Shown in pieces: positions 1 through 49,908 of a stretch of 49,908 bases of DNA. The translations under genes were made by a program, and so were the position numbers. The DNA is from Patescibacteria group bacterium (GTDB taxonomy: Bacteria; Patescibacteriota; Microgenomatia; UBA1400; PJMF01). Position 1 is the first letter of the stretch, and each line of letters opens with the position of its first letter. The notes under the pieces were generated by a model. It did not search any database. It had not been told where the DNA came from and saw nothing but the letters and a program-made list of their open reading frames with translations. Location: assembly GCA_019454415.1 (NCBI GenBank), contig JACFOI010000001.1, forward strand, positions 60,147 through 110,054. The letters are read 5' to 3'.

Positions 1-1035
1 ATGAACATTTTGTTTCACCTGCCGGCCCCGCACACGATTTATGCCGGGCGCACAATCGTCAACGGCTATAAGCATGCCTTTGAGGATCTCGGGCACTCAT
101 TCCGTTTTCTGACTCCTGACGATGATCAGAAGCGCACGTTTGAAGAGTTCCAGCCGGATATCTTTTTCACCGGTATTGGACCACTCACCTTTCGTTACCT
201 CGACTTAGAGATACTCGCAAAGGCAAAGAAGAAAGGGACACGGGTGTTTGTAAATACACCATTTTGGCACTCTCCCCTTTCTAAGTCACGGATTAACGAG
301 GTGCCAAGTCTTTCGCAAAATAAAGAATGGATAGAGCTTATCAAGTCAGGAAAGTTCGGAGATCTCTACTACAACATCTGTGAGCAAGGCGATGACCGGA
401 TGAGTGGTTTTGAGGAAACGACAGGCTACAAACATCAGACTGTTTTGCTAGCAGCAGATAAGACACTTCTTTACCCGGAGTTTGACCAAAAGTTTCACGC
501 AGATATTTCATATATAGGTACCTATCTCCCCGACAAGCGGAAGTTCTTTAAGGAGTATGTTTTTCCTCTGAAAGATTCTTATAGTGTCAAACTCTACGGA
601 CAGGACTGGACATTTTGGGAGAGACAGCTCGGTTTCGTTCAGAAGGTCGGACAGTACTTTAATCTTCCCATGCTCCGCTCCCTGCAGAAGCCGAAACTCT
701 TACTCGAAGATGAACGAAAAATATACTCTTCATCAAAGGTTTGCATAAACATTCATGAAGAGTATCAAAAAAGATATGGAGATATTAATGAGAGAACGTT
801 CAAGATCCTTTGCGCCGGTGGATTGGAAGTAGTAGATAACGTTCCGACCTTAAATAAGTACTTTGAAGATGGCAAGCAGATAGTTATTGCTAAGTCTAAA
901 AGCGAGTGGTTTGAACGAATTGAGTACTTTATCTCTCATCCTGACGAAGCAAAAAGGATTGGTGAAGCTGGAAGAAAAAGAGTCCTGGAAAAACACACCT
1001 ACCATCAAAGAGTCGCACAGCTCCTCGGACTCTAG
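1..1035 (+). CDS. GT1-like glycosyltransferase, CgeB / Glyco_trans_1_2 type
   Basis: This 344-residue soluble protein is probably a cytosolic glycosyltransferase with a GT-B fold. The C-terminal third (about 235-344) resembles the Glyco_trans_1_2 domain of CgeB-like proteins: NIHEEY, then a segment around ERTFKILCAGG, then a HPDEAKRIGEAGRKRV helix near the end, which is the usual close of such domains. The N-terminus MNILFHLPAPHTIYAGRTI looks like a natural start, but the window begins exactly at the ATG, so upstream signals and any extension cannot be judged. Donor and acceptor are unknown. Its last four bases overlap the convergent methyltransferase gene. The family call is by eye; the glycosyltransferase role fits the surrounding locus. 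Confidence 0.8.
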   Translation: MNILFHLPAPHTIYAGRTIVNGYKHAFEDLGHSFRFLTPDDDQKRTFEEFQPDIFFTGIGPLTFRYLDLEILAKAKKKGTRVFVNTPFWHSPLSKSRINEVPSLSQNKEWIELIKSGKFGDLYYNICEQGDDRMSGFEETTGYKHQTVLLAADKTLLYPEFDQKFHADISYIGTYLPDKRKFFKEYVFPLKDSYSVKLYGQDWTFWERQLGFVQKVGQYFNLPMLRSLQKPKLLLEDERKIYSSSKVCINIHEEYQKRYGDINERTFKILCAGGLEVVDNVPTLNKYFEDGKQIVIAKSKSEWFERIEYFISHPDEAKRIGEAGRKRVLEKHTYHQRVAQLLGL

Positions 1036-1760
1036 ATAGCTTTTTGGCCTTTGACCAAATCTTTCACCATATAAATAGAGTTTAATCCGTTATTAAAGAC
1101 CTGCTTATAGCCTTGAGTTCTTAATAACTTATCGACGGAGTTCTCCAGCTCGTCACCCTTGTTTGATTCTACACATACCACTAACGGCCGGAACTTCTTC
1201 CAATTGTTGCCTTTCAGCACAATCAAATCCAGGCCTTCAGTATCAACTGACAAGAAATCGACTCGACGTTTTCCCACGTACTTTCTCATCACTTCACCAA
1301 GCGTAGCGGTTTTGACCTTCACTTTTGCCTCGAGTTCAAATCCTTCCTTGATGGCGGACTCAGCTTCCTGTTTAGAGAGCGTCGATAAAGTGCCGGGAAT
1401 CATTTTATAGGAGGTCAACGTTCCGGCTCGATCACTGACTCCCAAGTTAAGGTTGGTATCTTCCGGCCTGGCAGCAACAAACTTTTGGTAGTTCTGTGGA
1501 TCAGGCTCGATGTTGATCCCGCGCCAACCGCGTTCATAGAACCGCTTGGTATTACTAAAACGATTCGGGTCAAAAGCTCCTACGTCAACATAAAATCCTT
1601 CAGGACGATGGTTTAATAGTTTGTCGATAACTAGGTCTTCTTTGTTTTGGCTATAGGAGCGTAGGAACTGTCTATTCCACAACAACATCGTTTCGTAGAT
1701 TCCGAACCAAAGCGTTTTTCGCCAGCCGTACATCCTTAACTTTGTCATGAGTTGTTGCAT
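1032..1760 (-). CDS. FkbM-family SAM-dependent methyltransferase
   Basis: This 242-residue protein matches FkbM methyltransferases, which usually O-methylate sugars or polyketides. Recognisable blocks are SYSQNKEDLVI, then GFYVDVGAFDPN (SAM-binding motif I), GINIEPDPQNY (acidic motif II), a LNLGVSDRAGTL strand and VDFLSVDTEGLD, all in the family's usual order. The frame stays open to a GTG at 1790. I place the start at the ATG at 1760 because an extended -10 (TGTTATACT) ends eight bases before it, which predicts a leaderless transcript; ATG 1748 is the alternative. It probably methylates a sugar of the glycan made by its neighbours, and its substrate cannot be read from sequence. Confidence 0.88.
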   Translation of the reverse strand: MQQLMTKLRMYGWRKTLWFGIYETMLLWNRQFLRSYSQNKEDLVIDKLLNHRPEGFYVDVGAFDPNRFSNTKRFYERGWRGINIEPDPQNYQKFVAARPEDTNLNLGVSDRAGTLTSYKMIPGTLSTLSKQEAESAIKEGFELEAKVKVKTATLGEVMRKYVGKRRVDFLSVDTEGLDLIVLKGNNWKKFRPLVVCVESNKGDELENSVDKLLRTQGYKQVFNNGLNSIYMVKDLVKGQKAI

Positions 1761-1768
1761 AAGTTTGC

Positions 1769-1777
1769 AGTATAACA
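1769..1777 (-). promoter_or_regulatory. extended -10 element before the FkbM methyltransferase
   Basis: On the minus strand this reads TGTTATACT, an extended -10 (TGn plus TATACT). It ends eight bases before the ATG at 1760, so transcription would start at or one base before that codon. No convincing -35 is visible, which is normal for extended -10 promoters. It decides the start codon of the gene. Confidence 0.5.
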
Positions 1778-1830
1778 GTTTGAGGAACACCTAGGATAAC
1801 AACTTTCCGGAGTCATTCGTGCAGATTGCG

Positions 1831-1852
1831 TTACAGGGGGTAACCCATGTAA
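1831..1852. repeat. 22-base imperfect dyad in the divergent intergenic region
   Basis: The 148 bases between the divergent fkbM-like and methyltransferase genes hold one clear structure. It has outer arms TTACA and TGTAA and an inner GGG/CCC pairing around a central TA; nine of eleven positions pair. It could be an operator or an RNA hairpin. A TATATT at 1883-1888 is a weak -10 candidate for the downstream plus-strand gene. Nothing else is evident in this gap. Confidence 0.35.
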
Positions 1853-1908
1853 AGTAATAAAGCGGTTGGATACACTTACAACTATATTCAGGCATCCTTT
1901 CAAAATAA

Positions 1909-2661
1909 ATGAAAAAAAAGTTCAAAGACACCTCGGATTTTTATAATAAACAGGGTTACTATGCTTGGGATCATCAAAGCTTTTCCCAAGATCGAGTCAA
2001 AAAGCTGACCAGTGAGTTAATAGTGGTACTTGCGCAGAACAAAAAACTGACAGTACTAGATTTAGGAAGTGGGACTGGCGAGTGGATATATCAAATTTCC
2101 CAACGTTTTCCCCAGCATTCTTACTATGGGTGTGACCTGGCAGAAAAAGTGATTACTCAAAACAAAAAGAACAAAAAAAATATTCATTGGTCCGTCCAAG
2201 ACATTCAGAAAACCTCTTACAAAGATAAGATGTTTGATGTGGTCATTGCGGGTGAAGTGATTGAGCATCTTAGTGACACTGATTCGTTTTTGGCTGATAT
2301 ACACCGAGTACTTAAACCGAAAGGTCTCCTTTTTCTAACAACACCCAACCTGGCCTCTTGGTTAGACAGACGCATGTTATTGATGGGACTTCAGCCGTTC
2401 TCCACAGAGGTGAGTAACCTTTCCAGAACTTTTGGGAGAGAGAGCTTCTACAAACTATTACTGCTTCCCAGTAAGAGTGATTCGGCCGGACACCTGCGTT
2501 GTTTCACAAAAAAAGCTCTTTTTTCCGTGTTGAGTCACTTCCGTTTAGTGCCTGTTAAAGACATTCCCTGCCATGTCCATAATATTCTTCCCAACAAGAT
2601 TATTACTCGATTGATGCCTTCGATGTCACAAAATATACTTGTGATTGCTCAAAAGGCATAA
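1909..2661 (+). CDS. class I SAM-dependent methyltransferase (Methyltransf_11 type)
   Basis: This 250-residue soluble protein has the Rossmann methyltransferase core. Motif I is TVLDLGSGTGEW near residue 50. Motif II is an acidic strand in YYGCDLAEKV. Next come FDVVIAGEVIEHL and the post-motif strand KPKGLLFLTTPN. The segment after about 160 is variable and should form the acceptor site. It leads a plus-strand series of five genes with almost no spacing. Its neighbours are GT-C proteins, so a sugar or lipid-carrier methylation is plausible, but the same fold methylates many substrates. The start at 1909 has no strong Shine-Dalgarno; the N-terminus runs directly into family-like sequence. Confidence 0.85.
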   Translation: MKKKFKDTSDFYNKQGYYAWDHQSFSQDRVKKLTSELIVVLAQNKKLTVLDLGSGTGEWIYQISQRFPQHSYYGCDLAEKVITQNKKNKKNIHWSVQDIQKTSYKDKMFDVVIAGEVIEHLSDTDSFLADIHRVLKPKGLLFLTTPNLASWLDRRMLLMGLQPFSTEVSNLSRTFGRESFYKLLLLPSKSDSAGHLRCFTKKALFSVLSHFRLVPVKDIPCHVHNILPNKIITRLMPSMSQNILVIAQKA

Positions 2662-2664
2662 AAC

Positions 2665-4839
2665 ATGTCCAATATGCAGTTTTCTAAGAAGTATCTCTTC
2701 AGCTTTGGGCTGGTCTTTCTTTTTTATTTGCTTATTTCTGTTGTAATCTTTTTTCCCCGATGGCAAAACATTGTCACTCATTATGGAGCAGCTGACTTCG
2801 ATACTGACGGGACTTTATGGTACTACTGGGCCAGGCTATTTACGGATGGACATCAGATTAACTTCAACTTTACAAATGAACTCGTTGCTTTTCCTTTTGG
2901 GTATGATGTTTCCCACATCCCCTACTTCAGCCTAATCTACGAACTCAACTTATTAGGGATGAGAGCGCTGGGAGGAGGCTGGCAGTCAATCGTTTTGGTG
3001 TCGAATCTGTCGACTCTGCTGAGTTACCCTTTGGCAGCCTTTACTGCTTTCCTCTTAACTTTTTATTTAACCAAGAAAACGTATCCTAGTTTTATTTCGG
3101 GATTAATCTTTAGTTATTCTTACTATCACGTGTTAATGGTGAGAGGCTCACTGTCACAAAACCATCTGGAGTTTATCCCGCTCTTTTACTTAACATTCTT
3201 ATTTTTTTTAGACAAGCCCACCTGGAAGTCTCTCTTACTTTCCAGTTTTACATTCGCAGTTCTTTTTCTGAGTAATGCCTACTGGGCGTTCTTCAGCATA
3301 GTATTTACACCAATTTTTGTCCTCTTTTATGGAACTCGTTCTCTTCGTCAGCGAATACTGCTCGGCTTGGCTTACTATCCCAGCGCCATAGTTACTTCTA
3401 TCGCTCTTAACCTCAACTATGTGTACTACCAACTCTACAACCTGAGTCCCTATCAGCTGCTGTATGTCTTTCCCAAAGCTGGTACCGTCAAGGATCAGCT
3501 GATCAGTACCTTGTCTTTCTTCTCCCCGTCTGCCAATGCGCTGTTTAGGCCCTGGGAGTATCTGGGAGGAGACCACTATCTCGGCTATACGGCAGTGCTA
3601 ATTGCGTTGATTGGTCTCTTTATTCGCCGCAAACAGAAAGTCTTTGCGCTGTTCATGGCCGCGTTTTTACTGGCCATCTTACTCTCTTCCAGAGTGTCAC
3701 CGTTCCTGGTCATTAATGAGACTTACTTTCAGTACTTCAGAGCATTTAGAGCAGTCTCGCGTCTGGTGATTTTTGCGTCACTTTTCCTCGGCATTTTAGT
3801 GGCTCTCTCCCTTGATAAGATCAAAGATTTAATCAGCCGCAACTTGCCAAAAACACTCAGGAAGAGAGCGATCATCGTGTTAGCACTTTGTTTCCCCCTC
3901 CTCATCTTGGTTGATGGAACTCCTGCTTCTACGCTTCACCCTCAAATGACAAACTTCCAGCGAATTGCCAATTTGTACCAGCCGATCAAAGAGAACGACG
4001 ACATCCGACGGATAGCAGCCTATCCAATGGAGATCGACGGTGAGGATGGAGGCTTCCCCAGAAACTATCAACTGATTGGACAGATCATCCATGGCAAGAC
4101 GCTCGTTGGCGGTAAGGATCGATTCATCACTCAGGCCAAAGGATTTGAGTCACAAATTAAAGACTTGAACGATCCGCAAGCCATTGATGTTCTAGATGCT
4201 GCTGATATTGATACGATTCTTATCTATCACAGAATGTACAGCCAAAGCGACGACGATATTCGTCGTTTAAAAGCAGATCCCCGTATTGTTTACCTGGGCA
4301 CCTTCGAACAGCCGTTTGATGAAAATCGTGATCGATCAAGCAATGACCTCTCCAGGAAGTATTCACTCTTCCAAATTCGCGATGTTGTAGAAAGAAATCA
4401 TGCTGGTGTGCAACTAAATCCTGAACTCACCTCAACCTTACCCTCGGAAAACATTACGGTTCAGAAAGTAAGTGCAACTCGATACGCAATAACCCTTCAG
4501 AATGTAAAAGAGCCGTTTGCGCTGAACTTCACAGAACCGTTTACTCAACAGTGGCAGCTCTTTGTCGATGGAAAATCGGAACCAGTTTTTCTGGCTGAGC
4601 GGGAAGTCTTTGAAAACTGTTGTAGTACCTGGAAGATAGATCCGCAACGTGACTTTCCAGCTCTCAGTTCAACTGATAGTCCAGAAAGTACTGCAGACCT
4701 CCACCTCAGCCTTGTGTATACCCCAGTTCGCTTTAACGTCATAAGTGAGTATGTGCGATGGGGCTTCCTCTTCTTGATTGCATCTGCCGTTTTTGTTTAC
4801 CAGATCGTAAAGGGTATGAGGAAGAAAAATCAGGTATGA
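2665..4839 (+). CDS. large GT-C-like integral membrane protein, probable lipid-donor glycosyltransferase
   Basis: This 724-residue protein has an N-terminal transmembrane helix (about 10-30). An acidic first outer loop contains DFDTDGTLWYYW, in the place where GT-C enzymes carry catalytic acids. Roughly ten further helices run to about residue 420, then comes a 250-residue extracytoplasmic domain, and a last helix near 700-717. This architecture resembles YfhO-like and other GT-C superfamily membrane proteins. It probably transfers a sugar from a polyprenyl-phosphate donor on the outer face of the membrane, but I cannot name a defined family. An AAAGG motif eight bases ahead of the ATG supports the start. 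It overlaps the next gene by ATGA, so the two are likely co-translated. Confidence 0.75.
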   Translation: MSNMQFSKKYLFSFGLVFLFYLLISVVIFFPRWQNIVTHYGAADFDTDGTLWYYWARLFTDGHQINFNFTNELVAFPFGYDVSHIPYFSLIYELNLLGMRALGGGWQSIVLVSNLSTLLSYPLAAFTAFLLTFYLTKKTYPSFISGLIFSYSYYHVLMVRGSLSQNHLEFIPLFYLTFLFFLDKPTWKSLLLSSFTFAVLFLSNAYWAFFSIVFTPIFVLFYGTRSLRQRILLGLAYYPSAIVTSIALNLNYVYYQLYNLSPYQLLYVFPKAGTVKDQLISTLSFFSPSANALFRPWEYLGGDHYLGYTAVLIALIGLFIRRKQKVFALFMAAFLLAILLSSRVSPFLVINETYFQYFRAFRAVSRLVIFASLFLGILVALSLDKIKDLISRNLPKTLRKRAIIVLALCFPLLILVDGTPASTLHPQMTNFQRIANLYQPIKENDDIRRIAAYPMEIDGEDGGFPRNYQLIGQIIHGKTLVGGKDRFITQAKGFESQIKDLNDPQAIDVLDAADIDTILIYHRMYSQSDDDIRRLKADPRIVYLGTFEQPFDENRDRSSNDLSRKYSLFQIRDVVERNHAGVQLNPELTSTLPSENITVQKVSATRYAITLQNVKEPFALNFTEPFTQQWQLFVDGKSEPVFLAEREVFENCCSTWKIDPQRDFPALSSTDSPESTADLHLSLVYTPVRFNVISEYVRWGFLFLIASAVFVYQIVKGMRKKNQV

Positions 4840-7037
4840 AAGTAATGAAGATACTACTAGCCTTGCTTACGATAAGTTGGCTGTTGAGTCTCGCCTTTAC
4901 CTTTCAATTTCAGGTGCCTTCTCCGTCTCTAAGAACACTTGAGCTCCGTAGCCAGTTGAGCAAAAACAGTGAGCCCTATACATCTCTATTGACGCTGACA
5001 AACACTGATACCTTTGGTGTGCCTGCATATCCCTACGTTGACACTTCACCTACGCAGAAAAAGTACTTTTTTACTTTGGCCAAGGAATCTTATGACCTGC
5101 AGGAAGAACCAATTTTCTACGCCCACAAACGAATAGCTGAGGCAATCAAGTTTTATCAGGTCCTTTCCTATGAGGATTGGCAGCGCCTCCTTGATCACTA
5201 TAAACGATATATGGGGCAACAGCTGGCAAAGATTGAGTCTTCGCCAAGTAGTTACGTCAGAGACACGCTCTATGCCCAGGCCTTTGAGTACTTAAAAAAA
5301 CATACGGAAGATACTAAGGCCCTGGTGGCTAGTATAGGTAGTGATTCAGAGCGTATTAATCAATTGATTCAATCAACTTTTGGCGAACTCACTTCCCAAT
5401 TCCCTGAGAGAATCCGTGATCAAAATACCTGGATTTTCTATCCTTTAGATATCGCGACGCAAAAAGAGTTTGGCGCTTACTACTTGACGGCTCGTTTGCC
5501 GGTTAGTAGCTCGAGTAGCCGTGTCAGGCTATACCTTAATGACAGAGAGCTTGCTGCTGAGACGGCAAGTACAGAGTCAGCCAAAATTGCAGAGGCGGGC
5601 CCCGTCCAGATTTCTTCCGTCGACGATACTTTTGTTTTACACGTAGTTGAAACTGCAACGGCGGCGGGAAGGGTGCGTCCCAGCCTCTACGCTCAGGAAT
5701 CTTCAGCCTCTGCTACTCTGCCTGCATCCTTTAGTATTGAAAAGATCCGTCCGGGGGAGTACCGATTGAGGCTCTCTCACATGAGCACTCGGGACACAGA
5801 GTCGATGCTACATTCATTAGGAAGTGGATGGAGAGCTGCACTCGTCCAACAACAGGGTAATGAATCTGAATATGTAGTCAGTTTCTTCCCTAAACAGCTG
5901 CTTGATATCCTGGTCTTTGTTGCCTTGCCTTTCCTTATAGTATTGTGTGGAACAGTCGTGTTTTTCCATCGAGCAACAGTGAAACTTAAACAGCAGGTGG
6001 CTGGGCAGATAAAGGGCGAAAAATTGTTCGTAACTCTCCGAACTCTCCTCCAGCGTATTAGAAAAGTACTGCGTCCCGTTCGTTCTTTACTATTCTGGGT
6101 CTTTCTGGGAGGGCTCTTTATTGATGTGGTGCTGTTTAGTGCCACCAGCGTTGCAGCGTTGACGATAGGACTTACTCTTACCTGGTTTTTAGTTGCGATA
6201 GCTTTCAATATTCGGGAGAGGACTCATTTTGCGCTGGGTCTTCTCTTCTTTTTGTTACTGCCTATTCTGCTCGTTGTTCATCGACAGAACATTGCCGTCA
6301 AACTTACTAACTGGTCCTATCTTTTCTTAGCCATCGGCACGCTTGAGCTACTCATTCGACAGACTTATCGGGATTACCAAAAGGATTCCATCTCGGATGC
6401 ACTAAGAGCTTTATTCCATGATGTTTTAGGACCATTTAATCGGTTAATTAGCGGGGCATTAATATTTATTCATTTAAACATTGTCATTATTACGAAGATT
6501 GTCTGGATCGCTACCATAAGTATTTTGGCTCTAACTATCTCAAGTAACTTTGTCTATCAATCCCATTTTTACGAAAAGTTCTATAAGACGGATCCCTTTC
6601 AAATGTTTGTACTCGGAACAGGAATCTATCAAGTCATTCTGATCTTTGTATTCCTGGTACTGCTTTTTCTCTTATGGAGGAAATCTAGTCTCTTATTAAG
6701 ACTCTTGTGCGTACTCTTAGGAGTTGCCGTTATTCAAGTAATAGTGTTCAACTTCACCAGCTATCGGATCAGGACACAAGCCGTTATTACTGAGCTCAAT
6801 AAAGAGCAGGGGACGATGTGGAGCGAGATCACTATTTATGGTAATAACTTTGGAAACGCTCCCTACAACGGAGCAGCTGTCTACGTGGAGGGTGTCAAAC
6901 AGCGAATCCTCGATTGGAGAACGGATCGCATTATCTTCGTGGTTGATCCAATTAATACTAAAACTGGGAAACTGTGGGTAGTAAATGTAGATCAAAAAAA
7001 GACAAATGAACTGCCGTTTGAGTACATACCACTCTAG
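4836..7037 (+). CDS. multi-pass membrane protein with C-terminal IPT/TIG domain
   Basis: This 733-residue protein of unknown function starts at the ATG overlapping the previous stop (ATGA); the frame is open further upstream, but that part lies inside the previous gene. A signal-anchor helix lies at 5-25. A polar extracytoplasmic region of about 320 residues follows, then about eight transmembrane segments between 353 and 640. The C-terminal domain (about 648-733) looks like an IPT/TIG immunoglobulin-like fold, with ITIYGNNFG and the DWRTDRIIFVV strand. Such folds bind glycans or partner proteins at cell surfaces. It is probably an accessory or receptor of the neighbouring GT-C proteins, or an atypical GT-C enzyme; neither can be shown here. 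Confidence 0.75.
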   Translation: MKVMKILLALLTISWLLSLAFTFQFQVPSPSLRTLELRSQLSKNSEPYTSLLTLTNTDTFGVPAYPYVDTSPTQKKYFFTLAKESYDLQEEPIFYAHKRIAEAIKFYQVLSYEDWQRLLDHYKRYMGQQLAKIESSPSSYVRDTLYAQAFEYLKKHTEDTKALVASIGSDSERINQLIQSTFGELTSQFPERIRDQNTWIFYPLDIATQKEFGAYYLTARLPVSSSSSRVRLYLNDRELAAETASTESAKIAEAGPVQISSVDDTFVLHVVETATAAGRVRPSLYAQESSASATLPASFSIEKIRPGEYRLRLSHMSTRDTESMLHSLGSGWRAALVQQQGNESEYVVSFFPKQLLDILVFVALPFLIVLCGTVVFFHRATVKLKQQVAGQIKGEKLFVTLRTLLQRIRKVLRPVRSLLFWVFLGGLFIDVVLFSATSVAALTIGLTLTWFLVAIAFNIRERTHFALGLLFFLLLPILLVVHRQNIAVKLTNWSYLFLAIGTLELLIRQTYRDYQKDSISDALRALFHDVLGPFNRLISGALIFIHLNIVIITKIVWIATISILALTISSNFVYQSHFYEKFYKTDPFQMFVLGTGIYQVILIFVFLVLLFLLWRKSSLLLRLLCVLLGVAVIQVIVFNFTSYRIRTQAVITELNKEQGTMWSEITIYGNNFGNAPYNGAAVYVEGVKQRILDWRTDRIIFVVDPINTKTGKLWVVNVDQKKTNELPFEYIPL

Positions 7038-7048
7038 GAGTTTTTTTG

Positions 7049-7054
7049 TAGAAT
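7049..7054 (+). promoter_or_regulatory. -10 element (TAGAAT) directly ahead of the GT39-like gene
   Basis: TAGAAT ends five bases before the ATG at 7060, so a transcript from it would begin at or just after the start codon. There is no matching -35 at the usual distance. The T-run upstream (7041-7047) follows a four-pair ACTC/GAGT stem that is too weak to call a terminator. Confidence 0.35.
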
Positions 7055-7059
7055 AGAGT

Positions 7060-8640
7060 ATGGCTAAAAATCGCTTTATAGCTCTGCTGATTCCGTTATT
7101 CATTTTCCTGATTGCGTTAGTTTATCGAGGCTATGGTTTTTTAAACACACCGTTTTGGGTGGATGAGTTTTCAACTGCTTTCCAAGCAAACCTGATGCGG
7201 AAGTACACCGTCAACTTACTTACTCAACAAGATTATTACGTTGAGTACCATAACTTTACTCCTCATTTTCTGGTTGCAAGTAGTTTCGAGTGGTTGGGTG
7301 AGTCAACGACAAATGCCCGGCTGCCTTTTATTTTGATCGGTAGCCTGGTGCCTGTCTGTGTCTGGCTTTTTGGCAAAAGAGCTCTAAGGGATGACGCCAC
7401 AGCACTGGCAGCAGCAGCCCTGACGACCTTCTCCTACTTCGAAATCACTTGGTCACGGCAGGCACGCGGCTACGTACTGCAGCAAACACTTCTCTTATTT
7501 GTACTGATCTGCTACTTCTGGCTGTTCTCGGCAAAGTCCCGGCGCTCAATAGCCTTGGCAGTTGGAGGACTACTCCTGGGAATCGTCGGTGGAGTTCTGA
7601 CGCATCTTACGTTCTTGTTTGTAGTGGTAGCCCTCAGCCTTCATGCGGCTTGGTACTTTAGACAAGAAGTAAAGCAAAAAGTTCTACGAAACCGCGTCTT
7701 CATTGGACTCCTTGCTGTGTGTTTACTGCTGCTCGGATATCTCTCCGTTGGACCAATCAGTCGGTTTATATCTTTTTTACTTTCCGGTCACGTTCCTAAT
7801 AACCTACCTTACTATCACTCATTCCTGTGGAGAGAGTACGGAGTAATTATCATCCTCTCTTTGATTGGCTATGGGTATGGTCTGCTGAAACAGCCCAAAG
7901 TCTTTACTTTACTGGGTGGAATTTCTTTGATTTATCTGTTCTTTTTTGGCTTTATTTTTGAACCTAGAGTATCAAGATATCTGTTACCAATCTTTCCGCT
8001 CCTGTTTATCTCTGCCGGACTGGGACTGCGTTTTCTAAGTGAGAGCTTTGTCCAGCTCTTAGCACTCAAGAACGCACAGAAACGGAACTGGTTAATGGGA
8101 ATACTGCCCTTCCTTCTCGCCCTACTAATCGTTGCGAATGGCGATAAGTTTGTGCTTAAACCCAAAACTTTCTACTCAGTCAACCATGATTTCCGTGAGA
8201 TTGCGCTGATTGATTACGATCAGGTTTATCAATTCATCAAAGAGAAAGGTGAGCTGGGAGAGGGGCAAACTGCTGTGATCGATACCTGGGGTGACCGTTT
8301 GGCATGGTACTTGGGGCCGGAGTTCGAGGCAGGCTATGTTTTTCGTTGGACGAATGAGTCAGAACTACTTAAGCAAACAGCCTTTGAGGTGACCGCATCC
8401 GGTGAGAAAATTGTAGCGAAACGTAATGGTATGCGGCTAATTAGCAGTGTTGATGATTTGCAACGGGCCATGACGCAGTATCCCAAGGGATTTATCTGGA
8501 TTGATGACTCTTCGCTTCCGGCAGATGTACGGGAGTTTGCTGAAAAGAACTTCAAGGTAGAACTCTACCAAGATCACTACACGCTAGATGATAATCCCTA
8601 CTCTATCTGGCCGGGCACACTGTATAGTTGGGGGTTGTGA
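7060..8640 (+). CDS. GT39/ArnT-like GT-C membrane glycosyltransferase
   Basis: This 526-residue protein has the PMT-like layout: a first helix (about 7-25), then the acidic pair of TPFWVDEFSTA (D35, E36) at the start of the first outer loop, then about ten more helices and a C-terminal extracytoplasmic domain of about 160 residues. In PMT and ArnT enzymes the acidic pair in this loop is catalytic, and the donor is a polyprenyl-phosphate sugar. Downstream blocks such as WSRQARGYVLQQ fit bacterial members of the family. The next gene starts within its stop codon (TGATG), so they are coupled. The sugar and acceptor are unknown. Confidence 0.85.
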   Translation: MAKNRFIALLIPLFIFLIALVYRGYGFLNTPFWVDEFSTAFQANLMRKYTVNLLTQQDYYVEYHNFTPHFLVASSFEWLGESTTNARLPFILIGSLVPVCVWLFGKRALRDDATALAAAALTTFSYFEITWSRQARGYVLQQTLLLFVLICYFWLFSAKSRRSIALAVGGLLLGIVGGVLTHLTFLFVVVALSLHAAWYFRQEVKQKVLRNRVFIGLLAVCLLLLGYLSVGPISRFISFLLSGHVPNNLPYYHSFLWREYGVIIILSLIGYGYGLLKQPKVFTLLGGISLIYLFFFGFIFEPRVSRYLLPIFPLLFISAGLGLRFLSESFVQLLALKNAQKRNWLMGILPFLLALLIVANGDKFVLKPKTFYSVNHDFREIALIDYDQVYQFIKEKGELGEGQTAVIDTWGDRLAWYLGPEFEAGYVFRWTNESELLKQTAFEVTASGEKIVAKRNGMRLISSVDDLQRAMTQYPKGFIWIDDSSLPADVREFAEKNFKVELYQDHYTLDDNPYSIWPGTLYSWGL

Positions 8641-10196
8641 TGAGTAACTCTCAATCAGCAGCTCCATTGAGCACCGTGATCATTGCATACTCCTGGTCCC
8701 ACAGAGTGGTAGAGTTTGCTGACCAATTTCCCGTTTTCGTTATTGAAAATAATCCTGCAGCCAAAGCCAAAGACCGACAGAAGAATATTTCGCTGATCCA
8801 TGCACCGATAAACACTGGCTTTTCCAAAGCAGCCAATGAAGGTTGGCATCAAGCACAGACAAAGTACCTTCTGTTTTTAAATGATGACTGTCTTATTACA
8901 CAAGAACAGATTCAATTACTTTTGGCAGAAGCAGAAACGAAACAACTGGATGCCCTGTCACCTAGGCTAGTTGACCAGGACGGAAAGAGTCAGGAAAGCT
9001 ACCAACAAGCTCTACCTACTTTTACGGAGCTGGTAGTCAGCTGGTCGCCACTACATCGCTTCTTTGGGCTTCCCAAAACCGAGTTGACACTTCCCGGGGC
9101 GTGTCTACTTATCCGTCGGGATGTACTGACTGATTTGGGTGGGTGGGATGAGCGGTTTTGGCTGTGGTGGGAAGACGCAGACCTTTCCTATCGACTTAAA
9201 CAAGCTGGATACTCGTTTGCGATCTCCGAAAGTGTCCGGGTCAAGCATCTTGGGGCAGAGTCATTCGCTCCTCTAGAGACGGACTGGAAGAAGCAGGTCT
9301 TTTTTCACTCTTTACGCCTGTTTGCCCACAAACATTTTTCGTCATGGCAGTCCGCAATCATTGAAAAACTCACTGGGCGATTTGACCGTCATCTCTTGTA
9401 TCCAGTGGACCCGGATGTTCGGGCAAGTGTTGTTGTTCCGAATGTAAGAAAAGAGCTGCTCTCCTCCTTTTTGGAACACCATGCGTCAAACTGGAATCGA
9501 GAGAAGGACGAGTTGATCGTTGTCACTTCCGCCAGAGGAAGCCAAGACCTTCAAGCAAAATATCCGTGGGTAGTCTGGATTCAGCTCGAGCATAACAGAG
9601 GTTTTGCAGACACCGTCAATATTGGTCTGCGTAGGGCTCGCGGCCAATGGTTGGGAACAGTCAATGATGACGTTATCCTGCCCAAAGACTGGTTGAAAAA
9701 ACTGATTAAAGCAGCCGAGCCCAAAGCTGGTTCCCTGTCACCAGTTGTCTGTCGGCCTACAGGAGAGATAGAGTCGGTCGGGGTCAACTATCAAATACGC
9801 GGCAAAGCAGAGCCCATCACTACCATCCCGGACAAGATAACCAGCGCAGATACGATTAATGCCGCGGCAGTTTTATTCAAACACGAAGCGCTGGAGGAAG
9901 TCGGGCTTTTTGATGACAGATTCGGCTCCTATTTGGAAGACGTTGATCTGGGACTACGTTTACGCCGTGCGGGCTGGGAGAATCAAGTGATTCCGGAGGT
10001 TCAAGTGACACACTTGGGTCATCAAACTTCCTCGTCTCGCCCACTCTATACGTACTGGTTGAACGTCAAAAACTGGTGGCTATTGCTGTTGAAAAACTAC
10101 TCACTCAAACAGTGGTTGAGTAACTTGGGTCCGATACTTCTAGAAAGAGGCAGAAACATCTCAGGTTTACTTAAGACTGCCGCTCGTTCTCTGTAA
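8640..10196 (+). CDS. bifunctional tandem GT2 glycosyltransferase (WbbL-like)
   Basis: This 518-residue cytosolic protein holds two GT2 (GT-A fold) domains. Domain one (about 8-245) has FLNDDCLI as its DxD-like motif and LPGACLLIRRDV with WWEDADLSYR, which are typical of rhamnosyltransferase-like GT2. Domain two (about 260-500) has TVNDDVILP and AAAVLFKHEAL with YLEDVDLGLRLR. Both carry the conserved ED acceptor-base motif. Such fusions usually add two successive residues. The frame is open back to a TTG at 8628, but the ATG at 8640 is preceded by GGGGG five bases upstream and overlaps the previous stop by one base, so I use it. The last 26 bases overlap the convergent flippase gene. Confidence 0.9.
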   Translation: MSNSQSAAPLSTVIIAYSWSHRVVEFADQFPVFVIENNPAAKAKDRQKNISLIHAPINTGFSKAANEGWHQAQTKYLLFLNDDCLITQEQIQLLLAEAETKQLDALSPRLVDQDGKSQESYQQALPTFTELVVSWSPLHRFFGLPKTELTLPGACLLIRRDVLTDLGGWDERFWLWWEDADLSYRLKQAGYSFAISESVRVKHLGAESFAPLETDWKKQVFFHSLRLFAHKHFSSWQSAIIEKLTGRFDRHLLYPVDPDVRASVVVPNVRKELLSSFLEHHASNWNREKDELIVVTSARGSQDLQAKYPWVVWIQLEHNRGFADTVNIGLRRARGQWLGTVNDDVILPKDWLKKLIKAAEPKAGSLSPVVCRPTGEIESVGVNYQIRGKAEPITTIPDKITSADTINAAAVLFKHEALEEVGLFDDRFGSYLEDVDLGLRLRRAGWENQVIPEVQVTHLGHQTSSSRPLYTYWLNVKNWWLLLLKNYSLKQWLSNLGPILLERGRNISGLLKTAARSL

Positions 10197-11463
10197 TCCG
10201 ATTCATCGCGTACTTAATGTAGAGTACGGTAAAGATAAGGTGACAGAGAGTTGCCGCTACTCTGCTCAGTGCGGAGGCATTCAGCCCGTACTGCGGCAGG
10301 AAGAGTAGATTTCCTAAACTGATGATCGCAACTTGTAAAACACCGCCCAGTGAGAAGTACTTTGGGTGGTCGACGGCATAAAAGAACGAAATATAGGGAA
10401 CTACGGCCAAGGACAAAAAAGCGTTTAGCACCAAGATAATCATAGGGATAAGTCCGGAAATAAACTCATTTCCTAGCGTTAATACTAAAATGAGCTGGGC
10501 AAACGGCAGGAAGATCAGAAATCCGACTACAGCTGCTAGCACGACCAACAGAGATTTGCGAAGATACGAGATCAGCAGTTCGCGGCGCTGATACCGAGCC
10601 ACTCTATTATTCAATACTCCACCAATTGCGGCACCGGCAAAAGTAACAAACAGTGCCACTCTCATTGCTGCTGAGTAGATTCCCGTCTCAAATGACGATA
10701 AGTACCGTTGAACAAACAAGACATCGATATTAGTAATTAACGTCATTGCAACCATTCCAATCGCAGCATGTCCAATATGTTTCCTGACTTCGGCACGGAG
10801 AGCTGGAGAGCCGGTCGCAGGTCTCAGGAAGAACCACTGTGAGAAAAAGGCGGCCACAAACAGGGCGGCAACTAACGGAGCCGAGTAGTAAAAGACAGAG
10901 ACTGTTGTCGCTGTCGCAAGCCCAAGGAGACCCAAGAGTACAAAGGAAAGGACTTTTAGTGCCGCTTGGAGAATATTCAAGACTGTTACCCAGGCAAATG
11001 AATGAAAGGCGGATAAGACTAGTAGCACGTACTCATACATGATCAACCCCACACTTCCAAACAGTGCCAGCCCGAGCAAGTGTGGGTAAGGATAGTTCAG
11101 CAGCTGTTGGCCAAAGGGAATCAATAGTGCCAAAAGAATCAGTCCGACTGTGGTCATCGTTAACTTCCACTTGGAAACTTGGGCGAGGAACTCTTTGGCT
11201 TTATGGGGATCGTTATGCAGGCGAGGGAGTTGGCGGGTGATAATGGTTGAAAGACCAAGGTCCCCCACTTTGGCTGCAATAGCCATAATGGCAGTACCAA
11301 CCGAGAAGATTCCAAATTGAGTCGGGCCCAGAACCCGGGAAACGTAGATGATAGCCAAGGCTGAGATTACGGCAGTCGTAATGGTTCCGGCAGTTAGCAC
11401 TGCAGACTGACGTACTGCCGGTGAGCGCCGGAGTAAGAGATACACTCGATTGAAATACTGCAT
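10171..11463 (-). CDS. MOP-superfamily polysaccharide flippase (Wzx/PST type)
   Basis: This 430-residue membrane protein has about twelve hydrophobic helices and the start typical of polysaccharide transporters: a helix around ITTAVISALAIIYVSR followed by LGPTQFGIFSVG, the conserved loop after helix one. It should flip a lipid-linked glycan from the cytosolic to the outer face. It is the last gene of the eight-gene minus-strand operon that begins at 20632, which is where flippases often sit. GAGG about eight bases ahead of the ATG acts as the ribosome binding site. Upstream 36 bases separate it from the epimerase gene. A second flippase of different length lies at 31985-33487. Confidence 0.9.
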   Translation of the reverse strand: MQYFNRVYLLLRRSPAVRQSAVLTAGTITTAVISALAIIYVSRVLGPTQFGIFSVGTAIMAIAAKVGDLGLSTIITRQLPRLHNDPHKAKEFLAQVSKWKLTMTTVGLILLALLIPFGQQLLNYPYPHLLGLALFGSVGLIMYEYVLLVLSAFHSFAWVTVLNILQAALKVLSFVLLGLLGLATATTVSVFYYSAPLVAALFVAAFFSQWFFLRPATGSPALRAEVRKHIGHAAIGMVAMTLITNIDVLFVQRYLSSFETGIYSAAMRVALFVTFAGAAIGGVLNNRVARYQRRELLISYLRKSLLVVLAAVVGFLIFLPFAQLILVLTLGNEFISGLIPMIILVLNAFLSLAVVPYISFFYAVDHPKYFSLGGVLQVAIISLGNLLFLPQYGLNASALSRVAATLCHLIFTVLYIKYAMNRITENERQS

Positions 11464-11499
11464 TATTGCCTCAATACCTCTTGATGTAACGCCTCTAAC

Positions 11500-12414
11500 T
11501 TATGTCTGCTTAGACAGAAAGTACTCTACGGTCTTTTTTAAACCTTCCTCAATCTGAGTTCGGGCAGTCCAGCCTAAAACTTGAGTGGCTTTGGAAGAGT
11601 CGGCAACTAATACCAGAGGATCCCCTGGCCGTTCGGGGAAGTTGCGGACGTTGGCTTTTTTGCCCATCAACTGTTCCAGCATCTGGATGACTTGTCTGAC
11701 TTCGGTTGGGTGATTAGTGGAAAGATTGAGATAGTGATACTTTTGTGGCTGTTGCTGAGCCAAGTTGAGAGACTGAAGATGAGCTTCCACCACATCGGTA
11801 ATATAGATAAAGTCTCGTTGGTGCTGGCCGTTACCCCAAACTGTGACCTCTTGACCGCTTTGAATCTGTTCAATAAAGCGAGGAATGGCGTGAGACTCAG
11901 GCTGATGGTGTTCTTCAGGTCCGTACAGATTAAAGTAGCGAAGGCCGATTCCGGTCATTTTGTAGGACGCTACATATGAGCTGACGAGTGCTTCCATTGC
12001 CAACTTGGTCATGCCATAGGGGTTAATCGGCAGAGTTCGATCATCTTCTAAGATTGGAACTCGAAGAGGCTCTCCATACACGGCCGCGCTAGAAGAGAAA
12101 ATAAAGGTGGGAACCTGATTTTGACGCATTGCTTCCAGCACTGAGACAGTCCCTGAGATATTCACGTCCACAAACTTCTGGGGAAACTTGACTGACTCCC
12201 CCGCTTCGATCAGTGCAGCTAGATGAAAAACTACGTCGGCGTCCCGAATCTCCACCAACATCCGTTCAGTGTCACAGATGTCGGCAATGACCGTGTCTAC
12301 TTCCGGATTTGGTCGTAGGTCGATATTTTTGACGGTATGTCCGGCTGCTAACAGCGCCCGACAGAGATGATGTCCTAAGAAGCCAGACCCACCAGTAACA
12401 ATAACTCTTGCCAT
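11500..12414 (-). CDS. NAD-dependent sugar epimerase/dehydratase (GalE-like)
   Basis: This 304-residue short-chain dehydrogenase/reductase acts on nucleotide sugars. It shows the NAD motif GGSGFLG (8-14), the FHLAALIEAGES block, SSSAAVYG with the active-site serine (107-109) and the catalytic pair Y133/K137 in NPYGMTK. The region HQRDFIYITDVVEAH is the conserved block of extended SDRs. It is probably a UDP-glucose or UDP-N-acetylhexosamine 4-epimerase, but the exact substrate cannot be assigned. The ATG at 12414 follows a strong TAGGAGAG motif, which sets the start. The Shine-Dalgarno overlaps the stop of the upstream gene, eight bases away. Confidence 0.9.
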   Translation of the reverse strand: MARVIVTGGSGFLGHHLCRALLAAGHTVKNIDLRPNPEVDTVIADICDTERMLVEIRDADVVFHLAALIEAGESVKFPQKFVDVNISGTVSVLEAMRQNQVPTFIFSSSAAVYGEPLRVPILEDDRTLPINPYGMTKLAMEALVSSYVASYKMTGIGLRYFNLYGPEEHHQPESHAIPRFIEQIQSGQEVTVWGNGQHQRDFIYITDVVEAHLQSLNLAQQQPQKYHYLNLSTNHPTEVRQVIQMLEQLMGKKANVRNFPERPGDPLVLVADSSKATQVLGWTARTQIEEGLKKTVEYFLSKQT

Positions 12415-12422
12415 GATCTCTC

Positions 12423-13658
12423 CTAACTTAACCAATATCCTTGTATGAACAAGACAGTATTCACTACTAAACTCAAGATAAAGATACCTAAAACTATACT
12501 ACGCAGTCGCGGACGCGCCGCCAGCATCTCGATCAACAGTAAGTATATCGGAAAACAGACCAAGAGATAGCGTGGCATACTCGAGAAGGTGCCGGTAAAA
12601 GTAGGAAGAAAAAATGCTCCGAGTGCAAAAACAACATACGATAACCGAACCCTCCAGGCCGAGATGAATAACCCAACTAGACCCAAGCTCCCAGCAAGAA
12701 ACTCCAATGCTGAGGAGTAGTAACGAAGTGTCAACGGATCAAGCGTCAGCAGAATCTTGATCGACCGCCAGAGCACTACTGGATAGATCACCAAACCTTC
12801 TGTTCTACCCGCTCCGAACTCACTCTGAACGTGCAAGAAGTAGAGAGGATCACCAAATGTTCGCGCGAGGTAGATCATGTAGAGCACTGTGCCCAGTCCG
12901 CCCACTCCTATCAGGACGAGCTGTCGCCAGGAGCTGCTCAGAAAGCTGGTCAGCTGGGTAACTACACTCTTCGCGACCTGTTTTCCTCCCTGCTGCTCGC
13001 GCCACTGTAGCCAGGTTTCTAACGTCAACGCTGGTAGCAAGAATACGCCGACGATTCTGCTGGCTGTAGCGATCAAGACGAAAACAGCACACCAGATCCA
13101 TCGTCGCCGGCGAGCTGCCAAAAATGCGCCGATCACAGCAGCCAGAAAGATCGACTCAGTGTAAAGTGCCCCAAAAAAGAGAGAGGTGGGAAAGGCCAGC
13201 AGCAAGAGGACACCAAGCCAGGTCTTTGGTTTGCTCAAAAAACTTTTCAAAAAAACATACCAAAGTACCAGGCACAACAGCATTGCGCCGTTAGTAACAA
13301 TTAGTCCTACCAACAAAGTATTGAGGTGACCTCCGGTCAGGAGATAAAGACTATGCAAAATAATCAACGGTAGAAAAGGAAAGAATGCTTGAATGAGTCC
13401 GGTACCGAGATACCCTTTTTCGGCAATAGTCAGGTAGTGCACGCCATCAAAGTTTGCCCAACTGTAAAGCCATTGAGGAAGATGGTACTGAGTCAGGATG
13501 GCGTCAGCATACGGGAAGCTGGGTTCGTAAGGCAGAAAAGACGGGGCAAAAAATCCGACTACAAACAAAGCTACCCGCCAAACCAGGAACAGACAAAACA
13601 GCTGGAGGAGTTCAGTCCAGGATAGGTCCAAGAAAGTAGCCAGTTTTGAGTTACTCAT
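12423..13658 (-). CDS. PIG-V-like GT-C mannosyltransferase
   Basis: This 411-residue membrane protein resembles prokaryotic relatives of PIG-V (GPI mannosyltransferase II, GT76). The first outer loop has WANFDGVHYLTIAEKGYL followed by FFPFLPLI, the family's WD..WYL.IA..GY pattern with the catalytic-position Asp kept. ALYTESIFLA and TASRIVGVFLLP are further conserved blocks. About ten helices follow. It probably uses polyprenyl-phosphate-mannose on the outer face. The frame is open upstream; I choose the ATG at 13658 because it overlaps the previous gene's stop by eight bases and starts a normal N-terminus. It lies within the 20632-10171 operon. Confidence 0.85.
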   Translation of the reverse strand: MSNSKLATFLDLSWTELLQLFCLFLVWRVALFVVGFFAPSFLPYEPSFPYADAILTQYHLPQWLYSWANFDGVHYLTIAEKGYLGTGLIQAFFPFLPLIILHSLYLLTGGHLNTLLVGLIVTNGAMLLCLVLWYVFLKSFLSKPKTWLGVLLLLAFPTSLFFGALYTESIFLAAVIGAFLAARRRRWIWCAVFVLIATASRIVGVFLLPALTLETWLQWREQQGGKQVAKSVVTQLTSFLSSSWRQLVLIGVGGLGTVLYMIYLARTFGDPLYFLHVQSEFGAGRTEGLVIYPVVLWRSIKILLTLDPLTLRYYSSALEFLAGSLGLVGLFISAWRVRLSYVVFALGAFFLPTFTGTFSSMPRYLLVCFPIYLLLIEMLAARPRLRSIVLGIFILSLVVNTVLFIQGYWLS

Positions 13659-15411
13659 ATGTTTGTCGAGTTTTCCGGAACAGCTGAACATAGAGCCACC
13701 AGCATAAACCACCCACGACCAAAGCTACTGTGAAAGTACTAATCGTGTTCCCGATAAATCTAGGCGGGGTAAACTGGGTAAACTCAGTCTTTACTTCGTA
13801 TACGCCGGGGTCAAGCTGGTAGGCAATCCGGCCACCAATACTCTCGTTATTTAGATAGGAGACTAAGCGGAAGCTATTTCCACTGGTGACTGTAGTTTCC
13901 CAACCGGGGAAGTACATCGTTGGCTCTACAACTGTCACCGGCGTCTCCGCTGTAACAGAGTATGTTCTACTTGAGCCTCTCCAAGTGTGAACACTGATGG
14001 CTCCTTCACCCGCTTCAATGGCTGCCGTCGGCTGCCAGTCGGCAAAGTTTTGGAAAGTGAATGACTGAGGTAAGTTCTCGTTGCTGGTCGTAGTGCTCTG
14101 TTCAAAAAGCTCGTACTCAATTGGCTGTTTATTGAGATATCCAATCGGAGTCATCCGTAGTCCGACGATCAGCTGAATACAGAGTGCTAAAGAAAGCAAC
14201 ACCGTTTGCCAGCGCACTCCCTTTTGGACGACCCAGGCAATCAGCACTGCATTGGTAATGATGGAAAATGCTCCCAGTCTCCATGGAAACTGAATGAAGC
14301 GCGTAAGTGGAATTGCCTGCCACACCGGGGCAGTCGCTGAAAGCTGAAAAAGAGTAAGTCCCAAACTCGCCAGAAAGAAGATGATCACTACTTGGTCGAG
14401 CATTCGGCGTGCTTGCCGTTGCCCCCACAATGCTGCCAACATCCAGCCAGTGACAAGGATGACAGCCAGCCACTGCCCCCACCCTAAAGCGAATGAAAGC
14501 GAGTCAACGGCACCGGTGTAAGAGTAACCAAACTGGAGGGGGCCAGTGAGTAACTGGTGAAAGGTGGGAAACTGTTGTAAGTATTGAGCCGAGAGCGAGC
14601 TTCCACTGACTATGATCTCGGACTGTTCAGCTAACGCCGGGATCCAGAACCAGACTGAAAGTCCCAGCCCGATCAGGAACGCTCCCACCACTTTGAGCAG
14701 GTTGGGTTTAGTAGGCCAGATTCTCCAAACAGCAACTAACAGCAGTAGCGGCGTGCCGAATAAGACGCTGACGTTGTGTGAAAGGAAGAAAGCTCCGAGT
14801 AGTATTCCTCCCCAGAGTGTCTGAGCTGAGAAAAGAAACTGGATCCAGCTGATTGGAACGTTCAGGGTGTGCTCTACTTCCCCGTTTCTTTTTTGCCTAA
14901 CACTCTCTGCCCAGACTAACCACCATACTATTCCAGCAAGGGCGAGTACCTCGCCAATACTGCCACGGTAGATAACTGTTTGGAGCAGATAAGGTGAAAC
15001 AGCCACACTGGTGGTTGCCAGTGTCCGGGCCCAGGGATGAAATCTAAGTAGCCGGAGCCACTGCCAGACACCCAGTAAAAGCAGCGTCGTCGCAGCCGTT
15101 ACGATAATTTTGAACGTCAGTTGATACGGTGTTTTTACGATTGAGAAGGGAACCGAAAGCAAGTTGGGCAAAGGGTAGTTGTAGTTGAAGACGGGGTACC
15201 CGTAGCGATGGAAAAGATTTGGTGCAAAGCGCGGCAAGATCTGTCCCTCCCGCAAGGCAACTTTGTAGTTGGCAAATCTGGCCAGATGGTTCTCACCGTC
15301 GTGGGTAATTGGTACACCCGACCGCAGATAAACACGGCAAGATACTAAGGCCAACAGAAGGCACAACAATACAGGAAACAATTGGCTAAGTGAAACGCGC
15401 GGTAGTCTCAT
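13651..15411 (-). CDS. PTPS-related GT-C-like membrane protein
   Basis: This 586-residue integral membrane protein belongs to the group annotated as 6-pyruvoyl-tetrahydropterin synthase-related. That name is historical; it does not look like a pterin enzyme. The diagnostic first loop is present: PITHDGENHLARF, then ILPRFAPNLFHRYGYPVFNY. About ten helices follow, and a beta-rich extracytoplasmic region (about 430-550) precedes a last helix near 555-575. Members are thought to be GT-C-type glycosyltransferases. It overlaps the upstream GT4 gene by ATGA and the downstream PIG-V-like gene by eight bases, so all are co-translated. A second member lies at 33441-35156. Confidence 0.8.
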   Translation of the reverse strand: MRLPRVSLSQLFPVLLCLLLALVSCRVYLRSGVPITHDGENHLARFANYKVALREGQILPRFAPNLFHRYGYPVFNYNYPLPNLLSVPFSIVKTPYQLTFKIIVTAATTLLLLGVWQWLRLLRFHPWARTLATTSVAVSPYLLQTVIYRGSIGEVLALAGIVWWLVWAESVRQKRNGEVEHTLNVPISWIQFLFSAQTLWGGILLGAFFLSHNVSVLFGTPLLLLVAVWRIWPTKPNLLKVVGAFLIGLGLSVWFWIPALAEQSEIIVSGSSLSAQYLQQFPTFHQLLTGPLQFGYSYTGAVDSLSFALGWGQWLAVILVTGWMLAALWGQRQARRMLDQVVIIFFLASLGLTLFQLSATAPVWQAIPLTRFIQFPWRLGAFSIITNAVLIAWVVQKGVRWQTVLLSLALCIQLIVGLRMTPIGYLNKQPIEYELFEQSTTTSNENLPQSFTFQNFADWQPTAAIEAGEGAISVHTWRGSSRTYSVTAETPVTVVEPTMYFPGWETTVTSGNSFRLVSYLNNESIGGRIAYQLDPGVYEVKTEFTQFTPPRFIGNTISTFTVALVVGGLCWWLYVQLFRKTRQTYE

Positions 15412-16496
15412 GAGAGATTCAGGACTTCTCGATAGACGGCGACTGTTTCAGCAGCAACTTTGGTCCACGAAAACTCCTGACTCCAAGTATACGCAGCTTT
15501 TACGACCTCTTGGCGATGAGTTTTCGTCCAGTTCACGATGGTGTTTACGCCTTCAGCAAAGCCTTCGGCCTCAGGTGGCACCAGGATAGCGTGCTCACCG
15601 GCAACTTCTTTGAGAGAAGAGTTGTCCGAGGCAACGACCGGACATTTTGCCTGCATTGCCTCTAACACGGGCAAACCAAATCCCTCGTAGAGTGACGGCT
15701 GGACATAGGCAACAGATCCGGAGTAAATGGCAGCCAGGGTTTCCACGGCATCTACTCCCACCTCCGTGATGAAGTGAACTCGATCAGCCACATCACTAAG
15801 CGCGATCTGTGCCTCAATCCATCTCCACTCTGGGATTTCCTGGGGGACAAAGTTCCTGCCCACACAGACCAAGTGGATCTCCTCAGGGATAAACTTAAGC
15901 ATCTTGATCAATTGAGGAATGTTCTTGTTGTAGTTGATGTCACCGACATAGAGCACGTACTTTTCGGGCAGGTGGAGTGCTTGGGAGACTTCCTGCTGAG
16001 TTCGCTCTGATTGAGGGGTAATTGCCGGTGATGCTGCGAGATAGATAGGATGCACCAGGCCGGGTTTGATCTTGAGATACTTAACGATATCAGCTTCAGA
16101 TGACTTGGAGTCTGTAATCACCGCGTCCACACTTTGCAGGGCAAAGACCTGCTTGTAAAAACGGAGCTTCCCCTTTCTGCCCGGCTTGTAGTACTCAGGG
16201 AACTTTAAGGGAATAACGTCATGGACAGTGACAACAGTTTTAAACTTCCGCAGCATCGGCAAGCTGGAAAAGAACAAGTCAAAAAACGGATAGTGGATCA
16301 AGGTCGTTTTTGGATCATATCCAGTAGCGCTTTTACGGAAACGGCGGACGTCTTCTTTACTCTGGATCGGGATGACTGTCACGTCTTCCCGCTTCTCCAA
16401 AGCTTCCTGCAATAGTCGGGTATAGGTGCCTATTCCACGGACCTGGCTGCCAGTATGAAGTGGTGAGGTATCAAGGAGAACGGTGATCTTGTTCAT
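15408..16496 (-). CDS. GT4 family glycosyltransferase
   Basis: This 362-residue cytosolic enzyme has the GT-B fold. The N-terminal domain begins with LLDTSPLHTGSQVRGIGTY, the glycine-rich acceptor loop. The second domain starts near YVGDINYNKNI, and the donor-binding EX7E motif is in YEGFGLPVLEAM near residue 270. It resembles bacterial mannosyltransferases acting on GDP-mannose; GDP-mannose is also the substrate of the Gmd encoded in this window. Sequence in this frame is open further upstream, but the N-terminus at the ATG at 16496 is the natural one. That start lies 26 bases inside the upstream GT2 gene, and the gene ends in an ATGA overlap with the next. Confidence 0.9.
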   Translation of the reverse strand: MNKITVLLDTSPLHTGSQVRGIGTYTRLLQEALEKREDVTVIPIQSKEDVRRFRKSATGYDPKTTLIHYPFFDLFFSSLPMLRKFKTVVTVHDVIPLKFPEYYKPGRKGKLRFYKQVFALQSVDAVITDSKSSEADIVKYLKIKPGLVHPIYLAASPAITPQSERTQQEVSQALHLPEKYVLYVGDINYNKNIPQLIKMLKFIPEEIHLVCVGRNFVPQEIPEWRWIEAQIALSDVADRVHFITEVGVDAVETLAAIYSGSVAYVQPSLYEGFGLPVLEAMQAKCPVVASDNSSLKEVAGEHAILVPPEAEGFAEGVNTIVNWTKTHRQEVVKAAYTWSQEFSWTKVAAETVAVYREVLNLS

Positions 16497-17256
16497 AGTG
16501 TTCGCGCAGTTTAATGTAGGCGACCGGAAAATGGAGGCCGCTGAACAGCGCAAAGAGAAATCCGGCAAAGCCATCCACGAATCCCTTATGTCTAATATAG
16601 AGTGAACAAAACGTGGTGAGCGGTTTCCAGAAATAGTATGAGAAAGCCATACCTAAACTGGGTTTCTTTTTAGCATCGTAAAGTTTCTGGGCCGTGAAGC
16701 TGGTGTAAGTGTTAAACTTCCGCAGATACTCGGAAAAGCTCGGGTTGCTGTAGTGAAGAAAGTGCCCCTCCGCCCAGCCTACTTCGCCATCGACTTCCAT
16801 TTGCTCATGGACATCTTTTTGCGGGAGTCTGGCCTTTCCTTTTTGGTAGAGACGAATCACTGGGTCTGGATACTGCCCGCCCTTTTGCAGGAAACGGCCA
16901 AAAAATAAGTTTTTTCGCCTCACCCACCATGCTGAAGGAAGCTGTTCGCCGCCAAGAAGGCGTTGGTGGGTTTCTTGAATGAACGCGGCAAGTTGCTCGT
17001 CAACGATCTCGTCAGCGTCAAGTTGGAGGACTAACTCCCCTTTGGCCTTATCCATGGCCATCTGTTTGTTGATATGAAAGTTATTCTTATTGGTGGTGGA
17101 GTAAACTTTGGCACCTAGTTTTTTAGCCAACTCCACCGTCTTATCCGTAGACTCACCGTCAACGATAATAATCTCGTCAGCAAACTTTTTGACGGAAGCG
17201 AGGCAGCTCTCGATATTTTTCTGTTCATTATGGGTGGCTAAAACGACGGAGATCAT
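16471..17256 (-). CDS. GT2 glycosyltransferase, WaaE/LgtF-like
   Basis: This 261-residue protein has a GT-A fold with VVLATHNEQKNI, IIIVDGESTDKTVE and the DxD-type motif LQLDADEIVD. The C-terminal part has KDVHEQMEV and GHFLHYSNPSF, as in the WaaE/KdtX group that transfers glucose or heptose in core oligosaccharide synthesis. A hydrophobic patch near 225-250 may be a membrane-association hairpin. The ATG at 17256 overlaps the previous stop by ATGA and gives a typical N-terminus; the frame is open for 14 codons upstream. Three related proteins (27297-28208, 29210-30118 and, more distantly, 28216-29184) lie in the neighbouring operon. Confidence 0.88.
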   Translation of the reverse strand: MISVVLATHNEQKNIESCLASVKKFADEIIIVDGESTDKTVELAKKLGAKVYSTTNKNNFHINKQMAMDKAKGELVLQLDADEIVDEQLAAFIQETHQRLLGGEQLPSAWWVRRKNLFFGRFLQKGGQYPDPVIRLYQKGKARLPQKDVHEQMEVDGEVGWAEGHFLHYSNPSFSEYLRKFNTYTSFTAQKLYDAKKKPSLGMAFSYYFWKPLTTFCSLYIRHKGFVDGFAGFLFALFSGLHFPVAYIKLREHYEQDHRSP

Positions 17257-18899
17257 AAGTTTTGATCGGTAATCCAACGGTTGGTATACGGGTCCCACTC
17301 AATTAAGTGTGTATCTTCAGGGACACGGTCGTTCCGGTTCACGATAAACCGATACCTTCCTACTCGATATCCATACTTCAAACCTATTCTATCAGGCAGG
17401 TGGTGGTTTATTGTAGAGAAGAACTCTTCGGGCGGTATCTTGAGGTCCCAAGCAACTTCAGTGTACAAAAAACCGTCCGGGTCAACGATTGCAACTTGAT
17501 CAGGACTAGACCCCAATCTCTCCTCCATCTTTTGTACCTGGGTTCCTAAGCCAGCCTTTAGGATCTCGGCGCTTTGTTTGGGATAGGCTGAGAAGTAAGC
17601 AAAGTAGTAGCGATGAAGCTCGTTGCCGATGCCGAACAAGAACAACAGCACGAAGAAGACCTGCAAGGGATACCTGTAGTCACTCTCTATCGAAACCAGC
17701 TTCCACATCCACTCGATTGCCACCCCTGAGAATGTACAGAGCAGAAAGAAAAAGAAGAGACTCCTGGTAGCGTGGGGTGAGTCTACTGTGATCACGGAAG
17801 GAATCAATGACGTAAGCAGCAAGAAGAGCAAGGTTAGAGCAGTTAGGCGTGAGGCGTGATTGGTCTTTGGAGCCAGCATCACCCAAACGAGACGGCCAAT
17901 TCCCACCAATGCCAGAAGGTAGGTGGCAATAAAGAGATGTCCAATATTTGGGACGTTATGCCAGGGATGTCCCCCACCCTTTTGGATAAGAAACTCAGGG
18001 CTGAAAGACTTCCAGTAGTTCTGAAGGATGACCTTTCCAAAGAAAACATATCGATTTCCCAGTACTTTTTGAGCTATGCCGGAAAAGGAGTTGCGGTAGT
18101 CAACAGATTGTTGCCAGAGAGTTTCGTCGCTAAAGACGGTAATACCACTTTTCTGCTGACTAATAGATGAAAAAAGGAAAAGTCCGGCAGCGAAAATCAC
18201 AAGAGTGCCTGCAAACGGCAAGAGCCACCCCCGCCACTGACGGACTCCCCGGTCAATCACAAGGGCAAGGGCCACAAACGGTAGTAAGAGAAGCGGAGTG
18301 TTGTAGGTGAAGATCGCCAGCAAACACAACAACAAAGCAATGATGTCTAACTTTTGTCGGTTGCCTTTATCCTGAGTGAGCGAGAAGAAAAGGGTTACGG
18401 CAGTGGCAAAAAATAACAACGCGACATTCGCCTCCCATGCCATCCGAGAATAGAAAAAGAAAACCGGTTGAAGAGCCAGCGTGACCGCCACGATCAAACA
18501 ACTGATTGGATGTAAATTGAGTACGCGTCGGGCAAAAAAGTATCCGACTGCTACTAATAAAGTCCCGGCCAAGGCGGAAGGTAAACGAACTGCAAAGTCA
18601 TTGGCACCAAAGACCTTGAAAAAGGCCACTAATAGCATCGGGTAGCCAGGCAGTTTATAGTCACCGAACGACTCCAAGCTGACTGGCCAGCTTCTTCCCC
18701 ACTCGTCTTTGCCGGTTTTTTCCAGCAAGTAGGCGTTATACGCTAGCGCGGCCTCATCTCTATTGAGAGTGCTGGGGAGCGTCGCAAGTTCCGTGAGACG
18801 GATGAATGCAGCAAAAATCAGGATAGCTGTCAGAAGAATCGGGATCAGCGACTGGAGGTTCCAATGGAATGCGGTTTTTTTCTTTTGGTGAGTTTTCAT
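17253..18899 (-). CDS. GT39/ArnT-like GT-C glycosyltransferase
   Basis: This 548-residue membrane enzyme starts with a helix at 18-36 and then the outer loop LNRDEAALAYNAYLL with the acidic pair D48/E49. The conserved SFGDYKLPGY follows at about 77-86. About eleven further helices precede an extracytoplasmic C-terminal segment. PMT-type enzymes use the acidic pair with a polyprenyl-phosphate-sugar donor. It shares the DEAA..TGKD..G..SFGDYK signature with three other proteins in this window (18896-20632, 21945-23714, 23711-26209), which marks a local paralogue family. The gene overlaps both neighbours by ATGA. Sugar and acceptor are unknown. Confidence 0.87.
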   Translation of the reverse strand: MKTHQKKKTAFHWNLQSLIPILLTAILIFAAFIRLTELATLPSTLNRDEAALAYNAYLLEKTGKDEWGRSWPVSLESFGDYKLPGYPMLLVAFFKVFGANDFAVRLPSALAGTLLVAVGYFFARRVLNLHPISCLIVAVTLALQPVFFFYSRMAWEANVALLFFATAVTLFFSLTQDKGNRQKLDIIALLLCLLAIFTYNTPLLLLPFVALALVIDRGVRQWRGWLLPFAGTLVIFAAGLFLFSSISQQKSGITVFSDETLWQQSVDYRNSFSGIAQKVLGNRYVFFGKVILQNYWKSFSPEFLIQKGGGHPWHNVPNIGHLFIATYLLALVGIGRLVWVMLAPKTNHASRLTALTLLFLLLTSLIPSVITVDSPHATRSLFFFFLLCTFSGVAIEWMWKLVSIESDYRYPLQVFFVLLFLFGIGNELHRYYFAYFSAYPKQSAEILKAGLGTQVQKMEERLGSSPDQVAIVDPDGFLYTEVAWDLKIPPEEFFSTINHHLPDRIGLKYGYRVGRYRFIVNRNDRVPEDTHLIEWDPYTNRWITDQNL

Positions 18900-20632
18900 T
18901 GGCTAAGTGTAAGTGTAGCAATTCCAAAGCGAGGATTGCCAACTTCATCCGGAACTATCTCTAACTGGCATCGATACGATCTGACTGTTTCGCAGTACTT
19001 AGCCAGCACATCATACTGTCCTGCCACCGCTACTTTTTTACCGGCCTGAAGTTGGTCCGTAAGCTGGTTTTCGTCTGTGAGGTGAAACTCTACGCCAGCA
19101 AAGTAACTGGGGAGCGTTGAGCCGACAAACTTGTAGTCCACAGTTTTCCAGCCCACAAATTCATCTCCTTTATAGGGGCCATATGCCATCAGCCATAGAT
19201 AAAAACGATCATCAAAGGGTTGAATAAAGACGATCTCTCTCTGTGCAACTTGTTGAAAGACTTGCTGGGCAAGTGGCTTGTACCCACTTTGCCAGTCAGG
19301 TGCCGAGAGCTTTGGATAGGCTGCAGTATAAAACCACCAGAACTGTAAAAATGAAAACGCCAGCGCACTCAGTAGTCCTACCCTCAGTAGAGGATGACGA
19401 AGCTGCACCCACCACCAGCTCAAACCCACTCCGATCACGACGCTAAGAGGAACTAAAGCATTAAGAGACCGCAGCGCATGGGGAGTATTTTCTGGAACAG
19501 ATGCTGGCAACAGTGCAACCAGCCACCAACCAGCCAGGAACAAGGCTAGCAAAGGATGGCGTTTGAACAGTATGATCCAGCCCGTCAGAAATGCAGGAGC
19601 TAGTATCCATATAAACAGGCCAAACTCACCAGTTCCATGTCGAAGGTTTGGGTCGCCAGTCAGGAAGAGAAAGCTTGGCGAAGTATTGTCACTGTAATTT
19701 TTGAGCAAATCTCGTGCCTGTAACCACAGACGGTGGTAGAACAACCGATCAACAACAGTGTTTCCTGCTAACTCTCGATAGAGGTTACTTTGGAGCGGAT
19801 ATTGGTCATTATTCAGTACCGACTGAGTCCCTAACCGGAAACGATCGGCGTCCTTTGCTAAAGGTGAGCGTAGCAACGGAATGAGTAGTACCAGGAAAAG
19901 TAAGAGCACACCAACAGAGCGAAAAGCGACGGGACTGACTGTTCTCAAGCTTTTTGAAAAGGTGAGTTTTCGGCCCAAATATTTTTGGCAGAGAAAAAGA
20001 AGAACCAGCCCGATAAAAACGGCTATCCAGACAAAACGAACTGAATAATAGGTATAAGTAGCGAGCGCTCCCACTGGCGCAGCCAGAAAAAGCAGCCAAT
20101 CTTTCTGCTTCTGGAGTCCCCATGTCGCAAGTAAGATCGAGCTGGCCAGTAACATCTGTCCCAGATGCCCCTCAAATGCCGTTCGTGAGAACATTAGTGA
20201 CCACGGTGTGAAGGCGACAACTGCCATAGTCGAGAGCTGAACTAAGCCGAGAGAGGCCGAGTCGTACTTGGAGCGAGTCCCGAGTTGAAGCAGAGCACGA
20301 GCCAACAGACCGGCTACCACCACAGTCAGCACTCCTGCCAAAGCAGAAGGCAATCGCAACGCAAACTCACTGAGTCCTAACAGCCTGCTACTAGCCAAAG
20401 CTGCCCAGATATAGACCGGTAACTTGTAGTCACCATAAGATGGGTAGATCAACTGGTACCAGACACGACCGTGTGCATCATGACCGGTCGCTAAAACCGC
20501 CTTAATGTCGACCAGCATGGCTGCTTCATCCCAATACAGGGAGACGGGCAGCATTCCTAACTGCCACACCCGGAGGCCAGTGGCCAGGACAACAATCCCT
20601 AGAAAGATAGCCCAGAACCAGCGGCGTGACAT
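18896..20632 (-). CDS. GT39/ArnT-like GT-C glycosyltransferase, first gene of the operon
   Basis: This 578-residue membrane protein begins MSRRWFWAIF with a helix at about 5-22. The loop SLYWDEAAMLVDI carries the catalytic-type pair D35/E36, and PSYGDYKLPVYIW matches its paralogues. The frame stays open for 87 codons upstream with ATGs at 20650, 20653 and 20659. I choose 20632 because the palindromic -10 at 20641-20650 ends eight bases before it, and because the upstream stretch is antisense to the divergent gene and polar. It heads the operon running to 10171 and probably adds a sugar from a lipid-linked donor on the outer face. Confidence 0.85.
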   Translation of the reverse strand: MSRRWFWAIFLGIVVLATGLRVWQLGMLPVSLYWDEAAMLVDIKAVLATGHDAHGRVWYQLIYPSYGDYKLPVYIWAALASSRLLGLSEFALRLPSALAGVLTVVVAGLLARALLQLGTRSKYDSASLGLVQLSTMAVVAFTPWSLMFSRTAFEGHLGQMLLASSILLATWGLQKQKDWLLFLAAPVGALATYTYYSVRFVWIAVFIGLVLLFLCQKYLGRKLTFSKSLRTVSPVAFRSVGVLLLFLVLLIPLLRSPLAKDADRFRLGTQSVLNNDQYPLQSNLYRELAGNTVVDRLFYHRLWLQARDLLKNYSDNTSPSFLFLTGDPNLRHGTGEFGLFIWILAPAFLTGWIILFKRHPLLALFLAGWWLVALLPASVPENTPHALRSLNALVPLSVVIGVGLSWWWVQLRHPLLRVGLLSALAFSFLQFWWFYTAAYPKLSAPDWQSGYKPLAQQVFQQVAQREIVFIQPFDDRFYLWLMAYGPYKGDEFVGWKTVDYKFVGSTLPSYFAGVEFHLTDENQLTDQLQAGKKVAVAGQYDVLAKYCETVRSYRCQLEIVPDEVGNPRFGIATLTLSQ

Positions 20633-20640
20633 ACGAGAAG

Positions 20641-20650
20641 ATGATATCAT
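20641..20650. promoter_or_regulatory. palindromic extended -10 shared by two divergent genes
   Basis: ATGATATCAT is a perfect ten-base palindrome. On each strand it supplies TGATATCAT, an extended -10 (TGA plus TATCAT). The plus-strand copy ends nine bases before ATG 20660 and the minus-strand copy eight bases before ATG 20632. A single symmetric element would thus start two nearly leaderless divergent transcripts. No convincing -35 elements were found. Confidence 0.5.
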
Positions 20651-20659
20651 CATTCGCAT

Positions 20660-22051
20660 ATGCAGCAGAGCAGTTCTTTTCTTGATTGGCTTCACGTAAA
20701 AAAGCTTTGGATCGTAACTGCACTTTTTATTATTTCGCGGCTTTTTATCTGGCTGAATCCGCCACCTGAGTTTACCGAAATTATCTATAGTTACATGCCA
20801 TATGCCCACCTGTGGGCCAGCGGAACTCGGCCGTACCTGGATCAGTGGTATGAGTACCCGCCGGCCACGATTCCCCTTTTCTATCTTCCCCATTTGATTG
20901 ATATGGCGACGCGTTTTCAGCCGCTACACTTGAACTACTCACAGGCGTATCGGGGCGAGCTGTTGATCGTTGATACCTTACTGTTTATCGGGATTGTCCT
21001 AACGCTGAGGAAACTGAAAGTGGATAACAAATCTTTCTGGTTGGCTGTGGGTGCCTACCTTGCCTTGACTACCAAAGCCCATCACTTCATCTATGACACT
21101 ATGGACCTGACTTTTGCTGCGGCTATCTGCTTGGGTGTGTTTGGACCATTCTTGCTCGAAAAGCGAGCTGGAATGTTGGCTGGTTGGGTGGGTTTTTTCC
21201 TGGCTACGGCGTTGAAGTATGTGAATGCTCCGCTAGCGGTAGTCTATGCAGCCGTAGATCGGAAACGTTGGCTCCAGTCGTTTGTGGCCGGTGTGATCGG
21301 GTTTTTACTGATTTGGAGTGTGCCGCTCTTTCTCTATCGATCTTCAATTCAGGTGAGTCTGGTCTATCAACAGATCAGAGGGATCCAGATTGACACTGCG
21401 ACCGCGATGATCTTGCGTACTGCTGATCGCTTCACTCATACAGAACAAGTCATTGAGGTATATAAAAACTATGAGATCGCTGGGCCGCTGACTGATCAGG
21501 CGAAGAAAGTTTCGGCAGTGGTTTTCCCCGCTTCTATTGCTCTTTTTCTTCTTTTTGCACTGTATCAAGTCTTCCACTCTCCAGTCTCAACACCTCATCA
21601 GCGCTACGTTTTAAGTAGCCACTTTACCTTGGGCTATGTGCTCGTTTTCATGGTGTTTGCCAAAGTGCTTTCAACGCCGTTTTTGTTGTGGCACTTGCCT
21701 CTTTTGGCGCTGTATCCCTTTACGAGCTTCAAACGTCGGATTCACTATGCTGTGCTGTCGTTTTTTGTCATTTTTAGCTCAATGACCAAGATTCCTAACA
21801 CAGAGATGGGCTTTTTTACTTTACCGATCTTAGTAGGTTGGGTGCGGACGCTTAGCTTTGTAGCGATGCTGATCCTGTGGTTCCAGGACTCCTTTCGTCT
21901 TCACACCGTCCATGGAGTCAAGAACCTAGAAGAAGATCAAGGAGTTATTGAACGGGTGTTGCCTGATTCACTCGAGAAATCACCCAAACGACGTTCCCCT
22001 TCAGGTCCTTCACCTCATCCAGCTTCTCGACGGAAGAAGAGTCACGGCTGA
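20660..22051 (+). CDS. GT87-like (DUF2029) GT-C glycosyltransferase
   Basis: This 463-residue membrane protein has the early pattern [19 protein letters not shown] then [14 protein letters not shown], the A.G..PY..W.YEYPP signature of DUF2029/GT87 alpha-mannosyltransferases that use polyprenyl-phosphate-mannose. About ten helices end near residue 405. The final 55 residues are polar and basic ([18 protein letters not shown]). The last 107 bases of the gene overlap the convergent GT39-like gene, so the tail may be an extension into sequence constrained by that gene. It has a partner only in the divergent operon, and no other plus-strand gene follows. Confidence 0.75.
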
Positions 22052-23714
22052 GCTGCTCATAGCCTTTGAGCGAGCTGGCCACAATACCGGGTTTAGCTTC
22101 GTTGACGGAGTTCACAAAAGAGATGTTCTCGAACTGCAAGAACTCAGCCTGATCCTTGAGGGCGGTCGCTTCGGCAGCCTGAACGTCAGCAGGTGATGTT
22201 TTGGTATAAAACCAATAGTACATGGCTGGCCGACCATACTCCCGGGTGATGAAGACTTCCTGGTCAGGATAGGTGGTCTTCAGTTGGTCAACTTTTGCTA
22301 CCATCTGCTTGTATCCATACTGCCAGTCAGCCTGACTCATGACAGGATAGATCTTCATGTAGTACCGCCAAGTGCCCAACCAATAGAGGGCAATCAGAGA
22401 AAGAGCTCCTGCGGCGATCACCCCGGCAGATTTAGGAGGGAATGTCTTTCTGAGCCACAAAAGGCTCTGCCAAAGACCCAAGCTTACCAACACCAGCAAA
22501 ACGGGTGCAGCAGGCAGAGTCCGAAGCGCGTGAGGGTAAGCCTTAGTAATAGAAGCGGGTAAGAGGCCAACCACTAACCACCAGCTGAGAAGAAAAACAT
22601 ACGGACGGGCCTCTTTTTCCCGCCATGCCAGAGAGGCTACAGTCACTATCCCGATCACCAACCAGAGTGCATCGGGGAGGCTTAAGATGCCTGTATACCC
22701 TGTGGAGTGACGTGGGTTTAGATCTCCTGACAGAAAAAGGAAGTCTAGCGAAAAATGGCTGGCAAAAGCTACCGCAACCTGATGTCCTAAGATGAGATAC
22801 CGGTGAGTAAATAAACGAGACAGCAACGTGTTCCCCGTAGTTTCGCGCAGGCGATTGCTTTCGATCACGTACTGTCCATCTCCAGTGATGCTCGTTTCGG
22901 CGAAACGTTGCTGAGTAGTAACGTCCCGACTGCTGATCAAAATTGGCAGGACGATGAGCAGCAAGATGACTCCCGGTAGCAGGAGAGATTTAACTCTGGT
23001 TATTAACTTTTTCAGACCGTTCTTACGGAACGCCTGTAAGGGCGATACCCACCAGTACGTGAGAGCTACCAACAAAGCAGGCGCAATGACCCGCGTCGCA
23101 TGATAAACATACATAGACAGACCAGCCAGCACAAAACAGCACAAGATTTTGATGAAGCGTCGCTGTGTTGGTTGCTCTACCACAGCCGACAGGCCCACGA
23201 TGACGGACCACAGAAGTAACGACGATGCAACGTTAACTTCCCATCCCCCTCTCGAAAACTGAAGCAACCAGGGAGAAATTGCAGCAACCCCCATGCCAAC
23301 GAGTTGAGCCAGCCTCAATTGAGGCAACGTCCGACCGACCCAGATTTTTTCGGTCAACATTCTGGCTAACACACCTACCCCGATCACCGTGGCTATTCCA
23401 AACAGAGCGCTCGGAAGTCGAACTGCCCACTCACTCAATCCCAGCAGCCAAATAAATGGCACAATCAGATAAAAATAGCCACTAGGTTTGTAGTCACCAA
23501 ATGAGGAAAAAGCTACAATTGGGAACGCATTCCCATGATGATCTTTGCCTGTGAGAGCTATTGAGTAAGCATCATACCCCAGTGCTGCTTCTTCCCAATA
23601 CAGTGCGGGCGGAACAGTATCAAGTTGGTACAGGCGAAGAAATGCTGCACAGCCTACAATCAGGATGCTAAGGAGTAAAAAGTACTTTCGCGACAGTAAA
23701 ATATTCTTTTTCAT
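21945..23714 (-). CDS. GT39/ArnT-like GT-C glycosyltransferase with an EE acidic pair
   Basis: This 589-residue membrane protein is a close paralogue of the three other SFGDYK-type enzymes in the window: a helix at 11-28, [20 protein letters not shown], then [13 protein letters not shown]. The position that is Asp in the siblings is Glu (E41), giving EE in place of DE. The charge is kept, so activity is possible but altered geometry is likely. About eleven helices and a 150-residue outer domain follow. It is last in the operon that begins at 30118 and overlaps the fusion gene upstream by ATGA. Its 3-prime end overlaps the convergent GT87-like gene. Confidence 0.85.
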
Positions 23715-26209
23715 GGAGTCTTGACGATCACAAACCGGACCTTGCCGTCACTGCCGGTTACCGTATGCGTGGCTAACTCAGGGTCAATCTGGTCAGGGGT
23801 AGCAACAATCACAGCGTTAGAACGTGTCAAGTCACCTTTGCTGACCACGTCACTGAAGAGATACTTAATCAGCGAGCCATTATGATAGTCATAGACGCTA
23901 GTCCGACGCCCAATAAGGGTGTAGATGTAGGGCTGTTGATAACTTGTCGTAAATAGGATTGTATCCGCGTCAGGTTCCAGCTTTTTTACATACTCAACAG
24001 TCTCTAGGTACCCGTCGATAAAATCATCTGCCGACGCTTGAGCGAAAACCGTATAGTAATGATTTAGATATGAAACTGTCAGGAAAAGTTGTAGCAGGAG
24101 TGTCATTCCCAAGATAGCTGGGGCAAGCAACCGACCCTGGAAGGCTTCAGCGATTCGTTGCCATCCAAGTACCGCCAGCAGAATAAACCCCGGTAAAGCA
24201 AGGAGCATTCGATTGCTATGAGGGACGTCTACACCGATAGCTGCAGGAAGGATGCCGATCAGCACCCAACTTACTCCGAAAAAGAAGAGACGACTGGGAA
24301 CGATCGCCCGTTGATTCAGCCAGCGAGTCAATGCCCCGACAAGTGCTACTCCCACTAAGAACAACTCACCTAATAGGAGAATCCCGAACTGTCCGTCACC
24401 ATGTCTGAGCGTGTCAACTTTCCCCAGCACTAAAAACCGAGGATCAAAGTGGACTAGGAAGTGACTAAACAGCTTCCCGATAATCTCAATCGGATGAAGT
24501 TTCAGGCGAAAGATGCTGGCCTGTTGAAAACGATCTCCTCCATTCCCGAAAAAAGTATCCAGTAAAAGTGGGGTAATGAAAACAGCGAGTAAGAAGCACC
24601 AAGTAGCAGCTCCTTGCCAGTGTTTAAGAAGTCGCTTTTTGAAAAACAGGGCAAGCGTGACCACCAACAATGGAACAACGATCTTGCTGCTGTGGTAGGT
24701 ATAGAGTGAGCAGGCAAAGGCCAGCGCCGCAAAAAAGGCTACGGCACCTCTGAAAAGTCGTTGAAGTGCTGACTGAGTTGGTGAGTATTGATGTGTCAGT
24801 AAGTACAGCACTGCGACTACCCCCCAGATCAAAAAGTTGAGTGCCATGCCGCTCTCAAACCCAATCCGGGAGAAGTGAATATGCCAAGGTGAAACTGCCA
24901 TCAGAGCACCAGCTAGAAGCGCTGCAGAGCTGGCTTCCAAAACAGGGAACGGCCTCGGCACTTTCTTAGGGATCCATGCTTCCCAGGTGAGCTTCACCAG
25001 TGCCATCATCCCGATCACGGCAGCAATACCGGATAAGGCAAAAGGCAAACGAACAGCAAGCAACGTCAGGCCAAATAGCCGAGTAAAACCACCCACAACA
25101 TAGATAGCCAACGGTGCCTTATAGTCACCAAATGACTTAAAAGAGATCGGCAGCTTTCGCAGCCACTCGTCTCTGCCGGTGGTAGCAACAGACCAACCGT
25201 TATACCCAATCGCAGCTTCGTCCCAGGTCATGCCGTGAGGAACCTCAGCCAGTTGATAGAGCCGCAGCGCTGAGGCCACCAAAATAATTAAAGCTGCCAT
25301 GACTAACTGCAGCTGCAAGGGGGATAGCACCGGTCCCTTGATCCACCAATAAGGCTGCCAAAGCAGATACTGGAGTTTTTGCTGCCAGGTTCCGTTTTTG
25401 ACCACAAATGTCTGGGCATGCTGCCAGCTCATCTTGATCATCTTTTTTTGGCCAAAAGCTGTCGTATTCGTTGACTCGTGGTTGTGGTCAACTTCAGCAT
25501 TAGCTTCAAAAAGAACTTTCCAGCCGCGTTTTCTGGCACGAAAAGACAAATCAACATCTTCCCAGTAAGCCGGATAGTAGTCAGAGTCAAAACCACCTAA
25601 CTCGATCCATTTTTGACGATCAAACATGCCGCTGCCACCACTCACCCAGGCAGTCGGACCTGACTCAAAAGAGTCCGCCCGGTTATGACTGAACATGCCC
25701 CGCGCAAAGCGCAGCACGTTTTTGCCACCCTGAACATCTGTCCCATCCTCTGTCTTTTCATGCTCAAGACAGCCGACCGCAAAGACAGTCGGATCATCAA
25801 AGTTTTTGACCAGCTCTTGAATAGTCAGAGGATGTGGAGAGACATCCGTGTTAATTAAAAAGATAAGCGGCCTGGAAGCCCGATCCACAGCCAAGTTACA
25901 GCTCATCGCAAAGCGTTGATTGTGCTCGTTCTTGAGCAAAACAACATCACCTTTTTTTGACCCCTCTCTCCATGTTCCCTCACACATGCAGCCACGAAAA
26001 GAGATCTTGGTGAAGTAGTTTTTTCTTTCTTCGGTGCAGTCTTTTGTGGAGAAGTAGGTTTGTAGCCACTCCCAACTTTCGTCGGTGCTATTGTCGTCGA
26101 TCACAATCAGCTCGTCTCCGGCGCGCATCGCTTCTAAAACCGCGGGTAAGTGCTTGGCTAAAAGGTGTTTGCCGTTGTAGTTGGGGATAACAACAGAGAC
26201 TGCAGACAT
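23711..26209 (-). CDS. GT2-GT39 fusion: cytosolic glycosyltransferase joined to a GT-C membrane enzyme
   Basis: This 832-residue protein joins two enzymes. Residues 1-260 are a GT2 domain: VVIPNYNGKHLL, IVIDDNSTDESW, the DxD-like FLINTDVSP and GGSGMFDRQK with YWEDVDLSFR. Residues 300-832 are a GT39-like membrane domain: a helix at 300-317, MTWDEAAIGYNGW (D330/E331), then SFGDYKAP, about eleven helices and a terminal outer domain. Residues 53-88 look like an insertion within the GT2 domain (C58, C74, C76). The gene lies two bases after the GT4 gene and overlaps the next by ATGA. The fusion suggests that one glycan is extended on both membrane faces, but this is inference. Confidence 0.88.
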   Translation of the reverse strand: MSAVSVVIPNYNGKHLLAKHLPAVLEAMRAGDELIVIDDNSTDESWEWLQTYFSTKDCTEERKNYFTKISFRGCMCEGTWREGSKKGDVVLLKNEHNQRFAMSCNLAVDRASRPLIFLINTDVSPHPLTIQELVKNFDDPTVFAVGCLEHEKTEDGTDVQGGKNVLRFARGMFSHNRADSFESGPTAWVSGGSGMFDRQKWIELGGFDSDYYPAYWEDVDLSFRARKRGWKVLFEANAEVDHNHESTNTTAFGQKKMIKMSWQHAQTFVVKNGTWQQKLQYLLWQPYWWIKGPVLSPLQLQLVMAALIILVASALRLYQLAEVPHGMTWDEAAIGYNGWSVATTGRDEWLRKLPISFKSFGDYKAPLAIYVVGGFTRLFGLTLLAVRLPFALSGIAAVIGMMALVKLTWEAWIPKKVPRPFPVLEASSAALLAGALMAVSPWHIHFSRIGFESGMALNFLIWGVVAVLYLLTHQYSPTQSALQRLFRGAVAFFAALAFACSLYTYHSSKIVVPLLVVTLALFFKKRLLKHWQGAATWCFLLAVFITPLLLDTFFGNGGDRFQQASIFRLKLHPIEIIGKLFSHFLVHFDPRFLVLGKVDTLRHGDGQFGILLLGELFLVGVALVGALTRWLNQRAIVPSRLFFFGVSWVLIGILPAAIGVDVPHSNRMLLALPGFILLAVLGWQRIAEAFQGRLLAPAILGMTLLLQLFLTVSYLNHYYTVFAQASADDFIDGYLETVEYVKKLEPDADTILFTTSYQQPYIYTLIGRRTSVYDYHNGSLIKYLFSDVVSKGDLTRSNAVIVATPDQIDPELATHTVTGSDGKVRFVIVKTP

Positions 26210-26211
26210 AG

Positions 26212-27300
26212 CTACTTCCCTATCATCTCATAGAGCGTTTGTGAAAAGCGAGACTCGGAAAATTGGGCAGCCTGGTTTTTGATTGCCGTTTGCCAAGCTG
26301 GCCAGTCCCCTGGCTGTTTGAGCAGGTTACTGGTGATCCGACAACAGTCATCAATCGTTTGCCACTCAAGGGCTTGGAGTTGTTCACCCAGTACCTCCAC
26401 TTGCCCACCCTTTCCGACCACCACCGGAATGCAGCCGCTGGCCATGGCTTCGGCAGTGCTGATCCCAAAGTGCTCAACTTGTTCCGGATGTTCATCCTGA
26501 TTGACTTCAAAACCGGCGGCGTGCCAGTAGAGACTGGCTCGTCTGTACCAAGTTAGCAACTCCTGGCGATTGATCCGGGTATAAAACTCCACCGGTAGAC
26601 TTTTGGCGTACTGTTGGACTTCCGTCAAAAAGCTTTGATCCTCAACGCTGCCGATGAAGACCAGCTTCCATCCTTTCATCAACTCAGGTTCCTGATGAAG
26701 CAGTTGGGCAAATGCTTGGACCAGGATATCCTGACGTTTGCTGTGTAGTTGACGAAAAAAACGGCCGACGCTCAGAATAATCTTTTCTTTTTTATCCACT
26801 GCTTGAAAACAAGCTTGATCGATTGCTGGATAGTGAACGAACTGAATCTTGGTCTTCCACGCCCGTTCGACAATTCCTTTGGTGAAGGCAGAGTTAGCAT
26901 TCTTGATCTTCCAGTTCCTTAACTTGAACCTGTTGCCTAGGCCGTTTTGCGGATGAGTGTAAGGAACCTGAATGTGCAGGATATTTTTTTTGGCTGCGCT
27001 CAGAAACATACTGCCATCAGTGACTGCAATGCAGCAGTCGAACTTCCGGGTCCAGCGCAGTTTTTCGATGACGCTCCCATCGTGTAACGGAGTAGGAAGA
27101 AAGGAAATTTTTTCGAGTGAACGATGAAAAAAATCCTCGTAGCGAGCTACTTTCTCCAAAATTTCGGTGGGCTTGATCTCCCGCGGCAGCGCCACTGTCA
27201 CTTTATGATCCTGGGCCAGGATTGTGGCTACGTCAAAAAAGTACTTTTCGCCGCCGCCAAAGTGTTTCGGGACATAGGGTGAGTAGAGGCAGATCTTCAT
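26212..27300 (-). CDS. GT4 family glycosyltransferase (Alg11-like)
   Basis: This 362-residue GT-B enzyme begins LYSPYVPKHFGGGEKY, the glycine-rich N-terminal loop. The C-terminal domain has ILSVGRFFRQLHSKRQDIL (sugar-nucleotide-binding side) and EHFGISTAEAMASGCIPVV with the EX7E motif near 276-286. The EHFG form is common in Alg11-like and mannosyl GT4 proteins. A cytosolic mannosyltransferase of the lipid-linked oligosaccharide pathway is likely. The ATG overlaps the upstream stop by ATGA, and the next gene starts two bases after its stop, so it sits firmly in the operon from 30118. Confidence 0.9.
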   Translation of the reverse strand: MKICLYSPYVPKHFGGGEKYFFDVATILAQDHKVTVALPREIKPTEILEKVARYEDFFHRSLEKISFLPTPLHDGSVIEKLRWTRKFDCCIAVTDGSMFLSAAKKNILHIQVPYTHPQNGLGNRFKLRNWKIKNANSAFTKGIVERAWKTKIQFVHYPAIDQACFQAVDKKEKIILSVGRFFRQLHSKRQDILVQAFAQLLHQEPELMKGWKLVFIGSVEDQSFLTEVQQYAKSLPVEFYTRINRQELLTWYRRASLYWHAAGFEVNQDEHPEQVEHFGISTAEAMASGCIPVVVGKGGQVEVLGEQLQALEWQTIDDCCRITSNLLKQPGDWPAWQTAIKNQAAQFSESRFSQTLYEMIGK

Positions 27301-28208
27301 TCGTCCTCTGTCTTTTCAGGAACTTCTTGTTTAGGTGTTGGCGTTTCTTGGTCAGCATCTTCTGACTTAAACACCGGTGAAAGCTCGCTCAGGGAAGTCT
27401 TCTTCCACATCTTCATAAACTCCATCTCTTTAGTGTGGTACTTCTCTGTTAAAGAGGGCTGCTGCTGAAGCTCCCAGAGCTGGACATAGACCAGAAAGCG
27501 GTTCATCGCCTGGATGCCAGCTTCGATCAACCCTTCCATGCCATCTTTTCGACCTGACCATAAGATAGCTCTGCGGAAAAACTCCATAACCGTCTTTCGA
27601 AGCAGCGTCCACCCTGTCACCGGTGGAGTATTCGCTTCAAAAAGCAACTTTGCTTCAAGCGGAGTCCACATGGCAGTCTTGTATAACCCATCGATGGTGT
27701 TCCGGTGGGTCAGGTGGAACAGACTGGTATGCAGTCGAACAATCTCTCCCTCAAAAATGGGACTTTCGTGGATTTCACCCTTCCATCCGGCCAGGGCTTG
27801 CTTACGAAAGATGCGCTGAACAAACTCCTTTCCCCAGCCGCCATTGAGGAAGAACTTACCGTACATCATGTTCTGCCGATGCATCTCAAGTGCACTGGCA
27901 GTGGTGGTTTCAATCTGAACCAGGATCTCTTTGGCCAGTTGCGGTGTCACCCGTTCGTCCGCATCAATATAGAAGACCCAGTCTGTCTTGATGTGTTCCA
28001 GAGCAATATTTCGTCGGTCGGCAAAAGACTGGGCGTGGGTGGTAACCACCTTAGCCCCAAGGCGTTCTGCAATTTCAGCAGTCTGATCTTGAGAGTCGCT
28101 GTCTACGACTAAAATCTCAGTACACCAACGAAGTGTCTCAATGCAGTTGGCCACCATGAGCTCTTCATTTTTAGTGATGATAATCGCGGTGATGCTGGGC
28201 GAAGACAT
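27297..28208 (-). CDS. GT2 glycosyltransferase, WaaE-like, with acidic C-terminal tail
   Basis: This 303-residue protein has the GT-A motifs AIIITKNEELMVANCI, ILVVDSDSQDQT and FYIDADERVT, then GEIHESPIFEG and FHLTHRNTIDG, matching the WaaE/KdtX-like group. The last 25 residues are low-complexity and acidic (QETPTPKQEVPEKTEDE), which is unusual here and possibly a disordered tail. The start at 28208 is supported by AAGGAAG four bases upstream. The frame is open for 23 codons above it, but those overlap the end of the upstream gene. The stop overlaps the GT4 gene by ATGA. Confidence 0.88.
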   Translation of the reverse strand: MSSPSITAIIITKNEELMVANCIETLRWCTEILVVDSDSQDQTAEIAERLGAKVVTTHAQSFADRRNIALEHIKTDWVFYIDADERVTPQLAKEILVQIETTTASALEMHRQNMMYGKFFLNGGWGKEFVQRIFRKQALAGWKGEIHESPIFEGEIVRLHTSLFHLTHRNTIDGLYKTAMWTPLEAKLLFEANTPPVTGWTLLRKTVMEFFRRAILWSGRKDGMEGLIEAGIQAMNRFLVYVQLWELQQQPSLTEKYHTKEMEFMKMWKKTSLSELSPVFKSEDADQETPTPKQEVPEKTEDE

Positions 28209-28215
28209 AGCTTCC

Positions 28216-29184
28216 TTAATACACTGCTTGTTTTCCCATATGTCCCAAGAGCCAGTCAAGGGCGCCTCGACGAACATTGGTATTTCCCATCATTAACTTC
28301 TCTACAGCCAGTTTCAGAACCCGGAGATAGAACCAGACAAGCTTGCGCGTCTGAGAAAATTCATTTTTCTTGTCGCTGGATAAGAAGTGGTATTGAGCGT
28401 ACTTTAGAAAGAAGAAGAGTCTATTACGAGTTTGGTAGTACTGATGGGTGGGTGAGCCGGCACCACCAGACGATCCTGCATTCTTATGCCAAACTACGGA
28501 TTCAGGAACAAACCGTAGTTCAAAACCGGCTTGTTTGACGCGAAGGCTCCAGTCCACGTCTTCCAGATATAAAAAGTAGCGAGGATCAAGAGAGCCAGCG
28601 CGTTCAAGGACGCTCCGGGGGATCAGAATGCAGCAGCCAGTAGCAAACTCGGTCTCGGAGATATTATCAAACTGGCCACGATCAAGCTCGTCTACGCCTC
28701 GGTGGAATGCATCTAGATTCGCCCAGTCAATGCTGCCACCGGCAAACCACAACACATTACCCCGCTCAGCAGGTGTATAGCTTTTGAGATGGAACTCTCG
28801 TCCTGGGTAAAAATAAATCTTCGGAACAGCCATTCCCAACTTTGGTTCGGCTACGGCCGCAGCGACTAGCTTCTCCAGGAAGTCAGGCCTGACGGTGGTG
28901 TCATTATTCAGCAGTAGAAAGTAGTCTGGTTCCAGTTCCCGGAGCGCAACGGTAATGCCCAGGTTGTTTCCATTGGTGAAGCCCAGATTGGCGTCGCTGC
29001 GAATGAGCTTCGTCGTCTTGGACATGAGACGCTCAGGAATGTGAAGAGGATTTTTAGAGCCGTTATCCACAACATAGGTGTGAACGGTCAAGCCTTTATG
29101 CTTGATCTTACTTAGCGACTCCAGACACTCCAGAGTCTCTTCGTCTGTATTGAAGTGAACGATAATAATAGCAACCGATGTCAT
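28216..29184 (-). CDS. GT2 rhamnosyltransferase-like protein (WbbL type)
   Basis: This 322-residue cytosolic enzyme has AIIIVHFNTDEETLECL, TYVVDNGSKN, ANLGFTNGNN and the DxD-like FLLLNNDTTV. Further down are TGCCILIPRSVL and YFLYLEDVDWSLR, which together define WbbL-like rhamnosyltransferases. Because dTDP-L-rhamnose enzymes are encoded at 35414-37879, L-rhamnose is a reasonable donor, though not proven. The C-terminal 70 residues are a basic helical region that may bind the membrane surface. It lies 25 bases after the preceding GT2 gene and seven bases before the next. Confidence 0.88.
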   Translation of the reverse strand: MTSVAIIIVHFNTDEETLECLESLSKIKHKGLTVHTYVVDNGSKNPLHIPERLMSKTTKLIRSDANLGFTNGNNLGITVALRELEPDYFLLLNNDTTVRPDFLEKLVAAAVAEPKLGMAVPKIYFYPGREFHLKSYTPAERGNVLWFAGGSIDWANLDAFHRGVDELDRGQFDNISETEFATGCCILIPRSVLERAGSLDPRYFLYLEDVDWSLRVKQAGFELRFVPESVVWHKNAGSSGGAGSPTHQYYQTRNRLFFFLKYAQYHFLSSDKKNEFSQTRKLVWFYLRVLKLAVEKLMMGNTNVRRGALDWLLGHMGKQAVY

Positions 29185-29209
29185 AGACGCTTGATATATT
29201 CTACTCTTT

Positions 29210-30118
29210 TCACCAGCGGAGTTTCCGGCGAATCATCCAGAGGAACTTTTGTAGTCCGGTCGCCCGTTGAATACTATAGCTGGTAGTCCAGTAATGAAGC
29301 TCCTGCAAGGAGTCTTCAACTTTGCGAACTAACTCACTGGGATCATGTTGATCCGTAAAGCCTTGGGCTTGCCATCGTTTCAACTCCACAATCACCTGGT
29401 ACATGCTCTGCAAGTAGGCTAGTGCCAAGCCGTGTCCACCATCCAGATAGCCTTCCTCGGCAAAGAAACGGCGGGCAAACTCCTGGCTAAACGCAGACGG
29501 AAGGACGGCTGCATTAGACTTGATGGGCTGCTGGCTGGCTTGGCCTCGATCCACTTCGATGGTGGTGTAGCGGTTCAGCCGATCGAGGAACTGTTCGACA
29601 GTCTGATAGTTGTGATGAATGATCGCCAGCTCCTCTTTTGCCTCAAGTTGCTGAGTTGCGCCTGAGATTTTGGGCTGGGCGTGAATCTGGACTGGCCAAC
29701 TAACTTTGCCAGTTCGGAAAAACCGCAGCTGATAGTCTGGCCACCAGCCAGTGTGCGAGATCCATTTCTTGAAGACGATGTTTTTGCGAGGGATGAAGTA
29801 AGCATCAGCCGCTTGTGCGTCTGCCATCAGTTCCTTTAGTTTTTTAGCCAAGGATGCAGGGAGTTCTTCATCGGCATCTACAATAAGAGTCCAGTCGGTT
29901 CTTACCTGTTGCAAGGCAAACTGCCGGGCTGGTTCAACATAGCCTACATCCTGATGCTTAAGAACTGTCGCTCCCAGCTTTTTGGCGATGCTGCGTGACT
30001 CATCTGTGCTCTCCATATCAATCACCAGTACTTGGTCAGCAAAGTGCAGCGACTGTAAGCAGGCTTCCAGCGTTTCTGCCGAGTTCTTGGTGTGAACGAG
30101 AGCCGTAAGAGATGGCAT
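29210..30118 (-). CDS. GT2 glycosyltransferase, WaaE-like, first gene of the operon
   Basis: This 302-residue protein has TALVHTKNSAETLEACL, VLVIDMESTDES, the DxD motif in TLIVDADEELP and the AIIHHNYQTVEQFLDRLN block that follows in WaaE-like GT2 enzymes. It heads a six-gene minus-strand operon ending at 21945. The ATG at 30118 has no Shine-Dalgarno. An extended -10 (TGTTAGAAT) ends six bases before it, so translation of a leaderless mRNA is predicted. Substrates cannot be assigned. Confidence 0.88.
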   Translation of the reverse strand: MPSLTALVHTKNSAETLEACLQSLHFADQVLVIDMESTDESRSIAKKLGATVLKHQDVGYVEPARQFALQQVRTDWTLIVDADEELPASLAKKLKELMADAQAADAYFIPRKNIVFKKWISHTGWWPDYQLRFFRTGKVSWPVQIHAQPKISGATQQLEAKEELAIIHHNYQTVEQFLDRLNRYTTIEVDRGQASQQPIKSNAAVLPSAFSQEFARRFFAEEGYLDGGHGLALAYLQSMYQVIVELKRWQAQGFTDQHDPSELVRKVEDSLQELHYWTTSYSIQRATGLQKFLWMIRRKLRW

Positions 30119-30124
30119 AGATTC

Positions 30125-30133
30125 ATTCTAACA
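30125..30133 (-). promoter_or_regulatory. extended -10 before the minus-strand GT2 operon
   Basis: The minus strand reads TGTTAGAAT, that is TGn plus TAGAAT, ending six bases before ATG 30118. The expected transcription start is the A of the start codon. A CTGACA lies further upstream but only 13 bases from the hexamer, too close for a normal -35. Confidence 0.5.
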
Positions 30134-30142
30134 TCGCTCGAC

Positions 30143-30170
30143 TTGTCAGTGCGTCAGAGTCTGCTATCCT
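30143..30170 (+). promoter_or_regulatory. sigma70-type promoter giving a leaderless mRNA
   Basis: A -35 TTGTCA (30143-30148), a 16-base spacer and an extended -10 of TGC plus TATCCT (30165-30170) are seen. The hexamer ends seven bases before ATG 30178, so transcription should start at or next to the start codon. The 59-base divergent region holds nothing else. Confidence 0.6.
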
Positions 30171-30177
30171 AATCCGG

Positions 30178-31971
30178 ATGACAGTACGTACCCGTTGGTT
30201 GGTCGGCGTTTTTTTATTGGTGAGTGTTTCCCTTTTCTTCCGGGTGCTTTTCCTGCGCACAGCACCCGCATTTTTTAGTCACGATGAACTGCACTATCTT
30301 GGTGAAGCCCAGTCACTTGTGATCAGCGGTTCAGACTTGACTGGAACTTGGCACCCCTGGCAGCTCCGCCCTACTAGTCCTCTCTATGCCGAACTACCCA
30401 GTACCATCATGGCTCTTGGTAGCCTGCTCTTCGCTGATCCGTTTTGGAAAGCCCGAGCTATTCATATCATTATTGGCGTACTTTTACCTGTAGTTTTGGG
30501 TGGAATCGGTTGGCAGCTGACTGGCAAAAAAGGTGTCTTCTGGACGACGTTAGTCCTTGGTCTGCTCAATCCATGGCTGTTTCAGTTCTCCCGGATGAGT
30601 TTTGACTCTTTACTGAGCCTGTTTTTTTACAGCTTAGGAACTCTGGGGCTACTTGCTCTTCCCAGAAAGTGGCGGTGGCTGAGTTTTCTGGCTTGGGCGG
30701 TTGGTTTTTATCAATATCAAGGACTCAAGATTATCTTTTTGCCGCTGCTTCTCTTGGTTACAGCCTATGTAGTTTGGCGAGAGTGGCCGGAAAAAGAGGC
30801 GTTGCGACTTTCGTCGATAGAGCAAACTGTCAGGAAAAATCTGGATTTGGTGCTGATCGCCTTGGCTGGTCTAGCAGTGTTCGGCTGGTTTGTGACGCAC
30901 TTGCCCTCTCAAAGCGCCGGGGCGAGAGTCAATGACCTGCTGTTCTTTAATCAGACCCTACTCTCTCAGCAAGTGAACGCCCAGCGGCTGCTTTCGTTGG
31001 AGAATCCGCTGGAGAAACTGACAGTCAACAAGTTTACGATCATTTTGCAGGAATTTTTGATCAAGTATGCTCAGACATTTGATCCGACACAGCTGTTCAT
31101 CCGAGGAGAGTCGGTCCGTAACCCATTCTCCGTCTGGACGCGCGGGATGTTCTATCCTGTGGATGTAGTTTTGCTGGCAGCTGGACTGGTGGGGCTGCTT
31201 GCCCAGAGAAAGTGGCATAAACAGTTGCTTCTCCTCCTGGGATTTGTGCTGATCGCGCCGTTACCGGTAGCGGTCAACAGCATCGACACTTGGGTGATGT
31301 TCCGGGGCTCGTGGCTGGTTGTTTCCTTGACCTTAATCATGGGAATCGGCGCTTATTCTCTCTTTGAGTCAAAGCTTCCTTGGCAGCGTTTGTTCTTTGT
31401 CGGGGTGGGCGTTGTGTATCTACTCTCGGTGCTGAGTTTTGCCGATGAGTACTTCTATCGCTATCCGGTTTACAGCACCAAAGGAACGTCCTTCGCCGAG
31501 CGGGTCGTGGCGAACTATATCCGACGCCTGCCAGCAGATCAGAAGGTTGTCGTCTTGGTCGATGAAGCGCGTTTCGTCTTTGAAAGTTACCTAGTCTACA
31601 ACGGGTTGATTACCAGAGAAAACCTCCCCCAGATTCAAGAGGCCATGAGAACGAGTGTCTACCGGCTAGGCAACGTGGAGTTTAGGACAGACTGTTTAGA
31701 CACCACGCAGCTGGGTAGCGGGACCGTGTTCATCAATAACAGCGTTAATGTGACGTGTGACCAAAAGCCATTGGGAAGCATTACCCAAGCATACGCCAAG
31801 ATTCCCTCGTTGTTAGATAATGGCGCTCTCTTTACCATCATCAATGATCCGATTTGCGATAAGTATGCACTGCGGCCGTTTGTGCACGTGACTGACCGGA
31901 AGATGTTGGACGTGGAAAGGCTCAGTACGCTCGACTTCTGTGACCAGCTCTTCAGCAAGCCAATTGAGTAA
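30178..31971 (+). CDS. GT39-like GT-C membrane glycosyltransferase
   Basis: This 597-residue membrane protein has a first helix at 7-26 and the loop FFSHDELHYLGEAQ with the acidic pair D36/E37. About ten helices extend to around 410, and an outer domain of about 180 residues closes the protein. That domain contains four or more cysteines (for example TDCLDT, NVTCDQ, NDPICDK) that could form disulfides outside the membrane. The layout fits PMT/ArnT-like enzymes using polyprenyl-phosphate sugars. It is a single-gene plus-strand unit with its own promoter; 13 bases separate its stop from the convergent flippase gene, and no terminator hairpin is visible there. Confidence 0.85.
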   Translation: MTVRTRWLVGVFLLVSVSLFFRVLFLRTAPAFFSHDELHYLGEAQSLVISGSDLTGTWHPWQLRPTSPLYAELPSTIMALGSLLFADPFWKARAIHIIIGVLLPVVLGGIGWQLTGKKGVFWTTLVLGLLNPWLFQFSRMSFDSLLSLFFYSLGTLGLLALPRKWRWLSFLAWAVGFYQYQGLKIIFLPLLLLVTAYVVWREWPEKEALRLSSIEQTVRKNLDLVLIALAGLAVFGWFVTHLPSQSAGARVNDLLFFNQTLLSQQVNAQRLLSLENPLEKLTVNKFTIILQEFLIKYAQTFDPTQLFIRGESVRNPFSVWTRGMFYPVDVVLLAAGLVGLLAQRKWHKQLLLLLGFVLIAPLPVAVNSIDTWVMFRGSWLVVSLTLIMGIGAYSLFESKLPWQRLFFVGVGVVYLLSVLSFADEYFYRYPVYSTKGTSFAERVVANYIRRLPADQKVVVLVDEARFVFESYLVYNGLITRENLPQIQEAMRTSVYRLGNVEFRTDCLDTTQLGSGTVFINNSVNVTCDQKPLGSITQAYAKIPSLLDNGALFTIINDPICDKYALRPFVHVTDRKMLDVERLSTLDFCDQLFSKPIE

Positions 31972-31984
31972 AGAGATAAGTGAA

Positions 31985-33487
31985 CTAGACAGCTGGAACG
32001 TTGGCAGCTACTGGATCGCTGAGCTTTTTGGTCCGTAGGCTCTGTAACTCATGCCAGAGTTTCCGTCGACCTACCAACAACAGGACTCCGCCGTAAGTGA
32101 GGGTCATCAGGATTGCGCCTAGTCCGGTCGCGATAAAAGAGCTACTCATCGGGTGTACCAGTGCTACGCCGACACCACCCATTACTGTAGCTGCCAGCAG
32201 TTGACGCCAGACTTGATCCAGCACCTGAATATCGACAATTTTCTTGACATAGTAGATCGGCAAAACTGACGTAAAGGAGATGAGCATCGCGGCCACAGCA
32301 ACTCCGTTAAAGCCAAAGAAGTAGATCCCCACCGGCGTTAAAAGCCAGGTCAACACCGTCCACAGAATCATCAGTTTCAGCGTTTGATTGATCTTGCCGA
32401 TTGCGCTGAGTGTATTGGTCAACGGCGTTGAGATGGCTCCCCAGCCGATGCTGAGTGTAAACAGGCCAAACGTTAATAAAGCCGGTTGCCACTTCTGATA
32501 GCGAGTTACTAGATGAGTGACCGGGAAAACCAGCACACACATGCCCACTAACATCGGGAAGATTAATAGCGAAATGAAGAAAAGAGTTTTTTCAATCGCT
32601 TTTTTCAGCAAGGCCTTGTCGTGCTGGAGTCGTGAGTACGTTGGGAAGGTGATCGCGATCACGTTCTGTACTGTCAGCATATACGGCATGGTTGACCACT
32701 GCTTAGCAAAGCTGATATAGCCAAACTCCCGCAGGGGTAAGAACAAACCTAACACCAGGTAAAATAGCTGATCTTTAATTCTGGCCAGAAAGTCGTTCAG
32801 CTGGAACTTAACGCCCATCCCGATCATCTCTTTGAGTGCTCGTTTATCAAGCGCTAATCCGAATGACCAGCCTTGGATAGCATACATGACTGTTACGCCG
32901 ATAACTGACCGTGCCAGCACTGCCACGGTATATGAAGCCACTCCGTACCCCCTCACCGCAAAAAAGATCAGTAGGCCGTTATAGACCAGCTGCTCAATGA
33001 CCTGGGGAAATACGAGTTTTGAAAAGTCCAGTTTGCGTTCCAGAATCACGGACGGAATAGTCTTCAAGCTCGCCAGCGGAAAAGAAAAGCCCAGCGCCAA
33101 CAGTACGACGGCTCCTGCCCGGCCCACTTTCGGCTCAATAGCACCCGTAACAAAAACGCCCACGGTGATGGCAAAGATCAACCAAGAAAGCAGCTGCTGG
33201 ACGGTAAAGACAGTTCTGTACTCTGTGGTAGTCGGGTTTTCCTTTTTTTGGATGAGTGCGGATGCCAAGCCAATGTCTGAGAGAAAGGTCAACAGTCCAA
33301 TAATCTGCGTAACGACACCATAAATACCAAAGTCCTGAACACTCAGGTAAGCAGCTAGGACGGCCGACGCCACCAAGCCGATCCCGTATAGGAACATCGT
33401 GCGGACCATGTAGGAGAGTGCTCCAGACACAGTCTTACGTTTAATCTCGTGAACTGCGTCGTGCTCGATGGCCTGAGAGACTGGCAT
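31985..33487 (-). CDS. MOP-superfamily lipopolysaccharide/polysaccharide flippase
   Basis: This 500-residue protein has about fourteen helices and the family start around FLYGIGLVASAVLAAYLSV followed by QDFGIYGVVTQI, with LASALIQKK after it. It resembles the longer Wzx/TuaB-type flippases and should export a lipid-linked glycan. GGAG eleven bases before ATG 33487 is the likely ribosome binding site; the first 47 bases overlap the upstream gene, so a start at M27 (33409) is possible. Together with the protein at 10171-11463 it gives the locus two different flippases, each paired with a PTPS-related gene in its operon. Confidence 0.88.
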   Translation of the reverse strand: MPVSQAIEHDAVHEIKRKTVSGALSYMVRTMFLYGIGLVASAVLAAYLSVQDFGIYGVVTQIIGLLTFLSDIGLASALIQKKENPTTTEYRTVFTVQQLLSWLIFAITVGVFVTGAIEPKVGRAGAVVLLALGFSFPLASLKTIPSVILERKLDFSKLVFPQVIEQLVYNGLLIFFAVRGYGVASYTVAVLARSVIGVTVMYAIQGWSFGLALDKRALKEMIGMGVKFQLNDFLARIKDQLFYLVLGLFLPLREFGYISFAKQWSTMPYMLTVQNVIAITFPTYSRLQHDKALLKKAIEKTLFFISLLIFPMLVGMCVLVFPVTHLVTRYQKWQPALLTFGLFTLSIGWGAISTPLTNTLSAIGKINQTLKLMILWTVLTWLLTPVGIYFFGFNGVAVAAMLISFTSVLPIYYVKKIVDIQVLDQVWRQLLAATVMGGVGVALVHPMSSSFIATGLGAILMTLTYGGVLLLVGRRKLWHELQSLRTKKLSDPVAANVPAV

Positions 33488-35156
33488 ACGTGGCTACTCC
33501 AAATAAGATAGGCAAAGACAAAAGAGAGATACTATCACTGATCATTCTGACAGGAGTACTCCCCAAGTAAACACTCACCCAGTGCTCGCCTCCAGGCACG
33601 TCAATCAAGATAGTGCCGAACTGTCCTTTAGCAGTGTGTTCGGTGGGTTGGCCATCAATCTGGACTGTCCACCCTGGATAGTCAGCAATCAAAACGTTGA
33701 GGGCAATATCACTCAGGAAAGTGGTTTTAAAGAGCTTTTCAGAGCTACGATCGACAACGACTTCAACTTGTTTTTCTGTACCGGCTGGGACTAAAAAGAG
33801 TTCTTTACGAACCTCCAGCTGATCACTCATCGTCCTCGGAATATAGTCCGGCAGAACCGGGCTCATTTCTGCTCTGATTCGATCAGGGTCGGTGTAGTAA
33901 ATGGAGTCGGGGGTGTCTAAGTACTTCTCCGGACGGAAGTAGTTCCAGCTTGTCAGAACCATGAGGACGACCAATATACTTCCCGCTCCTATCCGTAACA
34001 GCTTACGTGGCAGAAGCGCGACGCCTGCACCAGCTAACAAGGCAGCCAACAGGCTAACCACTGACAACCACCGCCAAGGAAACTGTATTGTCTGCAAAAG
34101 TGGGACCGCGTCCCAAATAAACTTGGAACGCAACAAAGTCATAAACGCACTCGCTGCCATCAAAATAACCAACGAAACATAAAAACTGAGTTGGGCTGTC
34201 AGCCGTTTTTGCCTGAGCAGAGTAAGTAGCCAGCTGAGTACAAAAAGGCCCAGTGCAATCAACTGTCCATAGCCGAGGAAGTACGACATGTCATCGTTAG
34301 GTCCCCAGGCAGAGCCACCATATCCCCACTTTGGATTAAAAAACTGCCGGATATAGAGGAAGTGGTTCTGGTAGGAGAAGTAGCCGCTAAAGATGGTGTA
34401 AATCTTGGTGAACTGATTTTCCAGCAGGGCTGGGAAGATATAAAAGGCGGATAAACAAACTGCCAACAGGTATCCTGCTAGTATGTTCAGCAGCTCGTTA
34501 AGGCGCATTTGTAGTTGTCGTTTTTGGCCTGAACGACGTTGACTCAGCCAATAGCAGACCGCAAATACTCCACTGATCGGGACAAACATCAAGGTAGTCA
34601 GGTTATGGCTAAGGAAGAGGGTGAGTAAGCCGCCAAGGAAGATCCACAGCCCAGCTCGTTCTTTTCGGATAACCATTACGATTCCTAGGAGGACCCATGG
34701 CAACGCCATCATCGCCCAAGCCTCGCTAAGCGCTCCCCGGACGTATAAGTTGACTGCTCGATAAGGAGCCAATGTATAAGCTGTGGCACTTACCCAGCCA
34801 CCTGTCTTTCCAAAAAGCCGCTTCCCCAGCAAATACGCGCCTAAGAGAGTCCCCACGTTGGAAAGAAGATAGAGCAGCTTCAGCACCAGCACGATATCCA
34901 GGCGTAGCCAGAGTAATGCTGCCCCGACCACAAATGGCAAAGGGGCATAGAACTCGAAAAGTGGCATGCCATAGCCATAGCCGAGGTTTGCTGACCATCG
35001 GACTGGTAGCTGACCGTCCTGCAAGCCCCGGAGCATCTCAGCAACTCGAGCAGCATGGGTATAGTCATGGACATGAAAGAAGCTCGGCTGCAGCAATGCC
35101 CAGCTGGTAGCCAGGATCAGGAGGGCAGCAGAGAGGCTAAAGAGAAGCGTTTTCAT
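33441..35156 (-). CDS. PTPS-related GT-C-like membrane protein (second copy)
   Basis: This 571-residue membrane protein shares the diagnostic first-loop pattern with the one at 13651-15411: FHVHDYTHAARVAEML, then LPVRWSANLGYGYGMPLFEF. About eleven helices follow, with a beta-rich outer region near 415-525 and a last helix near 545. The family is thought to be GT-C-like, and the acidic residue of the HD pair would be catalytic. No pterin chemistry is implied. It is the first gene of a two-gene minus-strand unit with the flippase, which it overlaps by 47 bases. The start at 35156 is the only good N-terminus. Confidence 0.8.
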   Translation of the reverse strand: MKTLLFSLSAALLILATSWALLQPSFFHVHDYTHAARVAEMLRGLQDGQLPVRWSANLGYGYGMPLFEFYAPLPFVVGAALLWLRLDIVLVLKLLYLLSNVGTLLGAYLLGKRLFGKTGGWVSATAYTLAPYRAVNLYVRGALSEAWAMMALPWVLLGIVMVIRKERAGLWIFLGGLLTLFLSHNLTTLMFVPISGVFAVCYWLSQRRSGQKRQLQMRLNELLNILAGYLLAVCLSAFYIFPALLENQFTKIYTIFSGYFSYQNHFLYIRQFFNPKWGYGGSAWGPNDDMSYFLGYGQLIALGLFVLSWLLTLLRQKRLTAQLSFYVSLVILMAASAFMTLLRSKFIWDAVPLLQTIQFPWRWLSVVSLLAALLAGAGVALLPRKLLRIGAGSILVVLMVLTSWNYFRPEKYLDTPDSIYYTDPDRIRAEMSPVLPDYIPRTMSDQLEVRKELFLVPAGTEKQVEVVVDRSSEKLFKTTFLSDIALNVLIADYPGWTVQIDGQPTEHTAKGQFGTILIDVPGGEHWVSVYLGSTPVRMISDSISLLSLPILFGVATYASLSGHRARRSSRD

Positions 35157-35166
35157 GGACTTGCTT

Positions 35167-35172
35167 ATTCTA
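35167..35172 (-). promoter_or_regulatory. -10 element (TAGAAT) before the PTPS-related gene
   Basis: The minus strand reads TAGAAT, ending ten bases before ATG 35156, so a leader of only three to four bases is predicted. No clear -35 was found. It lies back to back with the plus-strand promoter at 35184-35212. Confidence 0.35.
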
Positions 35173-35183
35173 TGCTATCAGAC

Positions 35184-35212
35184 TTGATCGTTGTTGCCAC
35201 TCTCCGTACAAT
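35184..35212 (+). promoter_or_regulatory. sigma70-type promoter of the rml operon, leaderless
   Basis: TTGATC (35184-35189), a 17-base spacer and TACAAT (35207-35212) form a good promoter. The -10 ends seven bases before ATG 35220, so transcription should begin on the start codon. This places the start of the small membrane protein at 35220 and makes the ATG at 35172, upstream of the -35, unlikely. Confidence 0.6.
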
Positions 35213-35219
35213 CGCAGTA

Positions 35220-35417
35220 ATGCATCTCGAACCCCAGCCCCTTTCCTCCAAGCTCCTTTTCCGGATTATGCTGGTACTCATCATCTTCTTCTCGATCATG
35301 GCCGGGTACTATCGGGATCGTTTTGAGGTCTGGCGAACCAACAACGCACTTATCCTCGAGAAGTTTGACGTACAATCAACGCAAGAGCTGCTCAAGAAAG
35401 AGGTGGAGGTTCAATGA
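35220..35417 (+). CDS. small single-pass membrane protein of unknown function
   Basis: A 65-residue protein with one transmembrane helix at about 12-31 (LLFRIMLVLIIFFSIMAGYY), a short polar N-terminus and a charged, helix-forming C-terminal tail (about 32-65) that ends in KKEVEVQ. The start is fixed by the promoter whose -10 lies seven bases upstream; an in-frame ATG at 35172 would lie ahead of the promoter. Its stop overlaps the rmlB start (ATGA), and an AGGTGGAGG Shine-Dalgarno for rmlB lies within its last codons, so it is co-translated with rhamnose genes. No family was recognised; a scaffold or regulator for the neighbouring enzymes is conceivable. Confidence 0.6.
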   Translation: MHLEPQPLSSKLLFRIMLVLIIFFSIMAGYYRDRFEVWRTNNALILEKFDVQSTQELLKKEVEVQ

Positions 35418-36424
35418 AGTTACTCGTCACCGGAGGGGCCGGATTTATCGGCTCTAACTTTGTTCATTACTGGTTGAGTCATCATCCTGAGGACGTGGTC
35501 ATTAACTTTGATAAGTTGACGTACGCCGGCAACCTGGAAAACCTAAAAGACGTAGAAAGTAATCCGAACTACCAATTTATCCAGGGTGATATCACCGACC
35601 CAGTTGCTGTCAGTTCAGCTATGGAAGGCGTGGATATTGTGGTGCACTTTGCAGCCGAGACACACGTGGATCGTTCAATTCTGGGCCCTGGCGTCTTTTT
35701 GCAGACAAACATCATCGGCACCCAAGTTTTACTTGACGAAGCCCTCAAAGCCAAAGTCAAACGTTTCCATCATATCTCTACTGACGAAGTTTTCGGCTCG
35801 CTAGAACTTGGGACTGCTGAAAAGTTTAACGAGCAAACTCCGTACAACCCTCATAGCCCCTACTCCGCCAGCAAGGCCGGCTCGGATCATCTAGTGCGGG
35901 CGTATGGAGATACCTACGGCCTTCCCTATACCATCACCAACTGTTCTAATAACTATGGTGAGTATCAGTTCCCAGAAAAACTGTTCGGCTTAGCGATTAC
36001 GAACGTGATTGAGGGCAAAACAGTGCCCGTCTATGGTGATGGACTGAATGTCCGCGACTGGTTATATGTGCAGGATCATTGTGCTGCCGTTGAAGCAGTT
36101 CTGCTTAGGGGCCGTGAGGGTGAGACCTATACTGTGGGCGGACTTAAAGATGACGTCAGTAACTTGGAAGTGGTCAAAATGATCCTGCAACTGATGGGAA
36201 AAAATGAAAACCAGATTGAGTATGTAAAAGATCGGCCGGGTCATGATCGGAGATATGCGGTAGACTGGACAAAGATCAACCAAGAGCTCAACTGGTCTCC
36301 CTCCGTTACTCTGGAAGAGGGACTACGGAAAACAATCGAGTGGTACCAGGCGCATCCCGACTGGTGGAAACCACTCAAGGAAAAAGCTCAGGGATTCTTT
36401 GCCCAAAACTACAAAAAAGCGTAA
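35414..36424 (+). CDS. rmlB: dTDP-glucose 4,6-dehydratase
   Basis: This 336-residue cytosolic enzyme converts dTDP-glucose to dTDP-4-keto-6-deoxyglucose with bound NAD. It carries the nucleotide motif TGGAGFIGSN, HFAAETHVDRSI, the catalytic STDEVFG (T123, D124, E125), Y150/K154 in SPYSASK and NNYGEYQFPEKL. In most RmlB proteins that last motif reads NNYGPYQFPEKL, so this one has Glu for Pro. Length is normal. AGGTGGAGG four bases ahead of the ATG is a strong ribosome binding site. It is followed closely by rmlC-like and rmlD genes, so the L-rhamnose pathway after RmlA is complete here. Confidence 0.95.
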   Translation: MKLLVTGGAGFIGSNFVHYWLSHHPEDVVINFDKLTYAGNLENLKDVESNPNYQFIQGDITDPVAVSSAMEGVDIVVHFAAETHVDRSILGPGVFLQTNIIGTQVLLDEALKAKVKRFHHISTDEVFGSLELGTAEKFNEQTPYNPHSPYSASKAGSDHLVRAYGDTYGLPYTITNCSNNYGEYQFPEKLFGLAITNVIEGKTVPVYGDGLNVRDWLYVQDHCAAVEAVLLRGREGETYTVGGLKDDVSNLEVVKMILQLMGKNENQIEYVKDRPGHDRRYAVDWTKINQELNWSPSVTLEEGLRKTIEWYQAHPDWWKPLKEKAQGFFAQNYKKA

Positions 36425-36432
36425 AGGAGCGT

Positions 36433-36966
36433 ATGCAGATCGGTAGCCAATATCAAAAAGAGATTACCACCCAGAACTATCAGCAAAAACCCACCATCCA
36501 AGGTGTAGAAATCAAGCAACTCGCTTTTCATAATGATGACGGTGGCAACTTTAGCGAGTTGTTTAGATTAACGGAGGGGAAAGTCGAAGGATTTGAAGTT
36601 CCTTTTGAAGTGCGCCAAGTCAGCATGTCAGTCCTCACTCCTCAGACGATTAAGGCATTTCACATTCACTATCAACAAGAGGACCTATGGTATGTGCCTC
36701 CCTACGATCGTCTTTTAGCAAACTTCATCGACATCCGGGAAGACTCCCCCACTTATCAGAATAAGATGAGATTGGTTCTGGGTGGCGGCAAAAGCTTACT
36801 AGTCCGGATTCCTGCCGGAGTCGCGCATGGTGTCGCAAATATTTATCAACGCAGCATGACCTTGTTCTATGCAACTTCTGCTCAATTTAACCCACAGCAG
36901 CCTGATGAACATCGCCTCCCTTGGGATACGTTTGGCAGAGATCTCTGGGAGCTGACCAAAGGATAG
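36433..36966 (+). CDS. rmlC: RmlC-like dTDP-4-dehydrorhamnose 3,5-epimerase family cupin
   Basis: This 177-residue cupin should epimerise C3 and C5 of dTDP-4-keto-6-deoxyglucose. The catalytic His lies in FHIHYQQEDLW, at the site of RGLHYQ in standard RmlC, but the Arg-Gly before it is replaced. RLLANFIDIREDSPTY, RIPAGVAHGV and RLPWDTFG are the other family blocks. FYATS keeps the catalytic-position tyrosine, while the nearby second tyrosine (Y.NP) is Phe in SAQFNPQ. The ATG at 36433 follows AAAGGAG; the frame is open back into rmlB. Its position between rmlB and rmlD strongly supports the role, although residue changes leave room for altered specificity. Confidence 0.85.
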   Translation: MQIGSQYQKEITTQNYQQKPTIQGVEIKQLAFHNDDGGNFSELFRLTEGKVEGFEVPFEVRQVSMSVLTPQTIKAFHIHYQQEDLWYVPPYDRLLANFIDIREDSPTYQNKMRLVLGGGKSLLVRIPAGVAHGVANIYQRSMTLFYATSAQFNPQQPDEHRLPWDTFGRDLWELTKG

Positions 36967-36976
36967 AAGGGGAGAC

Positions 36977-37879
36977 ATGAACGAAACTTCTTCACAGCAG
37001 GTACTGGGAACTGGGCTCTCTGGGTTAGTAGGCTCCAAAGTAGTTGAGCTTCTGACGCAGTATCAGTTTGAGAACATCGACGTTGCCCATCCAACCAAGC
37101 CCACAGACATTACTAAGCTCGATCAAGTGTTAGCAACAGTTGAAAGCTCACCAGCGACAGTGCTCTTGCACTTTGCTGCTTTTACCGACGTGACCAAAGC
37201 TTGGGAGCAGCGCAATGATAAAAATGGAGTTGCGTATCAGGTCAATGTGGTCGGCACGCAAAACATGGCTGAAGCGGCCAAGCGGACTGGTAAACACTTG
37301 GTTCATATCTCAACGGCGTATGTCTTCGATGGCGAAAAAGAGGCCTCTTACACCGAGGAAGACCCTGTTCATCCGATTGAGTGGTATGGTCAGACGAAAG
37401 CTTGGGCAGAAGAAGCAGTTATTCAGTCCGGGGCGACCTATACCATTTTACGGATTGATCAGCCGTTCCGTTCAGACCCATTTAACCGTCCTGATGTGAT
37501 CCGCCGGCTAGTCAACGGCCTTACCCAGGGAACCCTCCCTCCTCAATTCACTAATCACTGGATCGGGCCGACGTTCGTGGATGACTTTGTCAATGTTATT
37601 CAGTGGGGGATTGAGTCAAAGACGCCAGGTATCTTTCACGCTAGCTCGGGTGAGAAGTGGACTGACTATGACCTCGCTAAAGCCGTTCAGGATATTCTTC
37701 ACGTTCCCGGCGAGCTGAAAGAAGGTGACCTCGATGCTTATCTTGCAAAGAGCAATCGTCCCTACCAACGGAATACTGCCATGTCTACTGAGAAGCTTCG
37801 TCACTATCTGCCGCAGCCTCAGCTGACTGTTCGAGAGGCAATTGCTCGCGTTCGGCTTGATGTTGCCGCCACTCGGTAA
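36977..37879 (+). CDS. rmlD: dTDP-4-dehydrorhamnose reductase
   Basis: This 300-residue SDR reduces the last intermediate to dTDP-L-rhamnose using NAD(P)H. It shows the nucleotide motif GTGLSGLVGS, LLHFAAFTDVTKAWE, ISTAYVFDGE and the catalytic pair Y137/K141 in EWYGQTK. LRIDQPFRSDPF and WIGPTFVDDF match the C-terminal blocks. A polar N-terminal stretch (about 1-8) precedes the fold. AGGGGAG five bases upstream is the ribosome binding site. The last 95 bases overlap the convergent trmD gene. Confidence 0.9.
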   Translation: MNETSSQQVLGTGLSGLVGSKVVELLTQYQFENIDVAHPTKPTDITKLDQVLATVESSPATVLLHFAAFTDVTKAWEQRNDKNGVAYQVNVVGTQNMAEAAKRTGKHLVHISTAYVFDGEKEASYTEEDPVHPIEWYGQTKAWAEEAVIQSGATYTILRIDQPFRSDPFNRPDVIRRLVNGLTQGTLPPQFTNHWIGPTFVDDFVNVIQWGIESKTPGIFHASSGEKWTDYDLAKAVQDILHVPGELKEGDLDAYLAKSNRPYQRNTAMSTEKLRHYLPQPQLTVREAIARVRLDVAATR

Positions 37880-38528
37880 TCTGACCATGATGACCGGTGA
37901 GTAATACCTTAGGAACTTTCCAGCCCAGAAAATCCTCTGGCCTAGTGTACTGCGGATGAGCTAAAAAACCCGGTACACTGTGTGACTCTCCCACCGTACT
38001 CTCCTCATTACCTAAGACGTTCGGAAGTAAACGGGTGACGGCATCTGCCATTACCAGGGCTGCTGGCTCTCCGCCAGTCAAAACGTAGTCTCCGATCCGA
38101 ACTTCTTCGTCAATCAAGTGCTCAGCCACTCGTTCATCTACCCCTTCATAGTGTCCACAGATGATTACTAGATGCTCCAACTTACTGTACTGCTGGGCAC
38201 TGCTCTGGGTGAAAAGTTTACCTTTCGCCGAGGTAAGGATAACTCGGGACTTCCAGGAGTGAGTTTGTAGGTTCTTCCGTCGATGTTCTTCTGGATCCTC
38301 ACCTAAGATGTCCTTGAGGGCTGCGTAAATCGGCTCGACCTTCATCACCATTCCTGGTCCGCCGCCATAGGGCCGGTCATCGGTAACTCGGTGCTTGTCG
38401 GTCGCATACTCCCGGATATTGACCACCCTGAACTCGACAGCCTGTCCTTCCTGGGCTCTCTTCAAGATGGACGCCTGGAAAGGGGAGTCAAAGAAAGTGG
38501 GGAAGAGGGTCAGAATGGTAAGCTTCAT
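37785..38528 (-). CDS. trmD: tRNA (guanine-37-N1)-methyltransferase
   Basis: TrmD methylates G37 of tRNAs and is a core housekeeping enzyme with a trefoil-knot SAM site. This 247-residue copy has LTLFPTFFDSPF, DDRPYGGGPGMVMK, LVIICGHYEGVDERV, IGDYVLTGGEPAALV and HPQYTRPEDF plus HHGQITEWR, all family landmarks. The last 22 residues (EREQLPLEQSAEAAADSDEASQ minus its first bases) form a polar tail overlapping rmlD. In most bacteria trmD sits with rpsP, rimM and rplS; here it stands alone between rml and ugd. A TATAAT six bases before the ATG predicts a leaderless mRNA. Confidence 0.95.
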   Translation of the reverse strand: MKLTILTLFPTFFDSPFQASILKRAQEGQAVEFRVVNIREYATDKHRVTDDRPYGGGPGMVMKVEPIYAALKDILGEDPEEHRRKNLQTHSWKSRVILTSAKGKLFTQSSAQQYSKLEHLVIICGHYEGVDERVAEHLIDEEVRIGDYVLTGGEPAALVMADAVTRLLPNVLGNEESTVGESHSVPGFLAHPQYTRPEDFLGWKVPKVLLTGHHGQITEWRQHQAEREQLPLEQSAEAAADSDEASQ

Positions 38529-38534
38529 GTATGC

Positions 38535-38540
38535 ATTATA
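38535..38540 (-). promoter_or_regulatory. -10 element (TATAAT) of trmD, leaderless
   Basis: The minus strand reads TATAAT, ending six bases before ATG 38528, so the transcript should start on the start codon. Its -35 region would overlap the plus-strand ugd promoter, so the two promoters probably compete for RNA polymerase. No clear -35 is seen. Confidence 0.5.
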
Positions 38541-38550
38541 CCGAATTGAC

Positions 38551-38559
38551 TGCTATACT
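38551..38559 (+). promoter_or_regulatory. extended -10 of the ugd operon, with a normal leader
   Basis: TGCTATACT is an extended -10. A transcript would start near 38566, giving a leader of about 24 bases that carries AGAGGA (38575-38580) nine bases before ATG 38590. This is the one operon-leading gene in the window with a classical leader and Shine-Dalgarno. Confidence 0.55.
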
Positions 38560-38589
38560 CTCCCCTGTTTCTAGAGAGGAACCTAAACC

Positions 38590-39885
38590 ATGAATATCTG
38601 TGTCATCGGAACCGGTTTTGTGGGTGTTGTTTCCGCAGCCGTGTTCTCTTCCTTTGGTAATAAAGTTGTCGGGCTTGATATTGACCCGCAAAAGATCGAA
38701 AAACTCAAACAAGGCATCGTCCCCTTCTATGAACCCGGCCTGAAGGGCTTACTCCTCGAGCAGCAACAGGCAGGAAATCTTCATTTTACTACTGACTACC
38801 AGGAGGCTGTTTCGTCGGCAGAAGTGATCATCGTGGCGGTCGGTACTCCTTCCAGTAAAGAGGGCAAAGTTGAACTGAAGTACGTCAAGGCAGCAGCAGA
38901 GTCTATGGCGCCCCACCTCGCCAAGGGCGCAATCGTAGTGGTGAAGTCTACCGTTCCACCCGGAACACTTTCCAAACTGAAAGAGCTGATCCAGACTAAA
39001 GCACCTCACTCAGAGTTCCACATGGCCTCGGTGCCCGAGTTCTTAAAGGAGGGTACGGCAGTCGAAGACACTCTCCATCCGGATCGTGTAGTGATTGGAG
39101 CAACGGATGAGGGCGTCTTTGCTAAGCTCGAAGAGCTGCATGCCCCACTCAATGCCCCCGTGGTCAGGATGCTCCCAGAGTCGGCTCAAATGGCCAAGTA
39201 TGCTGCCAATGCCTACTTAGCCACCAGAATTACCTTTATCAACCAGATTGCTGACCTTTGTGAACAGAATGATGCTGATATTAAAGACGTGATTCACGCC
39301 ATGGGTTTTGACAAACGGATTGGGCACCACTACTGGTATCCAGGTTTTGGCTATGGTGGATCCTGCTTCCCTAAAGATGTTAAAGAGTTGGCGGCTTACT
39401 CCAGGTCAGTTGGTTTGTCTGATAACCTACTCAATCACTTGGATCGCCTGAATGAAGAACGGATTCCGAAGTTGATGGCTCAGTATGAAGCCGCTGTAGG
39501 TGGCTGGGCCAGTAAAAAAGTGGCAGTACTCGGACTTTCCTTTAAGCCCCACACCGATGACATGCGGGAAGCTCCCAGCATCAAGGTCATTCCCCTATTG
39601 CTGGAGAAAGGTGCCACGGTAGTGGGATACGACCCTAAGGCACTCACCACTGTCCCCTACTTTATTCCTGAAAACCCTGAAGCCACCTATACCGATGACA
39701 TCGCAACTGCCCTCAAAGATGCCGACGTGATCATGGCGCTGATTGAATGGCCGGAGATTATCCAGTACGATTTTGCTACAGCCCGACGGGCCGGCTCGGC
39801 GCAGTGGGTGATAGATGCCCGCAACCAACTCGATCGCTTACAGCTGATGAAGCTTGGCTTTCAGTATATTGGGGTGGGACGTTAA
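38590..39885 (+). CDS. ugd: UDP-glucose 6-dehydrogenase
   Basis: This 431-residue enzyme oxidises UDP-glucose to UDP-glucuronate using two NAD+. It has the Rossmann start VIGTGFVG, GTPSSKEG, STVPPGT, SVPEFLKEG (E150), K203 in the helix and the catalytic Cys259 in GFGYGGSCFPKD. The C-terminal substrate domain has VLGLSFKPHTDDMREAPS. All catalytic positions are present. Related dehydrogenases act on UDP-N-acetylmannosamine or GDP-mannose; the sequence pattern fits UDP-glucose best. It heads an eight-gene operon, and the next gene begins four bases after its stop. Confidence 0.92.
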   Translation: MNICVIGTGFVGVVSAAVFSSFGNKVVGLDIDPQKIEKLKQGIVPFYEPGLKGLLLEQQQAGNLHFTTDYQEAVSSAEVIIVAVGTPSSKEGKVELKYVKAAAESMAPHLAKGAIVVVKSTVPPGTLSKLKELIQTKAPHSEFHMASVPEFLKEGTAVEDTLHPDRVVIGATDEGVFAKLEELHAPLNAPVVRMLPESAQMAKYAANAYLATRITFINQIADLCEQNDADIKDVIHAMGFDKRIGHHYWYPGFGYGGSCFPKDVKELAAYSRSVGLSDNLLNHLDRLNEERIPKLMAQYEAAVGGWASKKVAVLGLSFKPHTDDMREAPSIKVIPLLLEKGATVVGYDPKALTTVPYFIPENPEATYTDDIATALKDADVIMALIEWPEIIQYDFATARRAGSAQWVIDARNQLDRLQLMKLGFQYIGVGR

Positions 39886-39889
39886 ACAC

Positions 39890-40861
39890 ATGGAGAACGA
39901 ACAGCTCTCTCAGTCAATCTTAATTACCGGTGGAACAGGTTTTGCCGGTAGGCATTTAATCCAAGCTCTGCTGGATCAGGGATTTCAGCAGATTCACACT
40001 ACCCACTTTGGTCAGGCTCCCCTTCCTGAGGTATGTAAAGACACTCATGTGATGATTCACAATGTTAATTTGACTGACCCGGCTGCAGTGGCTGAACTGG
40101 TTCAAAAGACGCAACCCGCGCAAATTTATCACTTGGCTTCGTTTGCGGCCGTAGGTAAGAGCTTTGAACAAGCAGAGCCTCTTTTGCAAAATAACATCAT
40201 GCTCCAGCTGCACGTCCTGAATGCTGTTCAGCATCACGCCCCGACAGCCAGAGTGCTAATCATCGGCAGTGCTGAAGAGTACGGTCGGGTGCCGGCAGGA
40301 CTGGATGGCCGAAAAATTGATGAGTCTTTCCCTTTTAATCCGGTTAATCCGTACGCCGTGACGAAAGTCACCCAAGATCTCTTAGCCCAGGCCTTCTACT
40401 TTTCCTTTGACCTGCAAGTCCTAAGAGTGCGTCCATTCAATCATATTGGTGAGGGTCAGTCGCCCGAGTTCGTCATTCCGGCTTTCGCCAGCCAGGTAGC
40501 AGCAGTTGAAAAAGGAAAGCAGGATGTGATCAAAGTTGGAAATCTTTCCTCTGTCCGGGATTTTACCGATGTCAAAGATATGGTCCAGGCCTACGTTACC
40601 GTCATGAACAAAGGGAAAGTCGGTGATGTATATAACATTGGTAGCGGTCGTGGCTGGAAAATTGGTGAGGTTCTGGATATGCTACTTGCTCATAGCACAC
40701 AGAAGATTAAAGTAGAGGTAGATCAAACTCGTCTTCGCCCAAGTGACGTTGAGTACTTTGTGGCTGATGCTACCAAAGTTCAAGCACTCGGTTGGTCGGC
40801 CCAGATTCCGTTATCAGAAACATTGGAGCGCATCTTAAACGAATGGAGAGAAAAAGTATGA
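39890..40861 (+). CDS. rmd: GDP-6-deoxy-D-mannose (GDP-4-keto-6-deoxymannose) reductase
   Basis: This 323-residue SDR fits GDP-4-keto-6-deoxymannose reductases of the Rmd type, which make GDP-D-rhamnose. Landmarks are [31 protein letters not shown] (S127, E129), NPYAVTK (Y155/K159), [26 protein letters not shown] and [11 protein letters not shown]. The call against Fcl (which makes GDP-L-fucose) rests on overall pattern, not on a single residue. It follows ugd by four bases and overlaps gmd by ATGA, so substrate producer and consumer are co-expressed. The sequence is open upstream, but 39890 lies just past the ugd stop. Confidence 0.85.
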
Positions 40862-41832
40862 AAAAAGCGTTCATTACTGGAGTAACAGGCCAGGATGGTT
40901 CTTATCTGGCTGAGCTACTTCTTGAAAAGGGTTATGAAGTCTATGGTTTGACCCGCAGGACGAGCACGCAAAATGTGGACCGTCTCCAACGAGTGATTCA
41001 CCATGATCGCTTACACCTTATCTCTGGTGACTTACTGGATCAGCACTCCATCACGGTGGCTATGAAAGATATCCAGCCAGATGAAGTTTACAACCTGGCA
41101 GCACAGTCGTTTGTCAAAACGAGCTGGGATCAACCCGTTCTGACCGGTGAGTTCACGGCACTGGGCGTGACCAGAATGCTGGAAGCTGTTCGTTTTGCCT
41201 GCCCCGAGGCAAAGTTCTATCAAGCCAGCTCTTCAGAGATGTTCGGAAAAGTTCAACAGGTTCCTCAGGTAGAGAGTACGCCGTTCTATCCCCGCTCACC
41301 CTATGGGGTCGCCAAGGTCTACGGTCACTGGATCACCGTTAATTATCGAGAGTCATTTGACCTATTTGCCTGCTCAGGCATCTTGTTCAATCACGAGTCA
41401 CCTCGCCGTGGTCTGGAGTTTGTTACTCGGAAGATTGCCAATGGTGTTGCCCGCGTCAAGCTCGGGAAACAAAAGACGATTGAGCTTGGTAATCTGGAGG
41501 CCAAACGGGACTGGGGATATGCCAAGGACTACGTTGAAGCGATGTGGTTAATGCTCCAGCAAGATGAAGCTGACGACTTTGTAATTGCCACTGGTGAGAC
41601 GCATTCTGTAGAAGACTTCTTAAGACTTTCTTGTGAAGTTGCCGGCATCTCTGACTGGCAGTCTGTCTACACTCACAATCCTATTTATGACCGCCCTGCT
41701 GAAGTTGACTTATTGATTGGAGATGCCTCAAAAGCAAAACAAAAGCTCGGCTGGACGCCGAAAGTCAACTTTGAAGAGCTCGTCAGGATCATGACGGAAG
41801 CAGAGCTTGAGGCTGAAAGCAAAACCGCATGA
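40858..41832 (+). CDS. gmd: GDP-mannose 4,6-dehydratase
   Basis: This 324-residue SDR converts GDP-mannose to GDP-4-keto-6-deoxymannose. It begins [20 protein letters not shown], with [12 protein letters not shown], the ASSSEMFG block (S124-E127) and the catalytic pair Y149/K153 in [22 protein letters not shown] and [20 protein letters not shown] are highly specific to Gmd. It acts directly before the Rmd-type reductase encoded upstream. The ATG at 40858 overlaps the preceding stop, and its own stop overlaps the Dpm1-like gene, both by ATGA. Confidence 0.95.
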
Positions 41833-43001
41833 AAAAAGCTTTTGTCATTATCCCGACGTACAACGAACGGGAGAACATTCTCAAAGTCATTCCTATCCTG
41901 CTGGAGACCTTCAAACAGATCAAAAACTGGGAGATGAATATTCTGGTGGTTGATGATACTTCTCCGGACAAAACTGCCGACGTAGTTAAGGATTTTGCCA
42001 AGAAGTACAAGCAAGTCCACTTGGTGTTGAATAAGAAAAAATCCGGCTTGGGCGGGGCGTATCTAAGAGGAATGGATCAGGCGTTTCATGAGTATGGAGC
42101 TGATGTCGTTTTTGAGTTTGACGCTGATCTCTCTCATAACCCGGCAAAGATCCCGGAGTTCCTGCGCAAGATTGACGAAGGCTATGACATGGTGTTGGGC
42201 TCTCGCTACATCCCCGGAGGGGGCATTCCGGAGGACTGGGGCTTGCACCGCAAGTTTTTGAGTGTGGTAGGGAACTTTGTAATCATGGTGATCCTGACGA
42301 ACTTCACCATCCGAGACTGGACTGGTGGTTATCGGGCAATTACCCGCAAGGTGTACGACGCTGTTGAGCCAGAGATGCACGACGAAAAGTTCACTGGTTA
42401 TACTTTCCAGATTGGCTTTCTACATAAAGCAGTCAAAAAAGGTTTTAAGATCATCGAGATTCCGTTTAAGTTCGTCGACCGGACCATTGGTGTCTCCAAG
42501 TTGGGTAATGAGTACATCAAGAACAACTTGCTCTACCTCTTCAAAGTGAGAGGTAAAGAGATCGCCCAAAACCGAATCTTTAAGTTTGTCATCACAGGTG
42601 GAATCGGAGCACTGGTTCAGTTACTGTCACTCTTCTTGTGGAGAGCCATTCTGCCGTATGAGTTAGCCGTCTTTATGTCGATTGAGACTGCCATCGTCTC
42701 AAACTTTATCTTCAGTAATATCTGGACGTTCTCTGATCGCAAACTCAAAGCCTCTCAATATCCATCAAAGTTTGTCCAGTTTAACTTGGCCTCAGGCGGT
42801 TCAATTCTGATTCAGGTGGTGATTGCTTTCCTCGGAAAGAACTTGATTGGGCTGTTTGAGTTGTTTAGACTACCAGTAGTACAAGTTGTCATCGATACCG
42901 GGATGATCTACGCAGTAGTGGGTATCCTGGTGGGCATGTTCTGGAACTTCTTTGCCTACACGACACTCATTTGGAAAAAACCAACAGAAAGCCATGCCTA
43001 G
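41829..43001 (+). CDS. polyprenyl-phosphate-mannose-synthase-like GT2 fused to GtrA domain
   Basis: This 390-residue protein has a Dpm1-like GT2 domain (1-235): [24 protein letters not shown], the DxD motif [11 protein letters not shown] (D98/D100) and [24 protein letters not shown]. It is joined to a GtrA-like four-helix membrane domain (about 252-385) with [14 protein letters not shown]. Dpm1 enzymes transfer mannose from GDP-mannose to polyprenyl phosphate, and GtrA domains are thought to move the product across the membrane. The fusion would supply the outer-face donor for the many GT-C proteins here. It overlaps gmd by ATGA and the following gene by eight bases. Confidence 0.92.
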
Positions 43002-44520
43002 CGCCTGGTTTGCCAAAGCCCAGAAGCTTCGTCCGCTGGAGTGGGTAGTGATCGGTGCTGTTTTAGTCGCTGCTTTCCTCCGCCTCTGGAACCTTCCCAA
43101 CACCCTGGAGTTCCTGGGTGATCAAGGTCGGGATGCCATTATCGTCGCCGATATCTTCAAAAAGGGTGACATCGTTCTGATTGGCCCAGTCACCAGTACC
43201 GGCAATATGTACCTGGGGCCGCTGTACTACTACTTCATGGTCCCATTCCTCTGGTTAACGTATCCCAACCCGATCGGGCCAGCCTATGCGGTGGCATTTC
43301 TGTCAATTTTGACCACGGCCTTGATGTATGTGTTGGGGAAACAACTAGTGGGAGAAAAAGCCGCGGCGCTTGCAACGGTGTTGTTTGCCACTTCCAGTGT
43401 GGTCGTTAACTTTGCCCGTTTCAGCTGGAATCCTAATCCAGCTCCTCTCTTTGGTTTATTATTCCTGTGGTGTCTGCATAAGGCCCAGCTGAAGCAGCCA
43501 AAATACTGGATCGGAGTGGCAGCCTGTGTGGCGGTTCTGATGCAGCTACACTATGTGGCACTTTTGACCTTGCCGATTGCTGGGCTCTATTGGCTGTGGC
43601 AGGCTCGGCAGTGGAAAAAAACGGAGCCTGACCAGCGGCGTGACTTCATCCGGGGAACGGTGGTAGGCTTTGCCATCTTCTTGCTTTCTTTGTCTCCACT
43701 GATCCTGTTTGACCTCCGCCATGACTTTGTGAACGTTCGTGCTCTTGAAGATTTTTTGGTGAGTAGCCAAGATTCGGTGGCTGCTTTACCCCTGTCCCAA
43801 AAACTTTGGCATGTCATCAAAGAGACGCATGGTCGGAGTCTGCAACTCTTCTTTGAGATCACAATCGGTAAACATCGGAACTTGAATACCGTACTACTGG
43901 TCGTTGTTTTGGCTGCCCTTGCCTATCTTGTTCGACAGCGGAAAAGCCCTTATCAGGCCAGCTACCAGCTGTTGGCCGTGACGTATGTGATTAGTGTGCT
44001 CGGTCTGTCTTTTTATCGAAGCTCAGTTTTTGACCACTATATTGCTTTCTTCTTTCCGGCAACCTTCCTGATCTTCGGCAGTGTCCTGGACTTAATCGGA
44101 CGCTGGCGTTGGGGGTGGGGAGTCGTCGGGATTGCCCTTCTTTACTACTGGAGCTACAACTTACCGATCATGCCGCTTCGGACGATTGGCTGGAAGGCGT
44201 CAGACATGCAGCGGACGGCCCAGACAGTTGCTGACCGAGTCAAACCCGGCGAAAGATACAACATTGTCCTTCTCTCAGAGACCAAGGATATCTACGGCAT
44301 GAACTACCGTTACTTCTTGACCACTACGCCTACTCCGCCGTTGACACTTGAGCACTTTGGAGAAGTTGAAACGTTGTTTATAATCGACGAACAGCAAATT
44401 GAGAAAGACGTCACTAGTTTGCCGATTTATGAGATCGTGGTTTTCCCAAATCACGAACCATCAGAGGTGTACTCTGTGCCTGGAGGCCCGAAGATTACAG
44501 TGTTACGGAAACAGCCATGA
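42994..44520 (+). CDS. GT39-like GT-C membrane glycosyltransferase (DQGRDA loop)
   Basis: This 508-residue membrane protein has a helix at 17-31, then LEFLGDQGRDAIIVADIF in the first outer loop and STGNMYLGPLYYYFMVPF after it. The usual DE pair is replaced by D43 and D47 in a DQGRDA motif, which marks a distinct subgroup of bacterial GT39-like proteins. ARFSWNPNPAPLF is another block of that group. About ten helices and a short outer domain follow. The start at 42994 lies eight bases inside the previous gene. Its position directly after a polyprenyl-phosphate-mannose synthase suggests it uses that product. Confidence 0.82.
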   Translation: MPSAWFAKAQKLRPLEWVVIGAVLVAAFLRLWNLPNTLEFLGDQGRDAIIVADIFKKGDIVLIGPVTSTGNMYLGPLYYYFMVPFLWLTYPNPIGPAYAVAFLSILTTALMYVLGKQLVGEKAAALATVLFATSSVVVNFARFSWNPNPAPLFGLLFLWCLHKAQLKQPKYWIGVAACVAVLMQLHYVALLTLPIAGLYWLWQARQWKKTEPDQRRDFIRGTVVGFAIFLLSLSPLILFDLRHDFVNVRALEDFLVSSQDSVAALPLSQKLWHVIKETHGRSLQLFFEITIGKHRNLNTVLLVVVLAALAYLVRQRKSPYQASYQLLAVTYVISVLGLSFYRSSVFDHYIAFFFPATFLIFGSVLDLIGRWRWGWGVVGIALLYYWSYNLPIMPLRTIGWKASDMQRTAQTVADRVKPGERYNIVLLSETKDIYGMNYRYFLTTTPTPPLTLEHFGEVETLFIIDEQQIEKDVTSLPIYEIVVFPNHEPSEVYSVPGGPKITVLRKQP

Positions 44521-45293
44521 GTAAGCCCTCTCCTTTTTTATCTATTGTCATTCCGTCATATAACGAAAGCCGAAACATCGACCGAGGTGTTCTCGAACAT
44601 ATTCTCGAGTATCTTGAGTCTTTTCCCCATAGTTGGGAAGTCATCTTTACTGACGATGGATCATTGGATGGAACAACTGACAAGATTGAAACCTTTATTG
44701 AGAAAAACCAAAAGAAAGTCAGCGGTGAGCTCAAACTGCTGAAGAATATTCATGCCGGTAAGGGGCCCACAGTCCAGGCCGGGATGCTGGCAGCCCGTGG
44801 TCAGTGGCGGCTTTTTTCAGATTTTGACCAGTCTACTCCCCTCCGCGATGTCGAGAAACTCCTCCAGTTTGCTCAGGAGTTTCCGGTAGTGATCGGTTCG
44901 AGAGAAGGGGAAGGTGCCAAACGCGAGCGGGAACCAATCCATCGTCATATCATGGGTCGTGGCTTCAACTTGCTCGTTCAGATGCTAGCTATTCCAGGCA
45001 TTCACGATACTCAATGTGGTTTTAAGCTTTTCTCGCAGCAAGCGACTGAGAAGCTTTTCCCGTTGATGCATGTCTATGGCAAACAGGAGGAGCGCCAGGA
45101 TGCCTTTACCGGCGCTTTTGACGTGGAAGTGCTGTACTTAGCCCGGAAGTTTGGCTTTCCGATTAAGGAAGTCCCTATTGAGTGGAAGCACAACGAAACT
45201 GACCGCGTTAATCCGATTAAAGACTCACTCCGCATGCTTCGTGATATCCTTAAAGTCAGACTCGCTGACTTAAGCGGTGTCTATCGCCAATAG
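44517..45293 (+). CDS. polyprenyl-phosphate glucosyltransferase-like GT2 (Alg5-like)
   Basis: This 258-residue protein resembles the Alg5/DPG-synthase side of the GT2 family. It has VIPSYNESRNID, IFTDDGSLDGT (D46/D47), NIHAGKGPTVQAGMLAARG and LFSDFDQSTPL, in which Alg5 proteins have DADGST. DTQCGFKLF and FDVEVLYLARKFG are typical of the group. It would load glucose or a related sugar on polyprenyl phosphate from a nucleotide donor. No membrane domain is present. It overlaps the upstream gene by ATGA, and the next gene begins one base after its stop. Confidence 0.88.
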   Translation: MSKPSPFLSIVIPSYNESRNIDRGVLEHILEYLESFPHSWEVIFTDDGSLDGTTDKIETFIEKNQKKVSGELKLLKNIHAGKGPTVQAGMLAARGQWRLFSDFDQSTPLRDVEKLLQFAQEFPVVIGSREGEGAKREREPIHRHIMGRGFNLLVQMLAIPGIHDTQCGFKLFSQQATEKLFPLMHVYGKQEERQDAFTGAFDVEVLYLARKFGFPIKEVPIEWKHNETDRVNPIKDSLRMLRDILKVRLADLSGVYRQ

Positions 45294-45294
45294 T

Positions 45295-46539
45295 ATGCAT
45301 AAATCATTACTATGGTTCTGCTTCTACCTTCTGGTACTGACTGTCTACGCGATCTTCAGCTATGCATTGACTGACCCTAATTTGGTCCTGTCGAGCTGGC
45401 CTCCATATTGGAGCTTCCAGCAGTGGATGTGGCAGACCTTTTTCCAGAATCCCCAACTGTTAACGCAAAGCTATACTGTCCTGATGATTCTAACCTTGGT
45501 CTGCTGGTGGCAAGTCGTCCAAACTCTGCCACCCAGGCTGAATCGAAAGGCTGTTTTACTGAGATGCTTGCTGCTCTGTGTCCCCCTTTTCTTTTCCTAT
45601 AATGCGCTCTCTCACGACGTCTTTAACTACTTATTTAATGCCAAGATGGTTCTGGTGTATCACGCCGATCCCCATGTTCACGTAGCGCTCGACTATCCGG
45701 ATGACCTCTGGACTCGTTTCATGCATAACACGCACACGCCGGCTCCCTACGGCTATGGTTGGACAGTGTTTTCGCTGTTGCCCTATGCCCTAGGTATGAA
45801 CAAGTTTCTGCTCAGCTGGCTGATCTTCCGGGCGCTGAACATCTTAGCAATTCCCCTTTTATTCGTGCTGCTAATCAAACTTGGCCAAGTTCTGAAAAAG
45901 GATGTTTCGGCCAAAGATCTAGCACTCGTATTCCTCTCTCCGTTGTTTCTGATCGAGATCGTCAGTAATAGTCATAACGACTTATGGATGTTGATTCCGG
46001 CTGTGGCGTCGCTTTGGCTGGTCTTTCAGGCAAAGAAAAGGGGAGTGGGGAAGCGGCTGATTCTTTCCGCTGTCCTATTGGCTGTTTCGATTTCCACCAA
46101 GTTGGCGACAGTCACGCTCTTCCCCATTTGGTTTTTCGGTGCTTGGAGAGCAAGCTCAACAGCTGGTAGCATCAAATGGTTGCCACAGTCTCCCCGCCGC
46201 TGGCTAGATTTGGGCTGGGCCTTGGTCCAAGAAAACCTGGGCTTCATAGCCAGTACTCTCTTATTCCTCCCCTTGCTCATTAGTCGCTCTCAGTTTTTCC
46301 ACCCTTGGTATTTGCTATGGTCGCTGATCTGGTTGCCCCTCATTTCGGTAAGATGGTGGAGGGTGTTCCTGCTCGCTTTAGTGGTTAGTTCATTGTTCCG
46401 GTACGTGCCTTGGCTGCTTGCTGGCGGTTTTGAGAACCAGGTTCTCGAGCAACAACAAGCTGTGACTTGGATTGGAGGGCTGCTCGGCTTAGGATTAGGG
46501 ATGATTTGGCAAAATTTTTTGAGCCGGAAGCATACATGA
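45295..46539 (+). CDS. GT-C membrane glycosyltransferase, MptB/GT87-like
   Basis: This 414-residue membrane protein has an early helix at 5-22 and about nine more. The first big outer loop contains SHDVFNYLFNAKMVLVYHAD then HTPAPYGYGWTVFSLLPYAL. The HD residues sit where GT-C mannosyltransferases place their catalytic acid. NSHNDLWM near the middle helices is another conserved-looking block. It resembles polyprenyl-phosphate-mannose-dependent mannosyltransferases, but I cannot place it in one CAZy family. It lies one base after the Alg5-like gene and overlaps the following GT39-like gene by ATGA. Confidence 0.78.
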   Translation: MHKSLLWFCFYLLVLTVYAIFSYALTDPNLVLSSWPPYWSFQQWMWQTFFQNPQLLTQSYTVLMILTLVCWWQVVQTLPPRLNRKAVLLRCLLLCVPLFFSYNALSHDVFNYLFNAKMVLVYHADPHVHVALDYPDDLWTRFMHNTHTPAPYGYGWTVFSLLPYALGMNKFLLSWLIFRALNILAIPLLFVLLIKLGQVLKKDVSAKDLALVFLSPLFLIEIVSNSHNDLWMLIPAVASLWLVFQAKKRGVGKRLILSAVLLAVSISTKLATVTLFPIWFFGAWRASSTAGSIKWLPQSPRRWLDLGWALVQENLGFIASTLLFLPLLISRSQFFHPWYLLWSLIWLPLISVRWWRVFLLALVVSSLFRYVPWLLAGGFENQVLEQQQAVTWIGGLLGLGLGMIWQNFLSRKHT

Positions 46540-48131
46540 AGAAAACGAACCGATCTGTCCCTCACTCTGCACTTCCCTTTTTACTTGGAATGCTTAGTGT
46601 GGTCGGTTTATATGTCATTACTCATCTTTGGCAGCTGACTTTCTTCTCTGTTTTTGCTGATGAAGCCATCTATATTCGTTGGGCACAGTTGATTCTGGAT
46701 GACTGGAAACAGTATCTCTTTTTTGCTCTGAATGATGGGAAGACGCCGTTATTTATCTGGATGCTGGCAGCAGCTCAATCCTGGAGCACGGATCAGCTGC
46801 TTGCGGGTCGCCTGGTCAGTGTCTTAGGTGGTGGAGTACAACTCCTGGCTACATGGCTGATCTTACGCCAGCTCAAGCTGAAGCGGCTTACGCAGCTTCT
46901 CGGGGTGTTATTAGTGGTGGTGCTACCTTTTTGGTTTACCTATCATCGTTTAGCTGTGATGGATGGCTGGTTGACAGCATGGCTGTCGCTCTCCTTCTGG
47001 GCTGCTCTCAATATTGCAGACGCCCCACCTAAAAACCGGGTGCGCTGGGTATTACTCGCAGGGGTGACCTATGGCCTAGCTTTGTGGACCAAGCTGCCAG
47101 CGTTATTTTTTGGTCCAGTCTTCTTGGTTGTCCCCTTTCTTCATAAGGAACAGAAGTTTCGACTGAATCAGCTGATACGGCTCTGGTGGCCGTATGTAGC
47201 CAGCGCAGGAGTTGGTTTGTTGATTTTTGCTACTTTGCGGCTGGTGCCAGGTTTTGGCCAACTCTTTAGCCGGGGACAGGACTTCTCATACACTTTTTCG
47301 GAAGTTCTAGCCGGTAGATGGACTGAAAGCTTTGCCAATATGGTTCGCTTTACTAGCTACTTCGGTGCTTACCTGACTTGGCCGATCTTAGTCTTGATCT
47401 TTGCCGGTCTTTTTTCAGCTCGGGAACGCAGGCGCGTCGGACTTTTGATTCTGTCAGCACTTGTTTTCTTGATACCGTTTGTTGTGTTGGGTAAAGTTGT
47501 TCACCCGCGCTATCTGCTGCCTGCCGCCCTATTTTTGACGATTGCTGCAGTGACCAGCATGGAGTCACTCGTTGACCGCTGTCGTACCGCTATCCAACAT
47601 GGCCACGTGGCTTGGGTAGGAATCGCTATTCTGATTGCCTTATTAACGGGTCAAGTTTTCACTTATGCAGTCCTGTTCATGTCGACGTTTATCTTTACTC
47701 CGGACAATACTCCTTTTGTGCCAGCAGATCGCCAACAGTATTTGGAAGAGTGGTCCTCCGGCCACGGCATCATTCAAACTGTCGCCTTACTTGATCGTCT
47801 AACTGAAGATCACAGTGTTGCAGTCGCCACCGAGGGAAGATTTGGCACACTGCCGGATGGGCTACTACTTTACTTCCATGGACAAGATGTCAGTAATCTT
47901 TATATAGAAGGTACTGGTCAATATCCGGTCAAAAGTTTGCCTGAGTTTTTCGTCGAACGAGCCAAGAACTTTGACCAAGCATTGTTAGTCGCCAACTCTC
48001 ACCGAATGGAAATTAGCCTCCCATCGACTCAATTGGTTGCCCAGTTTTGCCGACCCAACAACGCTCCCTGCCTGCAAGTCTGGGATGTCACTTTATTGGT
48101 AAAGGCTCAGCCAAGTAGCCATACCCCTTGA
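46536..48131 (+). CDS. GT39-like GT-C membrane glycosyltransferase
   Basis: This 531-residue membrane protein has a first helix at about 12-32 and the loop FSVFADEAIYIRWAQLI with the acidic pair D42/E43. NDGKTPLFIWMLAA follows. TYHRLAVMDGWL and then about nine helices fit PMT/ArnT-like enzymes. The outer C-terminal domain has two cysteines near its end (QFCRPNNAPCLQVWDV). It is the last gene of the operon begun at 38590. Its final 44 bases overlap the convergent response-regulator gene. Confidence 0.85.
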   Translation: MKKTNRSVPHSALPFLLGMLSVVGLYVITHLWQLTFFSVFADEAIYIRWAQLILDDWKQYLFFALNDGKTPLFIWMLAAAQSWSTDQLLAGRLVSVLGGGVQLLATWLILRQLKLKRLTQLLGVLLVVVLPFWFTYHRLAVMDGWLTAWLSLSFWAALNIADAPPKNRVRWVLLAGVTYGLALWTKLPALFFGPVFLVVPFLHKEQKFRLNQLIRLWWPYVASAGVGLLIFATLRLVPGFGQLFSRGQDFSYTFSEVLAGRWTESFANMVRFTSYFGAYLTWPILVLIFAGLFSARERRRVGLLILSALVFLIPFVVLGKVVHPRYLLPAALFLTIAAVTSMESLVDRCRTAIQHGHVAWVGIAILIALLTGQVFTYAVLFMSTFIFTPDNTPFVPADRQQYLEEWSSGHGIIQTVALLDRLTEDHSVAVATEGRFGTLPDGLLLYFHGQDVSNLYIEGTGQYPVKSLPEFFVERAKNFDQALLVANSHRMEISLPSTQLVAQFCRPNNAPCLQVWDVTLLVKAQPSSHTP

Positions 48132-48765
48132 TCGTTCGGACGATGGAGCCATACGGCCCCAACATCATTCGGAGTCGACGGATGTAGACGTCAATAGTGG
48201 CATAGCTGGGAATCTTGCCGTCTGGCCAGATGTGGTTAATTAGTTGATCCCGTGTCACTACCCGGCCGTTTTGCCTGACTAGATACGAAAGTACCTGAAA
48301 CTCTCTCCGCCGTAATCGCAGTATATGCTTCCCTAGGATCACCTGACCCTTGTCTAGTAAGAGCTCGAGCTCACCAAAACGGATCGCCTCTTCTTTTCGA
48401 TGCTTGGTACTGTAGAGTAGACGCTCGATCCGCAGAAGGAGCTCTGTAGTCGAAAATGGCTTGATCAGATAGTCGTCTGCACCTTTCCGAAGCCCGTTTA
48501 TACGATCCTGGACGGTCGATTTTCTGGAGAGAACCAGCAGTGGAGCCGTATGGTCGAGTTGTGTCATATATTCCACCAACTCCAAGCCATCCCCATCAGG
48601 CAAGGCTCTGTCAAGGACAATCAGTGCAGGCCGCTCCTCTGCCAAGTATCTGTAGCTAGACTCCAGATTCGAGGTGGTCGTCATGGTGTACTGTTTAGGG
48701 AGGACCTGGGCAATGCTTCTGGCCACCAAAGGGTCGTCTTCGACTAGTAAGACTAGGTGTTTCAT
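48088..48765 (-). CDS. OmpR/PhoB-family response regulator (orphan)
   Basis: This 225-residue regulator has a receiver domain (1-115): the acidic pair in VEDD (D10/D11), phospho-acceptor D52 in IVLDRALPDGDG, S80 at the switch site and K102 in YLIKPF. The C-terminal winged helix (about 128-222) has RLRRREFQVLSYLV and IDVYIRRLRMML, followed by RTIKGYGYL. All phosphorylation residues are conserved. No histidine kinase gene is adjacent, so it is an orphan here. It could control the glycan genes, but no target site is recognised. A TATAGT ends seven bases before its ATG. Confidence 0.93.
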   Translation of the reverse strand: MKHLVLLVEDDPLVARSIAQVLPKQYTMTTTSNLESSYRYLAEERPALIVLDRALPDGDGLELVEYMTQLDHTAPLLVLSRKSTVQDRINGLRKGADDYLIKPFSTTELLLRIERLLYSTKHRKEEAIRFGELELLLDKGQVILGKHILRLRRREFQVLSYLVRQNGRVVTRDQLINHIWPDGKIPSYATIDVYIRRLRMMLGPYGSIVRTIKGYGYLAEPLPIK

Positions 48766-48772
48766 GTTTACT

Positions 48773-48778
48773 ACTATA
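48773..48778 (-). promoter_or_regulatory. -10 element (TATAGT) of the response regulator, leaderless
   Basis: The minus strand reads TATAGT, ending seven bases before ATG 48765, which predicts a transcript starting on the start codon. No -35 is clear. Confidence 0.4.
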
Positions 48779-48809
48779 CGGAGGATTCTGAAGAAAAACT
48801 GAAATTTTA

Positions 48810-48830
48810 CCCTTTTCCCATAGAAGAGGG
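48810..48830. repeat. hairpin-forming inverted repeat between regulator and tRNA
   Basis: A seven-pair stem (CCCTTTT with AAGAGGG, one G-U pair on RNA) closes a seven-base loop. It lacks a following T-run on either strand, so it is not a normal terminator. It lies between the divergent regulator and tRNA promoters and could be a binding site. Confidence 0.35.
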
Positions 48831-48865
48831 ACTAAAATCGATAGCAGCAAAAATGCTAAAGTCTT

Positions 48866-48874
48866 TGCTATAAT
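48866..48874 (+). promoter_or_regulatory. extended -10 of the tRNA-Gln gene
   Basis: TGCTATAAT is a perfect extended -10, ending 12 bases before the tRNA. A start near 48881 leaves about six bases of 5-prime leader for RNase P to remove. Confidence 0.65.
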
Positions 48875-48886
48875 AAGGCGTTCATT

Positions 48887-48957
48887 TCCCAGGTAGTGAA
48901 ATGGCATCACAACAGGTTCTGGCCCTGTTATTTAAGGTTCGAATCCTTACCTGGGAT
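48887..48957 (+). tRNA. tRNA-Gln (anticodon CUG)
   Basis: A full cloverleaf can be folded. The acceptor stem is TCCCAGG with CCTGGGA; the D stem GTGA/TCAC; the anticodon stem ACAGG/CCTGT with loop TTCTGGC, so the anticodon is CTG (48919-48921); a four-base variable loop; and the T stem TAAGG/CCTTA with loop TTCGAAT. The U1-A72 first pair is a hallmark of bacterial tRNA-Gln. The 3-prime CCA is not encoded, so it must be added by CCA-adding enzyme. It ends six bases before the convergent peptidase gene. Confidence 0.93.
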
Positions 48958-48963
48958 CACAGA

Positions 48964-49908
48964 CTAGATCACAAACTGCCCGTCTTTGTAGATCACTTTT
49001 TCGGTGCCATTACTGAGCTTGGCAGTGACTGTCCGATCAGTCGTCGAGATAATGTCAGTATGCTCGGGCGAGTCGTTGTAGCCTAGCTCTTCCCACTCTG
49101 CTTTGGTCAACTTTGAGGCTTCACCTCGGTAACAGTCCTTGTAGGCCATTCCGATTGCCAAGTGGGTATTTCCAAATGGTCCTCCGATGTTTTCGTCAAA
49201 GAGTGTCTCGGCCATCACGTGAGTAATCCGCGACATCCGTTTATCCGTCAGCGAATACTCGCCGATCTTGTCGGCGTTGGGGCTTTTCAGCATCTGTTGG
49301 AGGAGTTTGTTACCAACTCGGGCACGGGCATCGACAACCAAACCATTTTCAAAATGAAGGTCGATATCTCGCAGGACATTCCCATATCGGTAGAGGGGTT
49401 GATTGAAGTGGATATGTCCGGAAGTTCCCCGCCAGTTGGGAGAAGTAAAGAACTCAAAACTGGGAATGTTCCGACCACTACCGCCTTGCCAGATGCGCTC
49501 TTTGCCCAGTTGGACTTTCAGATCCACGTCTGGGCCTTTGACCTCCAGCCACTCAATCTCCATGTCATTCAGTTTGTTCTTGATCTCTTCTTGAAACTTG
49601 AAGAGCTTCTTCCACTCAGCGACAGGATCTTCTTTGTCCAAGAAACAGGCTTTGATGATCTGTTGCCAGTACTCTTCCAACGACAAGCCGACTTCCTTAG
49701 CTTTGGCGGCAACACCCCAGAGGGCGAGCGTCCAAGTGAAGTCACCCTTGATCTCTTTTTCCATCAGCCATTTTCGATAGGGGTCCCGAGCATCTCGAGC
49801 CTTGGTGATCTTGCCGGGATCCACATCTTTAAGCTCTTCGGGATCCACGTCTGCCAAAATACCCACTTGATGATCAATCATCTTGACACGGGCACGGTAG
49901 TACTCTTC
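48964..49908 (-). CDS. M29-family aminopeptidase (AmpS/AmpT type), N-terminus outside window
   Basis: These 314 residues are the C-terminal part of a thermophilic-type M29 metallo-aminopeptidase. The reading frame is open through the window edge (EEYYRARVKMIDHQVG), so the ATG at 49881 is internal. Metal-ligand candidates are kept: the Glu in PSFEFFTSPNW, the Glu in IGEYSL, His and Tyr in NTHLAIGMAY, and His and Asp in SPEHTDIIS. The family removes N-terminal residues from peptides and uses two metal ions; this would be a cytosolic peptide-recycling enzyme. It is unrelated to the glycan locus and marks its edge. The stop at 48964 converges on the tRNA. Confidence 0.92.
   Translation of the reverse strand, partial: EEYYRARVKMIDHQVGILADVDPEELKDVDPGKITKARDARDPYRKWLMEKEIKGDFTWTLALWGVAAKAKEVGLSLEEYWQQIIKACFLDKEDPVAEWKKLFKFQEEIKNKLNDMEIEWLEVKGPDVDLKVQLGKERIWQGGSGRNIPSFEFFTSPNWRGTSGHIHFNQPLYRYGNVLRDIDLHFENGLVVDARARVGNKLLQQMLKSPNADKIGEYSLTDKRMSRITHVMAETLFDENIGGPFGNTHLAIGMAYKDCYRGEASKLTKAEWEELGYNDSPEHTDIISTTDRTVTAKLSNGTEKVIYKDGQFVI

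Follow-up and report, generated by a model that had tools for sequence, protein, structure and literature searches.

Bidirectional promoters built around a symmetric -10 element have been described in bacteria by the Grainger and Wade groups (PMC12825309, PMC10268837). Their opposed hexamers have bases in common, they lie between divergent genes, a -35 element is not needed, and the two transcription starts fall at preferred separations of 10, 18 or 23 bp, with small variation (PMC12825309). Opposed polymerases cannot bind such a site together, and there is little competition between them at low basal activity (PMC12825309). Leaderless genes are the second relevant group. A TANNNT hexamer about 12 bp before the start codon is their published mark in bacteria, with a range of 8-14 bp counted from the hexamer A (PMC3160421), and they include mapped genes of M. 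tuberculosis (PMC3898074).

The locus analysed here resembles both groups. With the symmetric promoters it has in common the opposed hexamers with shared bases, the predicted geometry of the 23-bp class, the divergent gene pair and the dispensable -35 element. The E. coli examples are not described as leaderless (PMC12825309), whereas here the start codons lie at the predicted start sites. With the TANNNT-led leaderless genes it shares the hexamer, found 13 and 14 bp from the start codons when counted from its A and therefore inside the published range, and the lack of a Shine-Dalgarno sequence. Such genes usually have one -10 each, whereas one palindrome appears to serve two genes here. The M. 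tuberculosis pair prpD / Rv1129c is similar in that adjacent divergent genes both give leaderless mRNAs (mapped there, predicted here). However, 120 bp separate its two starts (1254630 and 1254510), which implies two separate promoters and no shared -10 (PMC3898074). In a limited literature search we did not find a shared -10 combined with two leaderless coding genes, and the literature searched contained only passing mentions of leaderless genes in Patescibacteria and almost nothing on transcription starts in the group. The locus appears to belong to an established type of two-way promoter, with no new mechanism involved, and to stand out only because both its mRNAs are apparently leaderless.

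The window is a stretch of 49,908 nucleotides on contig C16 of a 1.08-Mb patescibacterial genome in 40 contigs (G000), and positions below are those of the window. Two genes diverge from ATG codons at 20632 (minus strand) and 20660 (plus strand), leaving a gap of 27 bp (20633-20659). Within it, ATGATATCAT at 20641-20650 is a perfect palindrome, identical to its own reverse complement and nested within a palindrome of 12 bp, GATGATATCATC, at 20640-20651. Each strand reads TGATATCAT (plus, 20642-20650; minus, 20649 to 20641), an extended -10 with the hexamer TATCAT, and the central TA belongs to both hexamers (Table 1). The opposed -10 elements overlap in one near-symmetric sequence, as in the bidirectional promoters. 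On each strand the start codon is directly preceded by a TANNNT at the distance expected of a -10, with gaps of 8 bases to the minus ATG and 9 to the plus ATG, and no Shine-Dalgarno sequence occurs in the 20 nt upstream of either ATG. The sequence-only reading had described just such a self-complementary palindrome, with an extended -10 on each strand and ATGs eight and nine bases beyond it across 27 bases; both the sequence and the coordinates agree.

Table 1. Features of the divergent locus and its two genes (window coordinates)
Feature	Position	Strand	Basis or remark
Two overlapping extended -10 elements	plus hexamer TATCAT 20645-20650; minus hexamer TATCAT 20646-20641	both	direct sequence; identical in the congener (G001)
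Plus -10-to-start-codon stretch, 9 nt, without Shine-Dalgarno	20651..20659	+	same length in the congener
Minus -10-to-start-codon stretch, 8 nt, without Shine-Dalgarno	20633..20640	-	same length in the congener
Unchanged 15-nt block GATGATATCATCATT	20640..20654	.	alignment of G000 and G001
Alternative in-frame minus ATGs, which would turn the palindrome into codons	20650, 20653, 20659	-	no TANNNT or Shine-Dalgarno upstream
Plus gene, 463-aa multi-pass membrane-type protein, GT-C-like at best	20660..22051	+	71% identical orthologue in the congener
Minus gene, 578-aa PMT/GT-C-type membrane protein, most likely start ATG 20632	18896..20632	-	sub-threshold matches

Based on this arrangement, we propose that the 27-bp gap is probably a bidirectional sigma-70-type promoter with a single symmetric -10, from which both mRNAs would emerge leaderless or with leaders no longer than 3 nt. 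In this reading, RNA polymerase carrying the main sigma factor would engage the palindrome in either orientation, and the two extended -10 elements with their common central TA would match the 23-bp class of the bidirectional promoters described in the literature. Counting 7 bp from each -10, the usual distance, we infer starts at 20657 (plus) and 20634 (minus), 23 bp apart, which would give leaders of 2-3 nt. Slippage of the start site by 2-3 nt would remove these leaders altogether, with each transcript beginning on the A of its ATG and a separation of 28 bp. Promoter, both starts and both initiation codons would appear to fit in about 33 bp, and both mRNAs would be translated without a Shine-Dalgarno sequence. 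The palindromic -10 has no -35 element, and TATCAT is not the best -10 sequence; for these reasons promoter activity could be low.

The assignment of the starts bears directly on this proposal. For the plus gene, an in-frame TGA at 20642 leaves no earlier in-frame start. The minus gene could instead begin upstream, at one of the three alternative ATGs (Table 1), in which case the palindrome would be coding and the minus promoter would lie elsewhere or be replaced by read-through. The most distal of these ATGs stands back to back with that of the plus gene in the sequence CATATG (20657-20662). The frame is open in both the source genome and its congener (G001), all three ATGs are conserved there, and the short N-terminal extension is similar in the two (HMAMMISSSCM in one of them). 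Counter to this, the 20 nt before each alternative ATG lack both a TANNNT and a Shine-Dalgarno sequence, whereas 20632 alone has a TANNNT (gap 8), and two of the three changed codons in the extension alter the amino acid, unlike constrained coding sequence. In addition, the distance from the initial Met to the 'LR' motif of the first helix, judged by eye, is 18-25 residues in PMT homologues (L005, L007 and window 21945-23714). The motif lies 21 residues from 20632, which fits the homologues, and 30 from 20659. We regard an upstream start as unlikely and retain 20632 as the start of the minus gene.

Comparison with the congener, Patescibacteria group bacterium UBA924 (DBDU01000019.1; 71% protein identity; loci L002/L018), is informative. 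It keeps the gene pair, the palindrome and both spacings (8 and 9) exactly (CATACAAGATGATGATATCATCATTGCCATATG versus CATACGAGAAGATGATATCATCATTCGCATATG), and its palindrome is longer, at 16 bp compared to 12 bp. The gap is identical at 23 of 27 positions (85%), compared to an average of 61% across the syntenic block. By Fisher's test this exceeds the identity of the 200 flanking coding bases (62.5%, p=0.014) and of the two flanking genes (61.5%, p=0.007). Windows of 27 nt that are as similar or more so make up 5% of the syntenic block and are mostly coding. The conservation signal of the gap seems real but moderate. No relative other than UBA924 was found to keep the gene pair, so that the comparison is within the genus only. 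Beside the closest plus-gene orthologues in other genera, as grouped by the tree (G032 C4, G043 C37, G061), the divergent PMT partner is absent. In three further genomes (G034, G045, G035) a collinear relative lies beside PMT genes; the tree places these relatives in a different subfamily, and they are therefore no proof that this gene was inverted.

The same comparison bears on the idea that the promoter truly works one way only, with incidental symmetry on the other side and the minus gene transcribed by read-through from the upstream minus-strand array. The plus gene sits inside a long minus-strand glycosyltransferase array in which no convincing terminator was found. A plus promoter in another register is also conceivable (GTGACA-16-CATCAT, 20626-20653), with 9 of 12 bases matching the consensus. 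However, UBA924 has GAGGCA in place of the -35-like GTGACA but retains both TATCAT hexamers and both spacings, and both ATGs are without any other initiation signal. We consider a one-way promoter very unlikely and favor the two-way reading.

We made our own gene calls on stretches totalling 458 kb of the 1.08-Mb genome, which yielded 396 predicted genes, and scored TANNNT before the candidate ATGs of genes that head transcription units. The hexamer occurs at gaps of 6, 7 and 8 nt in 7.3%, 8.2% and 6.4% of cases, respectively, compared to about 2% at gaps 12-24, a peak of about four times background. At gaps 6-9 it precedes 57 of 155 unit-first genes versus 35 of 189 internal genes, and at control gaps 18-21 it precedes 17 of the 155. 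Of those 57 genes, 19 have a TG ahead of the hexamer. The genome carries a leaderless-gene promoter signal, and the gaps of 8 and 9 in the window pair lie at the long end of its 6-8 peak. In a smaller sample from UBA924 the signal is weaker (4.3%, 3.2% and 0.9% at gaps 6, 7 and 8). Shine-Dalgarno-like motifs are found in a minority of genes in the 458 kb (38/168 unit-first, 35/201 internal). Elsewhere in the window, at 30118-30178, a further divergent pair has a leaderless-type -10 before each gene, at gaps of 6 and 7, with separate promoters in a 59-bp gap.

A 27-bp gap that has to accommodate two -10 elements at leaderless distance leaves them no choice but to overlap and be partly symmetric. 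We asked how often the arrangement occurs by chance. Across the 457,640 27-mers of the 458 kb, 0.55% have a TANNNT at 6-9 nt from each end, and a palindrome of at least 10 bp is present as well in 0.022% (102). In 20,000 dinucleotide shuffles of the gap the corresponding rates were 0.65% and 0.09% (18). Given these rates and the 48 divergent pairs in the sample, it is unlikely that the palindromic arrangement arose by accident. Within the 1.08-Mb genome, TGATATCAT occurs at two places only, the palindrome itself (on both strands) and one other.

When divergent pairs were scanned, a second case emerged in the same genome (contig C24, L049:13049-13079), with the layout CAT-8-ATTATAAT-9-ATG. ATTATAAT is a perfect palindrome in which the hexamers overlap by four bases, and the gaps are again 8 and 9. 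The flanking genes, encoding a 368-aa Sua5-TsaE fusion (Pfam) and a short protein of 111 aa from the chosen start, are unrelated to the window pair, yet the design is alike. This pair is also kept in UBA924 (C29:33956-33986, CATGCTGACCAATTATAATACAGCAACGATG), with gaps once more of 8 and 9 and a conserved minus protein.

A search of 88 genomes of the order for the two fixed layouts returned 9 matches to that of the window pair (3 for a reversed control) and 14 to that of the second pair (8 for the control). By this control, about half of the matches across the order are chance. Among the 19 matches outside the source genome and UBA924, four (L057, L064, L070, L073) are flanked on each side by an open frame of 90 codons or more; judged by the N-termini, L070 is the clearest, with frames of 209 and 213 codons. 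The shared-palindrome design, as read from these layouts, is recurrent but rare. A divergent pair encoding a CCA-adding enzyme and RecJ (contig C14, L027:12765-12795) has adjacent opposed -10s in a 29-bp gap. We did not count it as a third case, as its -10s (ATGTTA-TTG-TACCGT) form no palindrome and the layout drifts in UBA924, where the gap measures 31 bp and the minus -10 lies at a shifted position.

The second pair also helps in judging a rival view, in which the palindrome serves chiefly to bind a dimeric regulator, as an operator, and is not a shared -10. Operators are common in divergent promoters, the inverted repeat is perfect over 12 bp (16 bp in UBA924), and matches to it are in mild excess (7 versus 1 for a reversed control). 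However, on either strand the palindrome reads as a -10 with the spacing of a leaderless gene, and the genome contains no second exact copy of the 12-mer. The six copies that differ at one position each overlap an open frame of 80 codons or more, which gives no hint of a regulon, and the second pair has the same layout around a different palindrome. A primary role as an operator seems highly improbable to us, and we continue to interpret the palindrome as a shared -10.

The surroundings suggest why a promoter would be required here. The plus gene stands alone on its strand amid a long minus-strand glycosyltransferase array (window 10171-30118) and must therefore have its own promoter. Its 3' end overlaps a convergent minus-strand gene (21945-23714) by 107 bp (21945-22051); with 137 bp of overlap in UBA924, a long convergent overlap is maintained in both genomes. 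The minus gene is first in its minus-strand glycosyltransferase array, which is probably restarted at 20632. Neighbouring genes encode glycosyltransferases, an epimerase and a polysaccharide-biosynthesis (flippase-type) protein. The minus protein itself scores 19.3 bits against PMT_2, below the cut-off of 26.1 (E=0.0014), and is likewise below the cut-off for TIGR03663 (E=4e-5), so that its PMT assignment stays sub-threshold; the adjacent gene at 17253-18899 is above the PMT cut-off (44.8 bits). For the plus protein, no Pfam, NCBIfam or PDB match was found, and hence none to a GT87 model. Of the family labels first proposed from the sequence, GT39-like is plausible for the minus protein, with its sub-threshold PMT_2 match, whereas GT87-like is unsupported for the plus protein.

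The central idea of the sequence-only reading, one palindromic -10 driving two divergent leaderless genes, gains support from the leaderless signal of the genome, from the second conserved pair and from the signal-less alternative minus starts. The check it proposed, whether palindrome and spacing persist in related gene pairs, gave a positive answer in UBA924, the one relative with the pair. Its suggestion that the arrangement couples the two genes fares less well, given the published expectation that a shared -10 holds polymerase in one orientation at a time (PMC12825309). We infer that one polymerase at a time would occupy the site, so that each binding event would yield one output or the other, and competition would be slight at a weak promoter. 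Any coupling is more likely to be mutual exclusion of RNA polymerase than co-activation.

Tentatively, and with somewhat more doubt than confidence, we suggest that the palindromic -10s of this lineage with start codons 8-9 bases away form a recurrent minimal divergent module, a compaction device with mutually exclusive outputs. Two primary 5' ends 23-28 bp apart are predicted, and base changes in the core should affect both genes. Since the design recurs in this genome and, probably, in a few others of the order, it lends itself to a survey across the phylum. Comparative sequence points to a symmetric -10 retained between two apparently leaderless coding genes in uncultured bacteria with reduced genomes. 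If such a module exists, bidirectional promoters and leaderless translation would be merged in one compaction device in this lineage of Patescibacteria.
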